Assembly: GCA_947631115.1 (NCBI GenBank)
Contig: CANRKB010000002.1
Span: forward strand, 124,001-188,000
Direction: 5' to 3'
DNA from: an uncultured Clostridia bacterium
GTDB taxonomy: Bacteria; Bacillota; Clostridia; Oscillospirales; Ruminococcaceae
DNA length: 64,000 nt
The notes beneath the pieces were generated by a model. It saw nothing but the letters and a program-made list of their open reading frames with translations. It made no database searches and was not told where the DNA came from. A program made the position numbers and the translations under genes. Shown here one piece after another: positions 1 to 64,000 of the stretch. How positions within the stretch are numbered: position 1 is the stretch's first letter; every line of letters starts with the position of its first letter.

Positions 1-809
1 TTTTCAGCATAAAAGGAAATGTCGTTTATTATCTTTATAACGACGTAATTATTATTGTTTTCGGTTATAGTGTTTAAAGTTATCAGAGGAACACAATCTC
101 TGGGCGAATATAAAAGCGAATTCTGAATTGCACTTACAAACGCCGCTATTGTATGCCGCCTGTCTGCCGCAATATAGCAGGGCGCATGATCATATGAAAA
201 ATCAATACATCTTCCGCAATTTGCAAGAAGTGTGTTGGTTCTAACTACTATGCTGTTTAAAAACTGATAACAATCTATCTTTACAGGTTCGGCTTTTCGC
301 ATTACCATATTCAGATATTCAAGAATACTTTGAAAAACACGATTTATTTTTAAAAGACATTCTTCCATATCCAAAGACGGCTTTGATATATTCTGAGCTC
401 TCAATCTTTTCATAATTCCCCAAAGTCTTGAAGAATTAGTCTGAATAATGTCTATACTTGAGATCATTCTTTCCGCAAAGTCTGTATACCTTGCCATTGA
501 GCCGAGCTGATGACTGTTAAACAAACAGCAGATATAATATCCGTCTGTTCTCAGTATTTTCGCACAATACTGAACTCCTTTAACAACAAATATCGTTGTA
601 TAATAATCAAGGTCTTCAAATTTATAATCTTCCTTGAAATACGATTTTGCCTCGGACTCGGGTTTTATCATCTCGTTATTACTATAAATACATTTGCTTT
701 GACTGTCAAAGATAGCCACGGGGAAATCAAATAATTCGCAGATTTCGATTATCCTTTTAAGCCTTGCTCTTTCTTCAAGCAGGCTGTCTTTTATATACTG
801 TTCGCTCAC
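1..809 (-). CDS. Sensor histidine kinase-like protein (3' truncated by window edge)
   Basis: About 269 codons run off the left edge of the window. The GTG start overlaps the pepF stop by 4 nt (GTGA) and has a GGAG ribosome binding site inside the end of pepF, so the two are translationally coupled. The N-terminus (about residues 20-100) looks like a small sensory, PAS-like domain (FPVAIFDSQSKCIYSNNEMI). A helical region follows. The sequence AIQNSLLYSP, about 235 residues in, resembles the N-box of a GHKL/HATPase_c ATPase domain. I see no clear phospho-acceptor His motif of the SHELRTPL type, so it may be an atypical kinase or an ATPase-domain regulator. The ligand and partner are unknown. 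The kinase-like assignment is inference from this partial sequence; the open frame and the coupling to pepF are directly visible. Confidence 0.6.
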   Translation of the reverse strand, partial: MSEQYIKDSLLEERARLKRIIEICELFDFPVAIFDSQSKCIYSNNEMIKPESEAKSYFKEDYKFEDLDYYTTIFVVKGVQYCAKILRTDGYYICCLFNSHQLGSMARYTDFAERMISSIDIIQTNSSRLWGIMKRLRAQNISKPSLDMEECLLKINRVFQSILEYLNMVMRKAEPVKIDCYQFLNSIVVRTNTLLANCGRCIDFSYDHAPCYIAADRRHTIAAFVSAIQNSLLYSPRDCVPLITLNTITENNNNYVVIKIINDISFYAE

Positions 810-2596
810 ACGAGCTTCTCCATTTCATTTAGTAATTCATTTAAAAGTTTCATTGCGTTTTTAGCAGGCACGTCTGACGTCATATCAACGCCCGCGTCTT
901 TTAGCAATGATATAGGATCTTTTGAGCATCCTCCGCTCAGAAACCCTATATAATCCTTTACAGCGCTTTCTCCCTCGTTCAGTATCCTTTCGGATAGGGC
1001 TATTGCCGCAAGAAAGCCCGTAGCGTACTGATAAACGTAATAATCATAATAGAAATGCGGTATTCTTGCCCATTCCATATCCAGTCCGCAGTCTATTATA
1101 AGATCGTTTCCGTAATATTCACAATTGAGCTTACGGTACATCTCACAAAGTTTTTCCGCTGTAAGGCTGCCGCCGTTTTCAACGGTTTCGTTTATTTTCA
1201 GTTCAAATTCGGCGAACATTGCCTGACGGAAAAACGTTGTCCTGAATTGTTCAAGAAAATAGTTTACAAGAAACGCTCTGCGCTTTTTATCTGTCGTGGT
1301 TTTCAGAAGATACTGCATAAGCAGGCTCTCGTTACAGGTAGATGCGACCTCCGCGACGAAGATAACATAATCCGAATAGACCGTAGGCTGATTTTTGTTT
1401 GAAAGATACGAGTGGATAGCGTGACCCATTTCGTGAGCAAGCGTAAACTCCCAGTTGAGCGTGTTCTTATAATTGAGCAGGACAAACGGGTGAACCTTTG
1501 CTCCCGCAGAATATGCTCCGCTGCGTTTGCCCTCGTTTTCGAGTACGTCTATCCAACCGTTTTCCAGACCCTCGCGGAATATCTTTCGATAATCCTCGCC
1601 CATAGGAGCTAGAGCCTCGTAAACATCGCGCTTCGCCTGCTCATACGAAACATTGTCGTCTATGCCCTCGACTATAGGCGTGTACAGATCATAAGCGTGA
1701 AGCTCGTCAAGCCCGAGCGCTTTTTTGCGTATCCTCACATATCTATGCATAAGCTCCGCATTATCGTGGACGGAACGAATAAGGCTATGATATACCTTTG
1801 TATCGACTTCGTTCTGATTGAGCGACATTTCAAGAGTGCTGTTATATTTTCTTGCTCTTGAACGGAAAACAAGCGTTTTGACCTGTGCGGAAAGCATTGC
1901 CGCAGACGTGTTTTTAAAGCTCTCGTATGTCTCATACAAGGCGTCGAAAGCAGACTTTCTCAGTACCCTGTCAGGACTCTGAACAAGAGGAATATAACTC
2001 TCGTGAGTAAGCTGATGATGATTTCCGTCCTTGTCCACTGCGTCCGGGAATTTCAGATCGGCGTCATTGAAAAGCGAGAAAATGTCCTCGGGAGTTCCCT
2101 GCATTTCTCCCGCAAGAGCCATTATACGCTCCTCGTTTTCGGAGAGAATATGAGCGCGTTTTCGGCGGATCCTGTCTATTGCAATTCTGTACAATTCAAG
2201 CCCGGGACAAGTTTTATAAAACTCATTCATGCTTTCGTCGGGAATTCCTATAATTTCGGGAACGGCAAACGCGCAATCGCCCGAAATCTTTACCAAAAGC
2301 ATTTGCAGCCTGCCGCACATATCCTGATATTTTGACACTCTCGTATCTTCGTCGCTTTTGCGCTGAGCATAATTTATAAGGCTGTCAAACAGCAACGTAA
2401 GCTCATCGTCGAGCTTCAGATATTCAAGCAGCTTTTCCGGCTCGCCGAGTTTTCCTTTGTAGCCCGCGCATTTTTCGGCTAAATCTCCCGCCTTTATGAG
2501 ATCCTTTTCCCAAAGCTCGTCGCTTTGGTAAATATCTTCAATCGACCACTTGCTTTCAGCAGGAACATCCGCTCTTGCGGGTATTCTTTCAGCCAT
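806..2596 (-). CDS. pepF: Oligoendopeptidase F (M3 family zinc peptidase)
   Basis: 596 aa, the usual length for PepF. It hydrolyses short peptides in the cytoplasm. The zinc site is visible: HEMGH at about residues 388-392, and a third ligand Glu at about 416 in the context VAEVAST, followed by the conserved CNESL. The N-terminal M3 lobe begins with the typical phrase WSIEDIY near residue 17. It lies 12 nt downstream of a small membrane-protein gene and overlaps the following kinase-like gene by 4 nt, which places it third in an operon that begins with tyrA. The RBS is GGAGAG-like before the ATG. Family assignment is secure; no physiological substrate can be inferred. Confidence 0.95.
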   Translation of the reverse strand: MAERIPARADVPAESKWSIEDIYQSDELWEKDLIKAGDLAEKCAGYKGKLGEPEKLLEYLKLDDELTLLFDSLINYAQRKSDEDTRVSKYQDMCGRLQMLLVKISGDCAFAVPEIIGIPDESMNEFYKTCPGLELYRIAIDRIRRKRAHILSENEERIMALAGEMQGTPEDIFSLFNDADLKFPDAVDKDGNHHQLTHESYIPLVQSPDRVLRKSAFDALYETYESFKNTSAAMLSAQVKTLVFRSRARKYNSTLEMSLNQNEVDTKVYHSLIRSVHDNAELMHRYVRIRKKALGLDELHAYDLYTPIVEGIDDNVSYEQAKRDVYEALAPMGEDYRKIFREGLENGWIDVLENEGKRSGAYSAGAKVHPFVLLNYKNTLNWEFTLAHEMGHAIHSYLSNKNQPTVYSDYVIFVAEVASTCNESLLMQYLLKTTTDKKRRAFLVNYFLEQFRTTFFRQAMFAEFELKINETVENGGSLTAEKLCEMYRKLNCEYYGNDLIIDCGLDMEWARIPHFYYDYYVYQYATGFLAAIALSERILNEGESAVKDYIGFLSGGCSKDPISLLKDAGVDMTSDVPAKNAMKLLNELLNEMEKLV

Positions 2597-2608
2597 AAAA
2601 CTCTCCTT

Positions 2609-3157
2609 TCAATGAAGTCTTTTGCTTATCTTTGTTTTTATAACCTTTTCATAGAAAGGTCTCAGATAACCCAGGAAAATGTCGTATGACACAAACGCAA
2701 AGATTGCGAGCACTACGATAACTATCATACTGTATTTTCCGAAATCGTCCGCGCTTTCCAGAAGCTCCGTCATACCGAAAACGTAAATAAGAAGCAAATA
2801 ACAGCCTGTTGTCGATACGGCAAGTACAGCTAATTTTACTGCTCCTCTCAGCAAAACAAACTTTATCTTCTGAATATATTCCCTCAGTATCGGATAATAT
2901 CCGAGCAGGAATATAAACATCATCGCCGCTTCATAGTTTGAAGTGATAAGCAAGCACAAAAGCCCGACAGCGACGTAACTCACAAGCCCGTATTTAACGC
3001 CGAGATTTTCCTTTATTACATACACAAGAACTCCTGCAAACGCAGGAGTTACATACTCAAACGTCGGTACGAACCCTAAAACGAACATCACTGCGATCGC
3101 AAGCCCGCTCATTATTCCGCAAAGAGCAACAACATAGCCTATACGAGGCTTTGACAT
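2609..3157 (-). CDS. Small polytopic membrane protein
   Basis: 182 aa with about five or six hydrophobic segments and short loops, and a basic C-terminus (KVIKTKISKRLH) that suggests a cytoplasmic end. The fold, with a pro/gly-rich first pair of helices, reminds me of small vitamin-transporter S-components or DUF2232-like proteins, but I cannot assign a family with confidence. It starts 1 nt after the tyrA stop and ends 12 nt before pepF, so it is co-transcribed with them. No function is proposed. Confidence 0.7.
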   Translation of the reverse strand: MSKPRIGYVVALCGIMSGLAIAVMFVLGFVPTFEYVTPAFAGVLVYVIKENLGVKYGLVSYVAVGLLCLLITSNYEAAMMFIFLLGYYPILREYIQKIKFVLLRGAVKLAVLAVSTTGCYLLLIYVFGMTELLESADDFGKYSMIVIVVLAIFAFVSYDIFLGYLRPFYEKVIKTKISKRLH

Positions 3158-3158
3158 C

Positions 3159-4013
3159 TTATCCGCGCCCCTGTCCGTAAAACTCCATACTCTTTTCTTT
3201 TTGTATTCTTCCGTCTTTCAAAAGCTCGCGCAATGTATCAATATCGTCATTCATCATAGCGTCGCGGTATTCCGTAAGCGAATGAATAATGTTATTCACC
3301 TCGAATAAAAGCGCGTCTTTATTGCACATAAAAAGTCCCGACCACATTTCCTCATTAAGGTAAGCTACTCTTGTAAGATCAAGAAAGCTGCCCGCCGAAA
3401 AACCGTCCGCTTTAAGAAGCGATGGACTTTTTACATATGCGTTTGAAACAACGTGCGCAAGCTGCGAAGTATACGCGATATTTCTGTCATGCTGTTCAGG
3501 CGTGGCTATAACGACCTGTCCGAAATTCATGCATGCGCCCAGCGTTGAAACAAGATCTATCGCTATCTGCGGAGTATTCTCCGTTGGCGTAATTATAAAG
3601 CTCGCCTTGCTGAAAAGCTCCGCGTCTGAATAGTCAAAGCCCGAATGTTCCGTTCCCGCCATAGGGTGTGTTCCGATAAAGATAACTCCCTTTTCTTCGA
3701 GTACAGGCGTACAGTTATTTACAATATAACCCTTTACGCCGCATATATCCATTACAATCGAGCCTTTTTTGAATTTATCGGCATTTTCTTTTACAAATTT
3801 TACTATAGAAAACGGGTAAAGAGCTATAACCGTGAGATTTGCTTCGCAAAGCCTGTCAACTCCGATCTCTTCGTCAATTGCTCCCGCTTTAAGAGCCTTG
3901 TTTACCGTTTCTTTGTCTGTATCTATTCCCATGATATGATGGAAAGTGTTGGCTTTAAGAGCTTTGCAAATTGAGCCGCCTATAAGTCCGAGACCTACTA
4001 CAGCAATATTCAA
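3159..4013 (-). CDS. tyrA: Prephenate dehydrogenase (tyrosine biosynthesis)
   Basis: 284 aa. It oxidatively decarboxylates prephenate to 4-hydroxyphenylpyruvate with NAD(P). The N-terminal Rossmann motif VGLGLIGGS lies at residues 6-14, and the family motif GTHPMAG containing the catalytic His is at about residue 115. The length fits the monofunctional enzyme; there is no chorismate mutase domain or C-terminal ACT domain. The start is a TTG, chosen because a GGTGG ribosome binding site lies 8 nt upstream and the Rossmann strand begins immediately. It is the first gene of a tyrA-membrane protein-pepF-kinase operon driven by a consensus promoter. Confidence 0.92.
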   Translation of the reverse strand: MNIAVVGLGLIGGSICKALKANTFHHIMGIDTDKETVNKALKAGAIDEEIGVDRLCEANLTVIALYPFSIVKFVKENADKFKKGSIVMDICGVKGYIVNNCTPVLEEKGVIFIGTHPMAGTEHSGFDYSDAELFSKASFIITPTENTPQIAIDLVSTLGACMNFGQVVIATPEQHDRNIAYTSQLAHVVSNAYVKSPSLLKADGFSAGSFLDLTRVAYLNEEMWSGLFMCNKDALLFEVNNIIHSLTEYRDAMMNDDIDTLRELLKDGRIQKEKSMEFYGQGRG

Positions 4014-4046
4014 AATTATTCCACCTTTTAAATTATTAACATTATA

Positions 4047-4075
4047 ATTATAACATCTTTTTCCTGATTTTTCAA
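4047..4075 (-). promoter_or_regulatory. Sigma-A-type promoter of tyrA operon
   Basis: Minus strand: -35 TTGAAA (4070-4075), 17-nt spacer, -10 TATAAT (4047-4052). The TTG start of tyrA lies about 35 nt downstream. Confidence 0.75.
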
Positions 4076-4156
4076 TAGCAAATAACTCATTTTGTAAATT
4101 TTTTATTTTTTAGGCAAAAATAATTTTACCAAGTATTATAACATCTTAAACACATT

Positions 4157-4180
4157 TAGGGCGCTGTTTCCAACGCCCTA
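4157..4180 (-). terminator. Hairpin downstream of fba
   Basis: The stem TAGGGCG/CGCCCTA with a 10-nt loop lies 9 nt after the aldolase stop codon. On the minus strand it is not followed by a strong T-run, so it is a weak or rho-independent-like terminator, or a 3'-end stabilising stem. Confidence 0.5.
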
Positions 4181-4189
4181 TTGTTTATA

Positions 4190-5053
4190 TTAAGCTTTTC
4201 CTACCGAACCGAAAAGCTCCATTTTTTCTTTTACAGTAGCCTTTATAGCCTCTGCGCCGGGAGCTAAGAGTTTTCTCGGATCGAAGCCCTTGCCCTGCTG
4301 ATCCTTACCCTCTTCGATATACTTTCTCGTCGCCTCGGCAAAAGAGAGCTGGCACTCGGTATTAACGTTTATCTTAGCAACGCCGAGAGAAATTGCTTTC
4401 TTTATCATATCAGCGGGAATACCCGTACCGCCGTGGAGTACGAGCGGCATATCGCCGACTTCTTTCTTTACTGCCTCAAGAGTTTCAAAAGAAAGTCCGG
4501 GCCAGTTTGCGGGGTATTTACCGTGAATGTTTCCTATGCCTGCAGCGAGCATCGTAACTCCGAGGTCTGCAATAGCCTTGCACTCCTTGGGATCCGCGCA
4601 TTCGCCCATTCCTACAACGCCGTCCTCTTCGCCGCCTATCGAGCCGACTTCCGCTTCGATGGAAATTCCGAGAACATCGCAGGTATTAACGAGAATTTTC
4701 GTCTTTTCAATGTTCTCCGCGATAGGATAATGCGAGCCGTCGAACATTATCGAAGAAAAGCCCGCTCTTATGCACTTCTGCGCACCCTCAAAAGTTCCGT
4801 GGTCGAGGTGGAGCGCAACGGGAACGGTTATCTTCATTTCTTCGAGCATACCGTTTACCATGCCGACAACGGTCTTAAATCCCGTCATATATTTGCCTGC
4901 GCCCTCTGATACGCCCAATATAACGGGCGACCTCAATTCCTCAGCTACAGCGAGGATAGACTTTGTCCATTCAAGGTTGTTGATGTTGAACTGTCCGACA
5001 GCGTACTTGCCGTCACGCGCCTTGTTCAGCATTTCTTTTGCGGAAACCAACAT
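4190..5053 (-). CDS. fba: Class II fructose-1,6-bisphosphate aldolase
   Basis: 287 aa. This zinc-dependent aldolase of glycolysis and gluconeogenesis interconverts fructose-1,6-bisphosphate with DHAP and GAP. Visible motifs are HLDHG (residues 82-86: catalytic Asp 84 and zinc-ligand His 85), SIMFDGSHYP, LHGGTGIP (a zinc His followed by the phosphate-binding loop) and INVNTE near residue 230. The length matches the short class IIB (Fba/GatY/KbaY-type) branch, so a tagatose-bisphosphate aldolase activity cannot be excluded from sequence alone. It is a single-gene transcript with its own consensus promoter, an AAAGGAG ribosome binding site and a downstream hairpin. Confidence 0.93.
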   Translation of the reverse strand: MLVSAKEMLNKARDGKYAVGQFNINNLEWTKSILAVAEELRSPVILGVSEGAGKYMTGFKTVVGMVNGMLEEMKITVPVALHLDHGTFEGAQKCIRAGFSSIMFDGSHYPIAENIEKTKILVNTCDVLGISIEAEVGSIGGEEDGVVGMGECADPKECKAIADLGVTMLAAGIGNIHGKYPANWPGLSFETLEAVKKEVGDMPLVLHGGTGIPADMIKKAISLGVAKINVNTECQLSFAEATRKYIEEGKDQQGKGFDPRKLLAPGAEAIKATVKEKMELFGSVGKA

Positions 5054-5103
5054 AGAAAAATTCTCCTTTATAATTAAATTTGGGATAATAAATCCATAAG
5101 TTG

Positions 5104-5132
5104 ATTATATCACAATTTCCACAAAATTGCAA
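5104..5132 (-). promoter_or_regulatory. Promoter of fba
   Basis: Minus strand: -35 TTGCAA (5127-5132), 17-nt spacer, -10 TATAAT (5104-5109), about 50 nt upstream of the aldolase ATG. Confidence 0.75.
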
Positions 5133-5230
5133 GAGCTTTTGAATAATTTTTCTTCAAACTTCACAAATTTTGTAAAAATTCTCACTTTGTATTCATTTCA
5201 TCAAGTGAAATTATGTTTCACATCTATATG

Positions 5231-5557
5231 TTAAGTGTTGTGGTCGCTTGTGTGGAACTGTTTTAAATTCCCTATCTTCTTTGCTCTTTCGCGCATTATA
5301 TCGTCAACCTCTTCAACCGAAAGTCCGCGCTCAGCCATAAGCACCGCGACATGATAAAACAAATCGTTTATCTCGTTTGCAAGCTCGTCATTGTCGGCAT
5401 TTTTCGCTGCTATCACCATTTCCGTACATTCCTCGCCGCACTTTTTGAGAATTTTGTCAAGCCCCTTATCAAAAAGATAGCAGGTGTAAGAACCCTCCTG
5501 CGGATTTGCCCTGCGGTCTACAATTACATCGTACATTTCCTTGAACGCTTCGCTCAT
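5231..5557 (-). CDS. hisE: Phosphoribosyl-ATP pyrophosphatase
   Basis: 108 aa. It hydrolyses phosphoribosyl-ATP to phosphoribosyl-AMP, the second step of histidine synthesis. The MazG-like helical core shows the metal-binding EECTEM and NEINDLFYHV motifs (about residues 40-70). It is the last gene of the his operon and overlaps the preceding membrane-protein gene by 4 nt. HisE and HisI are separate proteins here rather than the HisIE fusion common in other bacteria. Confidence 0.93.
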   Translation of the reverse strand: MSEAFKEMYDVIVDRRANPQEGSYTCYLFDKGLDKILKKCGEECTEMVIAAKNADNDELANEINDLFYHVAVLMAERGLSVEEVDDIMRERAKKIGNLKQFHTSDHNT

Positions 5558-6195
5558 TGTTTTTCCTCCTGAAAATTTTCATGTTTTATGATCTCTCCCA
5601 GTATGGAAAGATTTTTCGGCGTGGCTTTGAAGGTTATCAGCGTTTCCTCCTTGTATCCCACGTTTGCCATTATTGCTATTTTATTATTTTCAAGTTTTGC
5701 AAAAACAGGAACAGAATTTTTCATTCTTACTGTCCTGATGCCGTTTTTCGTGATTATTGTCAGATTTCCTACAGCCAATAAAATCATCTCTGCTCCCAAA
5801 ACCAAAAACAAAACAGCTAATTTGGTGTAGACGTCGGCATTGGCTTTGAGGTCGTTTGCCATATTCTGATAATATACATCGGGGTCTGTAATTTCTATTC
5901 CAAACTTTTGCTCGTCCTGATGTGCCAAATTTTCTACATAATCAGTCCCCAAATATCCCTCGACAATTTTAGCGTTTTTAGAAATTTCATTTGCGCGGCT
6001 AAAATTGTACCCTGCCGTCACAAATATTACAGCGGACGCGGCAAGAACAATTATCACGCCTTTAGTAAACTTCAGCTTTACCGCAAGAATACCCTCTTTA
6101 TTACACGCCGCAAAAGCCCTTATATATTTACAGAGCATAATAAGCGCCGCCGCGCATAATATACACATACTTGCAGTAAATAATATATTTATCAC
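5554..6195 (-). CDS. Three-TM membrane protein embedded in the his operon
   Basis: 213 aa. The hydrophobic segments lie at about residues 4-24, 45-65 and 123-146, with an acidic extracytoplasmic stretch between the second and third and a soluble C-terminal tail of about 60 residues. I do not recognise a family. It sits between hisI (10 nt gap) and hisE (4-nt overlap), so it is co-transcribed with the pathway. Its role in histidine metabolism is unproven; it may be a passenger. Confidence 0.7.
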   Translation of the reverse strand: MINILFTASMCILCAAALIMLCKYIRAFAACNKEGILAVKLKFTKGVIIVLAASAVIFVTAGYNFSRANEISKNAKIVEGYLGTDYVENLAHQDEQKFGIEITDPDVYYQNMANDLKANADVYTKLAVLFLVLGAEMILLAVGNLTIITKNGIRTVRMKNSVPVFAKLENNKIAIMANVGYKEETLITFKATPKNLSILGEIIKHENFQEEKQ

Positions 6196-6205
6196 GTATA
6201 TGTCC

Positions 6206-6520
6206 TCACTTTATCTTGTTAAAAAAGCACGTTCTGTTGCCCGTATGACAAGCCGCACCCGTCTGCTCGACCTTAACAAGCAAAGTGTCGTCGTCGCAGT
6301 CGCCGTAAATTTCAATAACACGCTGAACGTGACCCGAAGTAGCGCCCTTGTTCCAAAGCTCCTGCCTTGACCTGCTCCAGAACCATGTATACCCCGTTTC
6401 GAGCGTTTTTCTCATGCTCTCCTCGTTCATATACGCCAGCATAAGCACCTCTCCCGTCTGATAGTCCTGCACTATCGCGGGGATAAGCTCCGATTTTTTA
6501 AAATACTTTTTTAAGTCCAT
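6206..6520 (-). CDS. hisI: Phosphoribosyl-AMP cyclohydrolase
   Basis: 104 aa. It opens the adenine ring of phosphoribosyl-AMP, the third step of histidine synthesis. It shows [18 protein letters not shown] at the start, [15 protein letters not shown], the acidic metal site DCDDDTLL and the Cys-containing HTGNRTCFF. The length equals the stand-alone HisI domain. It is 7 nt downstream of the DUF4253 gene in the his operon. Confidence 0.95.
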
Positions 6521-6527
6521 ATTTACC

Positions 6528-7250
6528 TCAATCCCACCAGAAATACCACACCGACGACTTTATAAGCGTATCCGCAAGCGCGCCGATCGTTCCAACGCCC
6601 TGGTCAACTATATCGCAGCAAAACACATATTGTTCAAGCGCCAGCTCCATAGCGGCATTTTTATCCTTTACAGGCCGCGCGGCAAATTCCAAAATATCGT
6701 GCGTCATTACCGCGGGGATCGCTCCGTATTTTTCGTACCAGTACTTCGCTATGTACATAATTTCGTCGTTTGTCGGACATTCGTTCCAACCTCCGAACGG
6801 TACCCACGCGAACACCTCCCACGGGTTTTTAACGGGGATTTTCGCAATAACGCACTCGACAGATTTTCTCGTATTGTAGTCTATAAGTCCGCCGAAAATG
6901 CGGTTTTCATCGCCGCCCGCCACCGCGCCGATACGATCCTTCCACTCATCGGCTGTATAAAACTCGCGGTTCTCCTTAATTCTTTGCCGAAACCAATTTT
7001 CGGGGATAGTCGGTTCTTCGGACATAACCTCTTTTTGGTATTCCTCAAGAGGTTCCCATTCGTCAAAATCTCTTTCAAAATACCCGTCAAGCCCGAAAAT
7101 CATCGGAGTATATCCGCCCATTTCGCGCTTTGCGTACAGGTCGTCATATATGTTCATTATTTTTGAAAGTTCACTGCCCTCAGGTATAACTTCGCACGGA
7201 CAGTCGAGATAATCTATCAGCTTTTTTGCCTGTTCGCTTATCTTCGCCAT
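6528..7250 (-). CDS. DUF4253 domain protein in the his operon
   Basis: 240 aa, soluble. The C-terminal half has the DUF4253 signature [17 protein letters not shown] and the adjacent conserved segment [20 protein letters not shown]; the family's function is unknown to me. The N-terminal half is not recognised. It lies between hisF (12 nt gap) and hisI (7 nt gap) with a good RBS (AAAGGAGA), so it is co-transcribed with histidine biosynthesis. It has no signal peptide or membrane segment. Confidence 0.75.
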
Positions 7251-7262
7251 GATATTCTCCTT

Positions 7263-8018
7263 TTATCTTGCGGGAATATTGTGTTCTTTCAGATGGCGCT
7301 TTACTTCGCCGACTGTCAGCTCCTTAAAATGAAACAGCGATGCAGCCAACGCCGCAGAGGAATTTGTTTTCTCAAACACTTCGGAAAAATGCTCCAACTT
7401 GCCGCAGCCGCCGCTTGCGATAACAGGGATATTTACGCGCTCGCAGACAAAGTTAAGCATATCAATGTCAAATCCTCCGCGAACACCGTCCGTATCAATT
7501 GAGTTCAGGCAAATTTCGCCCGCGCCTCGCTCGGAAATTTCCTTTACCCAGTCGCCAAGATCAAGCCCCATGTCCACTCTTCCGCCGTTTATGTAAACCG
7601 AATAGCCGCCCTTTCCGTTACGCTTGGCGTCTATTCCCACTACAACGCACTGACTTCCGAATATCTCCGCCGCGTCGCTTATAAGCTTTGGGTTCTTGAC
7701 CGCCTGGGAGTTTACAGAAACCTTGTCCGCGCCTGCTCTTAACACCTCGCGGAAATCATCGACAGAACCTATTCCCCCGCCGACGCAAAGCGGCACGAAA
7801 ACCTGCCTTGCCGTTCTTCTGACAACGTCGAGCATAACTCCGCGTCCCTCGTATGACGCGGTTATATCATAAAAAACTATCTCGTCAGCGCCCTGCTTGT
7901 TGTATTCAACAGCAAGCTCCACCGGATCGCCGACATCTTTTATTCCCTCAAAATTTACTCCCTTTACGACCTTTCCGTTTCTTACGTCAAGGCAGGGGAT
8001 TATTCTTTTCGCAAGCAT
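7263..8018 (-). CDS. hisF: Imidazole glycerol phosphate synthase, cyclase subunit
   Basis: 251 aa (beta-alpha)8 barrel. With HisH it makes imidazole-glycerol phosphate and AICAR from PRFAR. The catalytic Asp in PCLDVRNG (residue 11) and the second in VGIDAKR (about 130) are both present, as are the phosphate-binding CVGGGI and [11 protein letters not shown]. The ribosome binding site AAAGGAG precedes the ATG; 3 nt separate it from hisA upstream. Confidence 0.96.
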
Positions 8019-8021
8019 TTT

Positions 8022-8738
8022 TTACTCCTTTGCCGCGTTTATTGCTTCTTTAAGATCAAGACTTCCCGAATAAATGGACTTTCCGCAGATAGCGCCGTAT
8101 AATCCGAGCTTTCGGCAAATGTTTATATCTTCAACAGAACGTACTCCCCCGCTTGCTATAATATTAGCGGAGCAGCTTGTGTTTATCTGTTCAAGCTGTT
8201 CGGCGTTTACTCCCGAAAGCGTTCCGTCCTTTGAAATATCGGTGAAAATTATATATTCAACGCCGATCCTGCTCATCTGCCGCGCAAGTATCGTGAAATA
8301 AACGTCCGAGGTTTCAAGCCAGCCTTCTGTAGCTACATAGCCGTTCTTTGCGTCAATGCCGACGGCTATCCTGCCTCCGAATTCTTTTACCGCGTCTTTT
8401 ACGAGCTGAGGATCTTTAACCGCCGCCGAGCCGATTATAACGCGCGAAATTCCGTTTTTAAGGTACATCTCGACAGTATCGAGCGAACGTATTCCCCCGC
8501 CGACTTCGACTTTCAAATTCGTGTTTTTCGCAACGTCAATGAAAATTTCCTTGTTCTGTTGAGTTGCGTCCTTTGCGCCGTCAAGGTCTACCATATGTAT
8601 CCACTCAGCCCCCGCGCTTTCAAACGCCTTTGCGGTGTCCATATAGCTGTCCGCTACTTTTTGAACGGTATTATAATCGCCCTTGAACAGTCTTACGCAC
8701 TGTCCGTCTTTTATGTCTATAGCGGGTAAAATAAACAT
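8022..8738 (-). CDS. hisA: ProFAR isomerase
   Basis: 238 aa from the chosen start. It isomerises ProFAR to PRFAR and has a barrel fold homologous to HisF. The catalytic Asp residues are in [13 protein letters not shown] (residue 8) and [10 protein letters not shown] (about 130); VGGGIRS and ASGGVRS bind phosphate. The frame is open 31 codons further upstream, but the ATG at 8738 follows AAGGAG and the conserved N-terminus starts there, so I reject the longer start. A 151-nt gap separates it from hisH; I see no independent promoter in it. Confidence 0.95.
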
Positions 8739-8889
8739 TATGTTCTCCTTGCTTTTTATTTGCTGCAATATTGTAAATTTACGGCGAGTCGGTCTGCTTT
8801 TCCCTGCAAAAACATTTTCAGGCAAAAGCAATTAAGCGGTAAAACAATTGCATAAAATTAAACTTTTATGCTGTAATACCTTTTTAATA

Positions 8890-9480
8890 TCACAAAGCCG
8901 CGAATTTTTTCAGAATTTCAAGCCCCGCTTCTCCGCTTTTTTCGGGGTGGAACTGCGCGCCGTAGACGTTTCCCGAAAACACAAGGGCAGGAACTTTCAT
9001 TCCATAGTCGCAATATGCCGAAACGTTTTCGCTCGGACAATCCGCCGCGTATGAATGTACAAAATAAACGTATTCCCCGCCCTTTTTTAAAAGTCCGCAG
9101 GAATTGTTCAATACAAGCTCGTTCCAGCCTATATGCGGGATTGGAAGATCTTTTGGCGTCATAAGTTTTACGCTTCCCTTTATAAGCCCCAAGCCCTTTG
9201 TTTCCTCAAACTCATAGCCCTTTTCAAAGAGCATTTGCATTCCGAGGCATATTCCGAGGAGCGGCTTTTTAACAGCCTCTTCTTTGATAACTCCGACAAG
9301 TCCGCTTTCGCTTAACATTCTCATAGCGTCGGGAAACGCGCCTACTCCGGGCAGAATAAGCCTGTCGGCATTTCTCAGATCATCTGCGTTTTTTGTTATT
9401 ATGTTCTCTATTCCGAGATAATCCAGCGCATTTTTTACGCTGAAAAGATTTCCCGCGCCGTAGTCAATTATCGCAGTCAT
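8890..9480 (-). CDS. hisH: Imidazole glycerol phosphate synthase, glutaminase subunit
   Basis: 196 aa class I amidotransferase that supplies ammonia to HisF. The nucleophile Cys lies in GICLGMQMLF (about residue 76), and the His-Glu of the triad in QFHPEKSG near the C-terminus. The N-terminus IIDYGAGNLFSV is typical. It is 24 nt downstream of hisB. Confidence 0.96.
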   Translation of the reverse strand: MTAIIDYGAGNLFSVKNALDYLGIENIITKNADDLRNADRLILPGVGAFPDAMRMLSESGLVGVIKEEAVKKPLLGICLGMQMLFEKGYEFEETKGLGLIKGSVKLMTPKDLPIPHIGWNELVLNNSCGLLKKGGEYVYFVHSYAADCPSENVSAYCDYGMKVPALVFSGNVYGAQFHPEKSGEAGLEILKKFAAL

Positions 9481-9504
9481 TAAAGCTGTCCCCTTTTGTT
9501 TACT

Positions 9505-10083
9505 TTATAAAACGCCTTTAGTAGTAACTATCTCGCCCGAATTCTGTCTTGTCGCTGCTTTCAATGCATATGCGAGAGCCTTAAACAATGCTTCTATCTT
9601 ATGGTGGTCGTTTTTGCCGTATTCGCAGCGGAGATGGAGCGTAATTCCCGCATTAAATGCAAACGCCCTCATAAATTCTTCTACAAGACAGGTGTCAAAG
9701 CTTCCGACTCTTTCGTTTGTAAACTCCGCATTTAAAACAAGAAACGGTCTTCCGCTTATATCCACCGCGCAGAATCCCAAAGCCTCGTCCATAGGAACGA
9801 ACGCGCTTCCATAGCGAACAATACCGGATTTATCCCCTAAAGCTTCGCTGAACGCCTTTCCGAGAACTATACCGACGTCCTCGGTAGTGTGGTGAGCGTC
9901 GACATTCAAGTCGCCGTCCGCGTCAAGAACAAGACCAAATCCCCCGTGTACCGCAAGGGTATTTATCATATGGTCGAGAAAACCTATTCCCGTATTTATT
10001 TCAACGTCGCCCCCGTCAAGCTGAAGGCTTAGTTTTATGTCTGTTTCTTTTGTTATTCTTTTCATCTGAGATTTTCTGTTCAT
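9505..10083 (-). CDS. hisB: Imidazoleglycerol-phosphate dehydratase
   Basis: 192 aa, monofunctional (no phosphatase domain). It shows the Mn-binding FLDHM, HHTTEDVGI and GKNDHHKIEALFKA motifs, and the paired repeats of the fold. The start ATG at 10083 is preceded by GGAGG at 8 nt spacing; a second ATG six codons later is less well placed. It is 25 nt from hisD. Confidence 0.95.
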   Translation of the reverse strand: MNRKSQMKRITKETDIKLSLQLDGGDVEINTGIGFLDHMINTLAVHGGFGLVLDADGDLNVDAHHTTEDVGIVLGKAFSEALGDKSGIVRYGSAFVPMDEALGFCAVDISGRPFLVLNAEFTNERVGSFDTCLVEEFMRAFAFNAGITLHLRCEYGKNDHHKIEALFKALAYALKAATRQNSGEIVTTKGVL

Positions 10084-10108
10084 AACTTTTCCTCCGTTTC
10101 ATTTATTA

Positions 10109-11407
10109 TCAGGCGTTGTTTTTTCTGACTTCGATAGAGTTTGCGTGAGCCGTGAGCTGTTCGCGCTTTGCAATGAGAATAATATCGTCCGCCGCGTCAA
10201 GAAGCGCTTCTTTTGTGTAATAAATGTAGCTCGAACGTTTTACAAAGCTGTCGACTCCGAGAGGCGAATAAAATCTCGCCGTGCCGCTTGTCGGTAGAAC
10301 GTGGTTAGGACCTGCGTAATAATCGCCGAGGGGTTCGGGAGAATATTCTCCTAAAAACAGCGAACCGACGTTGTCGAGCTTTCCTATGTACCTTATCGGA
10401 TCTCTTACGACACATTCAAGATGTTCGGGAGCTATCTTGTTGGCTATTTCTACCGCGTAGTCCATATCGTCGCAGACTATTATCCCGCCGTAGTTTCTCA
10501 GTGATTCTTCGATAATATCCCTGCGGGAAAGTCCCGCGCTCTGACGCTCGATCTCTGCTTTTGTCTTTTCGGCAATCTCCATGCTCGTGGTTATCATTAT
10601 CGCGCTCGCAAGTTTGTCATGCTCCGCCTGCGACATTAGATCCGCGGCAAGATATACGGGATCTGCGCTGTCGCCGGCAAGAACAAGGATCTCGCTCGGA
10701 CCTGCGACCATATCAATATCCACAGTTCCGTAAACCAGTTTTTTCGCTGTTGCAACAAAAATATTTCCGGGTCCTACTATCTTTGACACCCTCGGAATTT
10801 CTTCCGTTCCGTATGCAAGAGCGGCTATAGCCTGCGCTCCTCCTGCAAGATAAATGCTGTCTACTCCGCACAATGCCGCCGCAACAAGAATATCCTTGTT
10901 CGCCGTTCCGTCTTTAAGCGGAGGAGTTACCATTATAACTTCTTTAACTCCCGCTATTTTCGCGGGAATTGCGTTCATAAGTACCGACGAGGGATAAGCC
11001 GCAGTTCCTCCGGGAACATAAAGTCCGACCTTGTCGAGTCCTCTGACGCGCTGACCCATTATAACGCCGTTGTCTTCCGTAACGCAAAAGCCCTCGCGCT
11101 TTTGTTTTTGGTGAAATGCCGTTATATTTTCGACCGCGTTCAGCATTGCATTTATGAAATCGGGAGATTTTTCGTTTGCTTCGGTAAGTGCATCTTGAAT
11201 TGCCTCATCGGGAACGCGATAATACCGGGCGTTCGGGCTGTCGAATTTAGCCGTATAAGCTTTGACCGCCTTGTCGCCGTTTTCCTTTACGTCGGCAAGA
11301 ATATCCTTTACGGTTTTTTCTACCTCGGCATTTACTTCTCCCGCGCGCTTTTCTACTTCTTCAAGAAAGCGCTTTTCGTCGCCGTTTGCTTTTATTATTT
11401 TTATCAT
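10109..11407 (-). CDS. hisD: Histidinol dehydrogenase
   Basis: 432 aa. It catalyses the last two NAD-dependent oxidations from histidinol to histidine. Characteristic stretches are VPGGTAAYPSSVLM, GPGNIFVATAKK, AGPSEILVLA, the zinc-binding SQAEHDKLA and PNHVLPTSGTARF. It overlaps hisG by 4 nt (ATGA). Confidence 0.96.
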   Translation of the reverse strand: MIKIIKANGDEKRFLEEVEKRAGEVNAEVEKTVKDILADVKENGDKAVKAYTAKFDSPNARYYRVPDEAIQDALTEANEKSPDFINAMLNAVENITAFHQKQKREGFCVTEDNGVIMGQRVRGLDKVGLYVPGGTAAYPSSVLMNAIPAKIAGVKEVIMVTPPLKDGTANKDILVAAALCGVDSIYLAGGAQAIAALAYGTEEIPRVSKIVGPGNIFVATAKKLVYGTVDIDMVAGPSEILVLAGDSADPVYLAADLMSQAEHDKLASAIMITTSMEIAEKTKAEIERQSAGLSRRDIIEESLRNYGGIIVCDDMDYAVEIANKIAPEHLECVVRDPIRYIGKLDNVGSLFLGEYSPEPLGDYYAGPNHVLPTSGTARFYSPLGVDSFVKRSSYIYYTKEALLDAADDIILIAKREQLTAHANSIEVRKNNA

Positions 11408-12039
11408 TTCAATTTCTCCTCGATAAGATTTACAATTTCCTGTATACGTTCTTGTTTGAGCTTCAGACTTACTGTATTAACTATAAGCCGAGCCGATATA
11501 TTCGCTACGTCCTCGCAAACCTCAAGCCCGTTTTCTTTGAGCGTTGTTCCCGTTTCTACAATATCCACTATCCCGTCAGCAAGTCCAACTAGCGGCGCAA
11601 GCTCAACAGAACCCTCTATTTTCACAATGTCGACGTCAATTCCTTTTTTCTCAAAAAAGTTTCTCGTAACATTCGGATATTTTGTGGCTACAGTTTTTAC
11701 CCCGTAACCCGCGAAAAAATCCGTTCCTTTTTTTACCGCAAGCGCAAATCTGCACTTTCCGAAACCGAGGTCGGCTATCTCGAAAAACTTTCCGCCGTGT
11801 TCCATAATGGTGTCTTTTCCTACTACTCCGAGGTCGCACACGCCGTGTTCAACATATGTGATAACGTCCGCCGCTTTTGCCAAAACGACTTCTATATCCT
11901 CGTCGGGTATCGAAAGAATAAGCCGTCTTCCCTTTTCCCTAAGATCTGTTACGTCATATCCTATTTCTTCAAGCAGGCTTACAGCCTTTTCTTCTATTCT
12001 CCCTTTTGTGAGAGCGATCCGCAGTTTCCTGTTTTCCAT
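11404..12039 (-). CDS. hisG: ATP phosphoribosyltransferase, short catalytic subunit
   Basis: 211 aa short form. It catalyses the first committed step (ATP + PRPP). It has IALTKGRIEEKAVSLL, DLGVVGKD, and the PRPP loop DIVETGTTLKENGLE. The short form lacks the C-terminal regulatory domain and needs HisZ, which is encoded immediately upstream (3 nt gap), so feedback control by histidine would run through the HisG-HisZ complex. Confidence 0.95.
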   Translation of the reverse strand: MENRKLRIALTKGRIEEKAVSLLEEIGYDVTDLREKGRRLILSIPDEDIEVVLAKAADVITYVEHGVCDLGVVGKDTIMEHGGKFFEIADLGFGKCRFALAVKKGTDFFAGYGVKTVATKYPNVTRNFFEKKGIDVDIVKIEGSVELAPLVGLADGIVDIVETGTTLKENGLEVCEDVANISARLIVNTVSLKLKQERIQEIVNLIEEKLK

Positions 12040-12042
12040 TTC

Positions 12043-13245
12043 TCACACTTCCTCGCTTTTGATTTTTCCGTCAATTTCCGCTTTATCAATGCGCTTTATC
12101 CCATGAGCTTTTGCATATAGCCTTGTTTCTTCAATACTGTCTAAAACGGAATTTACCGCGCAATATCCTGCCGAAATAAGTTCTGTACAGTGTTTTAAAG
12201 CCAAAACGGGTTCTTCGCTCCATACTATAACATCGGGATGTTTTTTATAACGTTCGCCGCTTTTTTGCAAAAGAACGCGCGCCACCGCCTCGACATTTAC
12301 CGCAAAGCCCACAGCTCCCGCATCTCTGCCAAAATCTCCAAGCAATCTGTCGTATCTTCCTCCCGAAAGCGCAGGCTGTCCGTAGCCCTCTACATAACCT
12401 CTGAATATAATTCCCGTATAATAATTCTTTCTGCTCAGAAGTCCCAGATCAACGCGTATTTTCTCCTTGGGAACAACTTCGCTAAGATCTCGGCAAAGCT
12501 TATCCAACTGTTTAAGTTTTAGGTCAAAAAACTCGCCGTGTAAATATTTCTTGGCCTTTTCCAGAACTTCAATGCCGCCGAAAAGTCTCGGCAAAGCCTT
12601 AAATGCCTCGGCAAAGCATTTATCTTGTTCTGGTATATTCTCTGAAGAATAAACCTCGTCCAGCTTCGGGAGATTTTTGGTTTCTATCCAGTTTCGAGTA
12701 TTTACGGCAAGCTCAACATCACATTCATACTCAGCCATAAGCTCGGTAAATATCCCCATATCGCCTATTTCTATCCTATAATCCTCGTCGCATAACTGGA
12801 GCGCTTTTGCCGCAAGAACCAGCGCTTCAAAATCCGCCGAATCGCTTTTTCCACCGAGAATTTCGATCCCGCATTGTGATATTTCGTCGTCTCGCCCGCT
12901 GTCCTTCGGATTTACCATGTAAATGTTCTGATTGTAGAACAGCTTCAGTGGGAGCTTTTCATCTCTAAGTCTTGTCGCACAAAGCCTCGCGATCGGAATG
13001 GTGCTGTCGGGTCTTAAAACCATAAGCCTGTTTTTCCCGTCTACAAGCTTATACATCATTTCCTGCGGGAAATCGCGGACATAGCCGTTAAACACATCAA
13101 AGAACTCGAGGCCCGGAGTTATGACCTCGGAATATCCCGAACTCTCAAACAAGCCCGTTAATTGCTCTGAGATCTCGCGCTTTGCCGCACATTCTTCAAA
13201 AAGCAGATCCCGCGTTCCCTCGGGAGTAAGCAAATCATTTCGTTT
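12043..13245 (-). CDS. hisZ: ATP phosphoribosyltransferase regulatory subunit (HisRS paralogue)
   Basis: 400 aa from the TTG at 13245. It is a catalytically inactive histidyl-tRNA-synthetase-like protein: class II motif-2-like VLRPDSTIPIARL and motif-3-like LSGGRYDRLLGDFG are visible, but there is no C-terminal anticodon-binding domain. It partners short HisG for allosteric control. The frame is open to an upstream TTG at 13281, but AGGAG lies 8 nt before the TTG at 13245 and the family N-terminus (LLTPEGTRD) starts there. It is the first gene of the operon. Confidence 0.92.
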   Translation of the reverse strand, partial: KRNDLLTPEGTRDLLFEECAAKREISEQLTGLFESSGYSEVITPGLEFFDVFNGYVRDFPQEMMYKLVDGKNRLMVLRPDSTIPIARLCATRLRDEKLPLKLFYNQNIYMVNPKDSGRDDEISQCGIEILGGKSDSADFEALVLAAKALQLCDEDYRIEIGDMGIFTELMAEYECDVELAVNTRNWIETKNLPKLDEVYSSENIPEQDKCFAEAFKALPRLFGGIEVLEKAKKYLHGEFFDLKLKQLDKLCRDLSEVVPKEKIRVDLGLLSRKNYYTGIIFRGYVEGYGQPALSGGRYDRLLGDFGRDAGAVGFAVNVEAVARVLLQKSGERYKKHPDVIVWSEEPVLALKHCTELISAGYCAVNSVLDSIEETRLYAKAHGIKRIDKAEIDGKIKSEEV

Positions 13246-13287
13246 CAAATTTCCTGCTCCTTTTATTTTTGTCTTTTGCAATCACTT

Positions 13288-13305
13288 TAGCGTGCTAACA
13301 CGATA
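13288..13305. promoter_or_regulatory. Palindromic candidate operator upstream of the his operon
   Basis: Inverted repeat TAGCGTG-CTAA-CACGATA (one mismatch) between the his promoter and hisZ, roughly 12-30 nt after the predicted transcription start. The size and position fit a repressor site; a TrpR-family HisR/YerC-type regulator is my guess, from knowledge that such regulators control his genes in Firmicutes. I do not verify the consensus. Confidence 0.5.
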
Positions 13306-13323
13306 GCATAGTATCACACTAAT

Positions 13324-13352
13324 ATAATAACATTTTTTGACGATTTTGTCAA
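13324..13352 (-). promoter_or_regulatory. Promoter of the his operon
   Basis: Minus strand: -35 TTGACA (13347-13352), 17-nt spacer, -10 TATTAT (13324-13329), about 80 nt before the TTG start of hisZ. The leader is too short for a T-box riboswitch. Confidence 0.75.
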
Positions 13353-13386
13353 TAACCAAAAGTTATTTCAGCAAAACGCACTTTTA

Positions 13387-13405
13387 TTTTCAACAATGTT
13401 GAAAA
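13387..13405. terminator. Inverted repeat at the polC stop
   Basis: TTTTCAACA-T-TGTTGAAAA is a perfect 9-bp inverted repeat that begins immediately after the polC stop codon. The AT-rich stem and tiny loop make it a weak terminator at best. A protein-binding site is possible. Confidence 0.3.
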
Positions 13406-16400
13406 TTACATATCAAACAATGTAAACTGCGCCGACTGTTGGAAACCGTCAAACGCTCCCATTTCTTTGAGCTTATCTATAACGTTTGAGTTTACGCCGC
13501 TCGCTGCTTTAATATCATCAATACAAGCGTTTTCATCCATATCTATAGTTTCTCTGAGCTTTATCGCCGCGCTTTCGCCGCAGCCTGCGACCGCAAGGAA
13601 AGGCATCCTGAGTTTTCCGTCCTCTATCGAATATGTAAGAGCGTTTGATTTTCTTGCGTCGACAGGAAGAACTTCTATCCCGCGCGAGAGCATTTCATAT
13701 ACAAGAAACAGCGCGTCAAGCGTATCTTCTTCTTTTGCGGACGGTTTAGGCATTGCCTTTATCTCTTGTATTCTCTGTTTTACCGCGCCTTTTCCTTTGA
13801 GAATGGTTTCCAACTCAAGGTTGTTTGTATGCTTTGTAAGCGTCGCAGCATAAAATTCCGTGGGCTTATGTATCTTGAACCAGCCGAGTTTTACAGCCGC
13901 CGTTACGTATGCCGCCGCGTGCGCCTTAGGGAACATATACTTTATCTTTTTACAGCTCTCGACATACCAGTCGGGAACATCGTTGTCCTTAAACGCCTTG
14001 TAAATTTTATCGTCAAATTTTTTCCGAGCGTTTCCTTTTCGGGTTATTTCCATGATATTGAACGCCATCGACGGATCAAGCCCTTTATGCATAAGATAAG
14101 TCATTATGCTGTCGCGCGTTCCTATGACATTTGAAATAGTGCAAGTTCCGTTTTTGATAAGATCCTGCGCGTTTCCGAGCCATACGTCCGTACCGTGTGA
14201 AAGTCCCGATATTTGCAATAGGTCGGAAAAGTTTTTCGGCTGTGCGTCCTGAAGCATCTGCATAGCAAAGTTCGTGCCGAATTCGGGTATACCGAACGTT
14301 CCGCAGCTTACGCCTATATCTTCCTGAAGTTTAAGCGGTTCGGTCGATACAAAAAGCTTATAGACATCGGGGTCTGTCGTAGGAACATCGGCTATTTTCA
14401 TTCCCGTCATATCTTCAAGATGCTTATACAAGGTCGGTACATCGTGTCCGAGTTCGTCAAGCTTTAAGATAGTATCATGAAGCGCGTGGAAGTCGAAATG
14501 CGTTGTTATCATATCGCTTTCGGTCTTATCGGCGGGATGTTGTACGGGAGTAAAGTCGTATACCTCGTGGTCGTTTGGCACGACGACCATTCCGCCCGGG
14601 TGCTGAGAAGTCGTTCTCTTTACGCCCGTGCAGCCTTTAGCAAGCCTTTCTATCTCTGCGTCGTTTAATTCTAATCCACGCTCTTCGCTGTACTTTTTCA
14701 CAAAGCCGTATGCCGTCTTTTCCTGAACGGCAGATATTGTTCCCGCTTTGAAAACGTGATCTTTGCCGAAAAGCTCTTCGGTATATCTATGAACTTTTCC
14801 CTGTACTTCGCCCGAGAAATTAAGATCAATATCGGGCTGTTTATCGCCTTTAAAGCCGAGGAAAGTTTCAAACGGAATATCGTGTCCGTCGCGTATCATT
14901 TCAACTTTGCAATTCGGACAATTTTTCGGCGGCAAGTCAAATCCCGAGCCTATTGAACCGTCTGTAATAAACTCCGAGTGGCGGCATTTCGGACAGCGAT
15001 AATGCGGAGCAAGCGGATTTACCTCGGATATACCCGCCATTATCGCAACAAACGAAGAACCAACCGAGCCTCTCGAACCAACAAGATAACCGTTGTCTTC
15101 GGAATATTTTACAAGTTTCTGCGCTATCATGTAAAGCACGGAAAATCCGTATTTGATGATAGATTCAAGCTCGCGCTTCAGGCGGCTTTCAACGATTTCA
15201 GGAAGCGGTTTTCCGTCTTCTTTATACCACGCGTTTGCCCTGCTCCAGCAAAGATCCTGAAGTTCCTGCTCCGCGCCATCTATGGACGGCGTAAAAGTAC
15301 CCTTTGGAATGGGTCTGATGTCGCTGTCGATCATATCTGCTATTTTATTGGTATTTGTAACAACAACCTCAAACGCCTTTTCTTCTCCGAGATAATCAAA
15401 TTCTTTCAGCATTTCGTCCGTTGTTCTGAAATAGAGATCCGCCTGATTATCGGCGTCTTTATAGCCCTGTCCCGCCTGGAGTATCTTTCTGAAAATTCCG
15501 TCCTCTTTATCCTTGAAATGTACGTCGCAGGTAGCTACGCAGAGCTTTTTATGTTTCTCGGCAAGAGCAACGATCTTTCTGTTTATGTCTTTTAATCCCT
15601 CGTCGTCGTTTACTTTTCCCTCGCGTACAATAAACCTGTTGTTACAGATAGGCTGTATCTCATAATAATCGTATACGGAAGCGATCTTTTCGATCTCTTC
15701 CTCGGATTTGTCGTCAAGAATTGCCCTGAAAAGCTCTCCTGCCTCGCACGCCGAACCTATTATAAGTCCCTCTCGGTATTTCTGCAATTCGGAAAGCGGT
15801 ATCCTCGGTTTTTTGTAAAAATACTCAAGGTTTGAAATGGACACAAGTTTATACAGATTTTTAAGACCAACCTTGTTTTTAATAAGTATTATCATATGAT
15901 AAGTCGGGAGTTTCTTTACGTCGACCGTTGAAAACAGTTTATTGAAATCGCCGAGTTTTTCGAGCTTTCCGTTCTTTTCCGCGTCTTGAATAAGATGAAG
16001 AAAGATCTGACAAAGCATTTTCGCGTCGTCGATTGCACGATGATGATTAAAATCGCCGAGCTTGTATTCTTTTGCAACTACATCGAGCTTATACTTTTTA
16101 AGATTAGGCAAAGCCGCTTTGCAAAGCGGTATGGTATCAATATACCCGAATTTATATTCAATGCCGCAGCGTTCTGCCGCTTCCTTGATAAACGAGGTAT
16201 CAAACGACGCATTATGCGCGACAAGCACGCTCTTTCCCGCAAATTTTATAAACGCTTTCAGCGCCTCGTCTTCAGACGGCGCGTTTTCTACCATTGCGTC
16301 GGTTATTCCCGTAAGCTCAGTAATAGGCGCGGGGATAGACATTTCAGGGTCGACAAAAGTCTGAAACTCTTCTATAATTTCACGGTTTTTAAGTTTTACC

Positions 16401-17746
16401 GCTCCTATTTCCGTAATTCTGTCGTATTTTGCGGAAAGTCCCGTTGTTTCAATATCAAAAACTACTATCTCGTCATTAATAGGATATTCGTCCAGACCGC
16501 TTACAAGCACTCCGCCGTCATCTACAAAATAGGCTTCTACTCCGTAGATCATTTTCATCTTTGAACCTTTGGCATTGAGCGCTTCTATTGTATTCATAGC
16601 TTCGGGATAGCTCTGAAGATTTCCGTGGTCCGTTATAGCCACGGCGGGATGTCCCCAAGCGTCGGCTTGTTTTATAAGATCCTCTGCGGAAGAAACTGCG
16701 TCCATATCGGACATCTTCGTATGCATATGAAGCTCGACGCGCTTCTGCTCTGCGTTGTCATTTCTGCCGGGAAGTTCAATAAAAGCTATAGAACTTGGAC
16801 GGAAATTTATCTTATGAGTAAAGCTGTCCTGTTCAAATTTTCCCGTTGTTATAATAGTTTTTCCTACAGCTATATTTGACGTAAGGACGTCTTTGTTTTC
16901 GACGCTTGTTATTATTTTAAGTATAGCAGAAGAAGTCCTGTCCGAAAAATATGCGCTGAAAATAAATGTTTTTCCGTCGCGGGAGGTTTTTTCATCGGAT
17001 ATTTCAAATATGGTACCCCACAAAGTCGTTTCATCGGCTTCCGAAAAATTTTCGGACATATTTTCGGGATACTTGAAATTGTCTTTTCCGTAAAATAGTT
17101 TGGCATTTTTACCGAATTTTTCATGGTCGAAGCCTAAAATTATTTCAACAGGTTTTTCCAAGAACTGCGGAGTTCTCGAACGTCCGCCGCGAAAACTCTT
17201 CTTTTCAATGTGCTTTTCTTCGACGGGAGCAATGGACATCTGCTCTGTCGGAGCGTTGTTTTCCTGTTTTATATATTCGTCTATATCAAGCTCGTTTTCC
17301 GACGACAATATAACTTTTATCTGCTTATCAAAAAAGCCGCGGACATAGTTCTGTATCCTATTCTCGATACCCAGACCCATAAGAACTTTTTTTCCGCCGT
17401 TTTTAAGCGTTATTTCAAAGGTCGAACCGTCGTCGTTTATCTTTGCGCCGTCAAAATAGCCGTTTACAGAGATCATCTTCTTTTTGAGAAGTTCAATTAT
17501 TTCGTATATGTAATCAGTTTCAAATAAACTTTCATGGTATTTCGGATAAATAGTGACCTCGGCTTTTATTGCCGCGGAAATAATTTCAGCCGCCGAAAAA
17601 AGCTCCGCCATAGGCGTAAGCTCGTCGAGCGAAAGGTTTATCTTTAGATCTGTTTTATCTTTATTGCTGACAATATTAAGCACCGTTCCGTTTCCGATAT
17701 TATCTGGCAGCTTTACGCTATCGACCAGCTCAAATAACTTTGCCAT
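13406..17746 (-). CDS. polC: DNA polymerase III alpha subunit, PolC type
   Basis: 1446 aa, the usual size for the replicative polymerase of low-GC Gram-positives. Domain order: N-terminal domain and OB region (about 1-330), first part of the PHP domain with HMH near residue 340 and ITDHGNL, then the inserted 3'-5' proofreading exonuclease (VVFDIETTGL near 427; HNASFDTSF), the second PHP segment, the polymerase core with SRGSVGSSFVA, QPDIDLNFSG and a Cys4 zinc module (CPKC, CPNC), and the C-terminal helix-hairpin-helix part. Last gene of the hom-to-polC cluster, 12 nt after ispG. An inverted repeat follows its stop. Confidence 0.97.
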   Translation of the reverse strand: MAKLFELVDSVKLPDNIGNGTVLNIVSNKDKTDLKINLSLDELTPMAELFSAAEIISAAIKAEVTIYPKYHESLFETDYIYEIIELLKKKMISVNGYFDGAKINDDGSTFEITLKNGGKKVLMGLGIENRIQNYVRGFFDKQIKVILSSENELDIDEYIKQENNAPTEQMSIAPVEEKHIEKKSFRGGRSRTPQFLEKPVEIILGFDHEKFGKNAKLFYGKDNFKYPENMSENFSEADETTLWGTIFEISDEKTSRDGKTFIFSAYFSDRTSSAILKIITSVENKDVLTSNIAVGKTIITTGKFEQDSFTHKINFRPSSIAFIELPGRNDNAEQKRVELHMHTKMSDMDAVSSAEDLIKQADAWGHPAVAITDHGNLQSYPEAMNTIEALNAKGSKMKMIYGVEAYFVDDGGVLVSGLDEYPINDEIVVFDIETTGLSAKYDRITEIGAVKLKNREIIEEFQTFVDPEMSIPAPITELTGITDAMVENAPSEDEALKAFIKFAGKSVLVAHNASFDTSFIKEAAERCGIEYKFGYIDTIPLCKAALPNLKKYKLDVVAKEYKLGDFNHHRAIDDAKMLCQIFLHLIQDAEKNGKLEKLGDFNKLFSTVDVKKLPTYHMIILIKNKVGLKNLYKLVSISNLEYFYKKPRIPLSELQKYREGLIIGSACEAGELFRAILDDKSEEEIEKIASVYDYYEIQPICNNRFIVREGKVNDDEGLKDINRKIVALAEKHKKLCVATCDVHFKDKEDGIFRKILQAGQGYKDADNQADLYFRTTDEMLKEFDYLGEEKAFEVVVTNTNKIADMIDSDIRPIPKGTFTPSIDGAEQELQDLCWSRANAWYKEDGKPLPEIVESRLKRELESIIKYGFSVLYMIAQKLVKYSEDNGYLVGSRGSVGSSFVAIMAGISEVNPLAPHYRCPKCRHSEFITDGSIGSGFDLPPKNCPNCKVEMIRDGHDIPFETFLGFKGDKQPDIDLNFSGEVQGKVHRYTEELFGKDHVFKAGTISAVQEKTAYGFVKKYSEERGLELNDAEIERLAKGCTGVKRTTSQHPGGMVVVPNDHEVYDFTPVQHPADKTESDMITTHFDFHALHDTILKLDELGHDVPTLYKHLEDMTGMKIADVPTTDPDVYKLFVSTEPLKLQEDIGVSCGTFGIPEFGTNFAMQMLQDAQPKNFSDLLQISGLSHGTDVWLGNAQDLIKNGTCTISNVIGTRDSIMTYLMHKGLDPSMAFNIMEITRKGNARKKFDDKIYKAFKDNDVPDWYVESCKKIKYMFPKAHAAAYVTAAVKLGWFKIHKPTEFYAATLTKHTNNLELETILKGKGAVKQRIQEIKAMPKPSAKEEDTLDALFLVYEMLSRGIEVLPVDARKSNALTYSIEDGKLRMPFLAVAGCGESAAIKLRETIDMDENACIDDIKAASGVNSNVIDKLKEMGAFDGFQQSAQFTLFDM

Positions 17747-17758
17747 AATTATCTTCCT

Positions 17759-18787
17759 TTACAGTTTATCTATTTCCTTCTTAAGTTCTTCAAGAAGCCT
17801 GTCCTCGGGAACTTTACGCAGAACTTGTCCTTTTCTGAAAATAAGTCCTTCTCCGCTTCCTCCCGCGATGCCGACGTCGGCTTCTCTTGCTTCACCCGGA
17901 CCGTTCACCGCGCAGCCCATGACTGCTACTTTTATCGGCTTGTCCACCGTTTTGAGCATATCTTCAACTTTATTTGCAAGTGAAATAAGGTCAATTTTCG
18001 TTCTGCCGCAGGTCGGGCATGAAACGATCTCCGCGCCCTTTCCCAGACCGCAGGCTTTTAAAATATCTTTTCCCGCATAAACTTCCTGCACTGGGTCTGC
18101 CGTAAGCGAAACGCGGATAGTATCGCCTATCCCGTCGCAAAGAAGAGAGCCTATACCAACTGCCGATTTTATAAGCCCCATACGCTCCGTTCCCGCTTCC
18201 GTAACGCCTAAATGAAGCGGATAATCGGTTTGTTGTGCGAGAAGTCTGTATGCGCTTATCATAAGTTTTACGTTTGAAGATTTTATGCTTATCACAATAT
18301 CGTCAAAGTCAAATTTATTCAGCAGCCTTACATGACCCAAAGCGCTTTCTACAAGCGCTTCAGCCGAAGGACTTCCGTATTTTTCAAGCAGGCTTTTTTC
18401 AAGAGAACCCGAGTTTACGCCTATTCTTATGGGAATGTTTTTTGCTTTACAAGCGCTTGCTACAGCCTTTACCCTGTCGTCCGAGCCGATATTTCCGGGA
18501 TTTATGCGTATCTTGTCAACTCCCGCCTCAACGCACGCAAGGGCTATCTTATAGTCAAAATGTATATCCGCAACTATCGGAACGGATACCGCGTTTTTTA
18601 ATGCATAAATAAGCTCTGCGTTTTCGATTTTCGGTACTGCCGCGCGAATTATCTCGCAACCTGCTTTTTCAAGTTCTACAGCCTGTTTAACGCTGTTTTC
18701 AATATCGTCGGCAGGAATGTTAAGCATTGACTGAACATAAATTTTCCCGTTTCCGAGAGCAATATTTCCGACTTTAACAGTTTTCAA
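17759..18787 (-). CDS. ispG: 4-hydroxy-3-methylbut-2-enyl diphosphate synthase (MEP pathway)
   Basis: 342 aa [4Fe-4S] enzyme that converts MEcPP to HMBPP. Cluster cysteines are in SCPTCGR and MGCAVNGPGEA near the C-terminus; the barrel N-terminus shows VQSMLN and ADIHFDYKIAL. The start is the TTG at 18787, because AGGAGG lies 8 nt upstream and that gives a 1-nt spacing after rseP. An earlier in-frame start would place this strong SD inside the coding region. Together with dxr it supplies isoprenoid precursors to the adjacent uppS. Confidence 0.94.
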   Translation of the reverse strand: MKTVKVGNIALGNGKIYVQSMLNIPADDIENSVKQAVELEKAGCEIIRAAVPKIENAELIYALKNAVSVPIVADIHFDYKIALACVEAGVDKIRINPGNIGSDDRVKAVASACKAKNIPIRIGVNSGSLEKSLLEKYGSPSAEALVESALGHVRLLNKFDFDDIVISIKSSNVKLMISAYRLLAQQTDYPLHLGVTEAGTERMGLIKSAVGIGSLLCDGIGDTIRVSLTADPVQEVYAGKDILKACGLGKGAEIVSCPTCGRTKIDLISLANKVEDMLKTVDKPIKVAVMGCAVNGPGEAREADVGIAGGSGEGLIFRKGQVLRKVPEDRLLEELKKEIDKL

Positions 18788-18788
18788 G

Positions 18789-19865
18789 TTAAGCTCCTCC
18801 TGTCGCAAGTCTTACTATATCATTGAACGTAACGACTATCATAAGCAAAAACAGCGCCGCAAATCCCACAAAATTCACCGCTCCCTCTATCTGAGGCTTT
18901 ACGGGTTTTCTTATGATAAGTTCAATAAGCAGGAATATAAGTTTACAACCGTCCAGCGCGGGTATGGGGATAAGATTGAATATTCCGACGTTTATCGAAA
19001 TTAACGACACTATGCTTAAAAATTCGGCAATGGTATAATGCTTCACCGCTTCGGTTATTACAGAGCCTACGCCTATAGGTCCCGAGAGGTCGTTTATACC
19101 GTATTTTCCCGTTATCATATCAAACAGCGACAGAATAATTATCCTCGCCGTCGAAAGGCTTTCGCGAAAACCTTGCGTTATAACATTTACAAAATTCTTT
19201 TCGAGCCGATAAACATAAAAGTCAAAATAAACTCCGTTAGTGCCGTCGTCATTTGTTGTCGTCATAAACTCTACGTTTTTAAGGGTTATCTTTTCTCCGT
19301 TTCTTTTTACGACAAAGTCATATACAAGATTTCCCTCGGCATTTTTTCTGTCGCTGTTCTGGAGCTTATAGGTTATATCGGACGTTGAATAGATAGGAAG
19401 TCCGTCTATACTCAAAATCTCGTCGTTTACCATAAGCGTACTGTTGCTGACGCTCTGCTCACGAAACTGGGCGATGGTTGTCGAAGCCATTGCTTCCGAA
19501 GCGCAGAGCGAAATAACAACTACAATGAAGCCCAAAATAAGGTTCATAAGCGGACCGGATATGATAACTATTATTCTCTGCCAAACGGGACGTCTGTTGT
19601 ATGCACGGGGATTTTGCATTTCAGCAGGCTTGGGAGTGCCGTCGTCAAAATCATCTTCAAACGCGCAAAAACCGCCTACGGGAAACGCACGAACGACAAA
19701 CTCCGTTTCTTTTCCTTTTTTGCGGAATATCGCGGGACCCATTCCGAAAGCGAACTCTTTTACATAAATACCGCAAGCCTTTGCCGCAATGAAATGCCCC
19801 AACTCATGCAGCATTATAATTACGCAAAAGACCAATATTGTTATAATAATTGAAAGAAAATTCAT
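18789..19865 (-). CDS. rseP: RseP/RasP-type intramembrane site-2 metalloprotease
   Basis: 358 aa. HELGH in the first transmembrane helix (about residue 21), the conserved FGMGPAIF shortly after, a central PDZ-like region (about 115-215: VNDEILSIDGLPI) and NLIPIPALDG with the third zinc-ligand Asp in a late helix. It cleaves membrane-anchored substrates such as anti-sigma factors. The start overlaps the dxr stop by 4 nt. Confidence 0.95.
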   Translation of the reverse strand: MNFLSIIITILVFCVIIMLHELGHFIAAKACGIYVKEFAFGMGPAIFRKKGKETEFVVRAFPVGGFCAFEDDFDDGTPKPAEMQNPRAYNRRPVWQRIIVIISGPLMNLILGFIVVVISLCASEAMASTTIAQFREQSVSNSTLMVNDEILSIDGLPIYSTSDITYKLQNSDRKNAEGNLVYDFVVKRNGEKITLKNVEFMTTTNDDGTNGVYFDFYVYRLEKNFVNVITQGFRESLSTARIIILSLFDMITGKYGINDLSGPIGVGSVITEAVKHYTIAEFLSIVSLISINVGIFNLIPIPALDGCKLIFLLIELIIRKPVKPQIEGAVNFVGFAALFLLMIVVTFNDIVRLATGGA

Positions 19866-21010
19866 ATTTCCCCCTGCTTGAATTTTGAATACACATAATT
19901 TTCCGCTGCCCGTTTTGTTTCAAGTATTTCTTCGAGCGACGGATCTTTTATAAATTCGACGTCGGAAAGCGCCGAATCGACTGCGCTTCCTATATCGAGA
20001 AAACCTATCTTGTCGTTTAAGAAAAGTGAAACAGCCGCTTCGTTCGCGCAGTTTATGATACACGGCGCGTTCCCGCCCATTTTTATCGCCTTTTTTGCAG
20101 CTTTAAGACAATCGAAAACTTCTTCATCCGGTTTTTCAAAAGTAAGCGTTCCGACTTCTGTAAGTGATAGCTTTTTCGCGGGACAAGGCAGTCTATTCGG
20201 ATAAGTCAGCGCCAGTTGGATCGGGATACGCATATCCGCCGTTCCGAGCTGCGCTATTATAGCGCCGTCTTCAAACTCAACGGCAGAATGGACGACGCTC
20301 TGACGGTGAATGACTATTTCGACCTGTTCGGGGCTTACTCCGAAATACCTGACCGCTTCTATAAGCTCCAAGCCTTTATTCATCATTGTCGCGCTGTCTA
20401 CGGTTATTTTCGCACCCATTTTCCAGTTAGGGTGAGAAAGCGCCCGGGATTTTGTCGCATTTTTCAGCTCGTCACGGCTTTTGCCGAAGAAAGGTCCTCC
20501 CGAAGCGGTTAGAATTATTTTCGACAACTTGTTTTCTCCTGCTCCCATAAGACACTGGAAGATTGCCGAGTGTTCGCTGTCTATAAGCAAAAGGCTTGTG
20601 TTATTTTCTTTAAGCGCTTTCATCACAAGCTCTCCGCCTGCGACAAGAGTTTCTTTGTTTGCTAGAGCAACGCTGTTTTTCGCCTTTATCGCAGCCAAAG
20701 TAGGCAAAAGTCCCGCAAATCCCACGACCGCGTTTACCACTCTGTCGCACTTTAGCCGCGCGAGCTCGCAGACAGCTTCTTCTCCGCAAAGTATTTTTAT
20801 ATCCGTATCGAAAAGCAAGTTCTTTATCTCGCCGTAATATTTTTCGTCGGAAACGGCAATATATTCGGGGCAAAACTCGCGAGCCTGTTTTTCGAGTATC
20901 TCAATGCTGCTGTTTGCGGACAAAGCCTTTACTCTTATATTATGCATACGGCAGACGTCTAATGTCTGCGTGCCTATCGAACCTGTTGAACCGAGCAGAA
21001 CAATTTCCAT
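19862..21010 (-). CDS. dxr: 1-deoxy-D-xylulose 5-phosphate reductoisomerase
   Basis: 382 aa. It catalyses the first committed step of the MEP pathway with NADPH. GSTGSIG lies at residues 7-13; ANKETLVAGG, the catalytic metal site (IDSEHSAIFQC) and the loop TASGGPF are present. The start ATG at 21010 has GGAG 6 nt upstream; a longer frame exists but has no RBS. It overlaps rseP by 4 nt. Confidence 0.96.
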   Translation of the reverse strand: MEIVLLGSTGSIGTQTLDVCRMHNIRVKALSANSSIEILEKQAREFCPEYIAVSDEKYYGEIKNLLFDTDIKILCGEEAVCELARLKCDRVVNAVVGFAGLLPTLAAIKAKNSVALANKETLVAGGELVMKALKENNTSLLLIDSEHSAIFQCLMGAGENKLSKIILTASGGPFFGKSRDELKNATKSRALSHPNWKMGAKITVDSATMMNKGLELIEAVRYFGVSPEQVEIVIHRQSVVHSAVEFEDGAIIAQLGTADMRIPIQLALTYPNRLPCPAKKLSLTEVGTLTFEKPDEEVFDCLKAAKKAIKMGGNAPCIINCANEAAVSLFLNDKIGFLDIGSAVDSALSDVEFIKDPSLEEILETKRAAENYVYSKFKQGEI

Positions 21011-21100
21011 AGCATACTCCATTTTCAGCGACAATTTTTGTTTTTCAATAAAAAATAATCAATAGGGAGAAAACAAGGTTTTCTCCCTCAGAAGAAATTT

Positions 21101-21934
21101 TTACTGCATTATCGGCGAAATAAACTTAAAAACAATGAACAAAAACGGTACTGTAAACAACACGCTGTCAAAACGATCCAGCACTCCGCCGTGTCCCGGC
21201 ATAAAATTTCCGAAATCTTTTATTTCATACTGCCTTTTTATCACCGAAGCTGTCAAATCTCCCAAAACACCAATACCCGAACCGACAATTGCTACAGGTA
21301 TAAGCACTGCGTAATTCATCACAACATCATGCTGTATCAGGAAATTATAAACCAGGCACTGAATTGTAACTACTATGCCGACCGTCACAAGTCCTCCAAT
21401 AAGACCTTCTACAGTTTTCTTAGGACTTATTTCGGGGCAAAGCTTATGTTTTCCGAGAAATGTTCCGACAAAATAAGCTCCGCCGTCGCCGAACCACGCG
21501 CAGAAAAGCATATAAACTATCATAAATACGCCGACCGACTGACTTTCATAAAAATATCTTATCATGATTATACAGCTCAGCGACATCGGTATAAAAAGCC
21601 CTGATCCCCCGCAAGCCGCAAGCTCGGTGAGTTTTATGGTCTTATGATTTACAAGCATTATCAAAAGAAGACCTATCACATACACAAAAAGCGCGGACAA
21701 CCTGTACGGAGCAAAAACATCTAAACAAACGGCGAACGGTATTATAAATGCACTGATTATACAATACCACGACAAGAACTTGTGTTTTCCGCATTTAACG
21801 GCATTTATAAGCTCAAACGTGCCTACAGCGGAAAAAGCCGCTATCACCGCCATATAAAGATAGCTGTTGTCAATAATCAGAATACTTACACCGACGATTA
21901 TTCCTACAACAGCGGAAACAATTCTCTTAACCAT
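21101..21934 (-). CDS. cdsA: Phosphatidate cytidylyltransferase (CDP-diacylglycerol synthase)
   Basis: 277 aa with multiple membrane helices. It makes CDP-diacylglycerol for phospholipid synthesis. The family signature is present near the C-terminus: SPKKTVEGLIGG, then SVIKRQYEIKDFG, MPGHGGVLDRFDS. The open frame extends 67 codons upstream into uppS, but an AAAGG box and the start of the first hydrophobic segment support the ATG at 21934. It is 25 nt after uppS. Confidence 0.94.
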   Translation of the reverse strand: MVKRIVSAVVGIIVGVSILIIDNSYLYMAVIAAFSAVGTFELINAVKCGKHKFLSWYCIISAFIIPFAVCLDVFAPYRLSALFVYVIGLLLIMLVNHKTIKLTELAACGGSGLFIPMSLSCIIMIRYFYESQSVGVFMIVYMLFCAWFGDGGAYFVGTFLGKHKLCPEISPKKTVEGLIGGLVTVGIVVTIQCLVYNFLIQHDVVMNYAVLIPVAIVGSGIGVLGDLTASVIKRQYEIKDFGNFMPGHGGVLDRFDSVLFTVPFLFIVFKFISPIMQ

Positions 21935-21959
21935 TAGAATGCCTTTCGGATAAATACGC

Positions 21960-22664
21960 TCATATTCCTCCAAATCTGCGGTTTCTCGCAGAATATTCCG
22001 AAATAGCGTACTCAAGATTTTTTTTGGAGAAGTCCGGCCAAAGAACGTCCATAAAGACAAATTCCGCATATGCCGCCTGCCAGATAAGAAAATTTGAAAG
22101 CCTTTGTTCTCCGCTGGGACGGATAATAAGATCAAGCTGCGGCATCTCGGCGGTATACAACAATTCTTCTATAGAATTTTCCGATATGTCTTCGGGATCG
22201 ATCTCCGAATTTGCCGCTCTTTTTGCAAGTATCTTCGCGGCGCGCGTTATCTCATCTCTCCCGCCGTAATTCAGCGCGATTCCCGCGATAAAGCCGTCGT
22301 TGTCCTTTGTGCTGTCCATTATATCGCTGAGTTCCAGCCGAATATCCTCCGCAAGTCGGGACATATCGCCGAGTATAATAAAACGTACATTTTCCTTTGC
22401 ATAAGAGCGTATATCCTTTATATACCTCCTGAGCAAATTCATTATACCCTCGACTTCATCGGCGGGACGTCTCCAGTTTTCGGTGGAAAAAGCATAGAAC
22501 GTAGCGCATTTTACTCCGAGTTCCTTACACCAGTTTATGGTCTTTTTAAAGACCTCCGCGCCCTTATTATGACCGAAATTGCGCGGCAGTCCGTGCTTTT
22601 TCGCCCATCGCCCGTTTCCGTCCATAATAAAGCCGATATGAGCGGGAATTTTATTTTCTTCCAT
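21960..22664 (-). CDS. uppS: Undecaprenyl diphosphate synthase
   Basis: 234 aa cis-prenyltransferase that makes the C55 lipid carrier for peptidoglycan and teichoic acids. Signature FIMDGNGRWAKKHGL with the catalytic Asp at about residue 14, FYAFSTENWRRP, and the C-terminal RPSGEQRLSNFLIWQ. The start overlaps the frr stop by one base (TGATG). Confidence 0.96.
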   Translation of the reverse strand: MEENKIPAHIGFIMDGNGRWAKKHGLPRNFGHNKGAEVFKKTINWCKELGVKCATFYAFSTENWRRPADEVEGIMNLLRRYIKDIRSYAKENVRFIILGDMSRLAEDIRLELSDIMDSTKDNDGFIAGIALNYGGRDEITRAAKILAKRAANSEIDPEDISENSIEELLYTAEMPQLDLIIRPSGEQRLSNFLIWQAAYAEFVFMDVLWPDFSKKNLEYAISEYSARNRRFGGI

Positions 22665-23218
22665 CAGATAGACATAATTTCCTTATCTTTATCTTCGCCG
22701 ATCTTATCTATTTTTTCAATATACTTATCGGTGAGCTTCTGAATTTCCTTTTCAGCCTCTTTAACGTCGTCCTCGGTTATTTCGTTTGCCTTTTTCTTTG
22801 CTTTTATCTTATCCATTCCGTCGCGGCGAACGTTTCTTACGGCAACCTTGCTTTCCTCGCAGGTCTTGCTTACAGTTTTACAAAGCTCCTTACGGCGCTC
22901 TTCGGTAAGCTGCGGGAAAACTATTCTCAATACCGAGCCGTCGTTTGCGGGATTTATTCCGAGGTCGCTCGCCTGTATCGCCTTTTCAATAGGCTTTAAC
23001 TGCGATTTATCATACGGGGTAACAACAAGTATTCTCGCTTCCGCAACAGAAATTGAAGCCATTTGATTTATGGGAGTAGGCGTGCCATAATACTCGACTG
23101 TAATTCTGTCAAGAACGGCAGGATTCGCTCTTCCCGCCCTTATTGACGCAAGCTCGTTTGAAAGCGCGGTTATGCACTTTTCCATTCTTTCTTTGGTCGT
23201 TGAAATAACTTCTTTCAT
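22664..23218 (-). CDS. frr: Ribosome recycling factor
   Basis: 184 aa, the normal length. It has the two-domain tRNA mimic: helix ends with [26 protein letters not shown], and the long C-terminal helix [15 protein letters not shown]. With EF-G it splits post-termination ribosomes. It is 20 nt downstream of pyrH, as in most Firmicutes. Confidence 0.97.
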
Positions 23219-23238
23219 AAAATTCTTACCCTCCCATT

Positions 23239-23958
23239 TTAGTTTATAACAAGCGTTCCTACAGGTTTACCCATTGCCGCGTCATAGATATTATCGGGGC
23301 GGTCGAGGTTAAATACTATGATAGGAACATCATTGTCGGTACATATAGCGGCAGCGGCGCTGTCCATTACCTGAAGTTTATTTACAAGAATATCATGATA
23401 AGTCAGTGTATCAAACTTTTTCGCATCGGGGAATTTTTTGGGATCTTTATCATATATTCCGTCTACCATCGTAGCTTTAAGAATTACGTCTGCTTTAAGC
23501 TCCGCAGCTCTCAAAGAAGCCGCGCTGTCGGTTGAAAAGAACGGATTTCCCGTACCGCAGCCGAAAATAACTATCCTGCCTTTTTCAAAATGTCTTAAAG
23601 CCTTTCCGAGAATAAACGGCTCTGCGACCTGCTGCATAGTTATTGCCGTCTGAACTCTTACTACACAGCCCAGACTTTCAAGAACATCTGCGACAAAAAG
23701 AGCGTTCATTGTCGTAGCCAACATTCCGATATGGTCGGCTCTCGCACGGTCGGAACCTACCGCGTCTCTTCCGCGCCAGAAGTTTCCGCCGCCGACAACA
23801 ATTCCTATCTGAACTCCCGCGTCGGCAGTTTTCTTTATGCTCCTGCATATCTTTTCAACAGTCGGCATATCAAGACCCGTTTCCTTGCTGCCTGCAAGAG
23901 CTTCTCCGCTAAGTTTCAGCAAGATCCTTTTGTACTTTGGAGCAGACATTTCGCCCAT
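23239..23958 (-). CDS. pyrH: UMP kinase
   Basis: 239 aa amino-acid-kinase-fold enzyme that phosphorylates UMP to UDP; usually feedback-inhibited by UTP. It shows [27 protein letters not shown] and [12 protein letters not shown]. The upstream neighbours are not rpsB-tsf, the common arrangement, but hom (24 nt gap). Confidence 0.96.
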
Positions 23959-23982
23959 AACAATTCCCCCGTTTTTTAGTTA

Positions 23983-25224
23983 TCAATAATCCAGAACTCT
24001 GATTCTTCCCAGAATTTCCGCTCCGTCGGACACTTTTTCAAGCGCCGAAACAGCGTCCTTTTCTTTCATAACGTTCGTTACGAAAGCAAGCTCGTTTTCT
24101 TCCTTTTTGTTTGAGGACAAATACTTAACATCTCCGAAAAGAGCCTTTATGACAGCTTTTGTTACGTCGATGTTCCCTGCTTTTAAACGAACATAATTAG
24201 CGCAGGTAAATTCGTCAAAAGGACTTATAAACGACTGTTCGCTGTCAGACCAGCCGAGCGAACGGCTCGTTTCATTGTGCTTTACGGCGGAAACAATATC
24301 GCTTACTACCGCGCTCGCAGTAGGAAGTTTACCGGCGCCCTTTCCGTAGAACACGACATCGCCCGTAGCGTCGCCCCGTACAAGTATCGCATTGAACACG
24401 TCGCTAACGCCGCTGAGCTGGCTTTCGTCCTTGATGACCGCGGGGAAAACACCGATAGATATTTCGTTGTTTTCTTCGCGGCGCGCGCAGCCGATAAGCT
24501 TTATCTTGGCGTCAAAGCTGTCCATGTATTCAACGTCCGCAAGTGTCACATTTGTAATACCCTCCGTATGAACGTTTTCGGGATAAACGTGACGTCCGAA
24601 CGCAAGAGAAGCAAGTATGCATATCTTTCTGCAAGCGTCTACTCCCTCGACATCAGCAGACGGATCTCTTTCGGCATATCCGAGCTGCTGAGCGATTTTA
24701 AGCGCTTCGTCAAAAGACATTCCCTCGCGGAACATCTTTGTAAGAATAAAGTTTGTCGTTCCGTTGAGAATACCTGCGATAGCGTCTATTTCATTTGCCT
24801 CAAGACAAGCGTGAATAGGCTTTATTATGGGTATACCGCCGCCGACGCTCGCCTCGAAAAAGAAATTTACATGATTATCGTGAGCGAGTTTTAAAAGCTC
24901 CGCTCCTTTTTTGGCAACAAGCTCTTTATTTGAAGTAACAACGCTCTTTCCCGCCAAAAGTGAAGACTTAACAAAATCGTAAGACGGCTTAATACCGCCT
25001 ATGACTTCCGTCACAACTCTTACTTCGGGATCGTTAAGAATAACGTTAAAATCCTTTACGAATTTGTCTGCATATGGGCTGTCGGGAAAATCGCGCAAAT
25101 CAAGGATATATTTTATGTCAAGTTCTTCTCCCGCTTTTTTTTCAAGGTTTTCTTTATTTTTATAAAAGACCTCGACAGTTCCCGAACCGACAACGCCGTA
25201 GCCCAGGACGGCTATCTTCTGCAT
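23983..25224 (-). CDS. hom: Homoserine dehydrogenase
   Basis: 413 aa. It reduces aspartate semialdehyde to homoserine for threonine and methionine synthesis. N-terminal NAD(P) motif AVLGYGVVGSGTVEV, the catalytic stretch GILNGTTNFILTKM with YAERDPSADVEGVDA, and a C-terminal ACT-like regulatory domain (about 340-413). The ATG at 25224 is chosen because AAAGGA lies 9 nt upstream; a TTG three codons earlier sits too close to it. First gene after a consensus promoter, so it probably leads transcription of the pyrH-polC cluster. Confidence 0.94.
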   Translation of the reverse strand: MQKIAVLGYGVVGSGTVEVFYKNKENLEKKAGEELDIKYILDLRDFPDSPYADKFVKDFNVILNDPEVRVVTEVIGGIKPSYDFVKSSLLAGKSVVTSNKELVAKKGAELLKLAHDNHVNFFFEASVGGGIPIIKPIHACLEANEIDAIAGILNGTTNFILTKMFREGMSFDEALKIAQQLGYAERDPSADVEGVDACRKICILASLAFGRHVYPENVHTEGITNVTLADVEYMDSFDAKIKLIGCARREENNEISIGVFPAVIKDESQLSGVSDVFNAILVRGDATGDVVFYGKGAGKLPTASAVVSDIVSAVKHNETSRSLGWSDSEQSFISPFDEFTCANYVRLKAGNIDVTKAVIKALFGDVKYLSSNKKEENELAFVTNVMKEKDAVSALEKVSDGAEILGRIRVLDY

Positions 25225-25264
25225 ATTGAACAATCCTTTCGTGTTTATATAATACTACTTATGT

Positions 25265-25293
25265 ATTATAACACAATAAGGAATTTTTTTCAA
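25265..25293 (-). promoter_or_regulatory. Promoter of the hom-pyrH-polC cluster
   Basis: Minus strand: -35 TTGAAA (25288-25293), 17-nt spacer, -10 TATAAT (25265-25270), about 40 nt before the hom ATG. Confidence 0.75.
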
Positions 25294-25314
25294 TAGCAAA
25301 TTACAAAAAACTTT

Positions 25315-25743
25315 TTAAGTTGAAATTTCCGACTTTGCGGCGCACTTTTTCAGTGAAATCAGCAGAAGTATTATGCCAACGCCCGTAAGAATATGACCGA
25401 TACCCGCAATGCCCGATATAGCCGCGTTTGCTCCTTTTGAAAGTTCCGTTCCCAAGACCTCGAAAACGCCTCTGACTCCGAGCATAATGCCCGTAAGCGG
25501 AACTCCTATGTTATACAACGCTCTGAAAACTTTAAAAGTCTTTTCGGCGTAAAGGTCATAATGCCTTGCAAACAGCGCTATTATCAGATATATTACCATT
25601 CCCAGCATAAAGAAATGCGTATGTACTTTTCCGAGAGCGGTTGTTCCGTCAAAACCGTTTGCCCTCGTAAATTCTCTGTAGAAAACGCCGCCCGCCATTG
25701 CTAAAACAGCATAGCACAACGCATAATTAAGACTTTTCTTCAT
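25315..25743 (-). CDS. DUF2871 family membrane protein
   Basis: 142 aa with four hydrophobic segments. It has the family's conserved pattern YREFTRANGF and LGKVHTHFFMLGM near the second helix. The function is unknown. The His-rich helix suggests possible heme or metal binding, as in other small four-helix proteins, but that is inference. It is monocistronic, between the glgA terminator and the hom promoter. Confidence 0.8.
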   Translation of the reverse strand: MKKSLNYALCYAVLAMAGGVFYREFTRANGFDGTTALGKVHTHFFMLGMVIYLIIALFARHYDLYAEKTFKVFRALYNIGVPLTGIMLGVRGVFEVLGTELSKGANAAISGIAGIGHILTGVGIILLLISLKKCAAKSEIST

Positions 25744-25855
25744 GACTATCCTCTTTTCATAAATTACCGTTTAATTTCGGGATTTGACTTTTGCAACAGT
25801 CGACTTTCGTACAAAGCAAAAAGCAGTCAAGACAAAAGTATACATCTTGTATCCC

Positions 25856-25886
25856 AAAAATATGGCGGAGAAATTCCCCGCCATAT
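25856..25886 (-). terminator. Rho-independent terminator of glgA
   Basis: Minus strand: stem ATATGGCGG/CCGCCATAT with a short loop, directly followed by a run of five T. It begins 5 nt after the glgA stop. Confidence 0.85.
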
Positions 25887-25891
25887 AATTA

Positions 25892-27316
25892 TTATTGTTC
25901 GCCCGTAAGTTCTTTGTAAAGTCCGATGTATAGCCTTGCGGAAGCCTCCCAGCTGAAATCTGCGTTCATAGCGCGGCTGACAAGTTTCTTCCACTCGGTT
26001 TTGTTTCTGTAAAGCTCTCTTGCGCGCTTTATGGAATTAAGCATATCTCCCGCGTTATAGCTCTGGAATGTAAAGCCTATTCCGTTGTCGCCCGCGTCAA
26101 TTATACTGTCTCTGAGACCGCCCGTAGCGCGTACTATCGGAACTGTTCCGTATCTTGCCGCTATCATCTGAGCAAGTCCGCAAGGCTCGCTCTTTGAAGG
26201 CATAAGGAACATATCCGCGCCCGCATAGATCTTCTTTGCAAGAGAAGGGTTATATCCGCGGTAGAAGCCGACCTTATCGGGATAACGCCAGTGCATTTCC
26301 TGGAAGAAATCCTCATACTGCTTTTCGCCCGACCCGAGAATAACAACCTGCATATCCGTCGCAACTATCTCGTCGAACACGTATCTTACAAGGTCAAAGC
26401 CCTTATGATCCGCAAATCTCGAAATCATAGCTATGAGCGGAATGTCGTACTGCGGCATTCCGAACTCTTCGAATATCGCCGACTTGCAGGCAGCTTTGCC
26501 CTTAAGATTTTTAGAAGTGAACTTCGCGGCAATGGTATTGTCGGTTTCGGGATTATAAAGATCAACGTCTATTCCGTTTAAGAAACCGCAGGTCTTATAC
26601 TGTTTATTGCGGAGAATCCTGTCAAGTCCGTGAGAAAACCATGGGTCAAGTATTTCTTTAGCATAAGTAGGAGAAACAGTCGTTACCTTATCGGCAACTT
26701 CTATAGCGCCTTTCATAAAGTTTATGTCATGGTCATACTCGATTATGCTTACACTCTGAGGCGGTATGCCGACAATATCCTTTACAAGATCAAGCCCGTA
26801 CTGTCCCTGATAACCGATATTATGGATAGTGAATACGTTCTTTATATCTCCGTAACCCCACTGGTTCTTATAGAACAGATGATGATAAACGGGAATAAGC
26901 GCGCACTGCCAGTCGTTTGAATTTATTATCTGCGGGTGGAAATCAATATGACGAAGCATTTCGAGAACTGCCCTGCTGAAAAATACATATCTCTCGGCGT
27001 CGTCATAATAGCCGTAAAGACCGTTGTCGCGTTTAAAATAATATTCATTGTCAATAAAGTAATAGATAACGCCGTTTACTTCCTGCATAAACACGCCGCA
27101 ATACTGGCTTCTCCAGCCGACAGGAACGGTAAAATTTGTGAGATAGGTCATATTTTGTTTCTGCTCGGGCTTAAGCGTATTTACATAATACGGCATTACC
27201 ACGCGGGCATTGTGACCCGCCGCCACAAGTGCTTTAGGCAGAGAGCCTGCTACGTCTGCAAGTCCTCCGCTTGCTGCGAAAGGAAGCGCTTCGCTTGCTG
27301 CATACAAAATGTTCAT
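25892..27316 (-). CDS. glgA: Glycogen synthase (ADP-glucose, GT5)
   Basis: 474 aa. It elongates alpha-1,4-glucan with ADP-glucose. The N-terminal ADP-glucose motif is SGGLADVAGSLPKAL (residues 16-30; the first Lys of the classic KTGGL is replaced by Ala-Ser), and the C-terminal lobe has SKSEPCGLAQMIAARYG and RATGGLRDSI. It is monocistronic with its own promoter and terminator; no other glg gene is adjacent. Confidence 0.94.
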   Translation of the reverse strand: MNILYAASEALPFAASGGLADVAGSLPKALVAAGHNARVVMPYYVNTLKPEQKQNMTYLTNFTVPVGWRSQYCGVFMQEVNGVIYYFIDNEYYFKRDNGLYGYYDDAERYVFFSRAVLEMLRHIDFHPQIINSNDWQCALIPVYHHLFYKNQWGYGDIKNVFTIHNIGYQGQYGLDLVKDIVGIPPQSVSIIEYDHDINFMKGAIEVADKVTTVSPTYAKEILDPWFSHGLDRILRNKQYKTCGFLNGIDVDLYNPETDNTIAAKFTSKNLKGKAACKSAIFEEFGMPQYDIPLIAMISRFADHKGFDLVRYVFDEIVATDMQVVILGSGEKQYEDFFQEMHWRYPDKVGFYRGYNPSLAKKIYAGADMFLMPSKSEPCGLAQMIAARYGTVPIVRATGGLRDSIIDAGDNGIGFTFQSYNAGDMLNSIKRARELYRNKTEWKKLVSRAMNADFSWEASARLYIGLYKELTGEQ

Positions 27317-27359
27317 AATACAGAACCTCCGATTTTATTCAGCATTAGTATCCAAATAT

Positions 27360-27388
27360 AATATATCATATATGCCATAAAAATTCAA
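27360..27388 (-). promoter_or_regulatory. Promoter of glgA
   Basis: Minus strand: -35 TTGAAT (27383-27388), 17-nt spacer, -10 TATATT (27360-27365). The CGGAGG ribosome binding site and ATG follow about 45 nt later. Confidence 0.65.
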
Positions 27389-27483
27389 TAGCTTTTTAAA
27401 AATTTAGGCAAATTGACCAAATCTTCATAAAACGCTTTTAATATAAAATATTTTGAAATTAAGTTTAATTCCAAATACAGAAA

Positions 27484-27519
27484 CGGCACTGCTTATCCGT
27501 TTTCGGACAGGCAATGCCG
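27484..27519 (-). terminator. Hairpin downstream of the AIM24 gene
   Basis: Nine-bp outer stem CGGCATTGC/GCAGTGCCG (one G-U) with an inner TCCG-AAAA-CGGA stem, 31 nt after the stop codon. Only a short T-run follows. Confidence 0.55.
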
Positions 27520-27550
27520 CTGTAGATATTCGTTATTTGATCAAGAAACC

Positions 27551-28216
27551 TTATTTGCCGCCTGCTGTAAGTCCCTCGACGAACTTGTTTTTCGGCATAG
27601 TCTGGAGATAAATTTTGCCGGGACCCGTAACTACGGTATTGAACAAACCCTCTCCGCCGAACAACGTGTTTCCTATTCCGCCGACAGATTTTATTTCCAT
27701 TGTGCAAGTACCCGACATTGCCGCAAGATAGCCCGTGTCGATTATCATCTGCTGACCTGCCTGCAGATCGTATTCAACTACATATCCGTCAACTTCAATA
27801 AACGCCATGCCCGAACCCGACATACGCTGCATAATGAAGCCCTCGCCGCCGAAGAAGCCCGCTCCGATATTTTTCTGGAACGCTATAGAGAAACTTACCG
27901 TGGGCTCGGAAACAAAGTATCCGCCTTTCTGAACAATAAGGTCGCCCTTACCGATGTCAAACGGAATTATTGAGCCGGGCAGCGTAGACGCAAAGCCTAT
28001 CATACCCTCTCCGCCCTGCGCGGTATATGTATTTTGGAACATAGACTCGCCTGAAAACATCTTGCTGAAAGCCTTTCCTATTCCGCCTGCGCTTGTCTGC
28101 ATTTTCATGTTCGGCGTCATCCAGCTCATTGCGCCCTTCTGGCACATAATGGTTTCTCCTGCCTCAAGATAGCAAAGCAGCACGGGCAGCGGTTCGCCTT
28201 TGATTTCGTATTTCAT
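27551..28216 (-). CDS. AIM24 / TIGR00266 family protein
   Basis: 221 aa, all-beta, glycine-rich repeats. The start MKYEIKGEPLPVLLCYLEAGE and the internal pattern GEGLFNTVVTGPGKIYLQTMP are typical of the AIM24 family, made of several similar beta-segments. The mitochondrial homologue is linked to inner-membrane organisation; bacterial function is unknown. It has its own consensus promoter and a 3' hairpin, no signal peptide and no membrane helix. Confidence 0.85.
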   Translation of the reverse strand: MKYEIKGEPLPVLLCYLEAGETIMCQKGAMSWMTPNMKMQTSAGGIGKAFSKMFSGESMFQNTYTAQGGEGMIGFASTLPGSIIPFDIGKGDLIVQKGGYFVSEPTVSFSIAFQKNIGAGFFGGEGFIMQRMSGSGMAFIEVDGYVVEYDLQAGQQMIIDTGYLAAMSGTCTMEIKSVGGIGNTLFGGEGLFNTVVTGPGKIYLQTMPKNKFVEGLTAGGK

Positions 28217-28262
28217 AGATTTTCTCCTTTATAAATAATTTTTTGCAAAAACCTGCATTTTC

Positions 28263-28291
28263 ATTATAAAATATTAAAATATCAATGTCAA
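28263..28291 (-). promoter_or_regulatory. Promoter of the AIM24-family gene
   Basis: Minus strand: -35 TTGACA (28286-28291), 17-nt spacer, -10 TATAAT (28263-28268). Confidence 0.75.
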
Positions 28292-28354
28292 GGCAAAAAC
28301 AGCATTTTTGTTTATTTCGTCAATTTTCTGCATTAATTTTGTAAAATCATACAG

Positions 28355-28924
28355 CTATGTCTTAAGGAGGCTGATAATCACAATATACAGTATTATTGCG
28401 CCAAGCGAAAAAGAGATCCCGCCCGAACAGAAAATGAAAGCCGCTAAGATAACCGCCGAGACAATTCCCGCAAAGCGCATTATCTTGTCTACATTTTCGG
28501 GCTTACAACAGCTTACAGCAAAAAATTTCAGAAGTTGTGCGCCGTCGAGAGAACCTATAGGCAGAATATTGAACAGAGCCGTAAACAGATTTATCGCCGC
28601 GGCTACGGCGTTTCCCGTATATAACATAAGCAAAGCCGCGAAAAGGTTTCCTATACAGCCTGCCGAAAGTATTATTATCCGAGGAAGCGTTTCGGCGCGG
28701 GATATTTCGCGAGATGATATACATATCCCCGCGCCGTAAAACAATATCTCATCCGCCTCAATTCCGAAAACGATCATCATAATAAAATGACAAAGCTCAT
28801 GCAGTCCGCAGGCGCAAAGCGCGGCAAAACCAAAACCGCTGTTCGTGAGAAGAAACAATGCTGTTACGGCAAAAAACGTAAAACTGAGCCGCACACAAGT
28901 ATTTTTTATCCTTACTTCTATCAT
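28355..28924 (-). CDS. M50 family (SpoIVFB-like) membrane metallopeptidase
   Basis: 189 aa with about five hydrophobic segments. The zinc motif HELCH is in an early helix (about residues 42-46) and NILPIGSLDGAQL with the second metal-site Asp is near residue 125, the pairing that defines site-2 proteases. It lacks a PDZ domain and a CBS domain. Small M50 enzymes of this class include SpoIVFB, which activates pro-sigma-K; since a sigma-K fragment is in this window the link is tempting but unproven. I see no strong ribosome binding site before the ATG, so the start is uncertain. Confidence 0.75.
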   Translation of the reverse strand: MIEVRIKNTCVRLSFTFFAVTALFLLTNSGFGFAALCACGLHELCHFIMMIVFGIEADEILFYGAGICISSREISRAETLPRIIILSAGCIGNLFAALLMLYTGNAVAAAINLFTALFNILPIGSLDGAQLLKFFAVSCCKPENVDKIMRFAGIVSAVILAAFIFCSGGISFSLGAIILYIVIISLLKT

Positions 28925-29059
28925 ATAGAAATATATGACGGCGGTTTAAGCTATATGCAGGCAATACTTTGTTTAGTGCAGAAAATAATACCGTATATGA
29001 AGTTTTTTTGATTGTCATAAAAAAGAAGCTAGAGTGATTACGAAAAGCGAACATCCTCT

Positions 29060-29101
29060 CCGTTAAACTCTAACCTCTTACCTCTTATTTCTAATCTCTA
29101 A
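29060..29101. repeat. Imperfect heptameric tandem repeat
   Basis: Six consecutive 7-mers on the plus strand: CCGTTAA, ACTCTAA, CCTCTTA, CCTCTTA, TTTCTAA, TCTCTAA. Consensus about CCTCTAA (minus strand TTAGAGG). They sit directly beside the ilvD terminator in an otherwise empty intergenic gap. Confidence 0.6.
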
Positions 29102-29102
29102 A

Positions 29103-29133
29103 GGGGAAAACCTTTTTCAAAAGGTTTTCCCCC
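29103..29133 (-). terminator. Terminator of ilvD
   Basis: Long perfect stem GGGGAAAACCTTTT/AAAAGGTTTTCCCC, followed on the minus strand by TTT. It lies 27 nt after the ilvD stop. Confidence 0.75.
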
Positions 29134-29159
29134 TTGCGTTCTTAGTGCCTTTAGGGCTT

Positions 29160-30815
29160 TTAATCCTTAAACACCGCACCGGTGTTCGACGAAGTGACAA
29201 GCTGCGCATAGCGCTTGAGATAGCCCTCAAGCTCTTTCGGAGGAAGAACGCCTTTCTTCTTGCGCTCCTCTATTACAGTGTCATCAACAAGAAGCGTTAC
29301 CGAACGGTTCGGAATATCAATGTGTATCTTATCTCCGTCCTCAACAAACGCTATAAGGCCGCCCTCTGCAGCTTCGGGTGAAACGTGTCCTATCGCCGCG
29401 CCTCTTGAAGCGCCGCTGAAACGTCCGTCGGTAATAAGCGCAACGTTTCCGTCGAGTCCCTTTCCTACAATTGCCGCGGTAGGCGCGAGCATTTCGGGCA
29501 TTCCCGGTCCGCCTTTCGGACCCTCATAACGGATAACGACAACGTCTCCCGCCTTTATTTCGCCGCCGAGAATTGCGTCGCACGCAGGCTGCTCGCCGTC
29601 GAAAACGCGCGCTGTTCCCGTGAAGTCCATCATCTCGGGCTTTACGGCGCCCTGCTTTACAACAGAACCGTTTACGGCAAGGTTTCCGCTAAGTATTGCA
29701 ATGCCGCCGTCCTGTCTTATAGGATCGTCGATCTTGTGTACGATCACGCCGTCCGCGTCTCTTGCCGCCTTTATTCTGTCACCCTGAGTACCGCTTACGG
29801 TCAGTACGTCCTCGTGTATATGACCTTTCTTTGAAAGCTCTTTAATAACAGTCTGTATACCGCCTACTGCATTAAGGTCTGTTATAAACACGCTTGAAGC
29901 GGGATTAAGCTTTGCAAGCTGAGGAGTATTCCTGCTCATACGGTCAATGTCGTCAAGACTTATGTCAACCTTTGCCTCGTGAGCGATTGCAAGCAAATGC
30001 AAAACCGTATTTGAAGAAGCGCCTATTGCCATTTCTACGGCAAGCGCGTTTTCCATATTCTTTTTCGTCAGTATATCGGACGGACGAATATTCTGCTTTA
30101 CAAGCTCAACGACGCGTTCTCCGCTCTCTTTTGCAAGACGGCGGCGCGCAGAAGTTACTGCAGGCTCCGTTCCGCCGAAAGGAAGCGACATACCGATGCT
30201 TTCGTTCAGGCAGTTCATTGAATTTGCCGTGTACATTCCCGAGCAAGAGCCGCATGTAGGACAAGCGTTATCCTCATAATCCTTTATTACTGAATCGTCT
30301 ATCTCGCCGTTTGAGTACTGACCTATCGCCTCATATATCTCGGAATAACCGACTCTTTTATTCTGAACGCAACCCGGGAGCATAGGACCGCCGCTTACGA
30401 ATATTGACGGCAGGTTCATTCTTGCCGCAGCCATTACCATTCCGGGAACTATCTTATCGCAGTTCGGAATAAACACAACGCCGTCGAGAGGGTGCGCCGT
30501 AAGCATAACTTCAATGCTGTCCGCTATAAGCTCTCTTGAAGCAAGAGAATATCTCATTCCCTTATGATTCATTGCGAGTCCGTCGCAAACGCCGATAGTA
30601 AAGAACTCAAACGGAACGCCTCCCGCGTTTCTTATGCCGTCCTTTACATAGCGCGAAATTTCCTGGAGATGCTGATGTCCCGGAACATAGTCGCTCGCCG
30701 CGCAAACAACTGCGATAAACGGCTTATTCATTTCGCTGTCGATAACTCCGAGCGATTTCAGGACCGCTCGATGAGGAGTTTTTTCAACTCCCTTTTTAAT
30801 AAGATCACTTCTCAT
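29160..30815 (-). CDS. ilvD: Dihydroxy-acid dehydratase
   Basis: 551 aa. This iron-sulfur dehydratase of valine, leucine and isoleucine synthesis shows Fe-S ligands in [11 protein letters not shown] and [38 protein letters not shown] is the C-terminal signature. The ATG at 30815 has GAAAGGA upstream; the 16-codon upstream extension lacks an RBS. It follows the ROK kinase by 49 nt with no terminator between, so it is likely the last gene of that operon. Confidence 0.96.
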
Positions 30816-30864
30816 TTTTATTATCCTTTCATATTTTATACGGTAACAACCGTTATTTTGCAAA

Positions 30865-31824
30865 TTATGTTCTATGCAGCATTGCCGCGCCTATTATGCC
30901 CGCGTCGTTTCCAAGACGGCAGACCTCTATTTCCGTGTTTTTGGCGCTGTTTTTCGAGTATATCTGTCTTCTGACTTCTTCTCTGAGCGGCAATAAGAGC
31001 GTATCTCCTTCGTTACAAACTCCGCCGCCGATACAAAGTTTCTCGGGTTGGAAAGTATTTATAACGTTAGTTATTCCGCAGGCGAGATATTTTACATATT
31101 CGTCCGTAACCGACTTTCCCGTGGCGTCTCCTGCTTTCATCGCCTTATATGCGGTTCGCGCGGAGCATCTTCCGTCCTGCTCTATTATCTCGTTTATAAT
31201 GCTTTCGGGGTGTTTCTGAGACGCTCTCAACGTCATTTTTACCAGACCCGTAGCCGAAGAATATGCCTCAAAACAGCCGCGTCTTCCGCAGCTGCATGGC
31301 TCTCCGTCTACTACAATGACCGTATGCCCTATTTCTCCGCCCGCAAAGTTAGAGCCGCGGTATATCTTTCCGTCAATGATAATTCCCGCGCCGACGCCTG
31401 TTCCGAGCGTAATAATTACAGCGTTATTCGCGCCCTTTGCCGCTCCCGCAACAAACTCTCCGAAAGCGGCAGCGTTTGCGTCGTTATCGAGATAGACCTT
31501 TATTCCGAACTCTTTTTCCAGATCGGCGCAAATAGGCGAATTATTAAATCCGATATTGCTGCAGTTTTCTATTATTCCGCTCTCGCTGTTGCATACTCCC
31601 GGCGAGCCTACGCCGAGAGAATAAGCGTTTGAAACGTTTATACCCGCGTCTTCACACGCAGAAACGACTGCGGTTTTTATTACTGCAAGTACGTCTTTGT
31701 ATTCGAGAGAATTTCCCGATGATTTTGTTTTTACTTTAGAGCGCGCTATTATCTCGCAGTTTTCGTTTACCACTCCGCAGGCGATATTTGTTCCGCCTAT
31801 ATCTACACCTATGTAATAAGCCAT
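30865..31824 (-). CDS. ROK-family sugar kinase (glucokinase)
   Basis: 319 aa. The N-terminal phosphate loop [14 protein letters not shown] and the central zinc motif [14 protein letters not shown] define ROK kinases; [14 protein letters not shown] carries the catalytic Asp. It lacks an N-terminal helix-turn-helix, so it is a kinase rather than a ROK repressor; glucose is the likely substrate, but N-acetylmannosamine or fructose kinases look similar. GGAGG lies 4-5 nt before the chosen ATG at 31824; 9 extra upstream codons are open but unsupported. Confidence 0.9.
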
Positions 31825-31840
31825 GATCCCTCCGCGAAAA

Positions 31841-32476
31841 TCAATAACCAAGCTCCTCGTCTACAATTATGACCTTTATTCTGTCGGGAACTCTCTGCTG
31901 TCCCAGAAATACATACGAACAGCATATTCTCGCGGGGCTTCTGCAAGGTTCACCCGAAATGAGCTTTTCACACTTCCCTGTTTTCGCGCAGGGCGTCTGG
32001 CAGTTAAGTCTTGCGGCATTTTTCGGAGCTGTATGTTCTTCGACGCGGAGTATTGCGGCTTCTCGGTCTTTTACTATTTTATTTGCTCCCGCTACTATAA
32101 CGACCTGTTTCGGACCGAATATCATCGCCGCGACGCGGTTTCCGTTTCCGTCTACGTTATAAAGCTCCCCATCTTCGGTTATTGCGTTTGAGCTTGAGAA
32201 AAAAGTATCGGAAACAAAAGCCTTTCTGAATATCTCTCCGACTTCATCGGGATTTTTCCCCTCCGAGCGGTCAAGATAGATCCCTTTATACTCATTTAAG
32301 AGCATGTCCGTAACTCCGCTTTCTTTCAGCGTCATCGAGCCGCCCGCTGTTATGAGCTTGTCATTTTTTACAAGCTCACGAATAAGGCTGTAAAGTTCTT
32401 CCCTGCCGCTTACAAAATACGGTTTCATTTTGTTTCTCGAAAGAGCTTCCATCGTGCGTTTAATTTTTTCGTCCAT
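31841..32476 (-). CDS. LUD domain (DUF162, LutC-like) protein
   Basis: 211 aa. It shows the LUD-fold pattern ITAGGSMTLKESG, YLDRSEGKNPDE, DTFFSSSNAITEDGEL, FGPKQVVIVAGANKI and a C-terminal Cys cluster (CQTPCAKTGKC, CRSPARICC). Related LutB/LutC proteins act in lactate oxidation, but the lone version found here, without LutA/B, has no assigned reaction. It is 15 nt downstream of the LCP-like gene. Confidence 0.85.
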   Translation of the reverse strand: MDEKIKRTMEALSRNKMKPYFVSGREELYSLIRELVKNDKLITAGGSMTLKESGVTDMLLNEYKGIYLDRSEGKNPDEVGEIFRKAFVSDTFFSSSNAITEDGELYNVDGNGNRVAAMIFGPKQVVIVAGANKIVKDREAAILRVEEHTAPKNAARLNCQTPCAKTGKCEKLISGEPCRSPARICCSYVFLGQQRVPDRIKVIIVDEELGY

Positions 32477-32491
32477 AAAAAGCCTCCTGTT

Positions 32492-33379
32492 CTAATTGAT
32501 ACCCGCTTTTTGCTTTATTGTTATAAGTGAATTATCGGAAACGACAAATCCTCCGTCGTCTGTATATTCACCAAAAGGCACATAAAATTCAGCGGGAGAA
32601 ACTCCGTTTTGTATCATATACAAAAGAGCAGCCTTATGCGTAGAAAAATTAGCCGAGTTTAGGTTTGTATTGCACTTGCCGATTATTGAATTATAAAGCA
32701 TTTCAAGTCTGCCGCTGTCAAGATCGCGATAATTCTGATTTATAAGCTCGGAAAGTATATCGCCTACAATATTAAAACGATAAGTTTCGCCCTCGGTAAA
32801 ATTAGCACGCATTATATACGCATAAAGCGTATCAGCAGAAAACAGCTTGTCCCCTGCATTTATGGTTTCGGCGTTTCTGTCGTCGGAAATAATTATAGTT
32901 TTCGGAACTTTATACATTACGTTTCCAAACGACTGAACAATGTCCGTAAACGCGCTTTCGCCAAAAACGACATATCCCTCGCAACTAACGCCCGTAATAT
33001 CCGTTATTGTGTTTACAACGCCATCTGCTCCCTGCGCAGTATAAATATTCCGAAGATCTACCCCTTTGCTCCCGATACTTATCCCGGAAGCTAAAGGTAT
33101 AAAAACAAATCTGTTTTCCGCAGCATTAAACTCGCATAGCATGAAAAGATCGGGATTTGCATAGGAGTCATCCGATAAAATGACTACGGTATTAAAATTA
33201 TCCTTTACGGTCGGAATATAGTTTTCCGAAAGCTGTCCGTTGCTGTCTACAAAAGCGGGAGTTTCGTCATCGGGAAACAAAAACCACTTAAACGCAACTA
33301 TTGCCGCAAACGCAAAAATAAGCGTTATCCCGAACGCAATGAAATATATATACCAGTTACTTTTTCTTTTAACCGACAT
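32492..33379 (-). CDS. LCP-like (LytR-CpsA-Psr) extracellular protein, degenerate
   Basis: 295 aa from ATG 33379, which follows GAAAGGA. One N-terminal membrane anchor (about residues 8-30) and an extracellular domain. The order of segments resembles an LCP phosphotransferase: NTVVILSDD, a strand where SIPRDT normally sits (here FIPLASGIS), NIYTAQGADGVVNTI and YVVFGESAFTDIVQSFG before a VMYKVP strand. The conserved catalytic Arg/Asp residues of true LCP ligases are not visible, so it may bind lipid-linked polymers without transferring them. First gene of the LCP-LUD-ROK-ilvD operon. Confidence 0.6.
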   Translation of the reverse strand: MSVKRKSNWYIYFIAFGITLIFAFAAIVAFKWFLFPDDETPAFVDSNGQLSENYIPTVKDNFNTVVILSDDSYANPDLFMLCEFNAAENRFVFIPLASGISIGSKGVDLRNIYTAQGADGVVNTITDITGVSCEGYVVFGESAFTDIVQSFGNVMYKVPKTIIISDDRNAETINAGDKLFSADTLYAYIMRANFTEGETYRFNIVGDILSELINQNYRDLDSGRLEMLYNSIIGKCNTNLNSANFSTHKAALLYMIQNGVSPAEFYVPFGEYTDDGGFVVSDNSLITIKQKAGIN

Positions 33380-33411
33380 AATTATCCTTTCTTTATTAAA
33401 AAATAATACTA

Positions 33412-33440
33412 TTGACAATTTACAAAAGTTGTAATATAAT
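33412..33440 (+). promoter_or_regulatory. Promoter of alr
   Basis: Plus strand: -35 TTGACA (33412-33417), 17-nt spacer, -10 TATAAT (33435-33440). A perfect consensus. Confidence 0.8.
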
Positions 33441-33468
33441 AAATGATGTGCATATAGTACCTTTCTAT

Positions 33469-33497
33469 AGTATAACACATTATTCTGAAAATTTCAA
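33469..33497 (-). promoter_or_regulatory. Promoter of the LCP-like operon
   Basis: Minus strand: -35 TTGAAA (33492-33497), 17-nt spacer, -10 TATACT (33469-33474). It faces the alr promoter, so the two transcripts overlap at their 5' ends. Confidence 0.7.
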
Positions 33498-33515
33498 GCG
33501 GTGAGGTGTATATTG

Positions 33516-34649
33516 ATGAATAATTTTTATCAAAGGACATGGGCTGAAATAAATCTTGACAATTTGTGCGGAAATATCGCGGTTTTAAGAGATATTGTCC
33601 CGAACAAAAAAATAATTGCCGTTGTAAAAGCAAACGCATACGGACACGGAGATATACAGTGCGCAGAAGCGCTGAACGGCTGCGGTATAGAAAATTTCTG
33701 CGTTTCCAATTTATGGGAAGCACAAAGACTTTACGACGCACACATAAAAGGCGAGATACTTATCTTCGGTTATTGCGATATTCCGCTTGTTTTGGAAAAT
33801 ATAGAAAAAAATTTTGTTTTTACGGTAGGAGATACCGAATATGCAAAAAAACTGTCTGACGCCGCCGAAAATTGCGGAAAAAAAGTTCCCGTAAACATAA
33901 AGATAGACACGGGCATGAGCCGCGTCGGAATAGACACCGAGGAGCAACTTGACAAGATAATTTCTCTAGGCGGGCTTGACTGCCGCGCGTGTTATACTCA
34001 TTTTGCCGTTTCGGACAGTCTTGATGAAAACGATATTGCTTTTACTAACGCTCAGCAGGAAAAAATTCTCAATATGTGCAAAAATCGCGTATTAAAATTC
34101 CACTCTCAAAACAGCGGCGGAATAATCTATCACAAGGATTTTTTGGGCGACTATGTCCGCGCGGGTATCATAATGTACGGTCAGAAACCCGACGCGCGTT
34201 TTCCTGTTCCCGACGGAATAAAGCCTGTTTTCTCTCTGAAAAGCGTAGTTTGCCAGCTTAAAACAATTCCCGCGGGAAAAACCGTAAGCTACGGCAGAAC
34301 GTTCACCGCGAAGCGTGACACTAAACTTGCGCTCATTCCCTGCGGCTATGCCGACGGCTTTAACAGGCGGCTTTCCGAAAACTGGAATGTAACGATAAAC
34401 GGACAGCCCGCGCCCGTATGCGGGAGAATATGTATGGATCAGACTCTTGTGGACGTGACGGACATTCCCGTTAATTTAGGCGACGAGGTAACCGTTTACT
34501 CAAACGAGCTTGACGGCGGGAACTCCGTAACTCAAGCCGCCGAGCAGATAGGAACAATAAACTATGAGCTTTTATGCGCGATAGGAACGCGCGTTCCAAG
34601 AATTTACATAAGAAACGGCGTTAAAACAGATATGCAGCGGTATCTTTAA
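33516..34649 (+). CDS. alr: Alanine racemase
   Basis: 377 aa. This PLP enzyme interconverts L- and D-alanine for peptidoglycan. The PLP Lys is in AVVKANAYGHG (about residue 38), the catalytic Tyr region at CGRICMDQTLVDVT and GTINYELLCAIG. The ATG at 33516 has GAGGTG 9 nt upstream; the GTG five codons earlier overlaps that site. Monocistronic, ended by a bidirectional terminator. Confidence 0.95.
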   Translation: MNNFYQRTWAEINLDNLCGNIAVLRDIVPNKKIIAVVKANAYGHGDIQCAEALNGCGIENFCVSNLWEAQRLYDAHIKGEILIFGYCDIPLVLENIEKNFVFTVGDTEYAKKLSDAAENCGKKVPVNIKIDTGMSRVGIDTEEQLDKIISLGGLDCRACYTHFAVSDSLDENDIAFTNAQQEKILNMCKNRVLKFHSQNSGGIIYHKDFLGDYVRAGIIMYGQKPDARFPVPDGIKPVFSLKSVVCQLKTIPAGKTVSYGRTFTAKRDTKLALIPCGYADGFNRRLSENWNVTINGQPAPVCGRICMDQTLVDVTDIPVNLGDEVTVYSNELDGGNSVTQAAEQIGTINYELLCAIGTRVPRIYIRNGVKTDMQRYL

Positions 34650-34660
34650 AAAATAATCCG

Positions 34661-34702
34661 ATAAAAAATCTCCCGAAGTTAAATTCGGGAGATAATTTTT
34701 TT
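34661..34702. terminator. Bidirectional terminator between alr and the amidase gene
   Basis: Stem ATCTCCCGAA/TTCGGGAGAT (34668-34693) flanked by an A-run on the left and a T-run on the right, serving converging transcripts. Confidence 0.85.
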
Positions 34703-37625
34703 AAAATTTACAACGCGCGTAATAGTCGACAATTCCCTGCGCGATAGCGTCAGCCATTTTGCTTTGATTATCACTGTTCGCCATTACAAGGCACTCGCGC
34801 TCATTTGAAACGAATCCCATCTCGACGAGTACCGACGGGAAGTTCGGCAATAACGTTACAAGGAAGTAATCATACTTTTCGCCGCGATTGCTCTTTGTTC
34901 CGTCAGAGTAATAACCGTCAAAAAATTTCGCTAAATTATCTGTAATATTCTTTGCGAGAGGCTGCGACCAAGGAGTAAAGTAATATGCTTCCGTGCCGTG
35001 AGGAGAAGTGCTTGTGTTAGCATTGCAGTGCAATGCGATAAACATATCTGCGTTTATCTTTCTCGCTTCATACGGACGCTGAGGCGTCGGATAAACAGTG
35101 CTTTCGGTGTTAAGGCGAACAACCTTTGCTCCGAGAGCAGTGAGCTTTTCCTCAAGTTTTTTAGAAACCGCAAGGTTTATAGACTGTTCCGTAACGCCGC
35201 CGATAGCTCCGGGATCCCAAACTCCGGGATTTGTATATCCGTGTCCGGGATCAATTACAATGGTTTTACCGCTAAGAGACGGAGTAGGCAAAGGGAAACT
35301 TATCCTGAGCAAACCGTTCTCGTCATATTTTGCAACAGCGCCGCTATAAATGCCTGCCTGTCTGAGAGTAAGCTTCAATCTGAATTTAGGAATATTATTT
35401 TCATTTACGACTTCCCATTCACCCGCGCTGAACAGTGAACATTCGCTGAAATCGGGAAGCGCCGTAACCGAAGTAACATTGTCGAATGTGATATAAATAT
35501 ACTGCGCGTTAAAGTTGGTAACTCCATACGGACCCTCGTATGAATCAACAAGCTCCTGCGAAGTAATGAGATTAAAGCTTGTCCTATAATCAAGAGATAT
35601 TGAGATATAGCTTCTTCCGCCGCTGTTTCCTATTTCTTTTACAACAAGGGAATTATAGCCGATGCCCTTTCCGTCGAATACCTGAACATCGCTTTGTGCA
35701 TAACGGCGTCCCGAATCTGTCATAACATAACCGTCGGTCTTTGACTTATAGTAGTCAAGCGTTCCTTCGGGCTGACGGAAAATCAACGGTGACGGAATTC
35801 TTCCCGTTGTTTTTGCGTCGAATATCTCACAACCGTCGTTTAATATCTTTACAAGTTTGACCGCCGTATCGTCTTTAATTATGGGATCAATCGTTCCCAC
35901 AATCTCGCCTGTTCCTGCGGCTGACTGATCAGGAATTATCTCAGCCTTTATGTCGTCTTCTTTCGGAGGCTCGGGCAACGCCTGTATGGTAATGCTTCCG
36001 CCCGTCATTACTTCGTCATAACCCTTGTACGTTGCATAGAAACTAATATTTCCGAGGTTCTGTTCTTTTCCTATAATGCCGTTTCCAACGGTATAATATC
36101 CGACAAATTGAGAATATGTACCGTTTGCGTCTACCTGCTCCGAAGAGGTCTTTTCATTAAGAGAAACAGTCTGTCCGTTTATCGTAGCCGAAACTTTCGA
36201 GCCGCTATACGCCACCGCGACCAGCGAGATCCTTGTTCCCTCTTCGACAACAACATTACCCGTGTTTTCTATTGATTTCAGTACGTCTACCCTGCGTTCG
36301 ATATTGTAAACTATTTTCCTTCCCTTATGTTCAAAGGTAAACCTGTTTTTGCCTACGGCAAGTTCTTTTTGGAAATAGAAATTTCCCGCTTCATTCAAGG
36401 TCAGCTTTTCGCCGTCGAAATAAACGTCAAAGTTCTCGTCGAATGTACCCATAAACTTTTCATAAGTGTTATAAGTTACATAATTCAACTGGTTCGGCGT
36501 AACCATTTCAAGATCTTCAAAAAGCGTTTGTGTATTTATCTGATTGTTGAAATATTTTATAAGCGTAGTTGTGCTGTTCAGATTATTTTGTTTCAGCGCC
36601 GACAAAGAATTGAATACGCTGCCGCCTACTTTATCAAACTTATCGTCAATGACGGATAGCTGACGCAAAAGCTGATCTTCGTTCCAGCCCGCACGGGTTC
36701 CAATTCTGTCGTTAAAATGATAGACGTACATTTTCGTACCCGATTTTTCAGCAACGTCATTCCACCACGAAATTACTTTTTCAAAATTAAGCGCGGCATT
36801 TTCCGTCGTTCCGTACGCCTTTACCATTACAAAATCAGCAAGTCCGCTTTCTATGTACTTCTTCGTGTCGCTATGACCGTCATAATACGCTGTAGCCGTA
36901 TCGTCTGTAGCGGAACCCTTTTCGTTCTGACTGGCGTTTGCCCACATATCCTCTATCATAATTCCCGCGCCGACAGAGTTATTTGTTTTATGTATAGCCT
37001 CGCAGACAGTCCTTATCATATATTCGTTTATTTCATAAAGCCACTTTTCATAGCCTATGCCAGAACCCGACTTCAGATATTCCGCATATGTATCAGCAGA
37101 GCTTCTATTATAATAATCAACAAGTATCAAACCCTCGCACGCATACTTCATAACAAATTTATGCGCCGCTGCGGAAAAGCCCTCTTTAAGACCTCCGCCC
37201 TGCTCTATAACCTTTTTTAAAAGCGAATTTACGTCTATGGTCACATATGCGGACAGACCCGAATTATGAGCTTCTTCTATTGCTTTTTCAATAATTCCTT
37301 TATTTTCAAGCTCTAGGTCATAAAAATCTTTTTCTTCCGTCGCAGAAGAAATTATGACGCTGTTCATACTGTAATCGAGTATTTCCGAAAATACCTCAGA
37401 AATATTTTCCTCGGTAAAATCGGTTTCGGGAGTGACAAAAACCGCTTTCATGTCATCCTGTAGGAATACCTTGCTTTCAGACATCTCGGGCGAAGCCGGC
37501 TGTTGTGAATTTTCCGAAGAGCTGTCGGGTACTTCGGGGAGATCCTCCGTTTCACCGAACACTGTCCCGACAAACATGCTCGCCGCAACTACAACCGATA
37601 AAATTCCCGTAAATATCTTTTTCAT
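34701..37625 (-). CDS. Secreted N-acetylmuramoyl-L-alanine amidase with N-terminal glycosidase-like domain
   Basis: 974 aa from the ATG at 37625, one base after the stop of the upstream lipoprotein gene. Signal peptide about 1-24. Residues ~55-360 resemble a glycoside-hydrolase-like (GHL10/YngK-type) TIM barrel (MKAVFVTPETDFT, YACEGLILVDYYN). Middle beta-rich domains follow. The C-terminal ~190 residues are Amidase_3: IVIDPGHGYTNPG, a Glu in GGVTEQSIN, ALHCNAN and the catalytic Glu in VLVEMGFVSNERE, so all zinc and catalytic residues are present. It would cut peptide stems from peptidoglycan outside the membrane. Family of the N-terminal domain is inference. Confidence 0.85.
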   Translation of the reverse strand: MKKIFTGILSVVVAASMFVGTVFGETEDLPEVPDSSSENSQQPASPEMSESKVFLQDDMKAVFVTPETDFTEENISEVFSEILDYSMNSVIISSATEEKDFYDLELENKGIIEKAIEEAHNSGLSAYVTIDVNSLLKKVIEQGGGLKEGFSAAAHKFVMKYACEGLILVDYYNRSSADTYAEYLKSGSGIGYEKWLYEINEYMIRTVCEAIHKTNNSVGAGIMIEDMWANASQNEKGSATDDTATAYYDGHSDTKKYIESGLADFVMVKAYGTTENAALNFEKVISWWNDVAEKSGTKMYVYHFNDRIGTRAGWNEDQLLRQLSVIDDKFDKVGGSVFNSLSALKQNNLNSTTTLIKYFNNQINTQTLFEDLEMVTPNQLNYVTYNTYEKFMGTFDENFDVYFDGEKLTLNEAGNFYFQKELAVGKNRFTFEHKGRKIVYNIERRVDVLKSIENTGNVVVEEGTRISLVAVAYSGSKVSATINGQTVSLNEKTSSEQVDANGTYSQFVGYYTVGNGIIGKEQNLGNISFYATYKGYDEVMTGGSITIQALPEPPKEDDIKAEIIPDQSAAGTGEIVGTIDPIIKDDTAVKLVKILNDGCEIFDAKTTGRIPSPLIFRQPEGTLDYYKSKTDGYVMTDSGRRYAQSDVQVFDGKGIGYNSLVVKEIGNSGGRSYISISLDYRTSFNLITSQELVDSYEGPYGVTNFNAQYIYITFDNVTSVTALPDFSECSLFSAGEWEVVNENNIPKFRLKLTLRQAGIYSGAVAKYDENGLLRISFPLPTPSLSGKTIVIDPGHGYTNPGVWDPGAIGGVTEQSINLAVSKKLEEKLTALGAKVVRLNTESTVYPTPQRPYEARKINADMFIALHCNANTSTSPHGTEAYYFTPWSQPLAKNITDNLAKFFDGYYSDGTKSNRGEKYDYFLVTLLPNFPSVLVEMGFVSNERECLVMANSDNQSKMADAIAQGIVDYYARCKF

Positions 37626-37626
37626 G

Positions 37627-39261
37627 TTAATTCCCCATTTTAAATGCATTTTTAAGTGCTTCTCTTTCCTTTTCAACTTTATCTTTTACATTTCCCCCGG
37701 GTTTGAACAAGCTGCTGTAAGAAAAGAGGCACAACCCCGAATAACTATCAAGCTGCTTTGCAGACATAAACTGTCTTGCAAGTATATTTTCATCATTTAT
37801 CCATTCATTTTTTCCCTGCGTCCCTGCCCACGCGTCTTCCGTACCGATTTTGTATACCGCCACGCCTATGACAAGTTTTGCATTTCCTTGTTTTACTATA
37901 TCGTTCCATTCCGAACAGCACTTTTCAAACGGCTGAGATTTATTATTAAATCCATAATATATCTGCGGCATTATAATATCGAGATAACCTTTTTCAGAAC
38001 ACCATTTCTTTACGTCGGCATACAAAACTTGGTAATCGTTGCTTATATTGCCCTGGGGACTGACGCTGAACAACATAGTATTGTTGACATTCTTAATTGC
38101 ACTGTAGATCGAAGAAACAAGTTTATCGCAATTTGCAAATCTGAAATCCGAAAGAGAACTGTATCCGCTTGCATTAAACGCCTGTTCGTCAAACGACTTA
38201 TCCGTTGTCGGGTAAAAATAATCGTCTATATGTACTCCGTCCACATCATAGTTTGAAACTATTTCTGCCACGCCGTCGGCGATCAGCTTTATAACATCGT
38301 CATAAGCGGGATTGAGATAATAATAACTTCCTACAAGTACTGCTTTTGTGCCGCTGCCTATCCATTCTCCTATCTTATAACCGTTCTCCCTTTGCACATC
38401 GCCCGAAGAACAAGCCCTCAAAGGATTTATCCAGGCATGAATGGACAATTTTCGTTCATGCGCTTCTTCAACGGCGATCTTGAGCGGGTCGTAGCTGCCG
38501 CCAACGCATTTTGTCCTCGGGAAAAGCGACGAACTGTAAAACGCGTCGCCGAAAGAGCGCGCATGAAAATAAACGGTATTTATTCCCATATCAACGCAGT
38601 TGTCAAAATATTTTTCGAGCGAACTCCTGAAATTGCTTTCCGAAGAACTGTTTATTGCCTCTATATCGCCGTATGACATCCATACGCCTCTTATTTCGCT
38701 GTAATTTAGCGCTGTATAGTCACTGTTCGGCACAACGGGCGGTGTTTCAACTTCCGGAGAACTTGAACTGAACGAAACGGAACCCGATAAGCTTAAACTC
38801 GGTAATTCGGAAGACGATGAACTCATGCCCGAAGATCCTACAGGAGCAGGACTCATGCTCGAAGATCCCACAAAAGAAGGGCTTATGCTCGAACTTTCTG
38901 TCGGACTCACGCTCGAAGATTTGGAAGACGACGAACTCAACGGTCTAGAGCTTGACGACTTGTTGGATACTTTAGAGCTTGATTTACTTGAACTTGACGA
39001 TTCCGAGTCAAAGCTTGATGACGAAGAACCCGAATTATGCAAGCTTGAAACCGACGGACCCGATACGGGCGACTGCATAATATCCGACGGGCTGAATTCC
39101 GTAGAGAAAAAAGACGATGAACTTTCATTTGCAAAGCTTGAACTCTGCGGACTGTAGGGCTCGACAATAAGCACCGTTTTGTTGTTCTCGTCCCGCATTT
39201 CAGCACAACCGCACATTCCCAATGCAGCTACAAGCAGAACTGCCAATAATTTATTTTTCAT
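37627..39261 (-). CDS. Lipoprotein with Ser-rich linker and GHL10-type glycosyl hydrolase-like domain
   Basis: 544 aa. A short signal sequence ends in LGMCGC; the Cys after Gly (residue 19) is the probable lipidation site, though the lipobox is imperfect. Residues ~36-170 are almost entirely Ser/Pro, a flexible linker across the wall. The remainder begins with EIRGVWMSYGDIEAI and has INTVYFHARSFGDAFYSS, DGVHIDDYFYPTT and IDIIMPQIYYG-type segments of the GHL10 (DUF187, YngK) family, whose substrates are likely wall or exopolysaccharide glycans. It is co-transcribed with the amidase gene from a consensus promoter. Confidence 0.85.
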   Translation of the reverse strand: MKNKLLAVLLVAALGMCGCAEMRDENNKTVLIVEPYSPQSSSFANESSSSFFSTEFSPSDIMQSPVSGPSVSSLHNSGSSSSSFDSESSSSSKSSSKVSNKSSSSRPLSSSSSKSSSVSPTESSSISPSFVGSSSMSPAPVGSSGMSSSSSELPSLSLSGSVSFSSSSPEVETPPVVPNSDYTALNYSEIRGVWMSYGDIEAINSSSESNFRSSLEKYFDNCVDMGINTVYFHARSFGDAFYSSSLFPRTKCVGGSYDPLKIAVEEAHERKLSIHAWINPLRACSSGDVQRENGYKIGEWIGSGTKAVLVGSYYYLNPAYDDVIKLIADGVAEIVSNYDVDGVHIDDYFYPTTDKSFDEQAFNASGYSSLSDFRFANCDKLVSSIYSAIKNVNNTMLFSVSPQGNISNDYQVLYADVKKWCSEKGYLDIIMPQIYYGFNNKSQPFEKCCSEWNDIVKQGNAKLVIGVAVYKIGTEDAWAGTQGKNEWINDENILARQFMSAKQLDSYSGLCLFSYSSLFKPGGNVKDKVEKEREALKNAFKMGN

Positions 39262-39309
39262 AGCTTTCCCCAGTATGTAAAAATTATCTTTTTCGGATAT
39301 ATATAATAT

Positions 39310-39338
39310 ATTTTAGCACATTTTATTATGTATGTCAA
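39310..39338 (-). promoter_or_regulatory. Promoter of the GHL10 lipoprotein-amidase operon
   Basis: Minus strand: -35 TTGACA (39333-39338), 17-nt spacer, -10 TAAAAT (39310-39315). Confidence 0.7.
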
Positions 39339-39349
39339 GTACTAAAAGC

Positions 39350-39382
39350 AAAAAAGAGTGCATTTTCTTGCACTCTTTTTTA
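39350..39382 (-). terminator. Terminator of spoVT
   Basis: Stem AAAAAAGAGTGCA/TGCACTCTTTTTT with a 6-nt loop, which can work in either direction; immediately after the spoVT stop. Confidence 0.8.
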
Positions 39383-39389
39383 TAGAAAT

Positions 39390-39935
39390 TCATTCTTCCA
39401 TTTGTTTTCCGAAATACATTGCCGCTGCCTGGACGAGGGCGGACTGTTCAGCAGTCGCGGTGTTTGTGGTGTTGTCGGAGCTTAGCATTATAACGGCTCC
39501 GTTTACATCTCCCGATGCAAGTATCGGCGAGCATACCAACGCATATCTGTCTACTCCCTCGATAGGATTTAACTTCTTGTCGCTGTCGTTTTTCAAAACG
39601 TACGTTTTTCGCTGTTCAATAAGGTCTTCAAGCGAGCCTGAAACTCTTCTCTCGATTATTTCTTTTTTACTCATTCCCGACACGGCGATAACGTGGTCGC
39701 GGTCGCAGATAACGGCGGGACATCCGCCGACTTTAGACAGAACGTCGGCATATTGTGAAGCCGTTGTGCTTATCTCGCCGACAGGCGAATATTTCTTAAA
39801 GATAACTTCTCCGTCGGGGCTGGTATATATTTCGAGCGGATCGCCCTCGCGTATCCGCATTGTCCTGCGGATCTCTTTCGGTATAACAACACGTCCGAGG
39901 TCGTCTATCCTGCGGACAATACCCGTTGCTTTCAT
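39390..39935 (-). CDS. spoVT: Stage V sporulation protein T
   Basis: 181 aa. N-terminal AbrB swapped-hairpin DNA-binding domain (GIVRRIDDLGRVVIPKEIRR, about 4-23) and a C-terminal GAF-like domain (about 55-180). It regulates forespore genes late in sporulation as a tetramer. Full-length and intact; proof that the organism is, or recently was, a spore former. GGAGG precedes the ATG. Confidence 0.96.
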   Translation of the reverse strand: MKATGIVRRIDDLGRVVIPKEIRRTMRIREGDPLEIYTSPDGEVIFKKYSPVGEISTTASQYADVLSKVGGCPAVICDRDHVIAVSGMSKKEIIERRVSGSLEDLIEQRKTYVLKNDSDKKLNPIEGVDRYALVCSPILASGDVNGAVIMLSSDNTTNTATAEQSALVQAAAMYFGKQMEE

Positions 39936-39979
39936 ATATTCTGTTCCTCCAATATTCTAAGAATTTTGATGTCGGGATA

Positions 39980-40009
39980 TAGTGTCTGCCGTTTACTTTT
40001 TTTTATTCA
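39980..40009 (-). promoter_or_regulatory. Possible sigma-G/F-type promoter of spoVT
   Basis: Minus strand: TGAATA (40004-40009), 17-nt spacer, GACACTA (39980-39986), five of seven matching the sigma-G -10 CATACTA. Known in B. subtilis: spoVT depends on sigma-G. Confidence 0.4.
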
Positions 40010-40071
40010 TTTTTTCGACAACTTTCTCTTAATAATGGAAATCTCTAATATGAAAAGCGGAATTTTATGTA

Positions 40072-40638
40072 TTATACTTCATTTGTCGTTTCTACAGATA
40101 TTTTTCTGCGGAAAACAGCTTTAAACAGCGTCCTTATGAGCGGTTGGATAAAGAAAAGCTGTGAAAAGAATGCAAATGGGAAATTATAGCAAACAAGCTT
40201 AAGCCAATTTGCCAGGAATGTTACAATATTAAATCCCGCATAGAACGGATAATATAATCCTGCTGCAATAAAGCTCATCATAGGACACATGATACCTACG
40301 GTAGCACATATTATAGCTGTTTCAAAAATGACCGGATCTGTATTTTTCGGATCGAATACCTTGCAAGCAAGTCTGAATGAAAGAGGGCTTCCGACAAGAC
40401 ATTCTAGCGCATAAGCAAATAAAAATTCAATAACAACGACCTCCCATATCGGCAAATAATTTCCGAACATATAAACTCCGCCCTGTTTTGAAATTGCTTC
40501 AAGCACACTCGCGGCATTATTTACCTCCATAAGTACCGTACCGTTTACAACATAAAGACTGTAGAAAACGTAAGCATGGACGGTTATAACAACAGTCATT
40601 AGGGCAAACATCATCCTCTCAAATTGGTTTCTCGGCAT
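40072..40638 (-). CDS. Membrane protein, DUF2798-like
   Basis: 188 aa with four hydrophobic segments arranged as two similar halves, each containing a pattern like the DUF2798 family (membrane helix, then P-x-x-R/RTL and a short basic tail). The function is unknown. It has its own promoter with an 18-nt spacer upstream. Confidence in the family is moderate. Confidence 0.65.
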   Translation of the reverse strand: MPRNQFERMMFALMTVVITVHAYVFYSLYVVNGTVLMEVNNAASVLEAISKQGGVYMFGNYLPIWEVVVIEFLFAYALECLVGSPLSFRLACKVFDPKNTDPVIFETAIICATVGIMCPMMSFIAAGLYYPFYAGFNIVTFLANWLKLVCYNFPFAFFSQLFFIQPLIRTLFKAVFRRKISVETTNEV

Positions 40639-40766
40639 AAATATAGATCTCCTTTTGAGTATTTACGCAAACAAAAAACTATACCTCTGACTGTAGATCA
40701 ACATTACGAGATCCGATCTGCATAACAAGGGTATAATATGTTTCAATGCGTATTCTTTTCTTTAAA

Positions 40767-40796
40767 ATTATAACATATTTTTACCGAAATTTTCAA
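40767..40796 (-). promoter_or_regulatory. Promoter of the DUF2798-like gene
   Basis: Minus strand: -35 TTGAAA (40791-40796), 18-nt spacer, -10 TATAAT (40767-40772). Confidence 0.5.
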
Positions 40797-40889
40797 ATGG
40801 TAATATTAAACAAACATATTCAACCCTATAACTAATAATATTATCAAAAATTCGGCAAAAAATAAGCGCATACGAAAGGAGCAAAGATA

Positions 40890-41024
40890 ATGAAAAATAA
40901 ACCCGTAAAACCTATAATCGACAACGAAAAACCTATCTCAAAAGTTTATCCCGTGATAGACAACGATCTCGCGAGGGACAATATAGAAAACGATATTCCC
41001 GACGCGGATCTTCAAGACTTGTAA
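40890..41024 (+). CDS. 44-residue acidic small protein
   Basis: MKNKPVKPIIDNEKPISKV at the N-terminus, very rich in Asp, Asn and Pro, with an internal repeat (P-I-I-D-N / P-V-I-D-N). AAAGGAG lies 9 nt before the ATG, and the stop is 12 nt before the Rieske oxidoreductase gene, which has its own AAAGGAG. This spacing argues that it is a real translated gene and co-transcribed. No family recognised. Confidence 0.6.
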   Translation: MKNKPVKPIIDNEKPISKVYPVIDNDLARDNIENDIPDADLQDL

Positions 41025-41036
41025 AAAGGAGAAATT

Positions 41037-42332
41037 ATGGACTCTGTATGGAAAAACAATGTGGAAATGCCAAAGTTTCCGAAGCTTGAAAGAAACGTAA
41101 AGACAGATATACTCATAATCGGCGGAGGCATAACAGGAATACTGACGGCGTATTTTCTTGAAAAATGCGGCGCAAATTATATCCTTGTTGAAAAGGACAA
41201 TATCTGCGGAGGAGTTACGGAAAACACAACGGCAAAGATAACTGTCCAGCATAAGCTTATATATCAAAGGATATTCAAAGAAAAAGGGCTTGACGCAGCT
41301 AGGCTTTATTATAAAGCAAACGCCGAGGCTTTAAGAAAATATGTCGAATTGTGTTCAAAAATTGATTGCGACTTTGATCTTAAAGACAGCTATGTGTTTT
41401 CAAGAGATGATCTCGGCGCGCTCGAACAGGAAGTTAAGATATTAAAAAAAATCGGCTGTAAAGCCGAACTTATATATAATTTACCGCTGCCGTTCCATAT
41501 TGCGGGCGCAGTAAAAATCCCGGGACAAGCCCGGTTTAATCCGCTTAAATTCCTCGCGAATATATCAAAAGGCTTAAAGATATACGAACACACAAAAGTA
41601 ACCGAATTTATGAACGACGTCGCCGTGACTGACGGAGGGAGAATAAAGGCGAACAAAATAATAATAGCGACTCACTTTCCTATTCTCAATAAACACGGAA
41701 GCTTTTTTCTGAAGCTCTATCAGTCGCGTTCTTATGTTATTGCTCTCGAAAATGCGCCCGATCTTAACGGGCTGTATGTTGAGGATACGGAAAACGGACT
41801 TTCGTTCAGGAATTATAAAAACTTGCTGCTGATAGGGGGCGGCGGTCACCGAACAGGTAAGAACGGCGGCAATTGGAACGAACTGAGGCGGTTTTCAAGA
41901 AAGGCTTATCCCGAAGCCAAAGAAGCATACCATTGGGCAACGCAGGACTGTATGAGCCTTGACGGGATACCCTATATCGGACAGTATTCCAAAGCAACTC
42001 CGAATCTTTTCACCGCAACAGGCTTTAATAAATGGGGAATGACTTCGGCGATGGTAGCCTCCAATATGCTAAAAGACCTTGTAACAGAGAAAAGCGCTCC
42101 GTATGCAAAGCTCTTCGACCCCTCGCGAAACATTCTCACTCCGCAGCTTGCGGTAAACAGCTTAGAAGCAATATCAGGTCTGCTCACTCCGTCTGTCAGG
42201 CGCTGCCCGCACCTCGGCTGCAGGCTGGTATGGAACAAAGACGAACATTCCTGGGACTGTCCATGTCACGGTTCTCGTTTTTCCGAAAGCGGAAAGCTCC
42301 TCGACAATCCCTCAAACAACGACCTGTTATAA
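41037..42332 (+). CDS. FAD-dependent oxidoreductase with C-terminal Rieske [2Fe-2S] domain
   Basis: 431 aa. The N-terminal DAO-type FAD domain has ILIIGGGITGILTAYFLEKCG (about residues 25-45 in the ADP-binding fold) and DGIPYIGQYS near 310. The last ~50 residues form a Rieske cluster site, CPHLGC then WDCPCHGSRF, i.e. C-x-H and C-x-x-H ligands all present. This architecture occurs in glycine/D-amino-acid-oxidase-like proteins of unknown substrate. The 3' end overlaps the convergent MATE gene by 6 nt. Confidence 0.88.
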   Translation: MDSVWKNNVEMPKFPKLERNVKTDILIIGGGITGILTAYFLEKCGANYILVEKDNICGGVTENTTAKITVQHKLIYQRIFKEKGLDAARLYYKANAEALRKYVELCSKIDCDFDLKDSYVFSRDDLGALEQEVKILKKIGCKAELIYNLPLPFHIAGAVKIPGQARFNPLKFLANISKGLKIYEHTKVTEFMNDVAVTDGGRIKANKIIIATHFPILNKHGSFFLKLYQSRSYVIALENAPDLNGLYVEDTENGLSFRNYKNLLLIGGGGHRTGKNGGNWNELRRFSRKAYPEAKEAYHWATQDCMSLDGIPYIGQYSKATPNLFTATGFNKWGMTSAMVASNMLKDLVTEKSAPYAKLFDPSRNILTPQLAVNSLEAISGLLTPSVRRCPHLGCRLVWNKDEHSWDCPCHGSRFSESGKLLDNPSNNDLL

Positions 42333-43709
42333 TGTCTTTTTTGAATTCTCTGCCGCCTGAAGTCTTCCGAGCTTCCCTACAAAGCTCACCGCAAACGGAA
42401 GCGACGCTAAAGCTGTCAATATGTCCGAAATAGCCTGGGAAAGCTGTATTCCTACCAAGCCGCTTGTCGCCGTAAATATCAGCAATATCGGGATAAAGAA
42501 CAGTCCGCTCCTCATCATTGAGAGCAGCGTTGCTATTCCCGATTTGCCAGAGCTTTGGAACATCATATTTGTACAGACTGCGACAGGCTGGAAAAACTGT
42601 CCGATAAACTGCGCCGAAAGCGCAAACGTTCCTATTCTTATAACCTCGGGATCGTTTCTAAATATCGCTATAAGCTCATCGGAAAAAATAAATCCCAGAA
42701 TGGCAACGCTTCCCAAAATGACCTCTCCGACGGCAAGAGTAAAGATAAACGCGCTTCTTACTCTTCCGTATTTCTTTGCGCCGTAATTAAATGCGCAAAC
42801 AGGCTGAAATCCCTGACCTATGCCGAGAGAAGTAGCAAACGTAAAGAAACAGATCCTGTTTACAATGGACATCGCCGCTATGGCCTCGTCTCCGTATGCT
42901 TCGGCGCAGTTATTGAGAAGCATTGTAGAAATGCTCGTAAGTCCTTGTCTGACAAGGCTCGGAAAACCTGTCTTGCATATATCGAACCAGTCGGCAAAAC
43001 TTTTTGATATTTTCTTAATCGAAAGTTTAGAAGAAGTTTTTCCGACAAAGAACATTATAAGCAGTATCATAAAGCTTATAAACTGAGAAACAGCGGTCGA
43101 TATGCCCGCGCCCGTAACGCCGAGGTCAAAAACTTTCATCAATATCCAGTCGCCGAAAATATTCAGTATACCGCCCGAAGCAAGTCCTATTGTCGCCAAA
43201 GCCGCCTGTCCCTCAAAACGAAGCACGTTGTTTAAAACGCAGCTTGAACACAAAAACGGCGCGGCTATAAGAATATATACCGCATACTCTCTTGCATAAG
43301 GGAGTATAGTGTCGGTGCTTCCGAGAAGATACATAAACGGATCTATAAATATAATTCCGAAAACAGCTATAATTGCGCCCGACATAACAGACGCAAAAAA
43401 TCCCGTCGAGCTGTATTTTGACGCTCTTTCAACGTCTTTTGCTCCGAGAGCGCGCGACGCAAGGCTGCCCGAACCCTGTCCGAACATAAACCCGAACGCC
43501 TGTAAAATAGCCATAAGACCGAATACAATTCCTACTGCGCCCGAAGCGCTGTTTCCGTATGAGCTGAGGAAAAACGTATCTGCCATATTGTAAATGCTCG
43601 TAACCAGCATACTGAGCGTTGTAGGTATCCCGAGCTTTATTATAAGCTTAGGGATAGGAGTTTCGGTCATTTTTTTATATTGTATCTTTTCTCTTTCCGC
43701 TGCGTCCAT
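42327..43709 (-). CDS. MATE family multidrug/sodium antiporter
   Basis: 460 aa with about 12 hydrophobic segments. MATE features: a first helix with LGIPTTLSMLVTSIYNMADT, GFMFGQGSGSLASRALGA, and the second-half GFPSLVRQGLTSISTMLLN. AAGGG lies upstream of the ATG at 43709. It exports cationic compounds in exchange for Na+ or H+. It starts 16 nt after the sigma-K fragment's stop. Confidence 0.9.
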   Translation of the reverse strand: MDAAEREKIQYKKMTETPIPKLIIKLGIPTTLSMLVTSIYNMADTFFLSSYGNSASGAVGIVFGLMAILQAFGFMFGQGSGSLASRALGAKDVERASKYSSTGFFASVMSGAIIAVFGIIFIDPFMYLLGSTDTILPYAREYAVYILIAAPFLCSSCVLNNVLRFEGQAALATIGLASGGILNIFGDWILMKVFDLGVTGAGISTAVSQFISFMILLIMFFVGKTSSKLSIKKISKSFADWFDICKTGFPSLVRQGLTSISTMLLNNCAEAYGDEAIAAMSIVNRICFFTFATSLGIGQGFQPVCAFNYGAKKYGRVRSAFIFTLAVGEVILGSVAILGFIFSDELIAIFRNDPEVIRIGTFALSAQFIGQFFQPVAVCTNMMFQSSGKSGIATLLSMMRSGLFFIPILLIFTATSGLVGIQLSQAISDILTALASLPFAVSFVGKLGRLQAAENSKKTL

Positions 43710-43725
43710 TTTATTCCCTTTTCTG

Positions 43726-44085
43726 TTATTCGTCAAATCTTGCGCGAAGTTTTTCGAGAGCCTTTTTTTCGATCCTCGATATATACGAGCGCGATATTCC
43801 GAGTTGCTTTGCTATTTCGCGCTGGGTCATCGGTTCATAGACGTTTCCGTCTTTATCGGCTATTCCATAGCGTTTGCAGATGATCTCGCGTTCACGGCCG
43901 TCAAGTTCTTCGGAAATGAATTTATACAGCTTTTCGCTGTTTATTTTTAATTCGGCTGTTTGCTCGATATTTACGTCGCTGCTGTAAATATCCTCTATAG
44001 TAAGAGAGTTTCCCTCCGCGTCGCAGTCGATAGGCTCGGTAAAAAGCACCTCGTCTTTCTTGTGTTTTATCTTTCTGAAGTGCAT
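43726..44085 (-). CDS. sigK: Sigma-K C-terminal half (regions 3-4), lacking N-terminus
   Basis: 119 codons. The sequence matches the C-terminal half of sporulation sigma-K: KDEVLFTEPIDCDAEGN, then region 4 QREIAKQLGISRSYISRIEK. Regions 1 and 2 are absent. Homology starts a few codons upstream of this ATG: in-frame N-Q-I-K-M-H-F-R (from 44097) aligns with N-E-I-L-M-H-L-R of B. subtilis sigma-K, where that gene is interrupted by the skin element. No Shine-Dalgarno lies before the ATG. I infer a split gene that needs recombination in the mother cell; a decayed remnant is the alternative. The N-terminal half and a serine recombinase are not in this window. Confidence 0.75.
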   Translation of the reverse strand: MHFRKIKHKKDEVLFTEPIDCDAEGNSLTIEDIYSSDVNIEQTAELKINSEKLYKFISEELDGREREIICKRYGIADKDGNVYEPMTQREIAKQLGISRSYISRIEKKALEKLRARFDE

Positions 44086-44094
44086 TTTTATTTG

Positions 44095-44114
44095 GTTAGC
44101 AATTACACCCTAAC
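44095..44114. other. Candidate recombination half-site at the sigK break
   Basis: Inverted repeat GTTAG-10 nt-CTAAC that straddles the point (44097/44098) where sigma-K homology ends. Possible attachment site of a skin-like element. Hypothesis only. Confidence 0.3.
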
Positions 44115-44233
44115 GGAAACATTTGAATATTCCGCTAATGCGACAATTTAATTATATCACAACTTTGTTGGATTGTCAACAATGTCACTTTTATATAAAA
44201 TTGATAATTTTCTGAAAATTTTAAAAAACTGTA

Positions 44234-44262
44234 TTGACAAAAGTATAATTTTATGTTATATT
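44234..44262 (+). promoter_or_regulatory. Promoter of the GntR-ABC operon
   Basis: -35 TTGACA (44234-44239), 17-nt spacer, -10 TATATT (44257-44262). Confidence 0.75.
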
Positions 44263-44282
44263 GTATATATCGTATATATACA
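44262..44282. promoter_or_regulatory. Palindromic GntR operator
   Basis: Perfect inverted repeat TGTATATAT-CGT-ATATATACA that overlaps the -10 end and the predicted start site; fits autorepression by the adjacent GntR/YtrA-type protein. Confidence 0.65.
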
Positions 44283-44301
44283 TTTTTAAAAAGGGGAAAA
44301 T

Positions 44302-44685
44302 ATGGACATAATTTTAAGCAATATGACGGACAAGCCTATCTATCAGCAAATAATCGAGCAGATAAAGGCGCTTATAATGAGCGGAGAACTCTCTGAGGGC
44401 GAAGCTCTGCCGTCAATGAGGACGCTTGCCCAACAGCTGAGGATAAGCGTTATCACAACAAAGCGCGCATATGAAGAGCTTGAAAACGAGGGCTATATTG
44501 AAAACTTTACGGGAAAGGGTTGTTTTGTAAAAAAACAAAACAGCGACTTTCTGCATGAAGAAATGGTACGCCAGACGGAAAAGCTGATTTCGGACGCCTG
44601 CGAAAAAGCGAGGCTCTGCGGGCTGACGCTCGATGAAATGAAAGAAATACTGGAAATTTATTATGGAGGTAATATAGATGAATGA
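44302..44685 (+). CDS. GntR family (YtrA subfamily) transcriptional regulator
   Basis: 127 aa. N-terminal winged helix (PIYQQIIEQIKALIMSGEL, then PSMRTLAQQLRISVITTKRA) and a short C-terminal helical tail of the YtrA subfamily, with no ligand domain. It likely represses its own operon through the palindrome overlapping the promoter. It overlaps the ABC ATPase gene by 8 nt. Confidence 0.92.
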   Translation: MDIILSNMTDKPIYQQIIEQIKALIMSGELSEGEALPSMRTLAQQLRISVITTKRAYEELENEGYIENFTGKGCFVKKQNSDFLHEEMVRQTEKLISDACEKARLCGLTLDEMKEILEIYYGGNIDE

Positions 44686-45556
44686 TTATGAAAATGCAAT
44701 TGAAATAAACGGTATTACGAAAAAATATGACGGGTTTACCCTTGACGGCATATCATTTAATCTGCCAAAGGGCGACATACTCGGCTTTATCGGTCAGAAC
44801 GGCGCAGGCAAAACAACGACGATAAAATCAATACTGAATATAATCGCGCCTAACAGCGGAGAAATAAAAATTTTCGGGCTTGACCACATCAAGCACGAAA
44901 ACGAGATCAAAAAACACATTTCGGCGGTATTTGACGAGATACCGTTTCATGACAGCTTTACCGCAAATGCGATAAATACGGTAATGAAAGGTATGTACAG
45001 CGAATGGGACGAAAAACTGTACTTCTCGTATATTGAAAAATTCGGACTTCCGAAGAAAAAGAAGATAGGAAAACTTTCAAAGGGAATGAAGATGAAACTT
45101 CAAATAGCCTATGCCCTTTCGCACAACGCAAAGCTGCTTATTATGGACGAAGCGACGACAGGGCTTGACCCGATAGTAAGAAACGAGATACTTGATATAT
45201 TCCGCGAATATCTGAAAGACGGCGAGAGAAGTATTCTTATGTCCTCGCATATCACGAGCGATATTGAAAAAATAGCCGACTGCGTTGCTTTTATAGACAA
45301 AGGAAAAATTCTGCTTTCGGGATATAAGGACGATATTATTGAAAATCACGGTATAATAAAATGCTCTAAAGCCGATTTTCAAGAAATTGCCAAAGAAGAT
45401 TATATCAGCGCGAGAACAAACGATTTCGGCGCGGAAGTTCTTGTATCGGACAGAGCGGCGGCAAAGCAAAAGTACAGCGGAGCCGTAATAGAAAAAGCCT
45501 CGCTCGAAGACATAATGCTGTTCTATGTGAACAGGGATAAAAAGGAGTGGACATAA
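44678..45556 (+). CDS. ABC transporter ATP-binding protein
   Basis: 292 aa. Walker A GQNGAGKTTTIKS (about 39-51), signature LSKGMKMKL, Walker B LLIMDEATTGLDP and the switch His in SSHITSD. It resembles drug/bacitracin-type or YtrB exporters. Start by GGAGG 8 nt upstream. It pairs with the two permeases that follow. Confidence 0.93.
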   Translation: MNDYENAIEINGITKKYDGFTLDGISFNLPKGDILGFIGQNGAGKTTTIKSILNIIAPNSGEIKIFGLDHIKHENEIKKHISAVFDEIPFHDSFTANAINTVMKGMYSEWDEKLYFSYIEKFGLPKKKKIGKLSKGMKMKLQIAYALSHNAKLLIMDEATTGLDPIVRNEILDIFREYLKDGERSILMSSHITSDIEKIADCVAFIDKGKILLSGYKDDIIENHGIIKCSKADFQEIAKEDYISARTNDFGAEVLVSDRAAAKQKYSGAVIEKASLEDIMLFYVNRDKKEWT

Positions 45557-46326
45557 TGAGTTCGTTTTTGCGGCTTGTTTATCGCGATATTTATATGTCA
45601 AAGAAAGCGCTGCTTATTTCGGCTTTTTCGTTTATTGCATTTTTTGTGTTGTCGATACTTATCGTCATAAGCTTTGACAATGGAAACATAAGAACTATAC
45701 TTCTTGAAACCGTGCTTAAAGATCTGCCCTACGCAGAAGAAATGCTCGGAATATATAAAGAAAACTTCGGATTTGTCCTTAAAATCTATCCGATACTCTG
45801 CGCCGGTTTTATGTCCGTAGAAATCGCACAAGTTTCAATAAACGACGAAAAGACAGCATGGAAATATTTTTACAAATCAGCTCCGATAAGCTGCCGGAAA
45901 AAAGCGCTGGTCAAATTCTTTGAATTTTTTGTTCTTGATATACTTGGCTTTGTCATAAGCTACGGGTATTCGCTTGTTTTCTCGGCGGTTTCAGGAATAG
46001 AGATGAGCCGCTCGGATATGGGAATGATACTGGCGGGAATGGCTTTGGGAACAGCCATAGCGGTGCTTTTGTACATTTTTATACTTATGTTTCATTCTTT
46101 GGACAAAGCAGGACTTATGCTTACAGCAGTGTTTGCAGCGGTGATAGTAGGCATAGAAACCTATTTTGCTTTTCACCCACAAAAAGATGTTTCCGACATA
46201 GGACCGTTTGAAGTACTAAAAAATGCTTTTGAAACTCTCTCTTTGTATTCCGTTTTGATAACGGCGGCGTTTCTGCTGGTCGGATTTATTATTACCGAAA
46301 TGCTTTACAAAAGGAGGGAGAAATAA
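45556..46326 (+). CDS. ABC-2 type permease
   Basis: 256 aa with six hydrophobic segments and no extracellular domain. It starts in a TAATG overlap with the ATPase stop, with AAGGAG upstream. Probably forms a heterodimer with the next permease. Substrate unknown; for the YtrA-type systems cell-envelope stress compounds are common. Confidence 0.85.
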   Translation: MSSFLRLVYRDIYMSKKALLISAFSFIAFFVLSILIVISFDNGNIRTILLETVLKDLPYAEEMLGIYKENFGFVLKIYPILCAGFMSVEIAQVSINDEKTAWKYFYKSAPISCRKKALVKFFEFFVLDILGFVISYGYSLVFSAVSGIEMSRSDMGMILAGMALGTAIAVLLYIFILMFHSLDKAGLMLTAVFAAVIVGIETYFAFHPQKDVSDIGPFEVLKNAFETLSLYSVLITAAFLLVGFIITEMLYKRREK

Positions 46327-47027
46327 TGAAAAGCTATCTTTTTAAAGAATTATTTCTGAACAAAAGCACGCTTTTAGTTCTGGCTTCGTTACAAGCCTTG
46401 AGTATTGCAGTGGTAGTTATGTGTGAGGTTTATTATGGAGATTCGGATATTGAATTTAGTGAAACTGTTTGCGTTGTTTTACAGCTTATGAATTTTGCTT
46501 TTGCGGATTTTTTCGGCGCAATGTTTAAAAACGACGAAAAACATTCGTGGACGGATTTTGTCTGTTCTTCTCCGCAGACATTCAAAGGGCAAATACTTGC
46601 AAAATATGTTTATCTGTTTTCAATAAATTTGATCATTCTCATTTCGGGACTTATTATGTCAATGTTTATACTGAAACTGAAAGCAAGCTCTTTTTCCGTT
46701 CTCTGTATGTGTCTGTTTTTCGGGATATGCGTTTTGCTTGACGCGATAAAACTTCCGTTTATCTACCGTTTCGGATACAGCATAGGCTCAAAGTGCGGGC
46801 TTATATCTTTGGGAGTTATAGCGTTTGCGGCGCTGATTTACGTTTTGTTCGGGGATATATCGTTTATAGACTTTAACGACCTTTGGGGAAGCATACTTGA
46901 CTTTGCGAATAATAACGGTATAAGGAACATTGTGGCTGTAATATGCATAGCCTGTATTCCCTGCTATGCGGTCTCGCTTCTTATATCTTCAAATGTATAC
47001 AAAAAATGGATAGAAGTTAGGGAATGA
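46326..47027 (+). CDS. ABC-2 type permease, second subunit
   Basis: 233 aa with six hydrophobic segments. It starts in a TAATG overlap with the previous permease, with GGAGG upstream, and resembles the same family. It is the last gene of the GntR-ABC operon; no clear terminator hairpin follows. Confidence 0.8.
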   Translation: MKSYLFKELFLNKSTLLVLASLQALSIAVVVMCEVYYGDSDIEFSETVCVVLQLMNFAFADFFGAMFKNDEKHSWTDFVCSSPQTFKGQILAKYVYLFSINLIILISGLIMSMFILKLKASSFSVLCMCLFFGICVLLDAIKLPFIYRFGYSIGSKCGLISLGVIAFAALIYVLFGDISFIDFNDLWGSILDFANNNGIRNIVAVICIACIPCYAVSLLISSNVYKKWIEVRE

Positions 47028-47141
47028 AATATTTACGAAATTTTTGCAAGTCCGGTATATAAAAATTGCATAAAAATTTTAAAATAAGTTGAAAAGATAG
47101 ATTAACAAAGCCGAAAATTCAAAGCAGACAAGAAAATTCTG

Positions 47142-47170
47142 TTGAATTAAAAATATTTATGTGCTATAAT
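47142..47170 (+). promoter_or_regulatory. Promoter of the SLC13/ArsB-type permease operon
   Basis: -35 TTGAAT (47142-47147), 17-nt spacer, -10 TATAAT (47165-47170). Confidence 0.7.
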
Positions 47171-47212
47171 GATTGCACGATAATATAGTTTAACTCATCG
47201 GAGGTCTTTTTT

Positions 47213-48562
47213 ATGGCTGCTGTTTTTGCTGTCATTATCTTTGTGATAATGTTTATACTGATAGTGATAGACAAGATAGAAAGGCAATACGTAACGCTCG
47301 GCTGCGGACTGCTGACAATAATTGTCGTGTTCGGTCTATGTATGAAAAGCATGAGCGCTATATGGGATACTCTTGCGTTTAAGAGCTTTGCGACAACAGA
47401 GTTCTGGTATCAGGTAACAGAAAGCGAAAGCAAGGGCATAAACTGGGCTACGATAATCTTTATAGCGGGCATGATGATAATGGTCGAGGGAATGGCAAAA
47501 GCGGGATTTTTCCGCTGGCTGTGCCTCAGGATAGCATATCTTGTAAAATGTAAGACCGTTCCTATTTTCATAACGTTTGTCATTATGTCGGCGGTGCTTT
47601 CAATGTTCATCGACAGCATAACGGTAATAATGTTCCTTGCAGCGGTTACGATTGAACTTGCGCACGTACTTAACTTCAACCCCGTTCCGATGATACTTTC
47701 TGAAATATTCTGCGCAAATCTGGGCGGCTCTGCGACGATGTGCGGCGATCCGCCGAATATAATAATCGGAACCTCTCTCGGATTTTCGTTCTTCGATTTT
47801 CTTTCAAATACGGGAATTGCCGCGGGAATAAGTCTTGTTCTGTGCATTATATACTTTTATCTTGTTTTCAGAAAAGATCTTGTTTCAAAGGACAAAACCG
47901 AAAAGGCGGATATTTCAAAGCTCCCGAAACCGAGCGACGCAATTAAAAGCAAAAAGGATTTTATCATAAGCAGCGTTATTTTCGGAATAGCCGTCGTACT
48001 GCTTGTTACGCACTCAATGACGCATCTTACGGTCGCGACAATAGGTCTGTTTATTGCGATAATTACTCTTATCACTGCGGGAAAGTCGGCGCTTGAACAT
48101 ATAAAAAGAATAGACTATAAAACGATATTGTTTTTCATAGGGCTGTTTATAGTAGTAAGCGGACTTGAAGAAACGGGAATACTCGTGTTTATAGCCGACT
48201 TTATCGGGAAGATAAGCAACGGAAACGCAATGATAATGATAATTATAATAATATGGGTGTCGGCTGTTGCGAGCGCGTTTGTGGACAATATTCCGTTTGC
48301 GGCGACAATGGTTCCCGTTATTCAAAGCCTTGCGGCTTCAACAGGCGTCAGCATAAACACTCTCGCATGGTCGCTTTCTTTGGGAACGGATATTGGCGGC
48401 AGCGCAACTCCCATAGGCGCTTCGGCAAATGTCGTTGGTACGTCTATTGCCGCTAAAAACGGTCACCCTGTCGGCTGGGGCAAATATTGCGCGAAGCTTG
48501 CTCCCGCAACGGTTATTGTGCTTATCATATCGACCGTGTATATATTCGCAAGATACCTTTAA
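47213..48562 (+). CDS. SLC13/ArsB/NhaD-type ion transporter
   Basis: 449 aa with about 11-12 hydrophobic segments in two related halves. Conserved re-entrant motifs: FIDSITVIMFL with NLGGSATMCGDPPNIIIG in the first half and VDNIPFAATMVPV with GTDIGGSATPIGASANVVG in the second. These are typical of the ion-transporter superfamily. The substrate (citrate, Na+, arsenite, dicarboxylate) cannot be settled. The ATG follows GGAGG. Next comes a cytidylate-kinase-like gene in the same operon (18 nt gap). Confidence 0.85.
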   Translation: MAAVFAVIIFVIMFILIVIDKIERQYVTLGCGLLTIIVVFGLCMKSMSAIWDTLAFKSFATTEFWYQVTESESKGINWATIIFIAGMMIMVEGMAKAGFFRWLCLRIAYLVKCKTVPIFITFVIMSAVLSMFIDSITVIMFLAAVTIELAHVLNFNPVPMILSEIFCANLGGSATMCGDPPNIIIGTSLGFSFFDFLSNTGIAAGISLVLCIIYFYLVFRKDLVSKDKTEKADISKLPKPSDAIKSKKDFIISSVIFGIAVVLLVTHSMTHLTVATIGLFIAIITLITAGKSALEHIKRIDYKTILFFIGLFIVVSGLEETGILVFIADFIGKISNGNAMIMIIIIIWVSAVASAFVDNIPFAATMVPVIQSLAASTGVSINTLAWSLSLGTDIGGSATPIGASANVVGTSIAAKNGHPVGWGKYCAKLAPATVIVLIISTVYIFARYL

Positions 48563-48580
48563 AAATCAGGAGGACGCAAC

Positions 48581-49174
48581 ATGTCACAAATTATTATTTC
48601 CGTAGGGCGTGAATTCGGAAGCGGCGGCAGAGTGATAGCCGAGGCTCTCGCAGAAAGATTTCAGATACCGGTATACGACCGTCATCTGATAACAGAGATT
48701 GCCGAAAAAACGGGGCTTTCACATGACGAAGTTGAAAGATATAACGAAGTTCCGAAATCAAGGCTGGCTTCAAGGCGCGTTAGAGGTTTCAGCAACTCGA
48801 TCGAGGACAATATTGCCGAAATGCAGTTTGAGATCATGGATAAAAAAGCCGCAAGCGGAGAATCGTTTGTTATTGTGGGGCGCTGCTCCGAAACAAAGCT
48901 CAAAAAGTATCCGGGGCTTGTTTCGATATTTGTTCTCGGCGATATGAGCGCTAAAATAAAACGCGTTATGGAAATATACGGTTTATCCGAAAACGAAGCA
49001 AAAGCGCTTATTGAAAAGAAAGACCGCAGAAGAAAAAGCTATCACGACTATCATGTAAATTCGCGCTGGGGCGAAGCGAAGTTTTACGATATTACAATAA
49101 ACAGCTCGCGCCTAGGAATAGATAGAACGGTAGATATTCTCGAAGAATATATAAAAGCAAGGGCTGAAAAATAA
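48581..49174 (+). CDS. Cytidylate kinase-like family protein
   Basis: 197 aa. P-loop GREFGSGGRVIAEALAE (about 8-24), YDRHLI and a late RRKSYHDYHVNSRWG. It is a member of the Cytidylate_kin2 family, often encoded beside transporters; the phosphorylated substrate is unknown. It is followed by a strong terminator. Confidence 0.85.
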   Translation: MSQIIISVGREFGSGGRVIAEALAERFQIPVYDRHLITEIAEKTGLSHDEVERYNEVPKSRLASRRVRGFSNSIEDNIAEMQFEIMDKKAASGESFVIVGRCSETKLKKYPGLVSIFVLGDMSAKIKRVMEIYGLSENEAKALIEKKDRRRKSYHDYHVNSRWGEAKFYDITINSSRLGIDRTVDILEEYIKARAEK

Positions 49175-49178
49175 ACAT

Positions 49179-49216
49179 AGCGGCGATTATCGTCTGATGA
49201 TAACCGCCGCTTTTTA
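49179..49216 (+). terminator. Terminator after the cytidylate-kinase-like gene
   Basis: Stem AGCGGCGATTATC/GATAACCGCCGCT (one bulge) followed by TTTTT. It also lies at the 3' end of the convergent deformylase gene. Confidence 0.8.
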
Positions 49217-49624
49217 TATGATTATCCCGTTTAAATGGTCTATCTCATGCTGTATGATCTGAGCCGTAAAGCCCGTGTATGTTTTTATCCGCTGTTTTAG
49301 ATCAATGTTTTGAAACTTTATCTTTATCGTTTTATAGCGTTTTGTTTTTCGCGTTCCCGAAAGGGATAAACAGCCCTCTTCCGTTTCGTAAATTCCCGAA
49401 CGGCTGATTATTTCGGGATTGAACATAAGAGTATAAACTCCGTTGTCGTCAAAAACAATTATAGATTTTGCGACGCCTATCATATTTGCCGCCATTCCGA
49501 CACAATCGGATGAATGAGCTTTTAACGTATCGAGCAGGTCATAGGCTGTCTGAAGATCGCTTTCATCGGCAGGCTTTGACTTTATGCCGAGAAAAAACGC
49601 GTCGTGTACGATTTCTTTTACCAT
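49214..49624 (-). CDS. Peptide deformylase-like protein
   Basis: 136 aa. Motif 2 EEGCLSLSG (metal-ligand Cys 85) and motif 3 QHEIDHLNG (His 126, Glu 127, His 130) are intact. Motif 1, normally GxGLAAPQ, is GMAANMIG, and the protein ends right after motif 3, without the C-terminal helix of canonical enzymes. It is probably active but belongs to the divergent, shorter class. Last of a four-gene operon. Confidence 0.85.
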   Translation of the reverse strand: MVKEIVHDAFFLGIKSKPADESDLQTAYDLLDTLKAHSSDCVGMAANMIGVAKSIIVFDDNGVYTLMFNPEIISRSGIYETEEGCLSLSGTRKTKRYKTIKIKFQNIDLKQRIKTYTGFTAQIIQHEIDHLNGIII

Positions 49625-49870
49625 TCAGCGCCTCTTGCTTTCAACTTCTAAAAGTTCAAATCTGTACTTCTGCTCGGCGTCGGGATATTTTTCTCTGTCC
49701 ACTTCTTCAAGGAACATTTTCAAAGGGCGCACCCAAAGTTCGCCTTTGCCGTAAAGCTTTCTGTATATAACAACTTCCTCGCCCGTTTCGGAATAGTGGG
49801 CAACGGCTTCTACAAGATAATAATCTCCTTTAAAATGTCTGTAAATTCTTCCTGTTTTAATTTCATTCAT
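49625..49870 (-). CDS. DUF1653 family protein
   Basis: 81 aa. The pattern GRIYRHFKGDYYLVE, ETGEEVVIYRKLYG, LWVRPLKMFLEEVD is the complete DUF1653 fold. Function unknown. It overlaps the upstream Nudix gene by 8 nt and abuts def. Confidence 0.88.
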   Translation of the reverse strand: MNEIKTGRIYRHFKGDYYLVEAVAHYSETGEEVVIYRKLYGKGELWVRPLKMFLEEVDREKYPDAEQKYRFELLEVESKRR

Positions 49871-50357
49871 TTTTGTACTTCCTCAAAAATTCACTCAAAA
49901 ATCTATGCGCAAGGCTGCCCTGAAATATCTTTTGTTCAACTTCTTCAACAGAAAACCACTCTGCGCTGTCGACCTCTTGTTCGGCAATATGAAGCTCTTC
50001 CGTCCTTGCAACGCACGAAAAGTTTAACATAATGGTATTGCTCGGCTCGAAAAACTCGCTTTTGTTGAATTTTATATCCGTTACTTCAACGCCAAGCTCC
50101 TCCATTACTTCCCTCGCAACGGTTTCTTCCGCGCGCTCTCTCCTGTTTACATAACCCGCGACAAGTACGTATTTATCCCTGCCGTATTGTTTTATTAAAA
50201 CTATCTTGTTTTTATCGGGGTTTAATACTTCCATGCTGACGGCTGTATTAAAAATCGGAAAACGAAACGCTTTGCATTTTTCGCAATAATCAATTATCCC
50301 CTCGTTTTCAAGCTCTTTTGGAACTAGCTTTGTCCCACATTCATAACAATAATTCAA
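49863..50357 (-). CDS. Nudix hydrolase with N-terminal zinc ribbon
   Basis: 164 aa. N-terminal Cys4 (CYECG, CEKC) and a perfect Nudix box G-x5-E-x7-REVMEELGV near residue 75. The architecture resembles NADH pyrophosphatase NudC, though the NudC specificity motif (SQPWPFPxS) is absent, so the substrate is open. Confidence 0.88.
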   Translation of the reverse strand: MNYCYECGTKLVPKELENEGIIDYCEKCKAFRFPIFNTAVSMEVLNPDKNKIVLIKQYGRDKYVLVAGYVNRRERAEETVAREVMEELGVEVTDIKFNKSEFFEPSNTIMLNFSCVARTEELHIAEQEVDSAEWFSVEEVEQKIFQGSLAHRFLSEFLRKYKNE

Positions 50358-50728
50358 TTAAAATGCTCCTTATTTTTTAAATCAACTTCCCAGAAATATT
50401 TTCTCCTGCACTCGGGAAAGTCTTTCATTACGCCGTGTTCGGGGTCGTAAAATACTCCGCCGTAAAACAACGACCAGTGCCAGCAGCGCGGAGTTTCAAG
50501 GCTGAGTACCGCACATTCGGGCAGGTCGGAGATATAAAAAGCCTGCTTTCGTTCATTGCCCATACTTATCCCGTTTTCTGAAAGTACAAGCCGCATTTCT
50601 TTAAGAGTCGTTTCACGATAATTTCCTAGCCGTTCGCATATCGCTTCGGGAGTTGTACCTAAAAGCATTGCAAGAACAGCCTGTCCGCACTGCAGGTCTG
50701 TCGGCTCATGAATATAGTTTATTGTCAT
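50354..50728 (-). CDS. Peptidase C39-like / BtrH-like papain-fold protein
   Basis: 124 aa. Candidate catalytic residues in order: Cys 14 (DLQCGQAVLAMLLG), His 84 (CWHWSLFYGG) and Asp 95 (YDPEHG), the spacing expected of C39-type cysteine peptidases. No signal peptide. First of the four-gene operon with Nudix, DUF1653 and def. Confidence 0.75.
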   Translation of the reverse strand: MTINYIHEPTDLQCGQAVLAMLLGTTPEAICERLGNYRETTLKEMRLVLSENGISMGNERKQAFYISDLPECAVLSLETPRCWHWSLFYGGVFYDPEHGVMKDFPECRRKYFWEVDLKNKEHFN

Positions 50729-50756
50729 AAGTTTTATCCGCCAAACGTTGTATTCT

Positions 50757-50793
50757 TTAAAAACCGCCTTTTCCTGTATCGAAAAAGGCGGTC
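50757..50793 (-). terminator. Terminator of the MBOAT-ACP operon
   Basis: Stem ACCGCCTTTTT/GAAAAGGCGGT followed by TTTT on the minus strand, just after the ACP stop. Confidence 0.8.
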
Positions 50794-50797
50794 TAAA

Positions 50798-51040
50798 TCA
50801 TTTTGCTCTCTGCATAAGAATATCTATCATTTCGCCGACATTCTTCATTCCGCTGACTTCGCGCATTGTAAAGCGCATTTTAAAGGCTTTTTCAACTGCG
50901 GCAATAAGGCTTATATGCTCGAGACTGTCCCATGCCTCTATGTCGTCCGCCGTCGTAGCGTCCGAAAGCACTATCTCCTCGTCATCGAAAACATCGCGGA
51001 AAACCTCTGTCAGCTTTGCGGTTAACTCTTCCCTGTTCAT
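50798..51040 (-). CDS. Acyl carrier protein
   Basis: 80 aa, acidic. Phosphopantetheine-attachment Ser 39 in AWDSLEHISLI. It is not beside fatty-acid genes; it is the last gene of the FkbH-MBOAT operon, so it most likely carries the acyl group made there. GGAG precedes the ATG and the stop of the FkbH-like gene is 4 nt upstream. Confidence 0.9.
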   Translation of the reverse strand: MNREELTAKLTEVFRDVFDDEEIVLSDATTADDIEAWDSLEHISLIAAVEKAFKMRFTMREVSGMKNVGEMIDILMQRAK

Positions 51041-51044
51041 ATGC

Positions 51045-52826
51045 TCACTCCTTGTTTACGGCAATAGCCGTGTTTTTGTTTTCATATCCCGATATATCAA
51101 GACGCCATACGGTGTTTCCGTCCTCGTCCGATATTTTTTCAAATCCGAAAGTTCCGTAAAGGTCCTTTACCATCGAATTCTTCTTTGTCGGATAATAATA
51201 ACCGAAGATCTCGGTAATGCCGCTCTCCTTTGCCTGTTTAACAAGCTCGTCGAGCATTGCAAACTCCATATCTCTTTTCAGCACGCGGCAGCTCATAAGC
51301 CAAAGCTCTATATGAAGCTTTTCAGCGTCTTTTCTGCCTATTACCACGGAAACAATGCCGTTGTCGCCGAACTTGTCGCAAAGTCTGCCGCAAAGCCTTA
51401 TATATTCTTCGGAAGCGGCACATTCTTCCATTTCGCTTTGAGTATAGCGTTTAGTAGTGAGGTTGAACTGATTGCTCTTATTTGTAAGCTGAGTTATGCG
51501 CGGAATATGAATCTCGTCAAAGTCCTTTATCTGCGCTTTCATTTCAAGGCTCTGCAAAAACTCTCCGTAATTAGAAAATTTCTTTTCAAGAGAAGCTCTT
51601 TCGGCGTTTGCGCGGTACATTTCACTTCGGTTTGCGTCGTCCTCGGAAAGCGTAGTGACCTCGAAAAATCCGAGCTTATCAAGCGCTTTTATACATTCTT
51701 CGGGGCTGTCGAAATCAACTACTTCCGCTTCGGGAAGCTGCGCGCGGACAATTTCCCTTTCCGCGGGATTGTCGTCTACAAAAACAATGCTCTCGGGAAG
51801 AAGATTTAATTCATTTGCCATATCGGATAAGTTAAGCCATTTTTCGTCCCAGTTTGCTTTTATGCAGGCAAAGTCGTTCGGCTTTAAAACTCCGTCGGGG
51901 TGTTCAAGACCGAGAACAGCGTTTTCGGGATCGTTCTTAGAGCATACTGTAAGCAATATGCCGAGCTTTTTATGCTCCTTAAAATACTGCTGAACGGCGG
52001 AAAATGTCTGACCCTCGCTTGTTTCGCTGCCTATCTCGATCCCCGACTGACCGTCGTCGCCTATAACTCCGCCCCACAAGGTGTTGTCAAGATCAAGCGC
52101 TATAACTTTCTTGTTTCTGCCCATTATCGAGCAGATGATCTTAGACAGGTTGAAAGCAAAATCGGGTATCGCGTCAATGTTCATGGCATACTTATACAAA
52201 TGCCAGTAACGCGGCTGCGCCCATTTTTCAAGACCGTATGCCGCAGAAACATAATTTATGTCGTTTATATAAAAGTTCTTGTGCACAGCCGAATAATCAT
52301 AGAACCTGCAATTAAGGCGCGTGACAAAATCTATTTTTCCGTACGGTACGCCGACCTCGCGGTTTCCCATAAGCCGATAAAACGGCATTTCAAAGTTGTT
52401 CTGGATAATCGGACAGCCGAATTTTTCCGAAAGCGCCGTCCACATCTGCTCATAACGCGCAAATTCTTTAGCAAGCTTTGCGTCCGCTTCTTCCCTGCTT
52501 TCAAGTATTTCGGGGAAATTTTCGATGTTGCGTATGGTAGTATGGATGAAAATAAGCTCAGGCTTGAATGAATCAAGCTTTTCATTTCCGAAAACGGCGT
52601 CGTTATAAAACTGCGCATACTCCGACTCGTAAAATTCGGGAACGATACCGCGCTGTCTTAAAAACAGTTCGAGTATCTTTACTATATCCGACGTCGTAGA
52701 ACCGCCAAGTACGGCAATTCTGAGCTTTATCGAGCCGTCTTCATGTTCTTTCAGTATACGCAACAGCTTTTTCTTGTCGCCGAGTATTTTCGTGCCGTCA
52801 AACGGCGGCGTAAGTTCACCAAGCAT
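51045..52826 (-). CDS. FkbH-like HAD-superfamily protein
   Basis: 593 aa. The N-terminal ~240 residues are SGNH-hydrolase-like (VLGGSTTSD at 39-47). The HAD-IIIC phosphatase core has ALDLDNTLWGG (nucleophile Asp 245) and VFVDDNP (~348-354), and a GNAT-like C-terminus follows (RITQLTNKSNQFNLT). In polyketide systems FkbH homologues load a glyceryl unit from 1,3-bisphosphoglycerate onto an ACP. The neighbouring ACP gene and MBOAT make an analogous role plausible here. Product acyl group is inferred, not shown. Confidence 0.85.
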   Translation of the reverse strand: MLGELTPPFDGTKILGDKKKLLRILKEHEDGSIKLRIAVLGGSTTSDIVKILELFLRQRGIVPEFYESEYAQFYNDAVFGNEKLDSFKPELIFIHTTIRNIENFPEILESREEADAKLAKEFARYEQMWTALSEKFGCPIIQNNFEMPFYRLMGNREVGVPYGKIDFVTRLNCRFYDYSAVHKNFYINDINYVSAAYGLEKWAQPRYWHLYKYAMNIDAIPDFAFNLSKIICSIMGRNKKVIALDLDNTLWGGVIGDDGQSGIEIGSETSEGQTFSAVQQYFKEHKKLGILLTVCSKNDPENAVLGLEHPDGVLKPNDFACIKANWDEKWLNLSDMANELNLLPESIVFVDDNPAEREIVRAQLPEAEVVDFDSPEECIKALDKLGFFEVTTLSEDDANRSEMYRANAERASLEKKFSNYGEFLQSLEMKAQIKDFDEIHIPRITQLTNKSNQFNLTTKRYTQSEMEECAASEEYIRLCGRLCDKFGDNGIVSVVIGRKDAEKLHIELWLMSCRVLKRDMEFAMLDELVKQAKESGITEIFGYYYPTKKNSMVKDLYGTFGFEKISDEDGNTVWRLDISGYENKNTAIAVNKE

Positions 52827-52850
52827 ATTTTATCTCCAAACACTTTTTAA

Positions 52851-54026
52851 TTACGGAAGCATATTCTTGCTGTTGAGCATTATCTTAAGACCGTTTCTGT
52901 TTCCGCCTACGGCACTGAATGTGTCCATATTAAACAGAACGTCCGTTGCGCCCATCTTCTTTATAAAGTCAACGATATTCAAATCGAAGTAAGTATAACT
53001 TGACGTGACCGATCTCATATCGCATACCCAAATTTCCTCAAAGGAATTTGTAAGATTCAAGTAAAGCGCGTTGTCATAGCTGTCGCCTATAATAACAAGC
53101 TTTCTGCCGTTTGTGCAGTCGGTCTTTACGTAGTTTATCTGAGTATCGGTGCCGTAGATCATGTAAGTGGAATTCTCGGTGAATTTAAACGACATATCAT
53201 ACTGATATTCATACTTCGGATCATAGACCGAAACCGTAAATTTATTCTTCGGTTTATAGAACGTAAACGTATCGGGATTTTTTCTGAGCTTCGCGTTTTC
53301 TCCGCTATAACCGTAAAGCGAACCTATATAGCCCTCGCGCTCAAATTTTTCATACTCCGAAAGCGGTGCAAACGGAACGCCCGCGACTTTCGCAAACTCC
53401 TCGGCAGCATAATAAGCTCCGAGCTGAGTCCAGTGATGGTCGGTACGGAAATAAATATCCTCGTTTACATGCTTTAAAAGAGCCGTATAAGCGTCTACAG
53501 GAGTAACTCCCACAAGATTATCGTTTATGTTATCTATGTTATCGGGTTCACTCGCCATTTTGCTTTTTAAATTATCGGGAAGATAGAACGAACCCGACGT
53601 CGGAGCAACCATTGAATAAAATTTAACGTTGCCTCCTACCTCGGCTTTTATCTTGCTTACCGTTTCGGCATAATCCTTTCCGCCTTGTTTGCCGCCGCCA
53701 AACAGAACTATACCGCGATTCGTGTTATTAAGTATCAAGACCGTTCCCGACATTTCTCCGCCGTCATCGGGTACTTCATATTCCGGGATCTCCTCCGATG
53801 AATCCGTAGCCGACGACTCGGATCCCGAGCTGTCGGCAGAATCCGAAGAACTGTCCGCAGCAGAATTATTATCGGAACTTCCATCGGGCGTACTTTGGCT
53901 CGGAGTGATGAATCCCGAATTTGACTCGGAAGATTGTCCTCCGTCGTCTACGACAAGATTACATCCGCTTATTCCGAGAATAGCGGTAATCGCGACAAGC
54001 GCCGCAAAAATCCTTTTAAACTTCAT
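52851..54026 (-). CDS. DHHW-family (AlgX/DltD-like) SGNH lipoprotein, C-terminal part
   Basis: 391 aa. Lipobox GISGC at about residue 22, then a Ser/Asp-rich linker (~30-85), then an SGNH-type domain: FRTDHHWTQLGAYYAAEE (the DHHW motif) and VIIGDSYDNALY (catalytic Ser candidate). AlgX/AlgJ-like proteins transfer acyl groups from an MBOAT partner to a surface polymer. The usual N-terminal segment of this family (membrane anchor and preceding acidic helix) is encoded separately, in the next upstream gene. Confidence 0.85.
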   Translation of the reverse strand: MKFKRIFAALVAITAILGISGCNLVVDDGGQSSESNSGFITPSQSTPDGSSDNNSAADSSSDSADSSGSESSATDSSEEIPEYEVPDDGGEMSGTVLILNNTNRGIVLFGGGKQGGKDYAETVSKIKAEVGGNVKFYSMVAPTSGSFYLPDNLKSKMASEPDNIDNINDNLVGVTPVDAYTALLKHVNEDIYFRTDHHWTQLGAYYAAEEFAKVAGVPFAPLSEYEKFEREGYIGSLYGYSGENAKLRKNPDTFTFYKPKNKFTVSVYDPKYEYQYDMSFKFTENSTYMIYGTDTQINYVKTDCTNGRKLVIIGDSYDNALYLNLTNSFEEIWVCDMRSVTSSYTYFDLNIVDFIKKMGATDVLFNMDTFSAVGGNRNGLKIMLNSKNMLP

Positions 54027-54068
54027 TATTATTTCCCCCTATTTTTATATCAGAGCTGTTGCTCAATT

Positions 54069-54431
54069 TTACGTTTCAATATCGGGAAGCGGACCTACAA
54101 AATCCACTCCGTCATCGGACTTTATTCCGAGATTATCGCGAAATTCCGATATTATAAGCTTCCAGGTGCTTCTCATAGGAACGGCATCGTTATAATATTC
54201 CGAGAATTTTTTGGTGAACATTTTGTCTTCGTCATCGCTGAAAAAACTCTCCCATGTAAACTTCGGACACTTTGCGAGCTCCCTCTGCTCTTCTTCCGAA
54301 ATAGTCGGACGCGGCGCCGTATTTAAAAATACGGTTATTCCCGCAAAAACCGCGAGTATTGCCGCGATGTTGAATATAAGCAGTCCGCGCGGCGTTTTCT
54401 TTTCGGTTAACTTCGTATTATTACTTTTCAT
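54069..54431 (-). CDS. Membrane-anchored DHHW N-terminal-like small protein
   Basis: 120 aa. One membrane helix (about 19-40), then a conserved-looking segment with MFTKKFSEYYNDAVPMRSTW, which resembles the N-terminal part of DHHW proteins before the SGNH core; it then ends. It may form a two-chain enzyme with the downstream lipoprotein. RBS GGAGGGG is close to the ATG. Confidence 0.7.
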   Translation of the reverse strand: MKSNNTKLTEKKTPRGLLIFNIAAILAVFAGITVFLNTAPRPTISEEEQRELAKCPKFTWESFFSDDEDKMFTKKFSEYYNDAVPMRSTWKLIISEFRDNLGIKSDDGVDFVGPLPDIET

Positions 54432-54478
54432 TTTCCCCTCCGTAATTATTCAGGGTTTACTTACTTACTTTCAAACGC

Positions 54479-55882
54479 TCAGAATCTCCAGTACAAGAAT
54501 GCGTTTGTGGTTGAATCTACAAGGAGTATGCTGCTGAACGCAAGCAAGCACACGCAGACAAGCGTCCCGCTCACTGAAATAACAGCCCTCGCGGTATCGT
54601 TCTTCTCCGAAAGCTTTCCGAATGCTTTCATAAGCGGGAATGTGCAGATGACCGCCGCAACGATAAGGAACAGATTTGACATAAGCGACGCCTGCTCGAA
54701 AAATCCGCCCCAGCCGTTCGGATTGAACGGAGTAAGGTTTTTGAGGAACGTTCCGAGCTTTCCGATGTCTTCAAAATAGAATATTCCGAAACCTATGATT
54801 ATAACGAGCTTGCTGTAAATATGCCGTATGACAAGCGGTATTTTGTTCATTCTCTTCTTACCGATAAACGTTTCAAGAAGAATGAACATTCCGTAGTAAA
54901 GTCCCCAGATAACGTAGTTCCAGTTTGCTCCGTGCCATATTCCCGTACAAAGCCACACAAGGAAAAGGCTTAGATATTTATTTCTTTTCCCGAAGAAAGT
55001 TATCGGCAGAAGATAATCTCTGAAGAACGAACCGAGCGAGATATGCCAGCGCTGCCAGAACTCTGTTATGTCCTTACACAAATAAGGGTGGTCGAAGTTT
55101 TCGTTGAAGTGGAAGCCGAATATCCTGCCCAAGCCGATAGCGATGTCCGAGTATCCCGAAAAGTCGAAATAAATGTACAGCGAATAGAGAATAACGCCAT
55201 ACCATGAACCCGCGACAGTAAGCGATTCAATGCTTCCGCCGAGAAAATCCTCAACTATCCTGTAAAGCTGGTCGGCGAGTATAACTTTTTTAGCAAGACC
55301 GACAACAAATCTTGTAAGACCTTGGCTGAAATCAAGGAGAGTTGTTTTTCTGTTGTCAATTTCAGCGGCTATAGTTTCATAACGGACGATAGGTCCTGCG
55401 ATAAGCTGCGGGAACAGGCAGACATACAAGAGCAGCTTGAAGAAATTCTTCTGCGGCTGAACCTTTCCCCAATAGCAATCGACAATATACGAAATGACCT
55501 GGAACGTATAGAAGCTTATTCCTGCCATTACGACAATATCGGGAACAGGAAGATCTGCGGAAAAGATAGCGTTTATATTTCTCATAATGAAACCGCTGTA
55601 CTTGAAAACGCCGATCATTCCGATATTAAAGATCAAGCCGCCCGCAAGACAGAGCTTCTGATGTTTTTCTTTTTTAAAATATCCTATTCCGACGCCGACA
55701 AAATAATTTACGACAGCCGAAAGCAGCAGAAATATTATACGAGTAGGTTCGCCCCACGCATAAAATGCGAGCGAAAGGATAATAAGCACCGCGTTTTTTA
55801 CTTTAATAGGTCTTGCGACCAGATATGCGACAAGGCATATCGGCAAGAAAAGATACAAAAAAATAAGGCTTGAAAAAATCAT
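54479..55882 (-). CDS. MBOAT-family membrane acyltransferase (AlgI/DltB-like)
   Basis: 467 aa with about 11 hydrophobic segments. It has the MBOAT core WQRWHISLGSFFRDYLLPITF, the catalytic His in GIWHGANWNYVIWGLYYG and FDFSGYSDIAIGLGRIFGF. AlgI and DltB homologues move acyl groups across the membrane to surface polymers. First gene of the operon, directly behind a consensus promoter, with GGAG 5 nt from the ATG. Confidence 0.93.
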   Translation of the reverse strand: MIFSSLIFLYLFLPICLVAYLVARPIKVKNAVLIILSLAFYAWGEPTRIIFLLLSAVVNYFVGVGIGYFKKEKHQKLCLAGGLIFNIGMIGVFKYSGFIMRNINAIFSADLPVPDIVVMAGISFYTFQVISYIVDCYWGKVQPQKNFFKLLLYVCLFPQLIAGPIVRYETIAAEIDNRKTTLLDFSQGLTRFVVGLAKKVILADQLYRIVEDFLGGSIESLTVAGSWYGVILYSLYIYFDFSGYSDIAIGLGRIFGFHFNENFDHPYLCKDITEFWQRWHISLGSFFRDYLLPITFFGKRNKYLSLFLVWLCTGIWHGANWNYVIWGLYYGMFILLETFIGKKRMNKIPLVIRHIYSKLVIIIGFGIFYFEDIGKLGTFLKNLTPFNPNGWGGFFEQASLMSNLFLIVAAVICTFPLMKAFGKLSEKNDTARAVISVSGTLVCVCLLAFSSILLVDSTTNAFLYWRF

Positions 55883-55951
55883 TTATACTCCAGTATATTA
55901 ACCCGTAAAAACGGAATTTATTTGCGAACAAAACATTTTTTTCACACTATA

Positions 55952-55980
55952 AATATATCACTTTTAGCAAAACTTGTCAA
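55952..55980 (-). promoter_or_regulatory. Promoter of the MBOAT-FkbH-ACP operon
   Basis: Minus strand: -35 TTGACA (55975-55980), 17-nt spacer, -10 TATATT (55952-55957). Confidence 0.75.
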
Positions 55981-56167
55981 GAGCTTTTTTTGCAATTAAG
56001 CATTTGTAATTATTTTGTAATTTTTTTGTAAGATATAAACAATTCAATAACATCATATTTTCTAAAATTTTCTCAAAAACCGCAATCAATTTATACGAAA
56101 TTAACAAAATAATTTCGGTTGAAGAAGAAAAAATTTAAAAGAACAGGAATAAATATTAAAAAACTAC
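55981..56167. other. AT-rich intergenic region, no gene seen
   Basis: The gap from the MBOAT gene to the tRNA (about 400 nt) holds only the two promoters listed. An open frame across the tRNA has no RBS and overlaps it, so I do not count it. Confidence 0.6.
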
Positions 56168-56196
56168 TTGATTTTTTAAATTATATGTGTTATAAT
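56168..56196 (+). promoter_or_regulatory. Promoter of the tRNA-Pro gene
   Basis: -35 TTGATT (56168-56173), 17-nt spacer, -10 TATAAT (56191-56196), about 95 nt upstream of the tRNA. Confidence 0.6.
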
Positions 56197-56289
56197 AAAA
56201 AAGTTGTTGAGGCAGATCTTTTCTCAACTTTACTCGATTTACTTGACTTTATAAATCGCGTATCTTCCCTGCTTCAGACGGCTATTTTT

Positions 56290-56366
56290 CGAGGCGTGGC
56301 TCAGCTTGGTAGAGCGCTGCGTTCGGGACGCAGAGGTCGTGGGTTCGAATCCCGTCGCCTCGACCA
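56290..56366 (+). tRNA. tRNA-Pro (anticodon CGG)
   Basis: Complete cloverleaf: acceptor stem CGAGGCG/CGCCTCG, anticodon stem-loop CTGCG-TTCGGGA-CGCAG giving anticodon CGG (reads CCG), GTTCGAAT T-loop, CCA encoded. It stands at the boundary to the BREX island, a typical integration target. Confidence 0.95.
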
Positions 56367-56396
56367 GAGTCGCCCGCGACCTGCGGGGAACATAAT

Positions 56397-56432
56397 AAAG
56401 GCTGATCATTGGTGGTCAGCCTTTATATTTTT
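56397..56432 (+). terminator. Terminator of the tRNA-Pro transcript
   Basis: Stem AAAGGCTGA/TCAGCCTTT followed by ATATTTTT. Confidence 0.8.
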
Positions 56433-56558
56433 GTATTTCCATTACGATAATTTATCATATAAAAGAAGCTATTGTGCGAAAATCACAATAGCTAGTTTTA
56501 CTAAAAATATTCCTAAATAAATATCTAAAATCTATAATGTTACAATAATATAAACATT

Positions 56559-57689
56559 TTAAATTTTAATCATTTTAATCAACGTATTAGCAACATCCAT
56601 TGCATCTTTCTCAGAATTTTCCTTGCCAAAAGTCACCCTGACCGTACCTTCACGATATTCAACAGGAACATTTATAGCCTTAATAACGTGCGAAACTTGC
56701 TGATTTATGCTGTCACAAGCAGAACCAGTGGAAATACAGATTCCTTTCAAATCAAGCATATGCATAAGGCCTTCTCCCGACTTGCCTTTAAACGAGATGT
56801 TGAGATTGCCAGGCAGGCGCTCTGTCGGATGCCCGTTTAATATAAAATCCACATCAGAGTTTTTTAAGATTGTAAAAAACGCATCTGTTAAATGGAGCAA
56901 ATGCTCTGTGTTATGTTTTATTTCCTCAACATTCTTTTTTAAAGCAACAGCCATTCCAACTATAGCAGGCACATTTTCTGTTCCTGCTCTCATTCCCAAC
57001 TCTTGTCCTCCGCCATGATGAAATATTTGCAATAGTCCATTCTTGCTGTAAAGAAATCCAATCCCCTTTGGGCCATTAAACTTATGCGCTGATGCAGATA
57101 GCATATCAACTCCTAAGGTTTGAACATCAATCGGAATATGCCCAACTGCTTGCACAGCATCAGTATGAAAAATTGCCCCATAACTATGTACAGTTTCCGA
57201 CAGCGCTTTAATATTCTGGATCGTCCCTATTTCATTGTTTGCAGTCATAATGGATACGAGTATGCTAAATGGCGAAGTTTTCAAACAACATTTATCAAGC
57301 GCTATTTTTAACTCTTCATTTGTAACCACACCATATTTATCAACGGGCATAATGAGCTGCTCAAATCCACTGTTTTCACAGGCATATAATACGGAATGAT
57401 GTTCAATAGAAGAAGTCACAACACAACAGTGTTGATTTTGCGCTGTAAAACACTTTATAGCATGATTATTACTCTCAGTCCCGCCTGACGTGAATATTAT
57501 CTGTTCAGGTTGGGCATTGATGCATAGAGCAACTGTTCTGCGCGCTTCTTCAATGGCTTGTTTTACATTTTTAGAAAAGTTGTATGCACTTGAGGGATTA
57601 GCAAAATCGTCAAGGAAATACGGTTTCATTGCTTCAAATGCGTCTATATCAAGTCTGGTCGTTGCTGCATTGTCAGCATATATCTTCAT
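56559..57689 (-). CDS. Cysteine desulfurase (NifS/IscS/DndA-like)
   Basis: 376 aa PLP enzyme. N-terminal YADNAATTRLD, SGGTESNNHAI, the PLP Lys in ASAHKFNGPKGIGF (about residue 205), and the active-site Cys in STGSACDS (about 327). It releases sulfur from cysteine as an enzyme-bound persulfide. It is the terminal gene of the BREX operon, 9 nt after a small CxxC protein, which suggests that it feeds sulfur to DNA or protein modification there rather than to general Fe-S assembly. A housekeeping IscS cannot be excluded but none of its usual neighbours (iscU, mnmA) is present. Confidence 0.92.
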   Translation of the reverse strand: MKIYADNAATTRLDIDAFEAMKPYFLDDFANPSSAYNFSKNVKQAIEEARRTVALCINAQPEQIIFTSGGTESNNHAIKCFTAQNQHCCVVTSSIEHHSVLYACENSGFEQLIMPVDKYGVVTNEELKIALDKCCLKTSPFSILVSIMTANNEIGTIQNIKALSETVHSYGAIFHTDAVQAVGHIPIDVQTLGVDMLSASAHKFNGPKGIGFLYSKNGLLQIFHHGGGQELGMRAGTENVPAIVGMAVALKKNVEEIKHNTEHLLHLTDAFFTILKNSDVDFILNGHPTERLPGNLNISFKGKSGEGLMHMLDLKGICISTGSACDSINQQVSHVIKAINVPVEYREGTVRVTFGKENSEKDAMDVANTLIKMIKI

Positions 57690-57698
57690 ATTTACACC

Positions 57699-57908
57699 TC
57701 ACGAAAATAACGTACAGCCTTCTTCTTTGAACTCTTCTATTTTTTCATAAATATCCACAACTGATACTCCAAGAACATCTGATAGACAATCAATGCAATA
57801 AAAATTTTGGGTTTCTGCACCTATCAATTTCATATTGATGCCGATTTCATCTTTTGAAAGATCTGATTTTCCACATGAAATGCATCTTTTCTTTTCGGTG
57901 TTTTTCAT
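57699..57908 (-). CDS. 69-residue CxxC zinc-ribbon-like protein
   Basis: Two CxxC pairs (CISC near residue 9 and CIDC near 38) separated by about 26 residues, then an acidic C-terminus. The pattern fits a small zinc- or Fe-S-binding protein. It overlaps brxL by 4 nt and precedes the cysteine desulfurase by 9 nt, so its role is probably in the same sulfur step. Not recognised as a named family. Confidence 0.7.
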   Translation of the reverse strand: MKNTEKKRCISCGKSDLSKDEIGINMKLIGAETQNFYCIDCLSDVLGVSVVDIYEKIEEFKEEGCTLFS

Positions 57909-59374
57909 TCCTCATCAATTTCCTCTACATCAAAATCCGGCACAGTCTTACCCTGCTCCTTTTCATCTGTATGTCCCATTTGAATTCTGATGATTGCTCT
58001 CATATCCATTGCAGGCTTAAGACAATAATTCCAAAAATTATCCCTGCTTATGTCGCTTGGTTTTCTCACTCTCGGGAATAAGAGTTTCAAAAATGCCGTA
58101 CAAATTTTTTTGACAGCCTCTGTGTCTCTCGTATCCGATGCAGAAGGCATTTTCACTAACTTATCTACAATAACTCTGTAAGAAGCATCTTCGCGAAGCT
58201 GGTGCATTATTGTTGCAAAGTACTCTGAATTTAATGCCCATCCACAAGCCTTCATATCGTCTTTCATTCGCGGCAAATCCCAGCCTTTAATAAATCCGTG
58301 TATTCTGTCAAGAAACTGTGGTTGATGAAAAGGTTTAGGCAACTCTGCGCACATATTGACATATTCATTCTGCCTGTCAGAAGAGATATTTCCAAGAAAA
58401 ATTATTCCTGCATCGACATTAACCTCATGATTGTCCGGAGCACGATATTTTCCATTTTCCATAATAGCTTGAAGCGCCGATTGAATTTCAGCATCTTTCA
58501 TGTATTCTGCTTCTCGTATCTCATCTAACGCAACATAATCTCTGAAAGCAACAACGCCTTCCTTTTTTGTTGTCAAATCATAAATCAATTTAGAACGAGT
58601 TACTTTTCCTGATACTAGCCAACCATACCTTGAAATTTGACCAAAAAGATATGACTTGCCTGTGCCCGGAGGCGCAAGTTCCATAAGATTTATTCTCTTT
58701 TCTACAAAAGGCAAAAGTCGTTGAATCATTAACAATTTTTGTTCAAATGATTCATATCCGGCAGGATTGTAATCCACAGCCGAAAGAATAATGTCGACCC
58801 ATTCAGTCAAAGAAAAATCTTCATTGGCTGATTTATAATCGTCAAGAGAAACCTCATAAGGACAAAAGTCTCGATAACTTACAAGTTTAATCTTGCAAGG
58901 CTCTTTTTCATCTTCAGGAATATAATACCCCAACTCAATTATTCCCCAATTCTCCTCAGATTTCAGAAGTTCGTCAGAACATGTCTCCCACACATCTTTG
59001 GGAATTATTGTTTCTTTAAACTCTAATCCGAAATCAGGCAGGCGAAAAGAAACCATCTGATTTTTGATATTTATGTTTACAGAAATTTTTCCTAAGAATT
59101 TTACTGTTTTATGTTCATTAACTATAAGATTTAAAAAGCTTTTCCAGTTTTCTTTTTTAGGTATAAACTCACTTATAAAATCAGTAGCACCATCAGCATC
59201 AATTTCCCCGTCCTCATCCTGAAAGCGCTTTATAACCCAATCGCGCATAAATGAAGGAAGTTTAAAAGATGAAATAAAATTACTTTTTTTAAGATCTTTA
59301 TAAAGCACCATCTCATCAAAAGCGTCACGAAGTCTATTGATAAAATCCTCATTCTGATATTCTTTTTCGTTCAT
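57905..59374 (-). CDS. brxL: BREX system AAA+ protein BrxL
   Basis: 489 aa. The N-terminal half is the BrxL-type domain (DLKKSNFISSFKLPSFMRDW); the AAA+ module starts with Walker A APPGTGKSYLFGQ (about 236-249) and includes the Walker B-like YVALDEIREAE and sensor FLGNISSDR. I see no Lon-type C-terminal protease domain (the Ser-Lys region of longer BrxL is absent), so this is a short form. It acts with PglZ in phage restriction. Gap to pglZ 12 nt. Confidence 0.88.
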   Translation of the reverse strand: MNEKEYQNEDFINRLRDAFDEMVLYKDLKKSNFISSFKLPSFMRDWVIKRFQDEDGEIDADGATDFISEFIPKKENWKSFLNLIVNEHKTVKFLGKISVNINIKNQMVSFRLPDFGLEFKETIIPKDVWETCSDELLKSEENWGIIELGYYIPEDEKEPCKIKLVSYRDFCPYEVSLDDYKSANEDFSLTEWVDIILSAVDYNPAGYESFEQKLLMIQRLLPFVEKRINLMELAPPGTGKSYLFGQISRYGWLVSGKVTRSKLIYDLTTKKEGVVAFRDYVALDEIREAEYMKDAEIQSALQAIMENGKYRAPDNHEVNVDAGIIFLGNISSDRQNEYVNMCAELPKPFHQPQFLDRIHGFIKGWDLPRMKDDMKACGWALNSEYFATIMHQLREDASYRVIVDKLVKMPSASDTRDTEAVKKICTAFLKLLFPRVRKPSDISRDNFWNYCLKPAMDMRAIIRIQMGHTDEKEQGKTVPDFDVEEIDEE

Positions 59375-59386
59375 ACTGACCTCCGG

Positions 59387-61753
59387 TTAAAACAAATCTT
59401 TTGCAGTGCCGACAGCTTTTTTAGTTTCAAAAACCATTCCTTGCTTAACAAGCTTATCCCCATCATACAAATCAACCATAAATCTGCCGCTTCTCTTTAT
59501 TTCGGGTATCTCAAACTTATAGTGAAAATCGTTTATCACATGACTGCAACTACATTCGCATAAAAAAGAAACATTTGATAGTCCTTTAACAATAATTTTC
59601 GGGACATGAATGATAATATTCGTAAAAACAACAATTGATACTGCTTCCTTGTTATGAAAAAGCACAGGTTTATCTGTATCTACAATGTTAATATCAAGAT
59701 TATTCGGTTTCTGTGTTATCTCTATAATCGGTATTACAGTTTCTTCAAGAGTCGCACCTCCATGAACTTCTACGTTTGCAGAACGTCCGCCCTGAAATCT
59801 GTCATAATTTGCAAGTACCGCATAACCGTTTTCATATATAACTTCCGGGAGTTTTGGATCTTCATTTACAGGACAACATCTACCGCTGTGTGTACCGCTA
59901 TTATCCAAAGTATGCATTTTACATGTTGATTGATGAATAACAGACAGTCTACTCGAGCCATGATCTGATATAACTATTATTTTCTCAAACTCATGATTAA
60001 CCAACATTTCCTGAATTTGTCTTAATTCTCTGTCTATAATGCTAAGTTCAAAGAACAAGTGTATAGGTTCTTTTATTCTTTCGTAATCAATTGTTTTACT
60101 GTGATGTTTTAATTCATCAAGGTCCTTCGTACCGGGGATTTTCTCATTGCCGCTACTATCCTCTTCAATTTTAAAGGTTTCCATAAAGTCTTTATTCATG
60201 CTTGTAATTGAAGGGAGTTCACAACGCGCTATGTGCGCTACTGCCTGCAAACCCAAGGAATCACATTTCTTTAGTATATAAGCCAGATATTCAACGCCTA
60301 ATGAATCAAAAAAATGTATTTGAGCATTTGATTTATCTATATCTTTAACTATACTTATTCTTGGCAGCAGTTTTGTGAACGGACGTGAAACAGCATATTC
60401 ATCTACTTTTTTCATAAAATCAGGGAATATGCGGTTGGTTACCTTTTGTAGTTTATAATCATGGAAATATTGTGTAAGCATATTGAATAATTCGGGATTA
60501 CCTTTTGTATTTCTATCGTTGAACTCAAATTCTCCAAGGTAGTCATAAATCTCAGGGAATGCATGTTTCACTATACCGAGGATTTCCTCTTCGGTAAAAG
60601 AATAATCAGGTTTTCCAAGATAATAAAGAAAAGTACGTTTTTCTTTTTCACTCAAATTTGTTAAATAATAAACTGCGTCTCTGTCAAATTTTCCAACCAT
60701 GTTGCAGTAATTCTGTATCAATGCCAAATTGTTATCAGGCAAATCTCTTACAAGTTGTTTTCTCTCATTGTATAATTGCTGAAAATCATCATCGTCATTT
60801 TTATAGCATAATAAATCAGTAACAATCAGTTCAACCAAATCTTGTACCGAACTGCTCTTTTTTACAGCCTCAGACAAATACTTGTTTTCCTTTGTTCCGA
60901 ACACTTTCATTGCAATCCACAACAGCCACGCTTTGTCAGATTTTATATCAATAAAAGCATTCTTTATCATCATAGATAAATTGTATACGCTGCCAAATTC
61001 TTTATCTATGACGCCTGACAGTGATCCTGCCTTCTCCATCTTATCATACAACAATTTCCATTGTATTTCAGTTCCCCATTCTCTATTTGTGCCGGATTTT
61101 ATCTCATAATACTTTTTACTTAATACATCATAAATTCCGTTCATAGCATCAATCTGAAATACGGATTTTTTATATATACTAGGCGAAACATTTGTATAAA
61201 CAAGTATGTCAACATCATTTATAATTTCCAATGCTCTTAAAAGTTTAGAGAAGCCATTTACAGTCTTAGATGTCAAATATTCTGCTGATGTTGTCATAGT
61301 GATAGTTGGCAAAACAAAATGTTCGTTTTCAAGAATGATTGTTCTGTGTTCTGCCCTGTTCCCGTCAACATGTATTGCGTTTTTAAGTAATCCGCCGCAA
61401 CCATAAATAATGACAACTACATGACCTTGTACCGAAAGATTTAAAAGATTAGATATTGCTGTTTTTAACTCCTGCTCACCAAGGAACATATCATTTATTA
61501 AGTATCCAAGAACAATCCCATTCTCAATCGTTTTTACATCTGATTTAAATCTGTATACATTAGGTAATTCATCGTCCCTGCAATAATCAGAAACTCTGAC
61601 TATTTTTTTGCAGCCGTCTGCTTGCATTTTAGAAACTATACTTTGCAGAATGTTGCTGTCATCTATGTTTGCAATAAAAGGATAGCCGCTAGGCTCTGAA
61701 TTAAAATAAGCGGTTATTTCATTAAAACAACTCGTTTCATCATAAAGCTGCAT
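59387..61753 (-). CDS. pglZ: BREX alkaline-phosphatase-like protein PglZ
   Basis: 788 aa. The C-terminal part has the PglZ metal-binding signature IIVISDHGSSRLSVIHQ, then GRCCPVNED and GYAVLANYDRF, typical of the PglZ domain of the alkaline phosphatase superfamily; the N-terminal ~450 residues are a family-specific helical region. A core component of BREX. Its start overlaps the brxC stop in a TAATG arrangement, so the three genes are one operon. Confidence 0.9.
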   Translation of the reverse strand: MQLYDETSCFNEITAYFNSEPSGYPFIANIDDSNILQSIVSKMQADGCKKIVRVSDYCRDDELPNVYRFKSDVKTIENGIVLGYLINDMFLGEQELKTAISNLLNLSVQGHVVVIIYGCGGLLKNAIHVDGNRAEHRTIILENEHFVLPTITMTTSAEYLTSKTVNGFSKLLRALEIINDVDILVYTNVSPSIYKKSVFQIDAMNGIYDVLSKKYYEIKSGTNREWGTEIQWKLLYDKMEKAGSLSGVIDKEFGSVYNLSMMIKNAFIDIKSDKAWLLWIAMKVFGTKENKYLSEAVKKSSSVQDLVELIVTDLLCYKNDDDDFQQLYNERKQLVRDLPDNNLALIQNYCNMVGKFDRDAVYYLTNLSEKEKRTFLYYLGKPDYSFTEEEILGIVKHAFPEIYDYLGEFEFNDRNTKGNPELFNMLTQYFHDYKLQKVTNRIFPDFMKKVDEYAVSRPFTKLLPRISIVKDIDKSNAQIHFFDSLGVEYLAYILKKCDSLGLQAVAHIARCELPSITSMNKDFMETFKIEEDSSGNEKIPGTKDLDELKHHSKTIDYERIKEPIHLFFELSIIDRELRQIQEMLVNHEFEKIIVISDHGSSRLSVIHQSTCKMHTLDNSGTHSGRCCPVNEDPKLPEVIYENGYAVLANYDRFQGGRSANVEVHGGATLEETVIPIIEITQKPNNLDINIVDTDKPVLFHNKEAVSIVVFTNIIIHVPKIIVKGLSNVSFLCECSCSHVINDFHYKFEIPEIKRSGRFMVDLYDGDKLVKQGMVFETKKAVGTAKDLF

Positions 61754-64000
61754 TATTTACCATCTTCCCCTTTGAGAATTTGTATACCGAATTCTGAGTC
61801 TTCATCAATTCTGCGTTTCAAATATTCTCTGAGCTGTGCGGTGTCCATTCTGTCTATGATCTGACTAGCCATTTCACTGCCTCTCAGTTTATATTCCTTA
61901 TCAACCATCAAATGCAAAATCTTTTGAACATCATTATTTAAAAACCAATAATAAGGAGATTCATGCATTTTAGAACGCAGCTCGTTTCTAATATAATTTA
62001 CATCCTTTAAAAGCACGGAATTAGATCCCACAATATGTTTCATAAATAGAAAATCTCTTTCCGAAGCATTTTCCAATATGTCATAAAAATCTGCATTATT
62101 CATAAACTCTATGGCAGCCTTCGCATCGTCCTCACTTGGATTTGCACTTTTTATAATGTCAAACATTTTTCTGGAATATTCTCTCTTTTTTTCATCAATC
62201 ATACAAAGAATAGGAGTATTATACATATCCGACCATTGAACCGGGTCGTTTGTTCTTGTCTTATCATACCAGAGTTTCTGCATTTTCTTCTTCCACTGGT
62301 TCTGAATAAACTCTTCAATTTTGCTTTGAATATAGTTATAATATTCCGTTTTAGATTTTGTAAACTGCCCGCTTGGCAGACTGCTATATATTTCTGCTAT
62401 ATCATTGTCACTCAATTCAGCAAGAAGTGAGTTGGCGTCTGCTTTAAAATACGGAACCTGGTCTTTATAGAAAGCATCAAATGCTTCTCTCTGCTCTACT
62501 AACAATTCATAGAATTTTTCCTTATTCTGCTCAGCAATCGTACCGTTTCTTTTCATAGAACTTAATTCCCAAAGGAAAACGCCAAGATCTCCGACCTGTT
62601 TTGCTGCAGCCTCACAAGGCATCTTAATATTATTAGTACGTCTGTTCCATTCGGTTATGACATCTCGTAAAGATGTGCAGGCAGATAAACTTTTATTGCT
62701 CTCTTTGATAATCTTATATTCAAGTATTACATCGGATATTTTTTCATCAGCTGTCTTGATACTCCACACCCAGTTACCATCTCCGGCGCTGAATTTTTTC
62801 TTTACCTCGTCAATATAAGCGCCATTGTCGTGAATTTCAGCGGCAAGCTGTTTCAATTTTCCATCTTGGTATTGTGCAATATAAGCAATCATTCCCTCTT
62901 TACACTTGCTGTCAGTAATAAGCTTTGTTAAATCATCTATCACAGAAGACGATTCCTCAAAGATTTCGCCTATCCTTTCTGCAAGTTTATTTTCAGAATC
63001 CTGATTGCTGTTGGCTGTATTTGCAATTCCCGTATAACAATCAATAACTTCTTCTATAATTTCTCTCGGATTATCATATTTCTCTTTATCAAGCAAATAC
63101 TTTATACACCAGATAGGGAACTGAAATTCTTTCATTTTTATCCTTATCTGATTTCTTGTATCAGAAATAGATGTACACATGGACGCAGGAATACCAAACA
63201 CAACAGCCGAACCGGAAATAAAACTTTTGACTTTTGATGTCATAGTTACAATGTATTCATTCTTGTAATTCTTCATCGAATTTGTCTTTTCGGTAAGGGC
63301 ATTCGAAATCATTGACTTCATCTTGTTTATAGTCATGGTTTCTGTATTGGAGTTATTGCTCCAGAAATAATCCGCTGTTGCATATTCCTTCAGACAAAAT
63401 CCAAGTACAAACGAAGCTATTGCGTTTGGCATAAAGCCATACGGAGGTTTTTCCATTTCCTCGAAAATTTTCATAATCGAGACTTGCCCGTTATTCATCT
63501 TAAATTCATCGGCAATAATCTCTTCAATTCTGTTCTTTACCTTAACAATAACAAGACTCTGCTTTTTTGTATCCTTCCAATAATTATCTACATTCCATAC
63601 ATCAGCAAGGGCATCTTCTGTTCTCTTGTCATATGCGCTTTTTGTTTCTCGTCTAATGCCGAGTTCTGCTCCTTGAGAGAGATTAAACGCACCATAAAGC
63701 GTACCGTTTAAAGCATACTGTTCAAGACATACGGGATACGCATTAAAAACATATTTTTTCAGAGTGTCCTGCAAATCAGAAAGATTTGCCTTTCTTTCTC
63801 CATTTGGATTTGACGGAGTATAAATATAGAATGCACCGTTTGAGATGTTTTGTTTCCACTGACGAAGTATGCTGTCAGCCTGATCGTGATAGTGCTTGCC
63901 CTGACCATTTTTGTCCTTTGTAGAGTAATACTTTGTAAATGCAAGTGCATCTATATACTGGTCATAAAGATCTTTTCCCATTGGTGTAAGCGTTTCAATA
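61753..64000 (-). CDS. brxC: BREX P-loop protein BrxC, C-terminal portion (5' end beyond window)
   Basis: About 748 codons are visible and the frame remains open to the right edge. The ATG at 63981 is probably internal: it has no Shine-Dalgarno and BrxC proteins are usually over 1000 aa, so the N-terminal Walker domain lies outside the window. The visible part is helical, with the stretch HDQADSILRQWKQNI and many acidic/aromatic helices of the PglY/BrxC C-terminal region. Placement with pglZ and brxL supports the call. BrxC is required for BREX defence; its mechanism is unclear. Confidence 0.75.
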   Translation of the reverse strand, partial: IETLTPMGKDLYDQYIDALAFTKYYSTKDKNGQGKHYHDQADSILRQWKQNISNGAFYIYTPSNPNGERKANLSDLQDTLKKYVFNAYPVCLEQYALNGTLYGAFNLSQGAELGIRRETKSAYDKRTEDALADVWNVDNYWKDTKKQSLVIVKVKNRIEEIIADEFKMNNGQVSIMKIFEEMEKPPYGFMPNAIASFVLGFCLKEYATADYFWSNNSNTETMTINKMKSMISNALTEKTNSMKNYKNEYIVTMTSKVKSFISGSAVVFGIPASMCTSISDTRNQIRIKMKEFQFPIWCIKYLLDKEKYDNPREIIEEVIDCYTGIANTANSNQDSENKLAERIGEIFEESSSVIDDLTKLITDSKCKEGMIAYIAQYQDGKLKQLAAEIHDNGAYIDEVKKKFSAGDGNWVWSIKTADEKISDVILEYKIIKESNKSLSACTSLRDVITEWNRRTNNIKMPCEAAAKQVGDLGVFLWELSSMKRNGTIAEQNKEKFYELLVEQREAFDAFYKDQVPYFKADANSLLAELSDNDIAEIYSSLPSGQFTKSKTEYYNYIQSKIEEFIQNQWKKKMQKLWYDKTRTNDPVQWSDMYNTPILCMIDEKKREYSRKMFDIIKSANPSEDDAKAAIEFMNNADFYDILENASERDFLFMKHIVGSNSVLLKDVNYIRNELRSKMHESPYYWFLNNDVQKILHLMVDKEYKLRGSEMASQIIDRMDTAQLREYLKRRIDEDSEFGIQILKGEDGK

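Follow-up and report, generated by a model that had tools for sequence, protein, structure and literature searches.

The gut bacterial genome analyzed here (G000; 2.06 Mb in 60 contigs, 96.4% complete) encodes sigK in two halves that have the same orientation, with the C-terminal half (C-half) located upstream of the N-terminal half (N-half) at a distance of 47,273 bp, measured core to core. This is most probably a developmentally split sigK in inside-out order, the halves of which are joined through recombination by a large serine recombinase (LSR) onto a 47-kb circle. With somewhat less assurance, we favor the further reading that the joining amounts to a programmed fission of the mother-cell chromosome by a phage-type recombinase freed of its mobile element, giving a circle of ~47 kb that carries the rejoined sigK and essential genes and a second circle of ~2.0 Mb.

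The window, i.e., the whole stretch of 64,000 bp that was analyzed (C2:124001-188000), contains sigK only as its C-half, as the initial annotation had stated. An ORF at 44085-43726 on the minus strand translates as MHFRKIKHKKDEV...RARFDE, and its homology extends upstream to NQIKMHFR at position 44097, the point at which the fragment had been said to start. An in-frame stop codon lies just 5' of this homology (R*GVIANQIKM), and no Shine-Dalgarno-like stretch could be seen by eye ahead of the ATG at 44085, again as previously noted. The top NCBIfam match of the C-half is NF004471 (SigK), with 120.5 bits over profile positions 111-228 of 235, compared to 88 bits for SigE; TIGR02846 gave 116.2 bits. 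These values are below the whole-protein cut-offs of NF004471 and TIGR02846, as expected for half a protein. The C-half is real and its match is not due to chance (E = 6e-35). Regions 3 and 4 had both been described as intact, and this could be shown for region 4 only, since Sigma70_r4 (65.8 bits) was among the Pfam matches and region 3 was not. The break presumably corresponds to the junction between codons 112 and 113 in B. subtilis. The coordinates of these and other features are given in the table.

Table. Features of the inside-out sigK locus in G000 (positions without a contig prefix are those of the window)
Feature	Position	Strand	Basis and remarks
Candidate RDF	C2:116359-116535	minus	Small conserved ORF divergent from LSR
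LSR	C2:116614-118200	plus	528 aa; Resolvase, Recombinase and Zn-ribbon Pfam domains over cut-off
sigK N-half	C2:120783-121172	minus	SigK model search of whole genome; 2.8 kb left of window
attL	C2:120824 (outside window)		Partner of attR, at N-half
Predicted 47,273-bp circle, in-window part	1..44097		Continues left to attL at C2:120824; then bioB-, bioY- and birA-like genes, LSR, candidate RDF
pepF, class II fructose-bisphosphate aldolase, hisF, hisA, hisD, hisZ	806..13281	minus	NCBIfam; on predicted circle; genes also lie between these
polC, ispG, rseP, dxr, (unnamed), uppS, frr, pyrH-like, homoserine dehydrogenase	13406..25233	minus	Pfam and NCBIfam; on predicted circle
glgA, ilvD, ROK glucokinase-like, alr, CwlD-like amidase, spoVT-like	25892..39935		NCBIfam; on predicted circle
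MATE transporter gene	42327..43736	minus	NCBIfam; directly downstream of C-half, likewise downstream of intact sigK in G022
sigK C-half	43726-44097	minus	N of NQIKM to stop codon; profile matches; omega 0.022-0.084
attR	44070..44125	minus	P' arm ~44099-44124, core AA 44096-44097, B' arm in coding region
GntR-type regulator, ABC-type genes, peptide deformylase	44302..49624		Outside predicted circle, P' side; GntR and deformylase by NCBIfam, ABC genes by eye; synteny

The missing half had been expected to the right of the C-half. This location was rejected, as the genes there encode BrxL, PglZ and BrxC, and a search of the genome located both the N-half and an LSR on the left side, beyond the window edge, with 47.3 kb between the halves. 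The BREX genes are thus outside the segment between the halves and not, as one of the earlier options would have it, part of an element. This gene set occupies window positions 56559-63981 (minus strand) and includes a cysteine-desulfurase-like gene, matched best by DndA and SspA in PADLOC, then BrxL, PglZ and the C-terminal part of BrxC, running off toward the window end.

The SigK model searched against the whole of G000 matched an N-part at C2:120816-121169 and a C-part at C2:167735-168106 on the same strand, and a near full-length gene on C9. The latter scores 348.9 bits with SigE, over the cut-off of 339, and also 258.6 bits with the SigK subfamily (cut-off 252); it is named SigE because the SigE score is the better. 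No other complete SigK-like gene was listed by this search of the 96.4%-complete genome, and only one N-part match and one C-part match were found, with no extra att site or second copy. A complete sigK elsewhere, or the absence of both an N-half and a recombinase, was to have counted against the initial proposal of a split gene with a recombinase-type break; the N-half and LSR are both present, no complete sigK was found, and the proposal stands.

The N-half (minus strand) reads ...SRCIDN and then leaves the homology, and the C-half opens with NQIKMHFR. When the junction sequences of the two ends were compared, as had been recommended, a common core and P arms that resemble each other as inverted repeats were identified. 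The core of the two sides is TAA (AA in all rows; CAA at attR of G028), and the arms on the two sides differ. In G000, the stretch that follows the N-half core agrees at 22 of 26 positions with the stretch ahead of the C-half core when the latter is reverse-complemented. All ten genomes with both sites show this pattern (15-22 of 26 positions), a likeness that was reached in none of 2000 shuffles in nine genomes and in 8 of 2000 in G033. We take this to be the look of the P arms in a serine-integrase attP. The attR core and arm are common to the 11 lined-up genomes with a C-half. All 17 inverted pairs detected in 43900-44350 have their arms away from the break, contrary to the claim of a local inverted repeat astride it. 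What remains of that claim is the arm near 44100-44124, which exists, but its partner is 47 kb away beside the N-half. The locus thus shares with the skin type two same-strand halves, one common cut point and a common core.

Joining the halves at the core by script gave an uninterrupted SigK of 239 aa, with the junction (CIDN/QIKM) in frame. The joined protein scores higher with SigK (234.1 bits) than with SigE (183.5 bits), and the intact SigK of the related genome G022 scores 235.4. The joined protein misses the curated SigK cut-offs (234.1 vs. 252 and 226.0 vs. 298.65), as does the intact G022 protein (235.4 and 221.4), and the TIGR02846 cut-off is passed by a match in only one of 61 relatives.

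The LSR (388 bits to the phrog_95 integrase) is encoded 2.6 kb past the N-half, behind bioB-, bioY- and birA-like genes. At a threshold of at least 55% identity it occurs in 13 of the 43 genomes of the genus (all genomes compared are MAGs), with an open reading frame in all 13, and every one of these has an N-half cut at the same junction. In the remaining 30 genomes there is no LSR at this threshold, and the next-best LSRs are 42% (G064) and 33% (G017) identical. The junction was read in 20 non-LSR genomes (17 plus G061, G064 and G066; G017 later meets a contig end), and sigK is uninterrupted in all of them. Among the other non-LSR genomes, G023, G026, G029 and G062 have N-part matches and stand outside the junction reading. 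No N-part match at 1e-20 was found in six of the 43 genomes (G004, G007, G018, G021, G031 and G035).

A scan of GTDB-220 contigs yielded 38 LSR loci, 12 of which, at 54% identity or more, correspond to contigs of the same genus genomes. The N-half is within the locus in 11 of these; in the twelfth (L153), from G033, the LSR is on a short contig of its own. An LSR encoded beside the N-half is a further feature that the locus shares with the skin type. All 12 loci are from MAGs labelled uncultured Clostridia or Oscillospiraceae, and six come from sets named Lapin, which suggests a rabbit source. Also found was an LSR with 38% identity in a MAG named uncultured Roseburia sp. (L176, 3238-5294), which ends beside a sigK-like C-terminal part (44% identity) and is possibly another split sigK.

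A divergent ORF of 59-67 aa, the candidate recombination directionality factor (RDF), adjoins the LSR in 10 of the 13 genomes (in G012 the frame is open further upstream) and is found some kb from it in G019 and G030. Matches occur in all 13 LSR genomes, although in G028 they are weaker and on other contigs, and weaker copies (47-60 bits) are present in five of the 30 non-LSR genomes. Profile searches returned no family match for this protein. Its omega values, where dS is finite, are 0.17-0.37, higher than those of the sigK halves. One of the weaker copies (G014:C11:9193-9378, L092) lies ~2 kb from an intact sigK and is perhaps the trace of a lost element.

A sigma-E promoter before the candidate RDF was sought by eye and none was convincing; a conserved TTGTACA stretch was all that emerged, in the gap between the candidate RDF and the LSR (C2:116536-116613), reading CTTGTACAAG in seven genomes. 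Measured from the start of the LSR, it is at -40 or -43 and in register in 8 of 10 aligned genomes (displaced in G063, absent from G003). Upstream of the N-half, a conserved block fits a SpoIIID consensus (WWRRACARNY) in seven of the eight inside-out species and in G022. No fit was found at this place in G033, G063, G001 or G015.

The skin-type order of N-half, element and C-half, by which the gene would be restored on the chromosome, is not that of G000. The inside-out order also occurs on single contigs in G005 (49,312 bp), G009 (48,232 bp) and G065 (59,071 bp). G002, G006, G012 and G033 are spread over contigs, with ends and gene order that fit the inside-out plan. The ordinary order, with the N-half upstream, is found in G019 (38,795 bp) and G063 (6,743 bp). 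Order assignments leave out G003, G028 and G030; no C-half was found in G002, G003 and G030, the assemblies of which are incomplete or fragmented. The ordinary-order element of G063 (G063:C4:52021-59453, L144), at 6.7 kb, is very short; besides the LSR and a candidate RDF, it encodes a cellulase-like protein of 1332 aa that has carbohydrate-binding modules.

Instead of a prophage-like or otherwise mobile piece, as lies between the halves in the skin type, the segment in G000 carries housekeeping genes, several of which are probably essential. A mechanical count gives 43 non-overlapping ORFs of at least 60 aa for the whole segment. The glucokinase, CwlD and SpoVT matches are below their cut-offs, and the ORF at window positions 21104-22135 has no NCBIfam match at 1e-60. 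In the outgroup G001 the block from the histidine kinase to polC is directly beside an argF-like gene, with no sigK there, and in the outgroup G015 the same block is contiguous too. Thus, the segment is old chromosome and not a guest element. The earlier suggestion that a rearrangement had separated the halves comes near the truth, except that the att sites are still direct and the halves can be joined on a circle.

Purifying selection acts on both halves. Omega is 0.025-0.108 in 26 of 28 pairs for the N-half and, among the split species, 0.022-0.084 in 19 of 21 pairs for the C-half; the remaining pairs have saturated dS, and many finite dS values are >1 (mostly so outside the closest group), so that these estimates are rough. 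The low values argue against decay, which the initial annotation had considered and of which there is no sign. Nevertheless, sigK could be a decaying relic, broken by rearrangement in a lineage that has lost late sporulation or uses another sigma factor. In keeping with this, the halves are 47 kb apart in an order from which ordinary excision would not restore a chromosomal gene, SigE and other sigma factors are present, and relic C-halves do occur in the genus. However, both halves were translated for the omega analysis without a frameshift or stop, the LSR is open in every genome that has it, the att arms are kept, and SpoIIID and SpoIVA are encoded in G000 along with SigE. We therefore regard a relic as improbable, if the least improbable of the alternatives.

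G015 has an intact sigK and seven C-halves (C13, L111-L114; C5, L134; C41, L135), and G031 has four (C7, L097 and L131; C19, L133) and no N-part match; neither genome has this LSR. Where read, the extra C-halves have their own P' arm and core. That they form a switchable array was considered and rejected. Most pairs in a comparison of five of the seven from G015 and three of the four from G031 share only the P' arm, core and C-half (~375-510 bp; 730 bp in one pair). These copies look like relics. In G019, the surroundings of the ordinary-order C-half include a second, degenerate C-half, interrupted by two stop codons, as well as short pieces of an LSR (G019:C4:25726-26037 and C4:28745-28922, L064).

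Marginally less probable than a relic is a joining of the halves by some other route, such as a second rearrangement, or an exchange between chromosome copies after which sigK would still be on a chromosome of full length. An exchange in trans between sister chromosomes, at attL and attR, is conceivable, but the lack of an extra att site or second copy in G000 argues against such routes, and for two direct sites on one molecule excision is the simplest outcome. We give slightly less credence again to the idea that the order is an assembly artefact, or that the living genome has an ordinary or intact sigK that the MAG missed. All genomes are metagenome assemblies, and that of G000 is incomplete and in many contigs; yet the same order and neighbors recur in the four contiguous inside-out assemblies, which are from different species and on contigs of 162-408 kb, the four others fit by contig ends and synteny, and the junctions agree across species. 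Least probable of all is a two-part sigma factor whose halves are made and act together as separate polypeptides, with no DNA recombination involved. In its favor, the two reading frames remain open and are conserved, and two-subunit sigma factors exist (SigO-RsoA of B. subtilis). Against it, the C-half has neither a Shine-Dalgarno nor a start codon ahead of its conserved part, the N-half tail past the core varies among species while the att arms are alike at the DNA level, and the LSR and the split go together in 13 of 13 genomes.

The seven inside-out species in the tree and G022, which has an intact sigK, form one clade (100/100), with G022 as sister to them or nested among them. The split sigK of G019, G063 and G028 (the last grouped as conventional in the tree, its order not being among those assigned) are at three other places, each beside uninterrupted sigK; thus, splits appear to come or go repeatedly. 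The G022 locus reads HK-sigK-MATE, followed by two small ORFs and a block that ends in the deformylase gene. From such a locus, the inside-out order may have arisen by an LSR event and reinsertion of a circle, although a move by other means is the alternative. An LSR with attP would have been located beside argF, and one attP x attB event would have given argF-LSR-N-half-HK and a circle holding the C-half, attR, the deformylase block and MATE. If this circle opened between MATE and the block and was inserted again on the far side of the genes upstream of polC, the four junctions of the inside-out genomes would be reproduced.

Returning to a split sigK joined by the LSR, we propose that during sporulation the LSR from the N-half side recombines attL and attR in the mother cell, probably assisted by the small conserved protein encoded divergently from it. 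This would join the halves in frame and leave attP on the rest of the chromosome. As the att sites are direct, the reaction would be a deletion and not an inversion, with the joined gene on the piece between them. The rejoined sigK would therefore leave the main chromosome on a 47-kb circle with ~40 genes, including polC, frr, dxr, ispG and alr. Only a terminal cell could tolerate a chromosome in two circles, which calls for tight confinement of the reaction, presumably, by analogy with skin systems, to the mother cell during sporulation. The halves, LSR, att sites, order, conservation and co-occurrence are read from the sequence; from them we infer the recombination, its timing in the mother cell and the action of the candidate RDF in attL x attR recombination. 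No read or contig carrying the circle or the joined gene turned up, and a search of viral contigs for the circle or scar, a weak test, gave no match for either of two patterns.

If this is correct, sigma-K activation coincides with a step that is lethal to a growing cell, and so acts as a genetic one-way lock on sporulation. A leak in growing cells would be lethal, which makes control by the RDF directly testable. In known sporulation rearrangements a guest element is removed and its loss does little harm, whereas here core chromosome would be cut out along with the restored gene. Developmental recombination could thus outlive the mobile element that brought it, and programmed splitting of the genome in a terminal cell would have a bacterial example. 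A practical consequence is that sigK may look missing when a search assumes the customary order and spacing of its halves.

The available literature on skin, skinCd, gin, SPbeta, yin and sigK-integrated prophages, seen in part and with preprints and most subscription papers outside the search, yielded no description of an inside-out order or of core-chromosome excision. What is unusual here is the order, reversed and retained in several species, which would turn skin-type excision into a chromosome split.

In B. subtilis, the skin element lies between the N-half and the C-half, and sigK is restored on the chromosome. In G000 the C-half is upstream, core chromosome is between the halves, and sigK would be restored on a circle. 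The two systems are alike in having direct sigK halves, an LSR (SpoIVCA in skin) beside the N-half and a small RDF-sized protein near the LSR (for B. subtilis, in part from PMC6957869). According to that paper, the skin protein, Skr, is 64 aa long, and the att site in C. difficile sigK is in a different region of the gene from that of B. subtilis (PMC6957869). In C. difficile skinCd, likewise, an LSR and a small RDF act on att sites in sigK; according to the available sections of PMC5025042, the 72-aa RDF CD1234 is needed for excision and the LSR CD1231 alone suffices for integration. Our candidate RDF (59-67 aa) is similar in size to both Skr and CD1234. If the same division of labor holds in an inside-out genome it would be protective, since the LSR without the RDF would return the circle. 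Unlike the segment in G000, skinCd is a prophage-like element in ordinary order. In the accessible accounts of gin in gerE, SPbeta in spsM and yin in yabG, a recombinase also rejoins a sporulation gene, and the excised piece is prophage-like or mobile, in contrast to the core chromosome found here (PMC5595907, PMC4191935, PMC10747680). Also close to G000 are the ordinary-order genomes G019 and G063, which have an LSR of the same family (58-60% identity), the same core, arms and split point, and a candidate RDF. They differ in that the N-half is upstream, so that excision would restore sigK on the chromosome.
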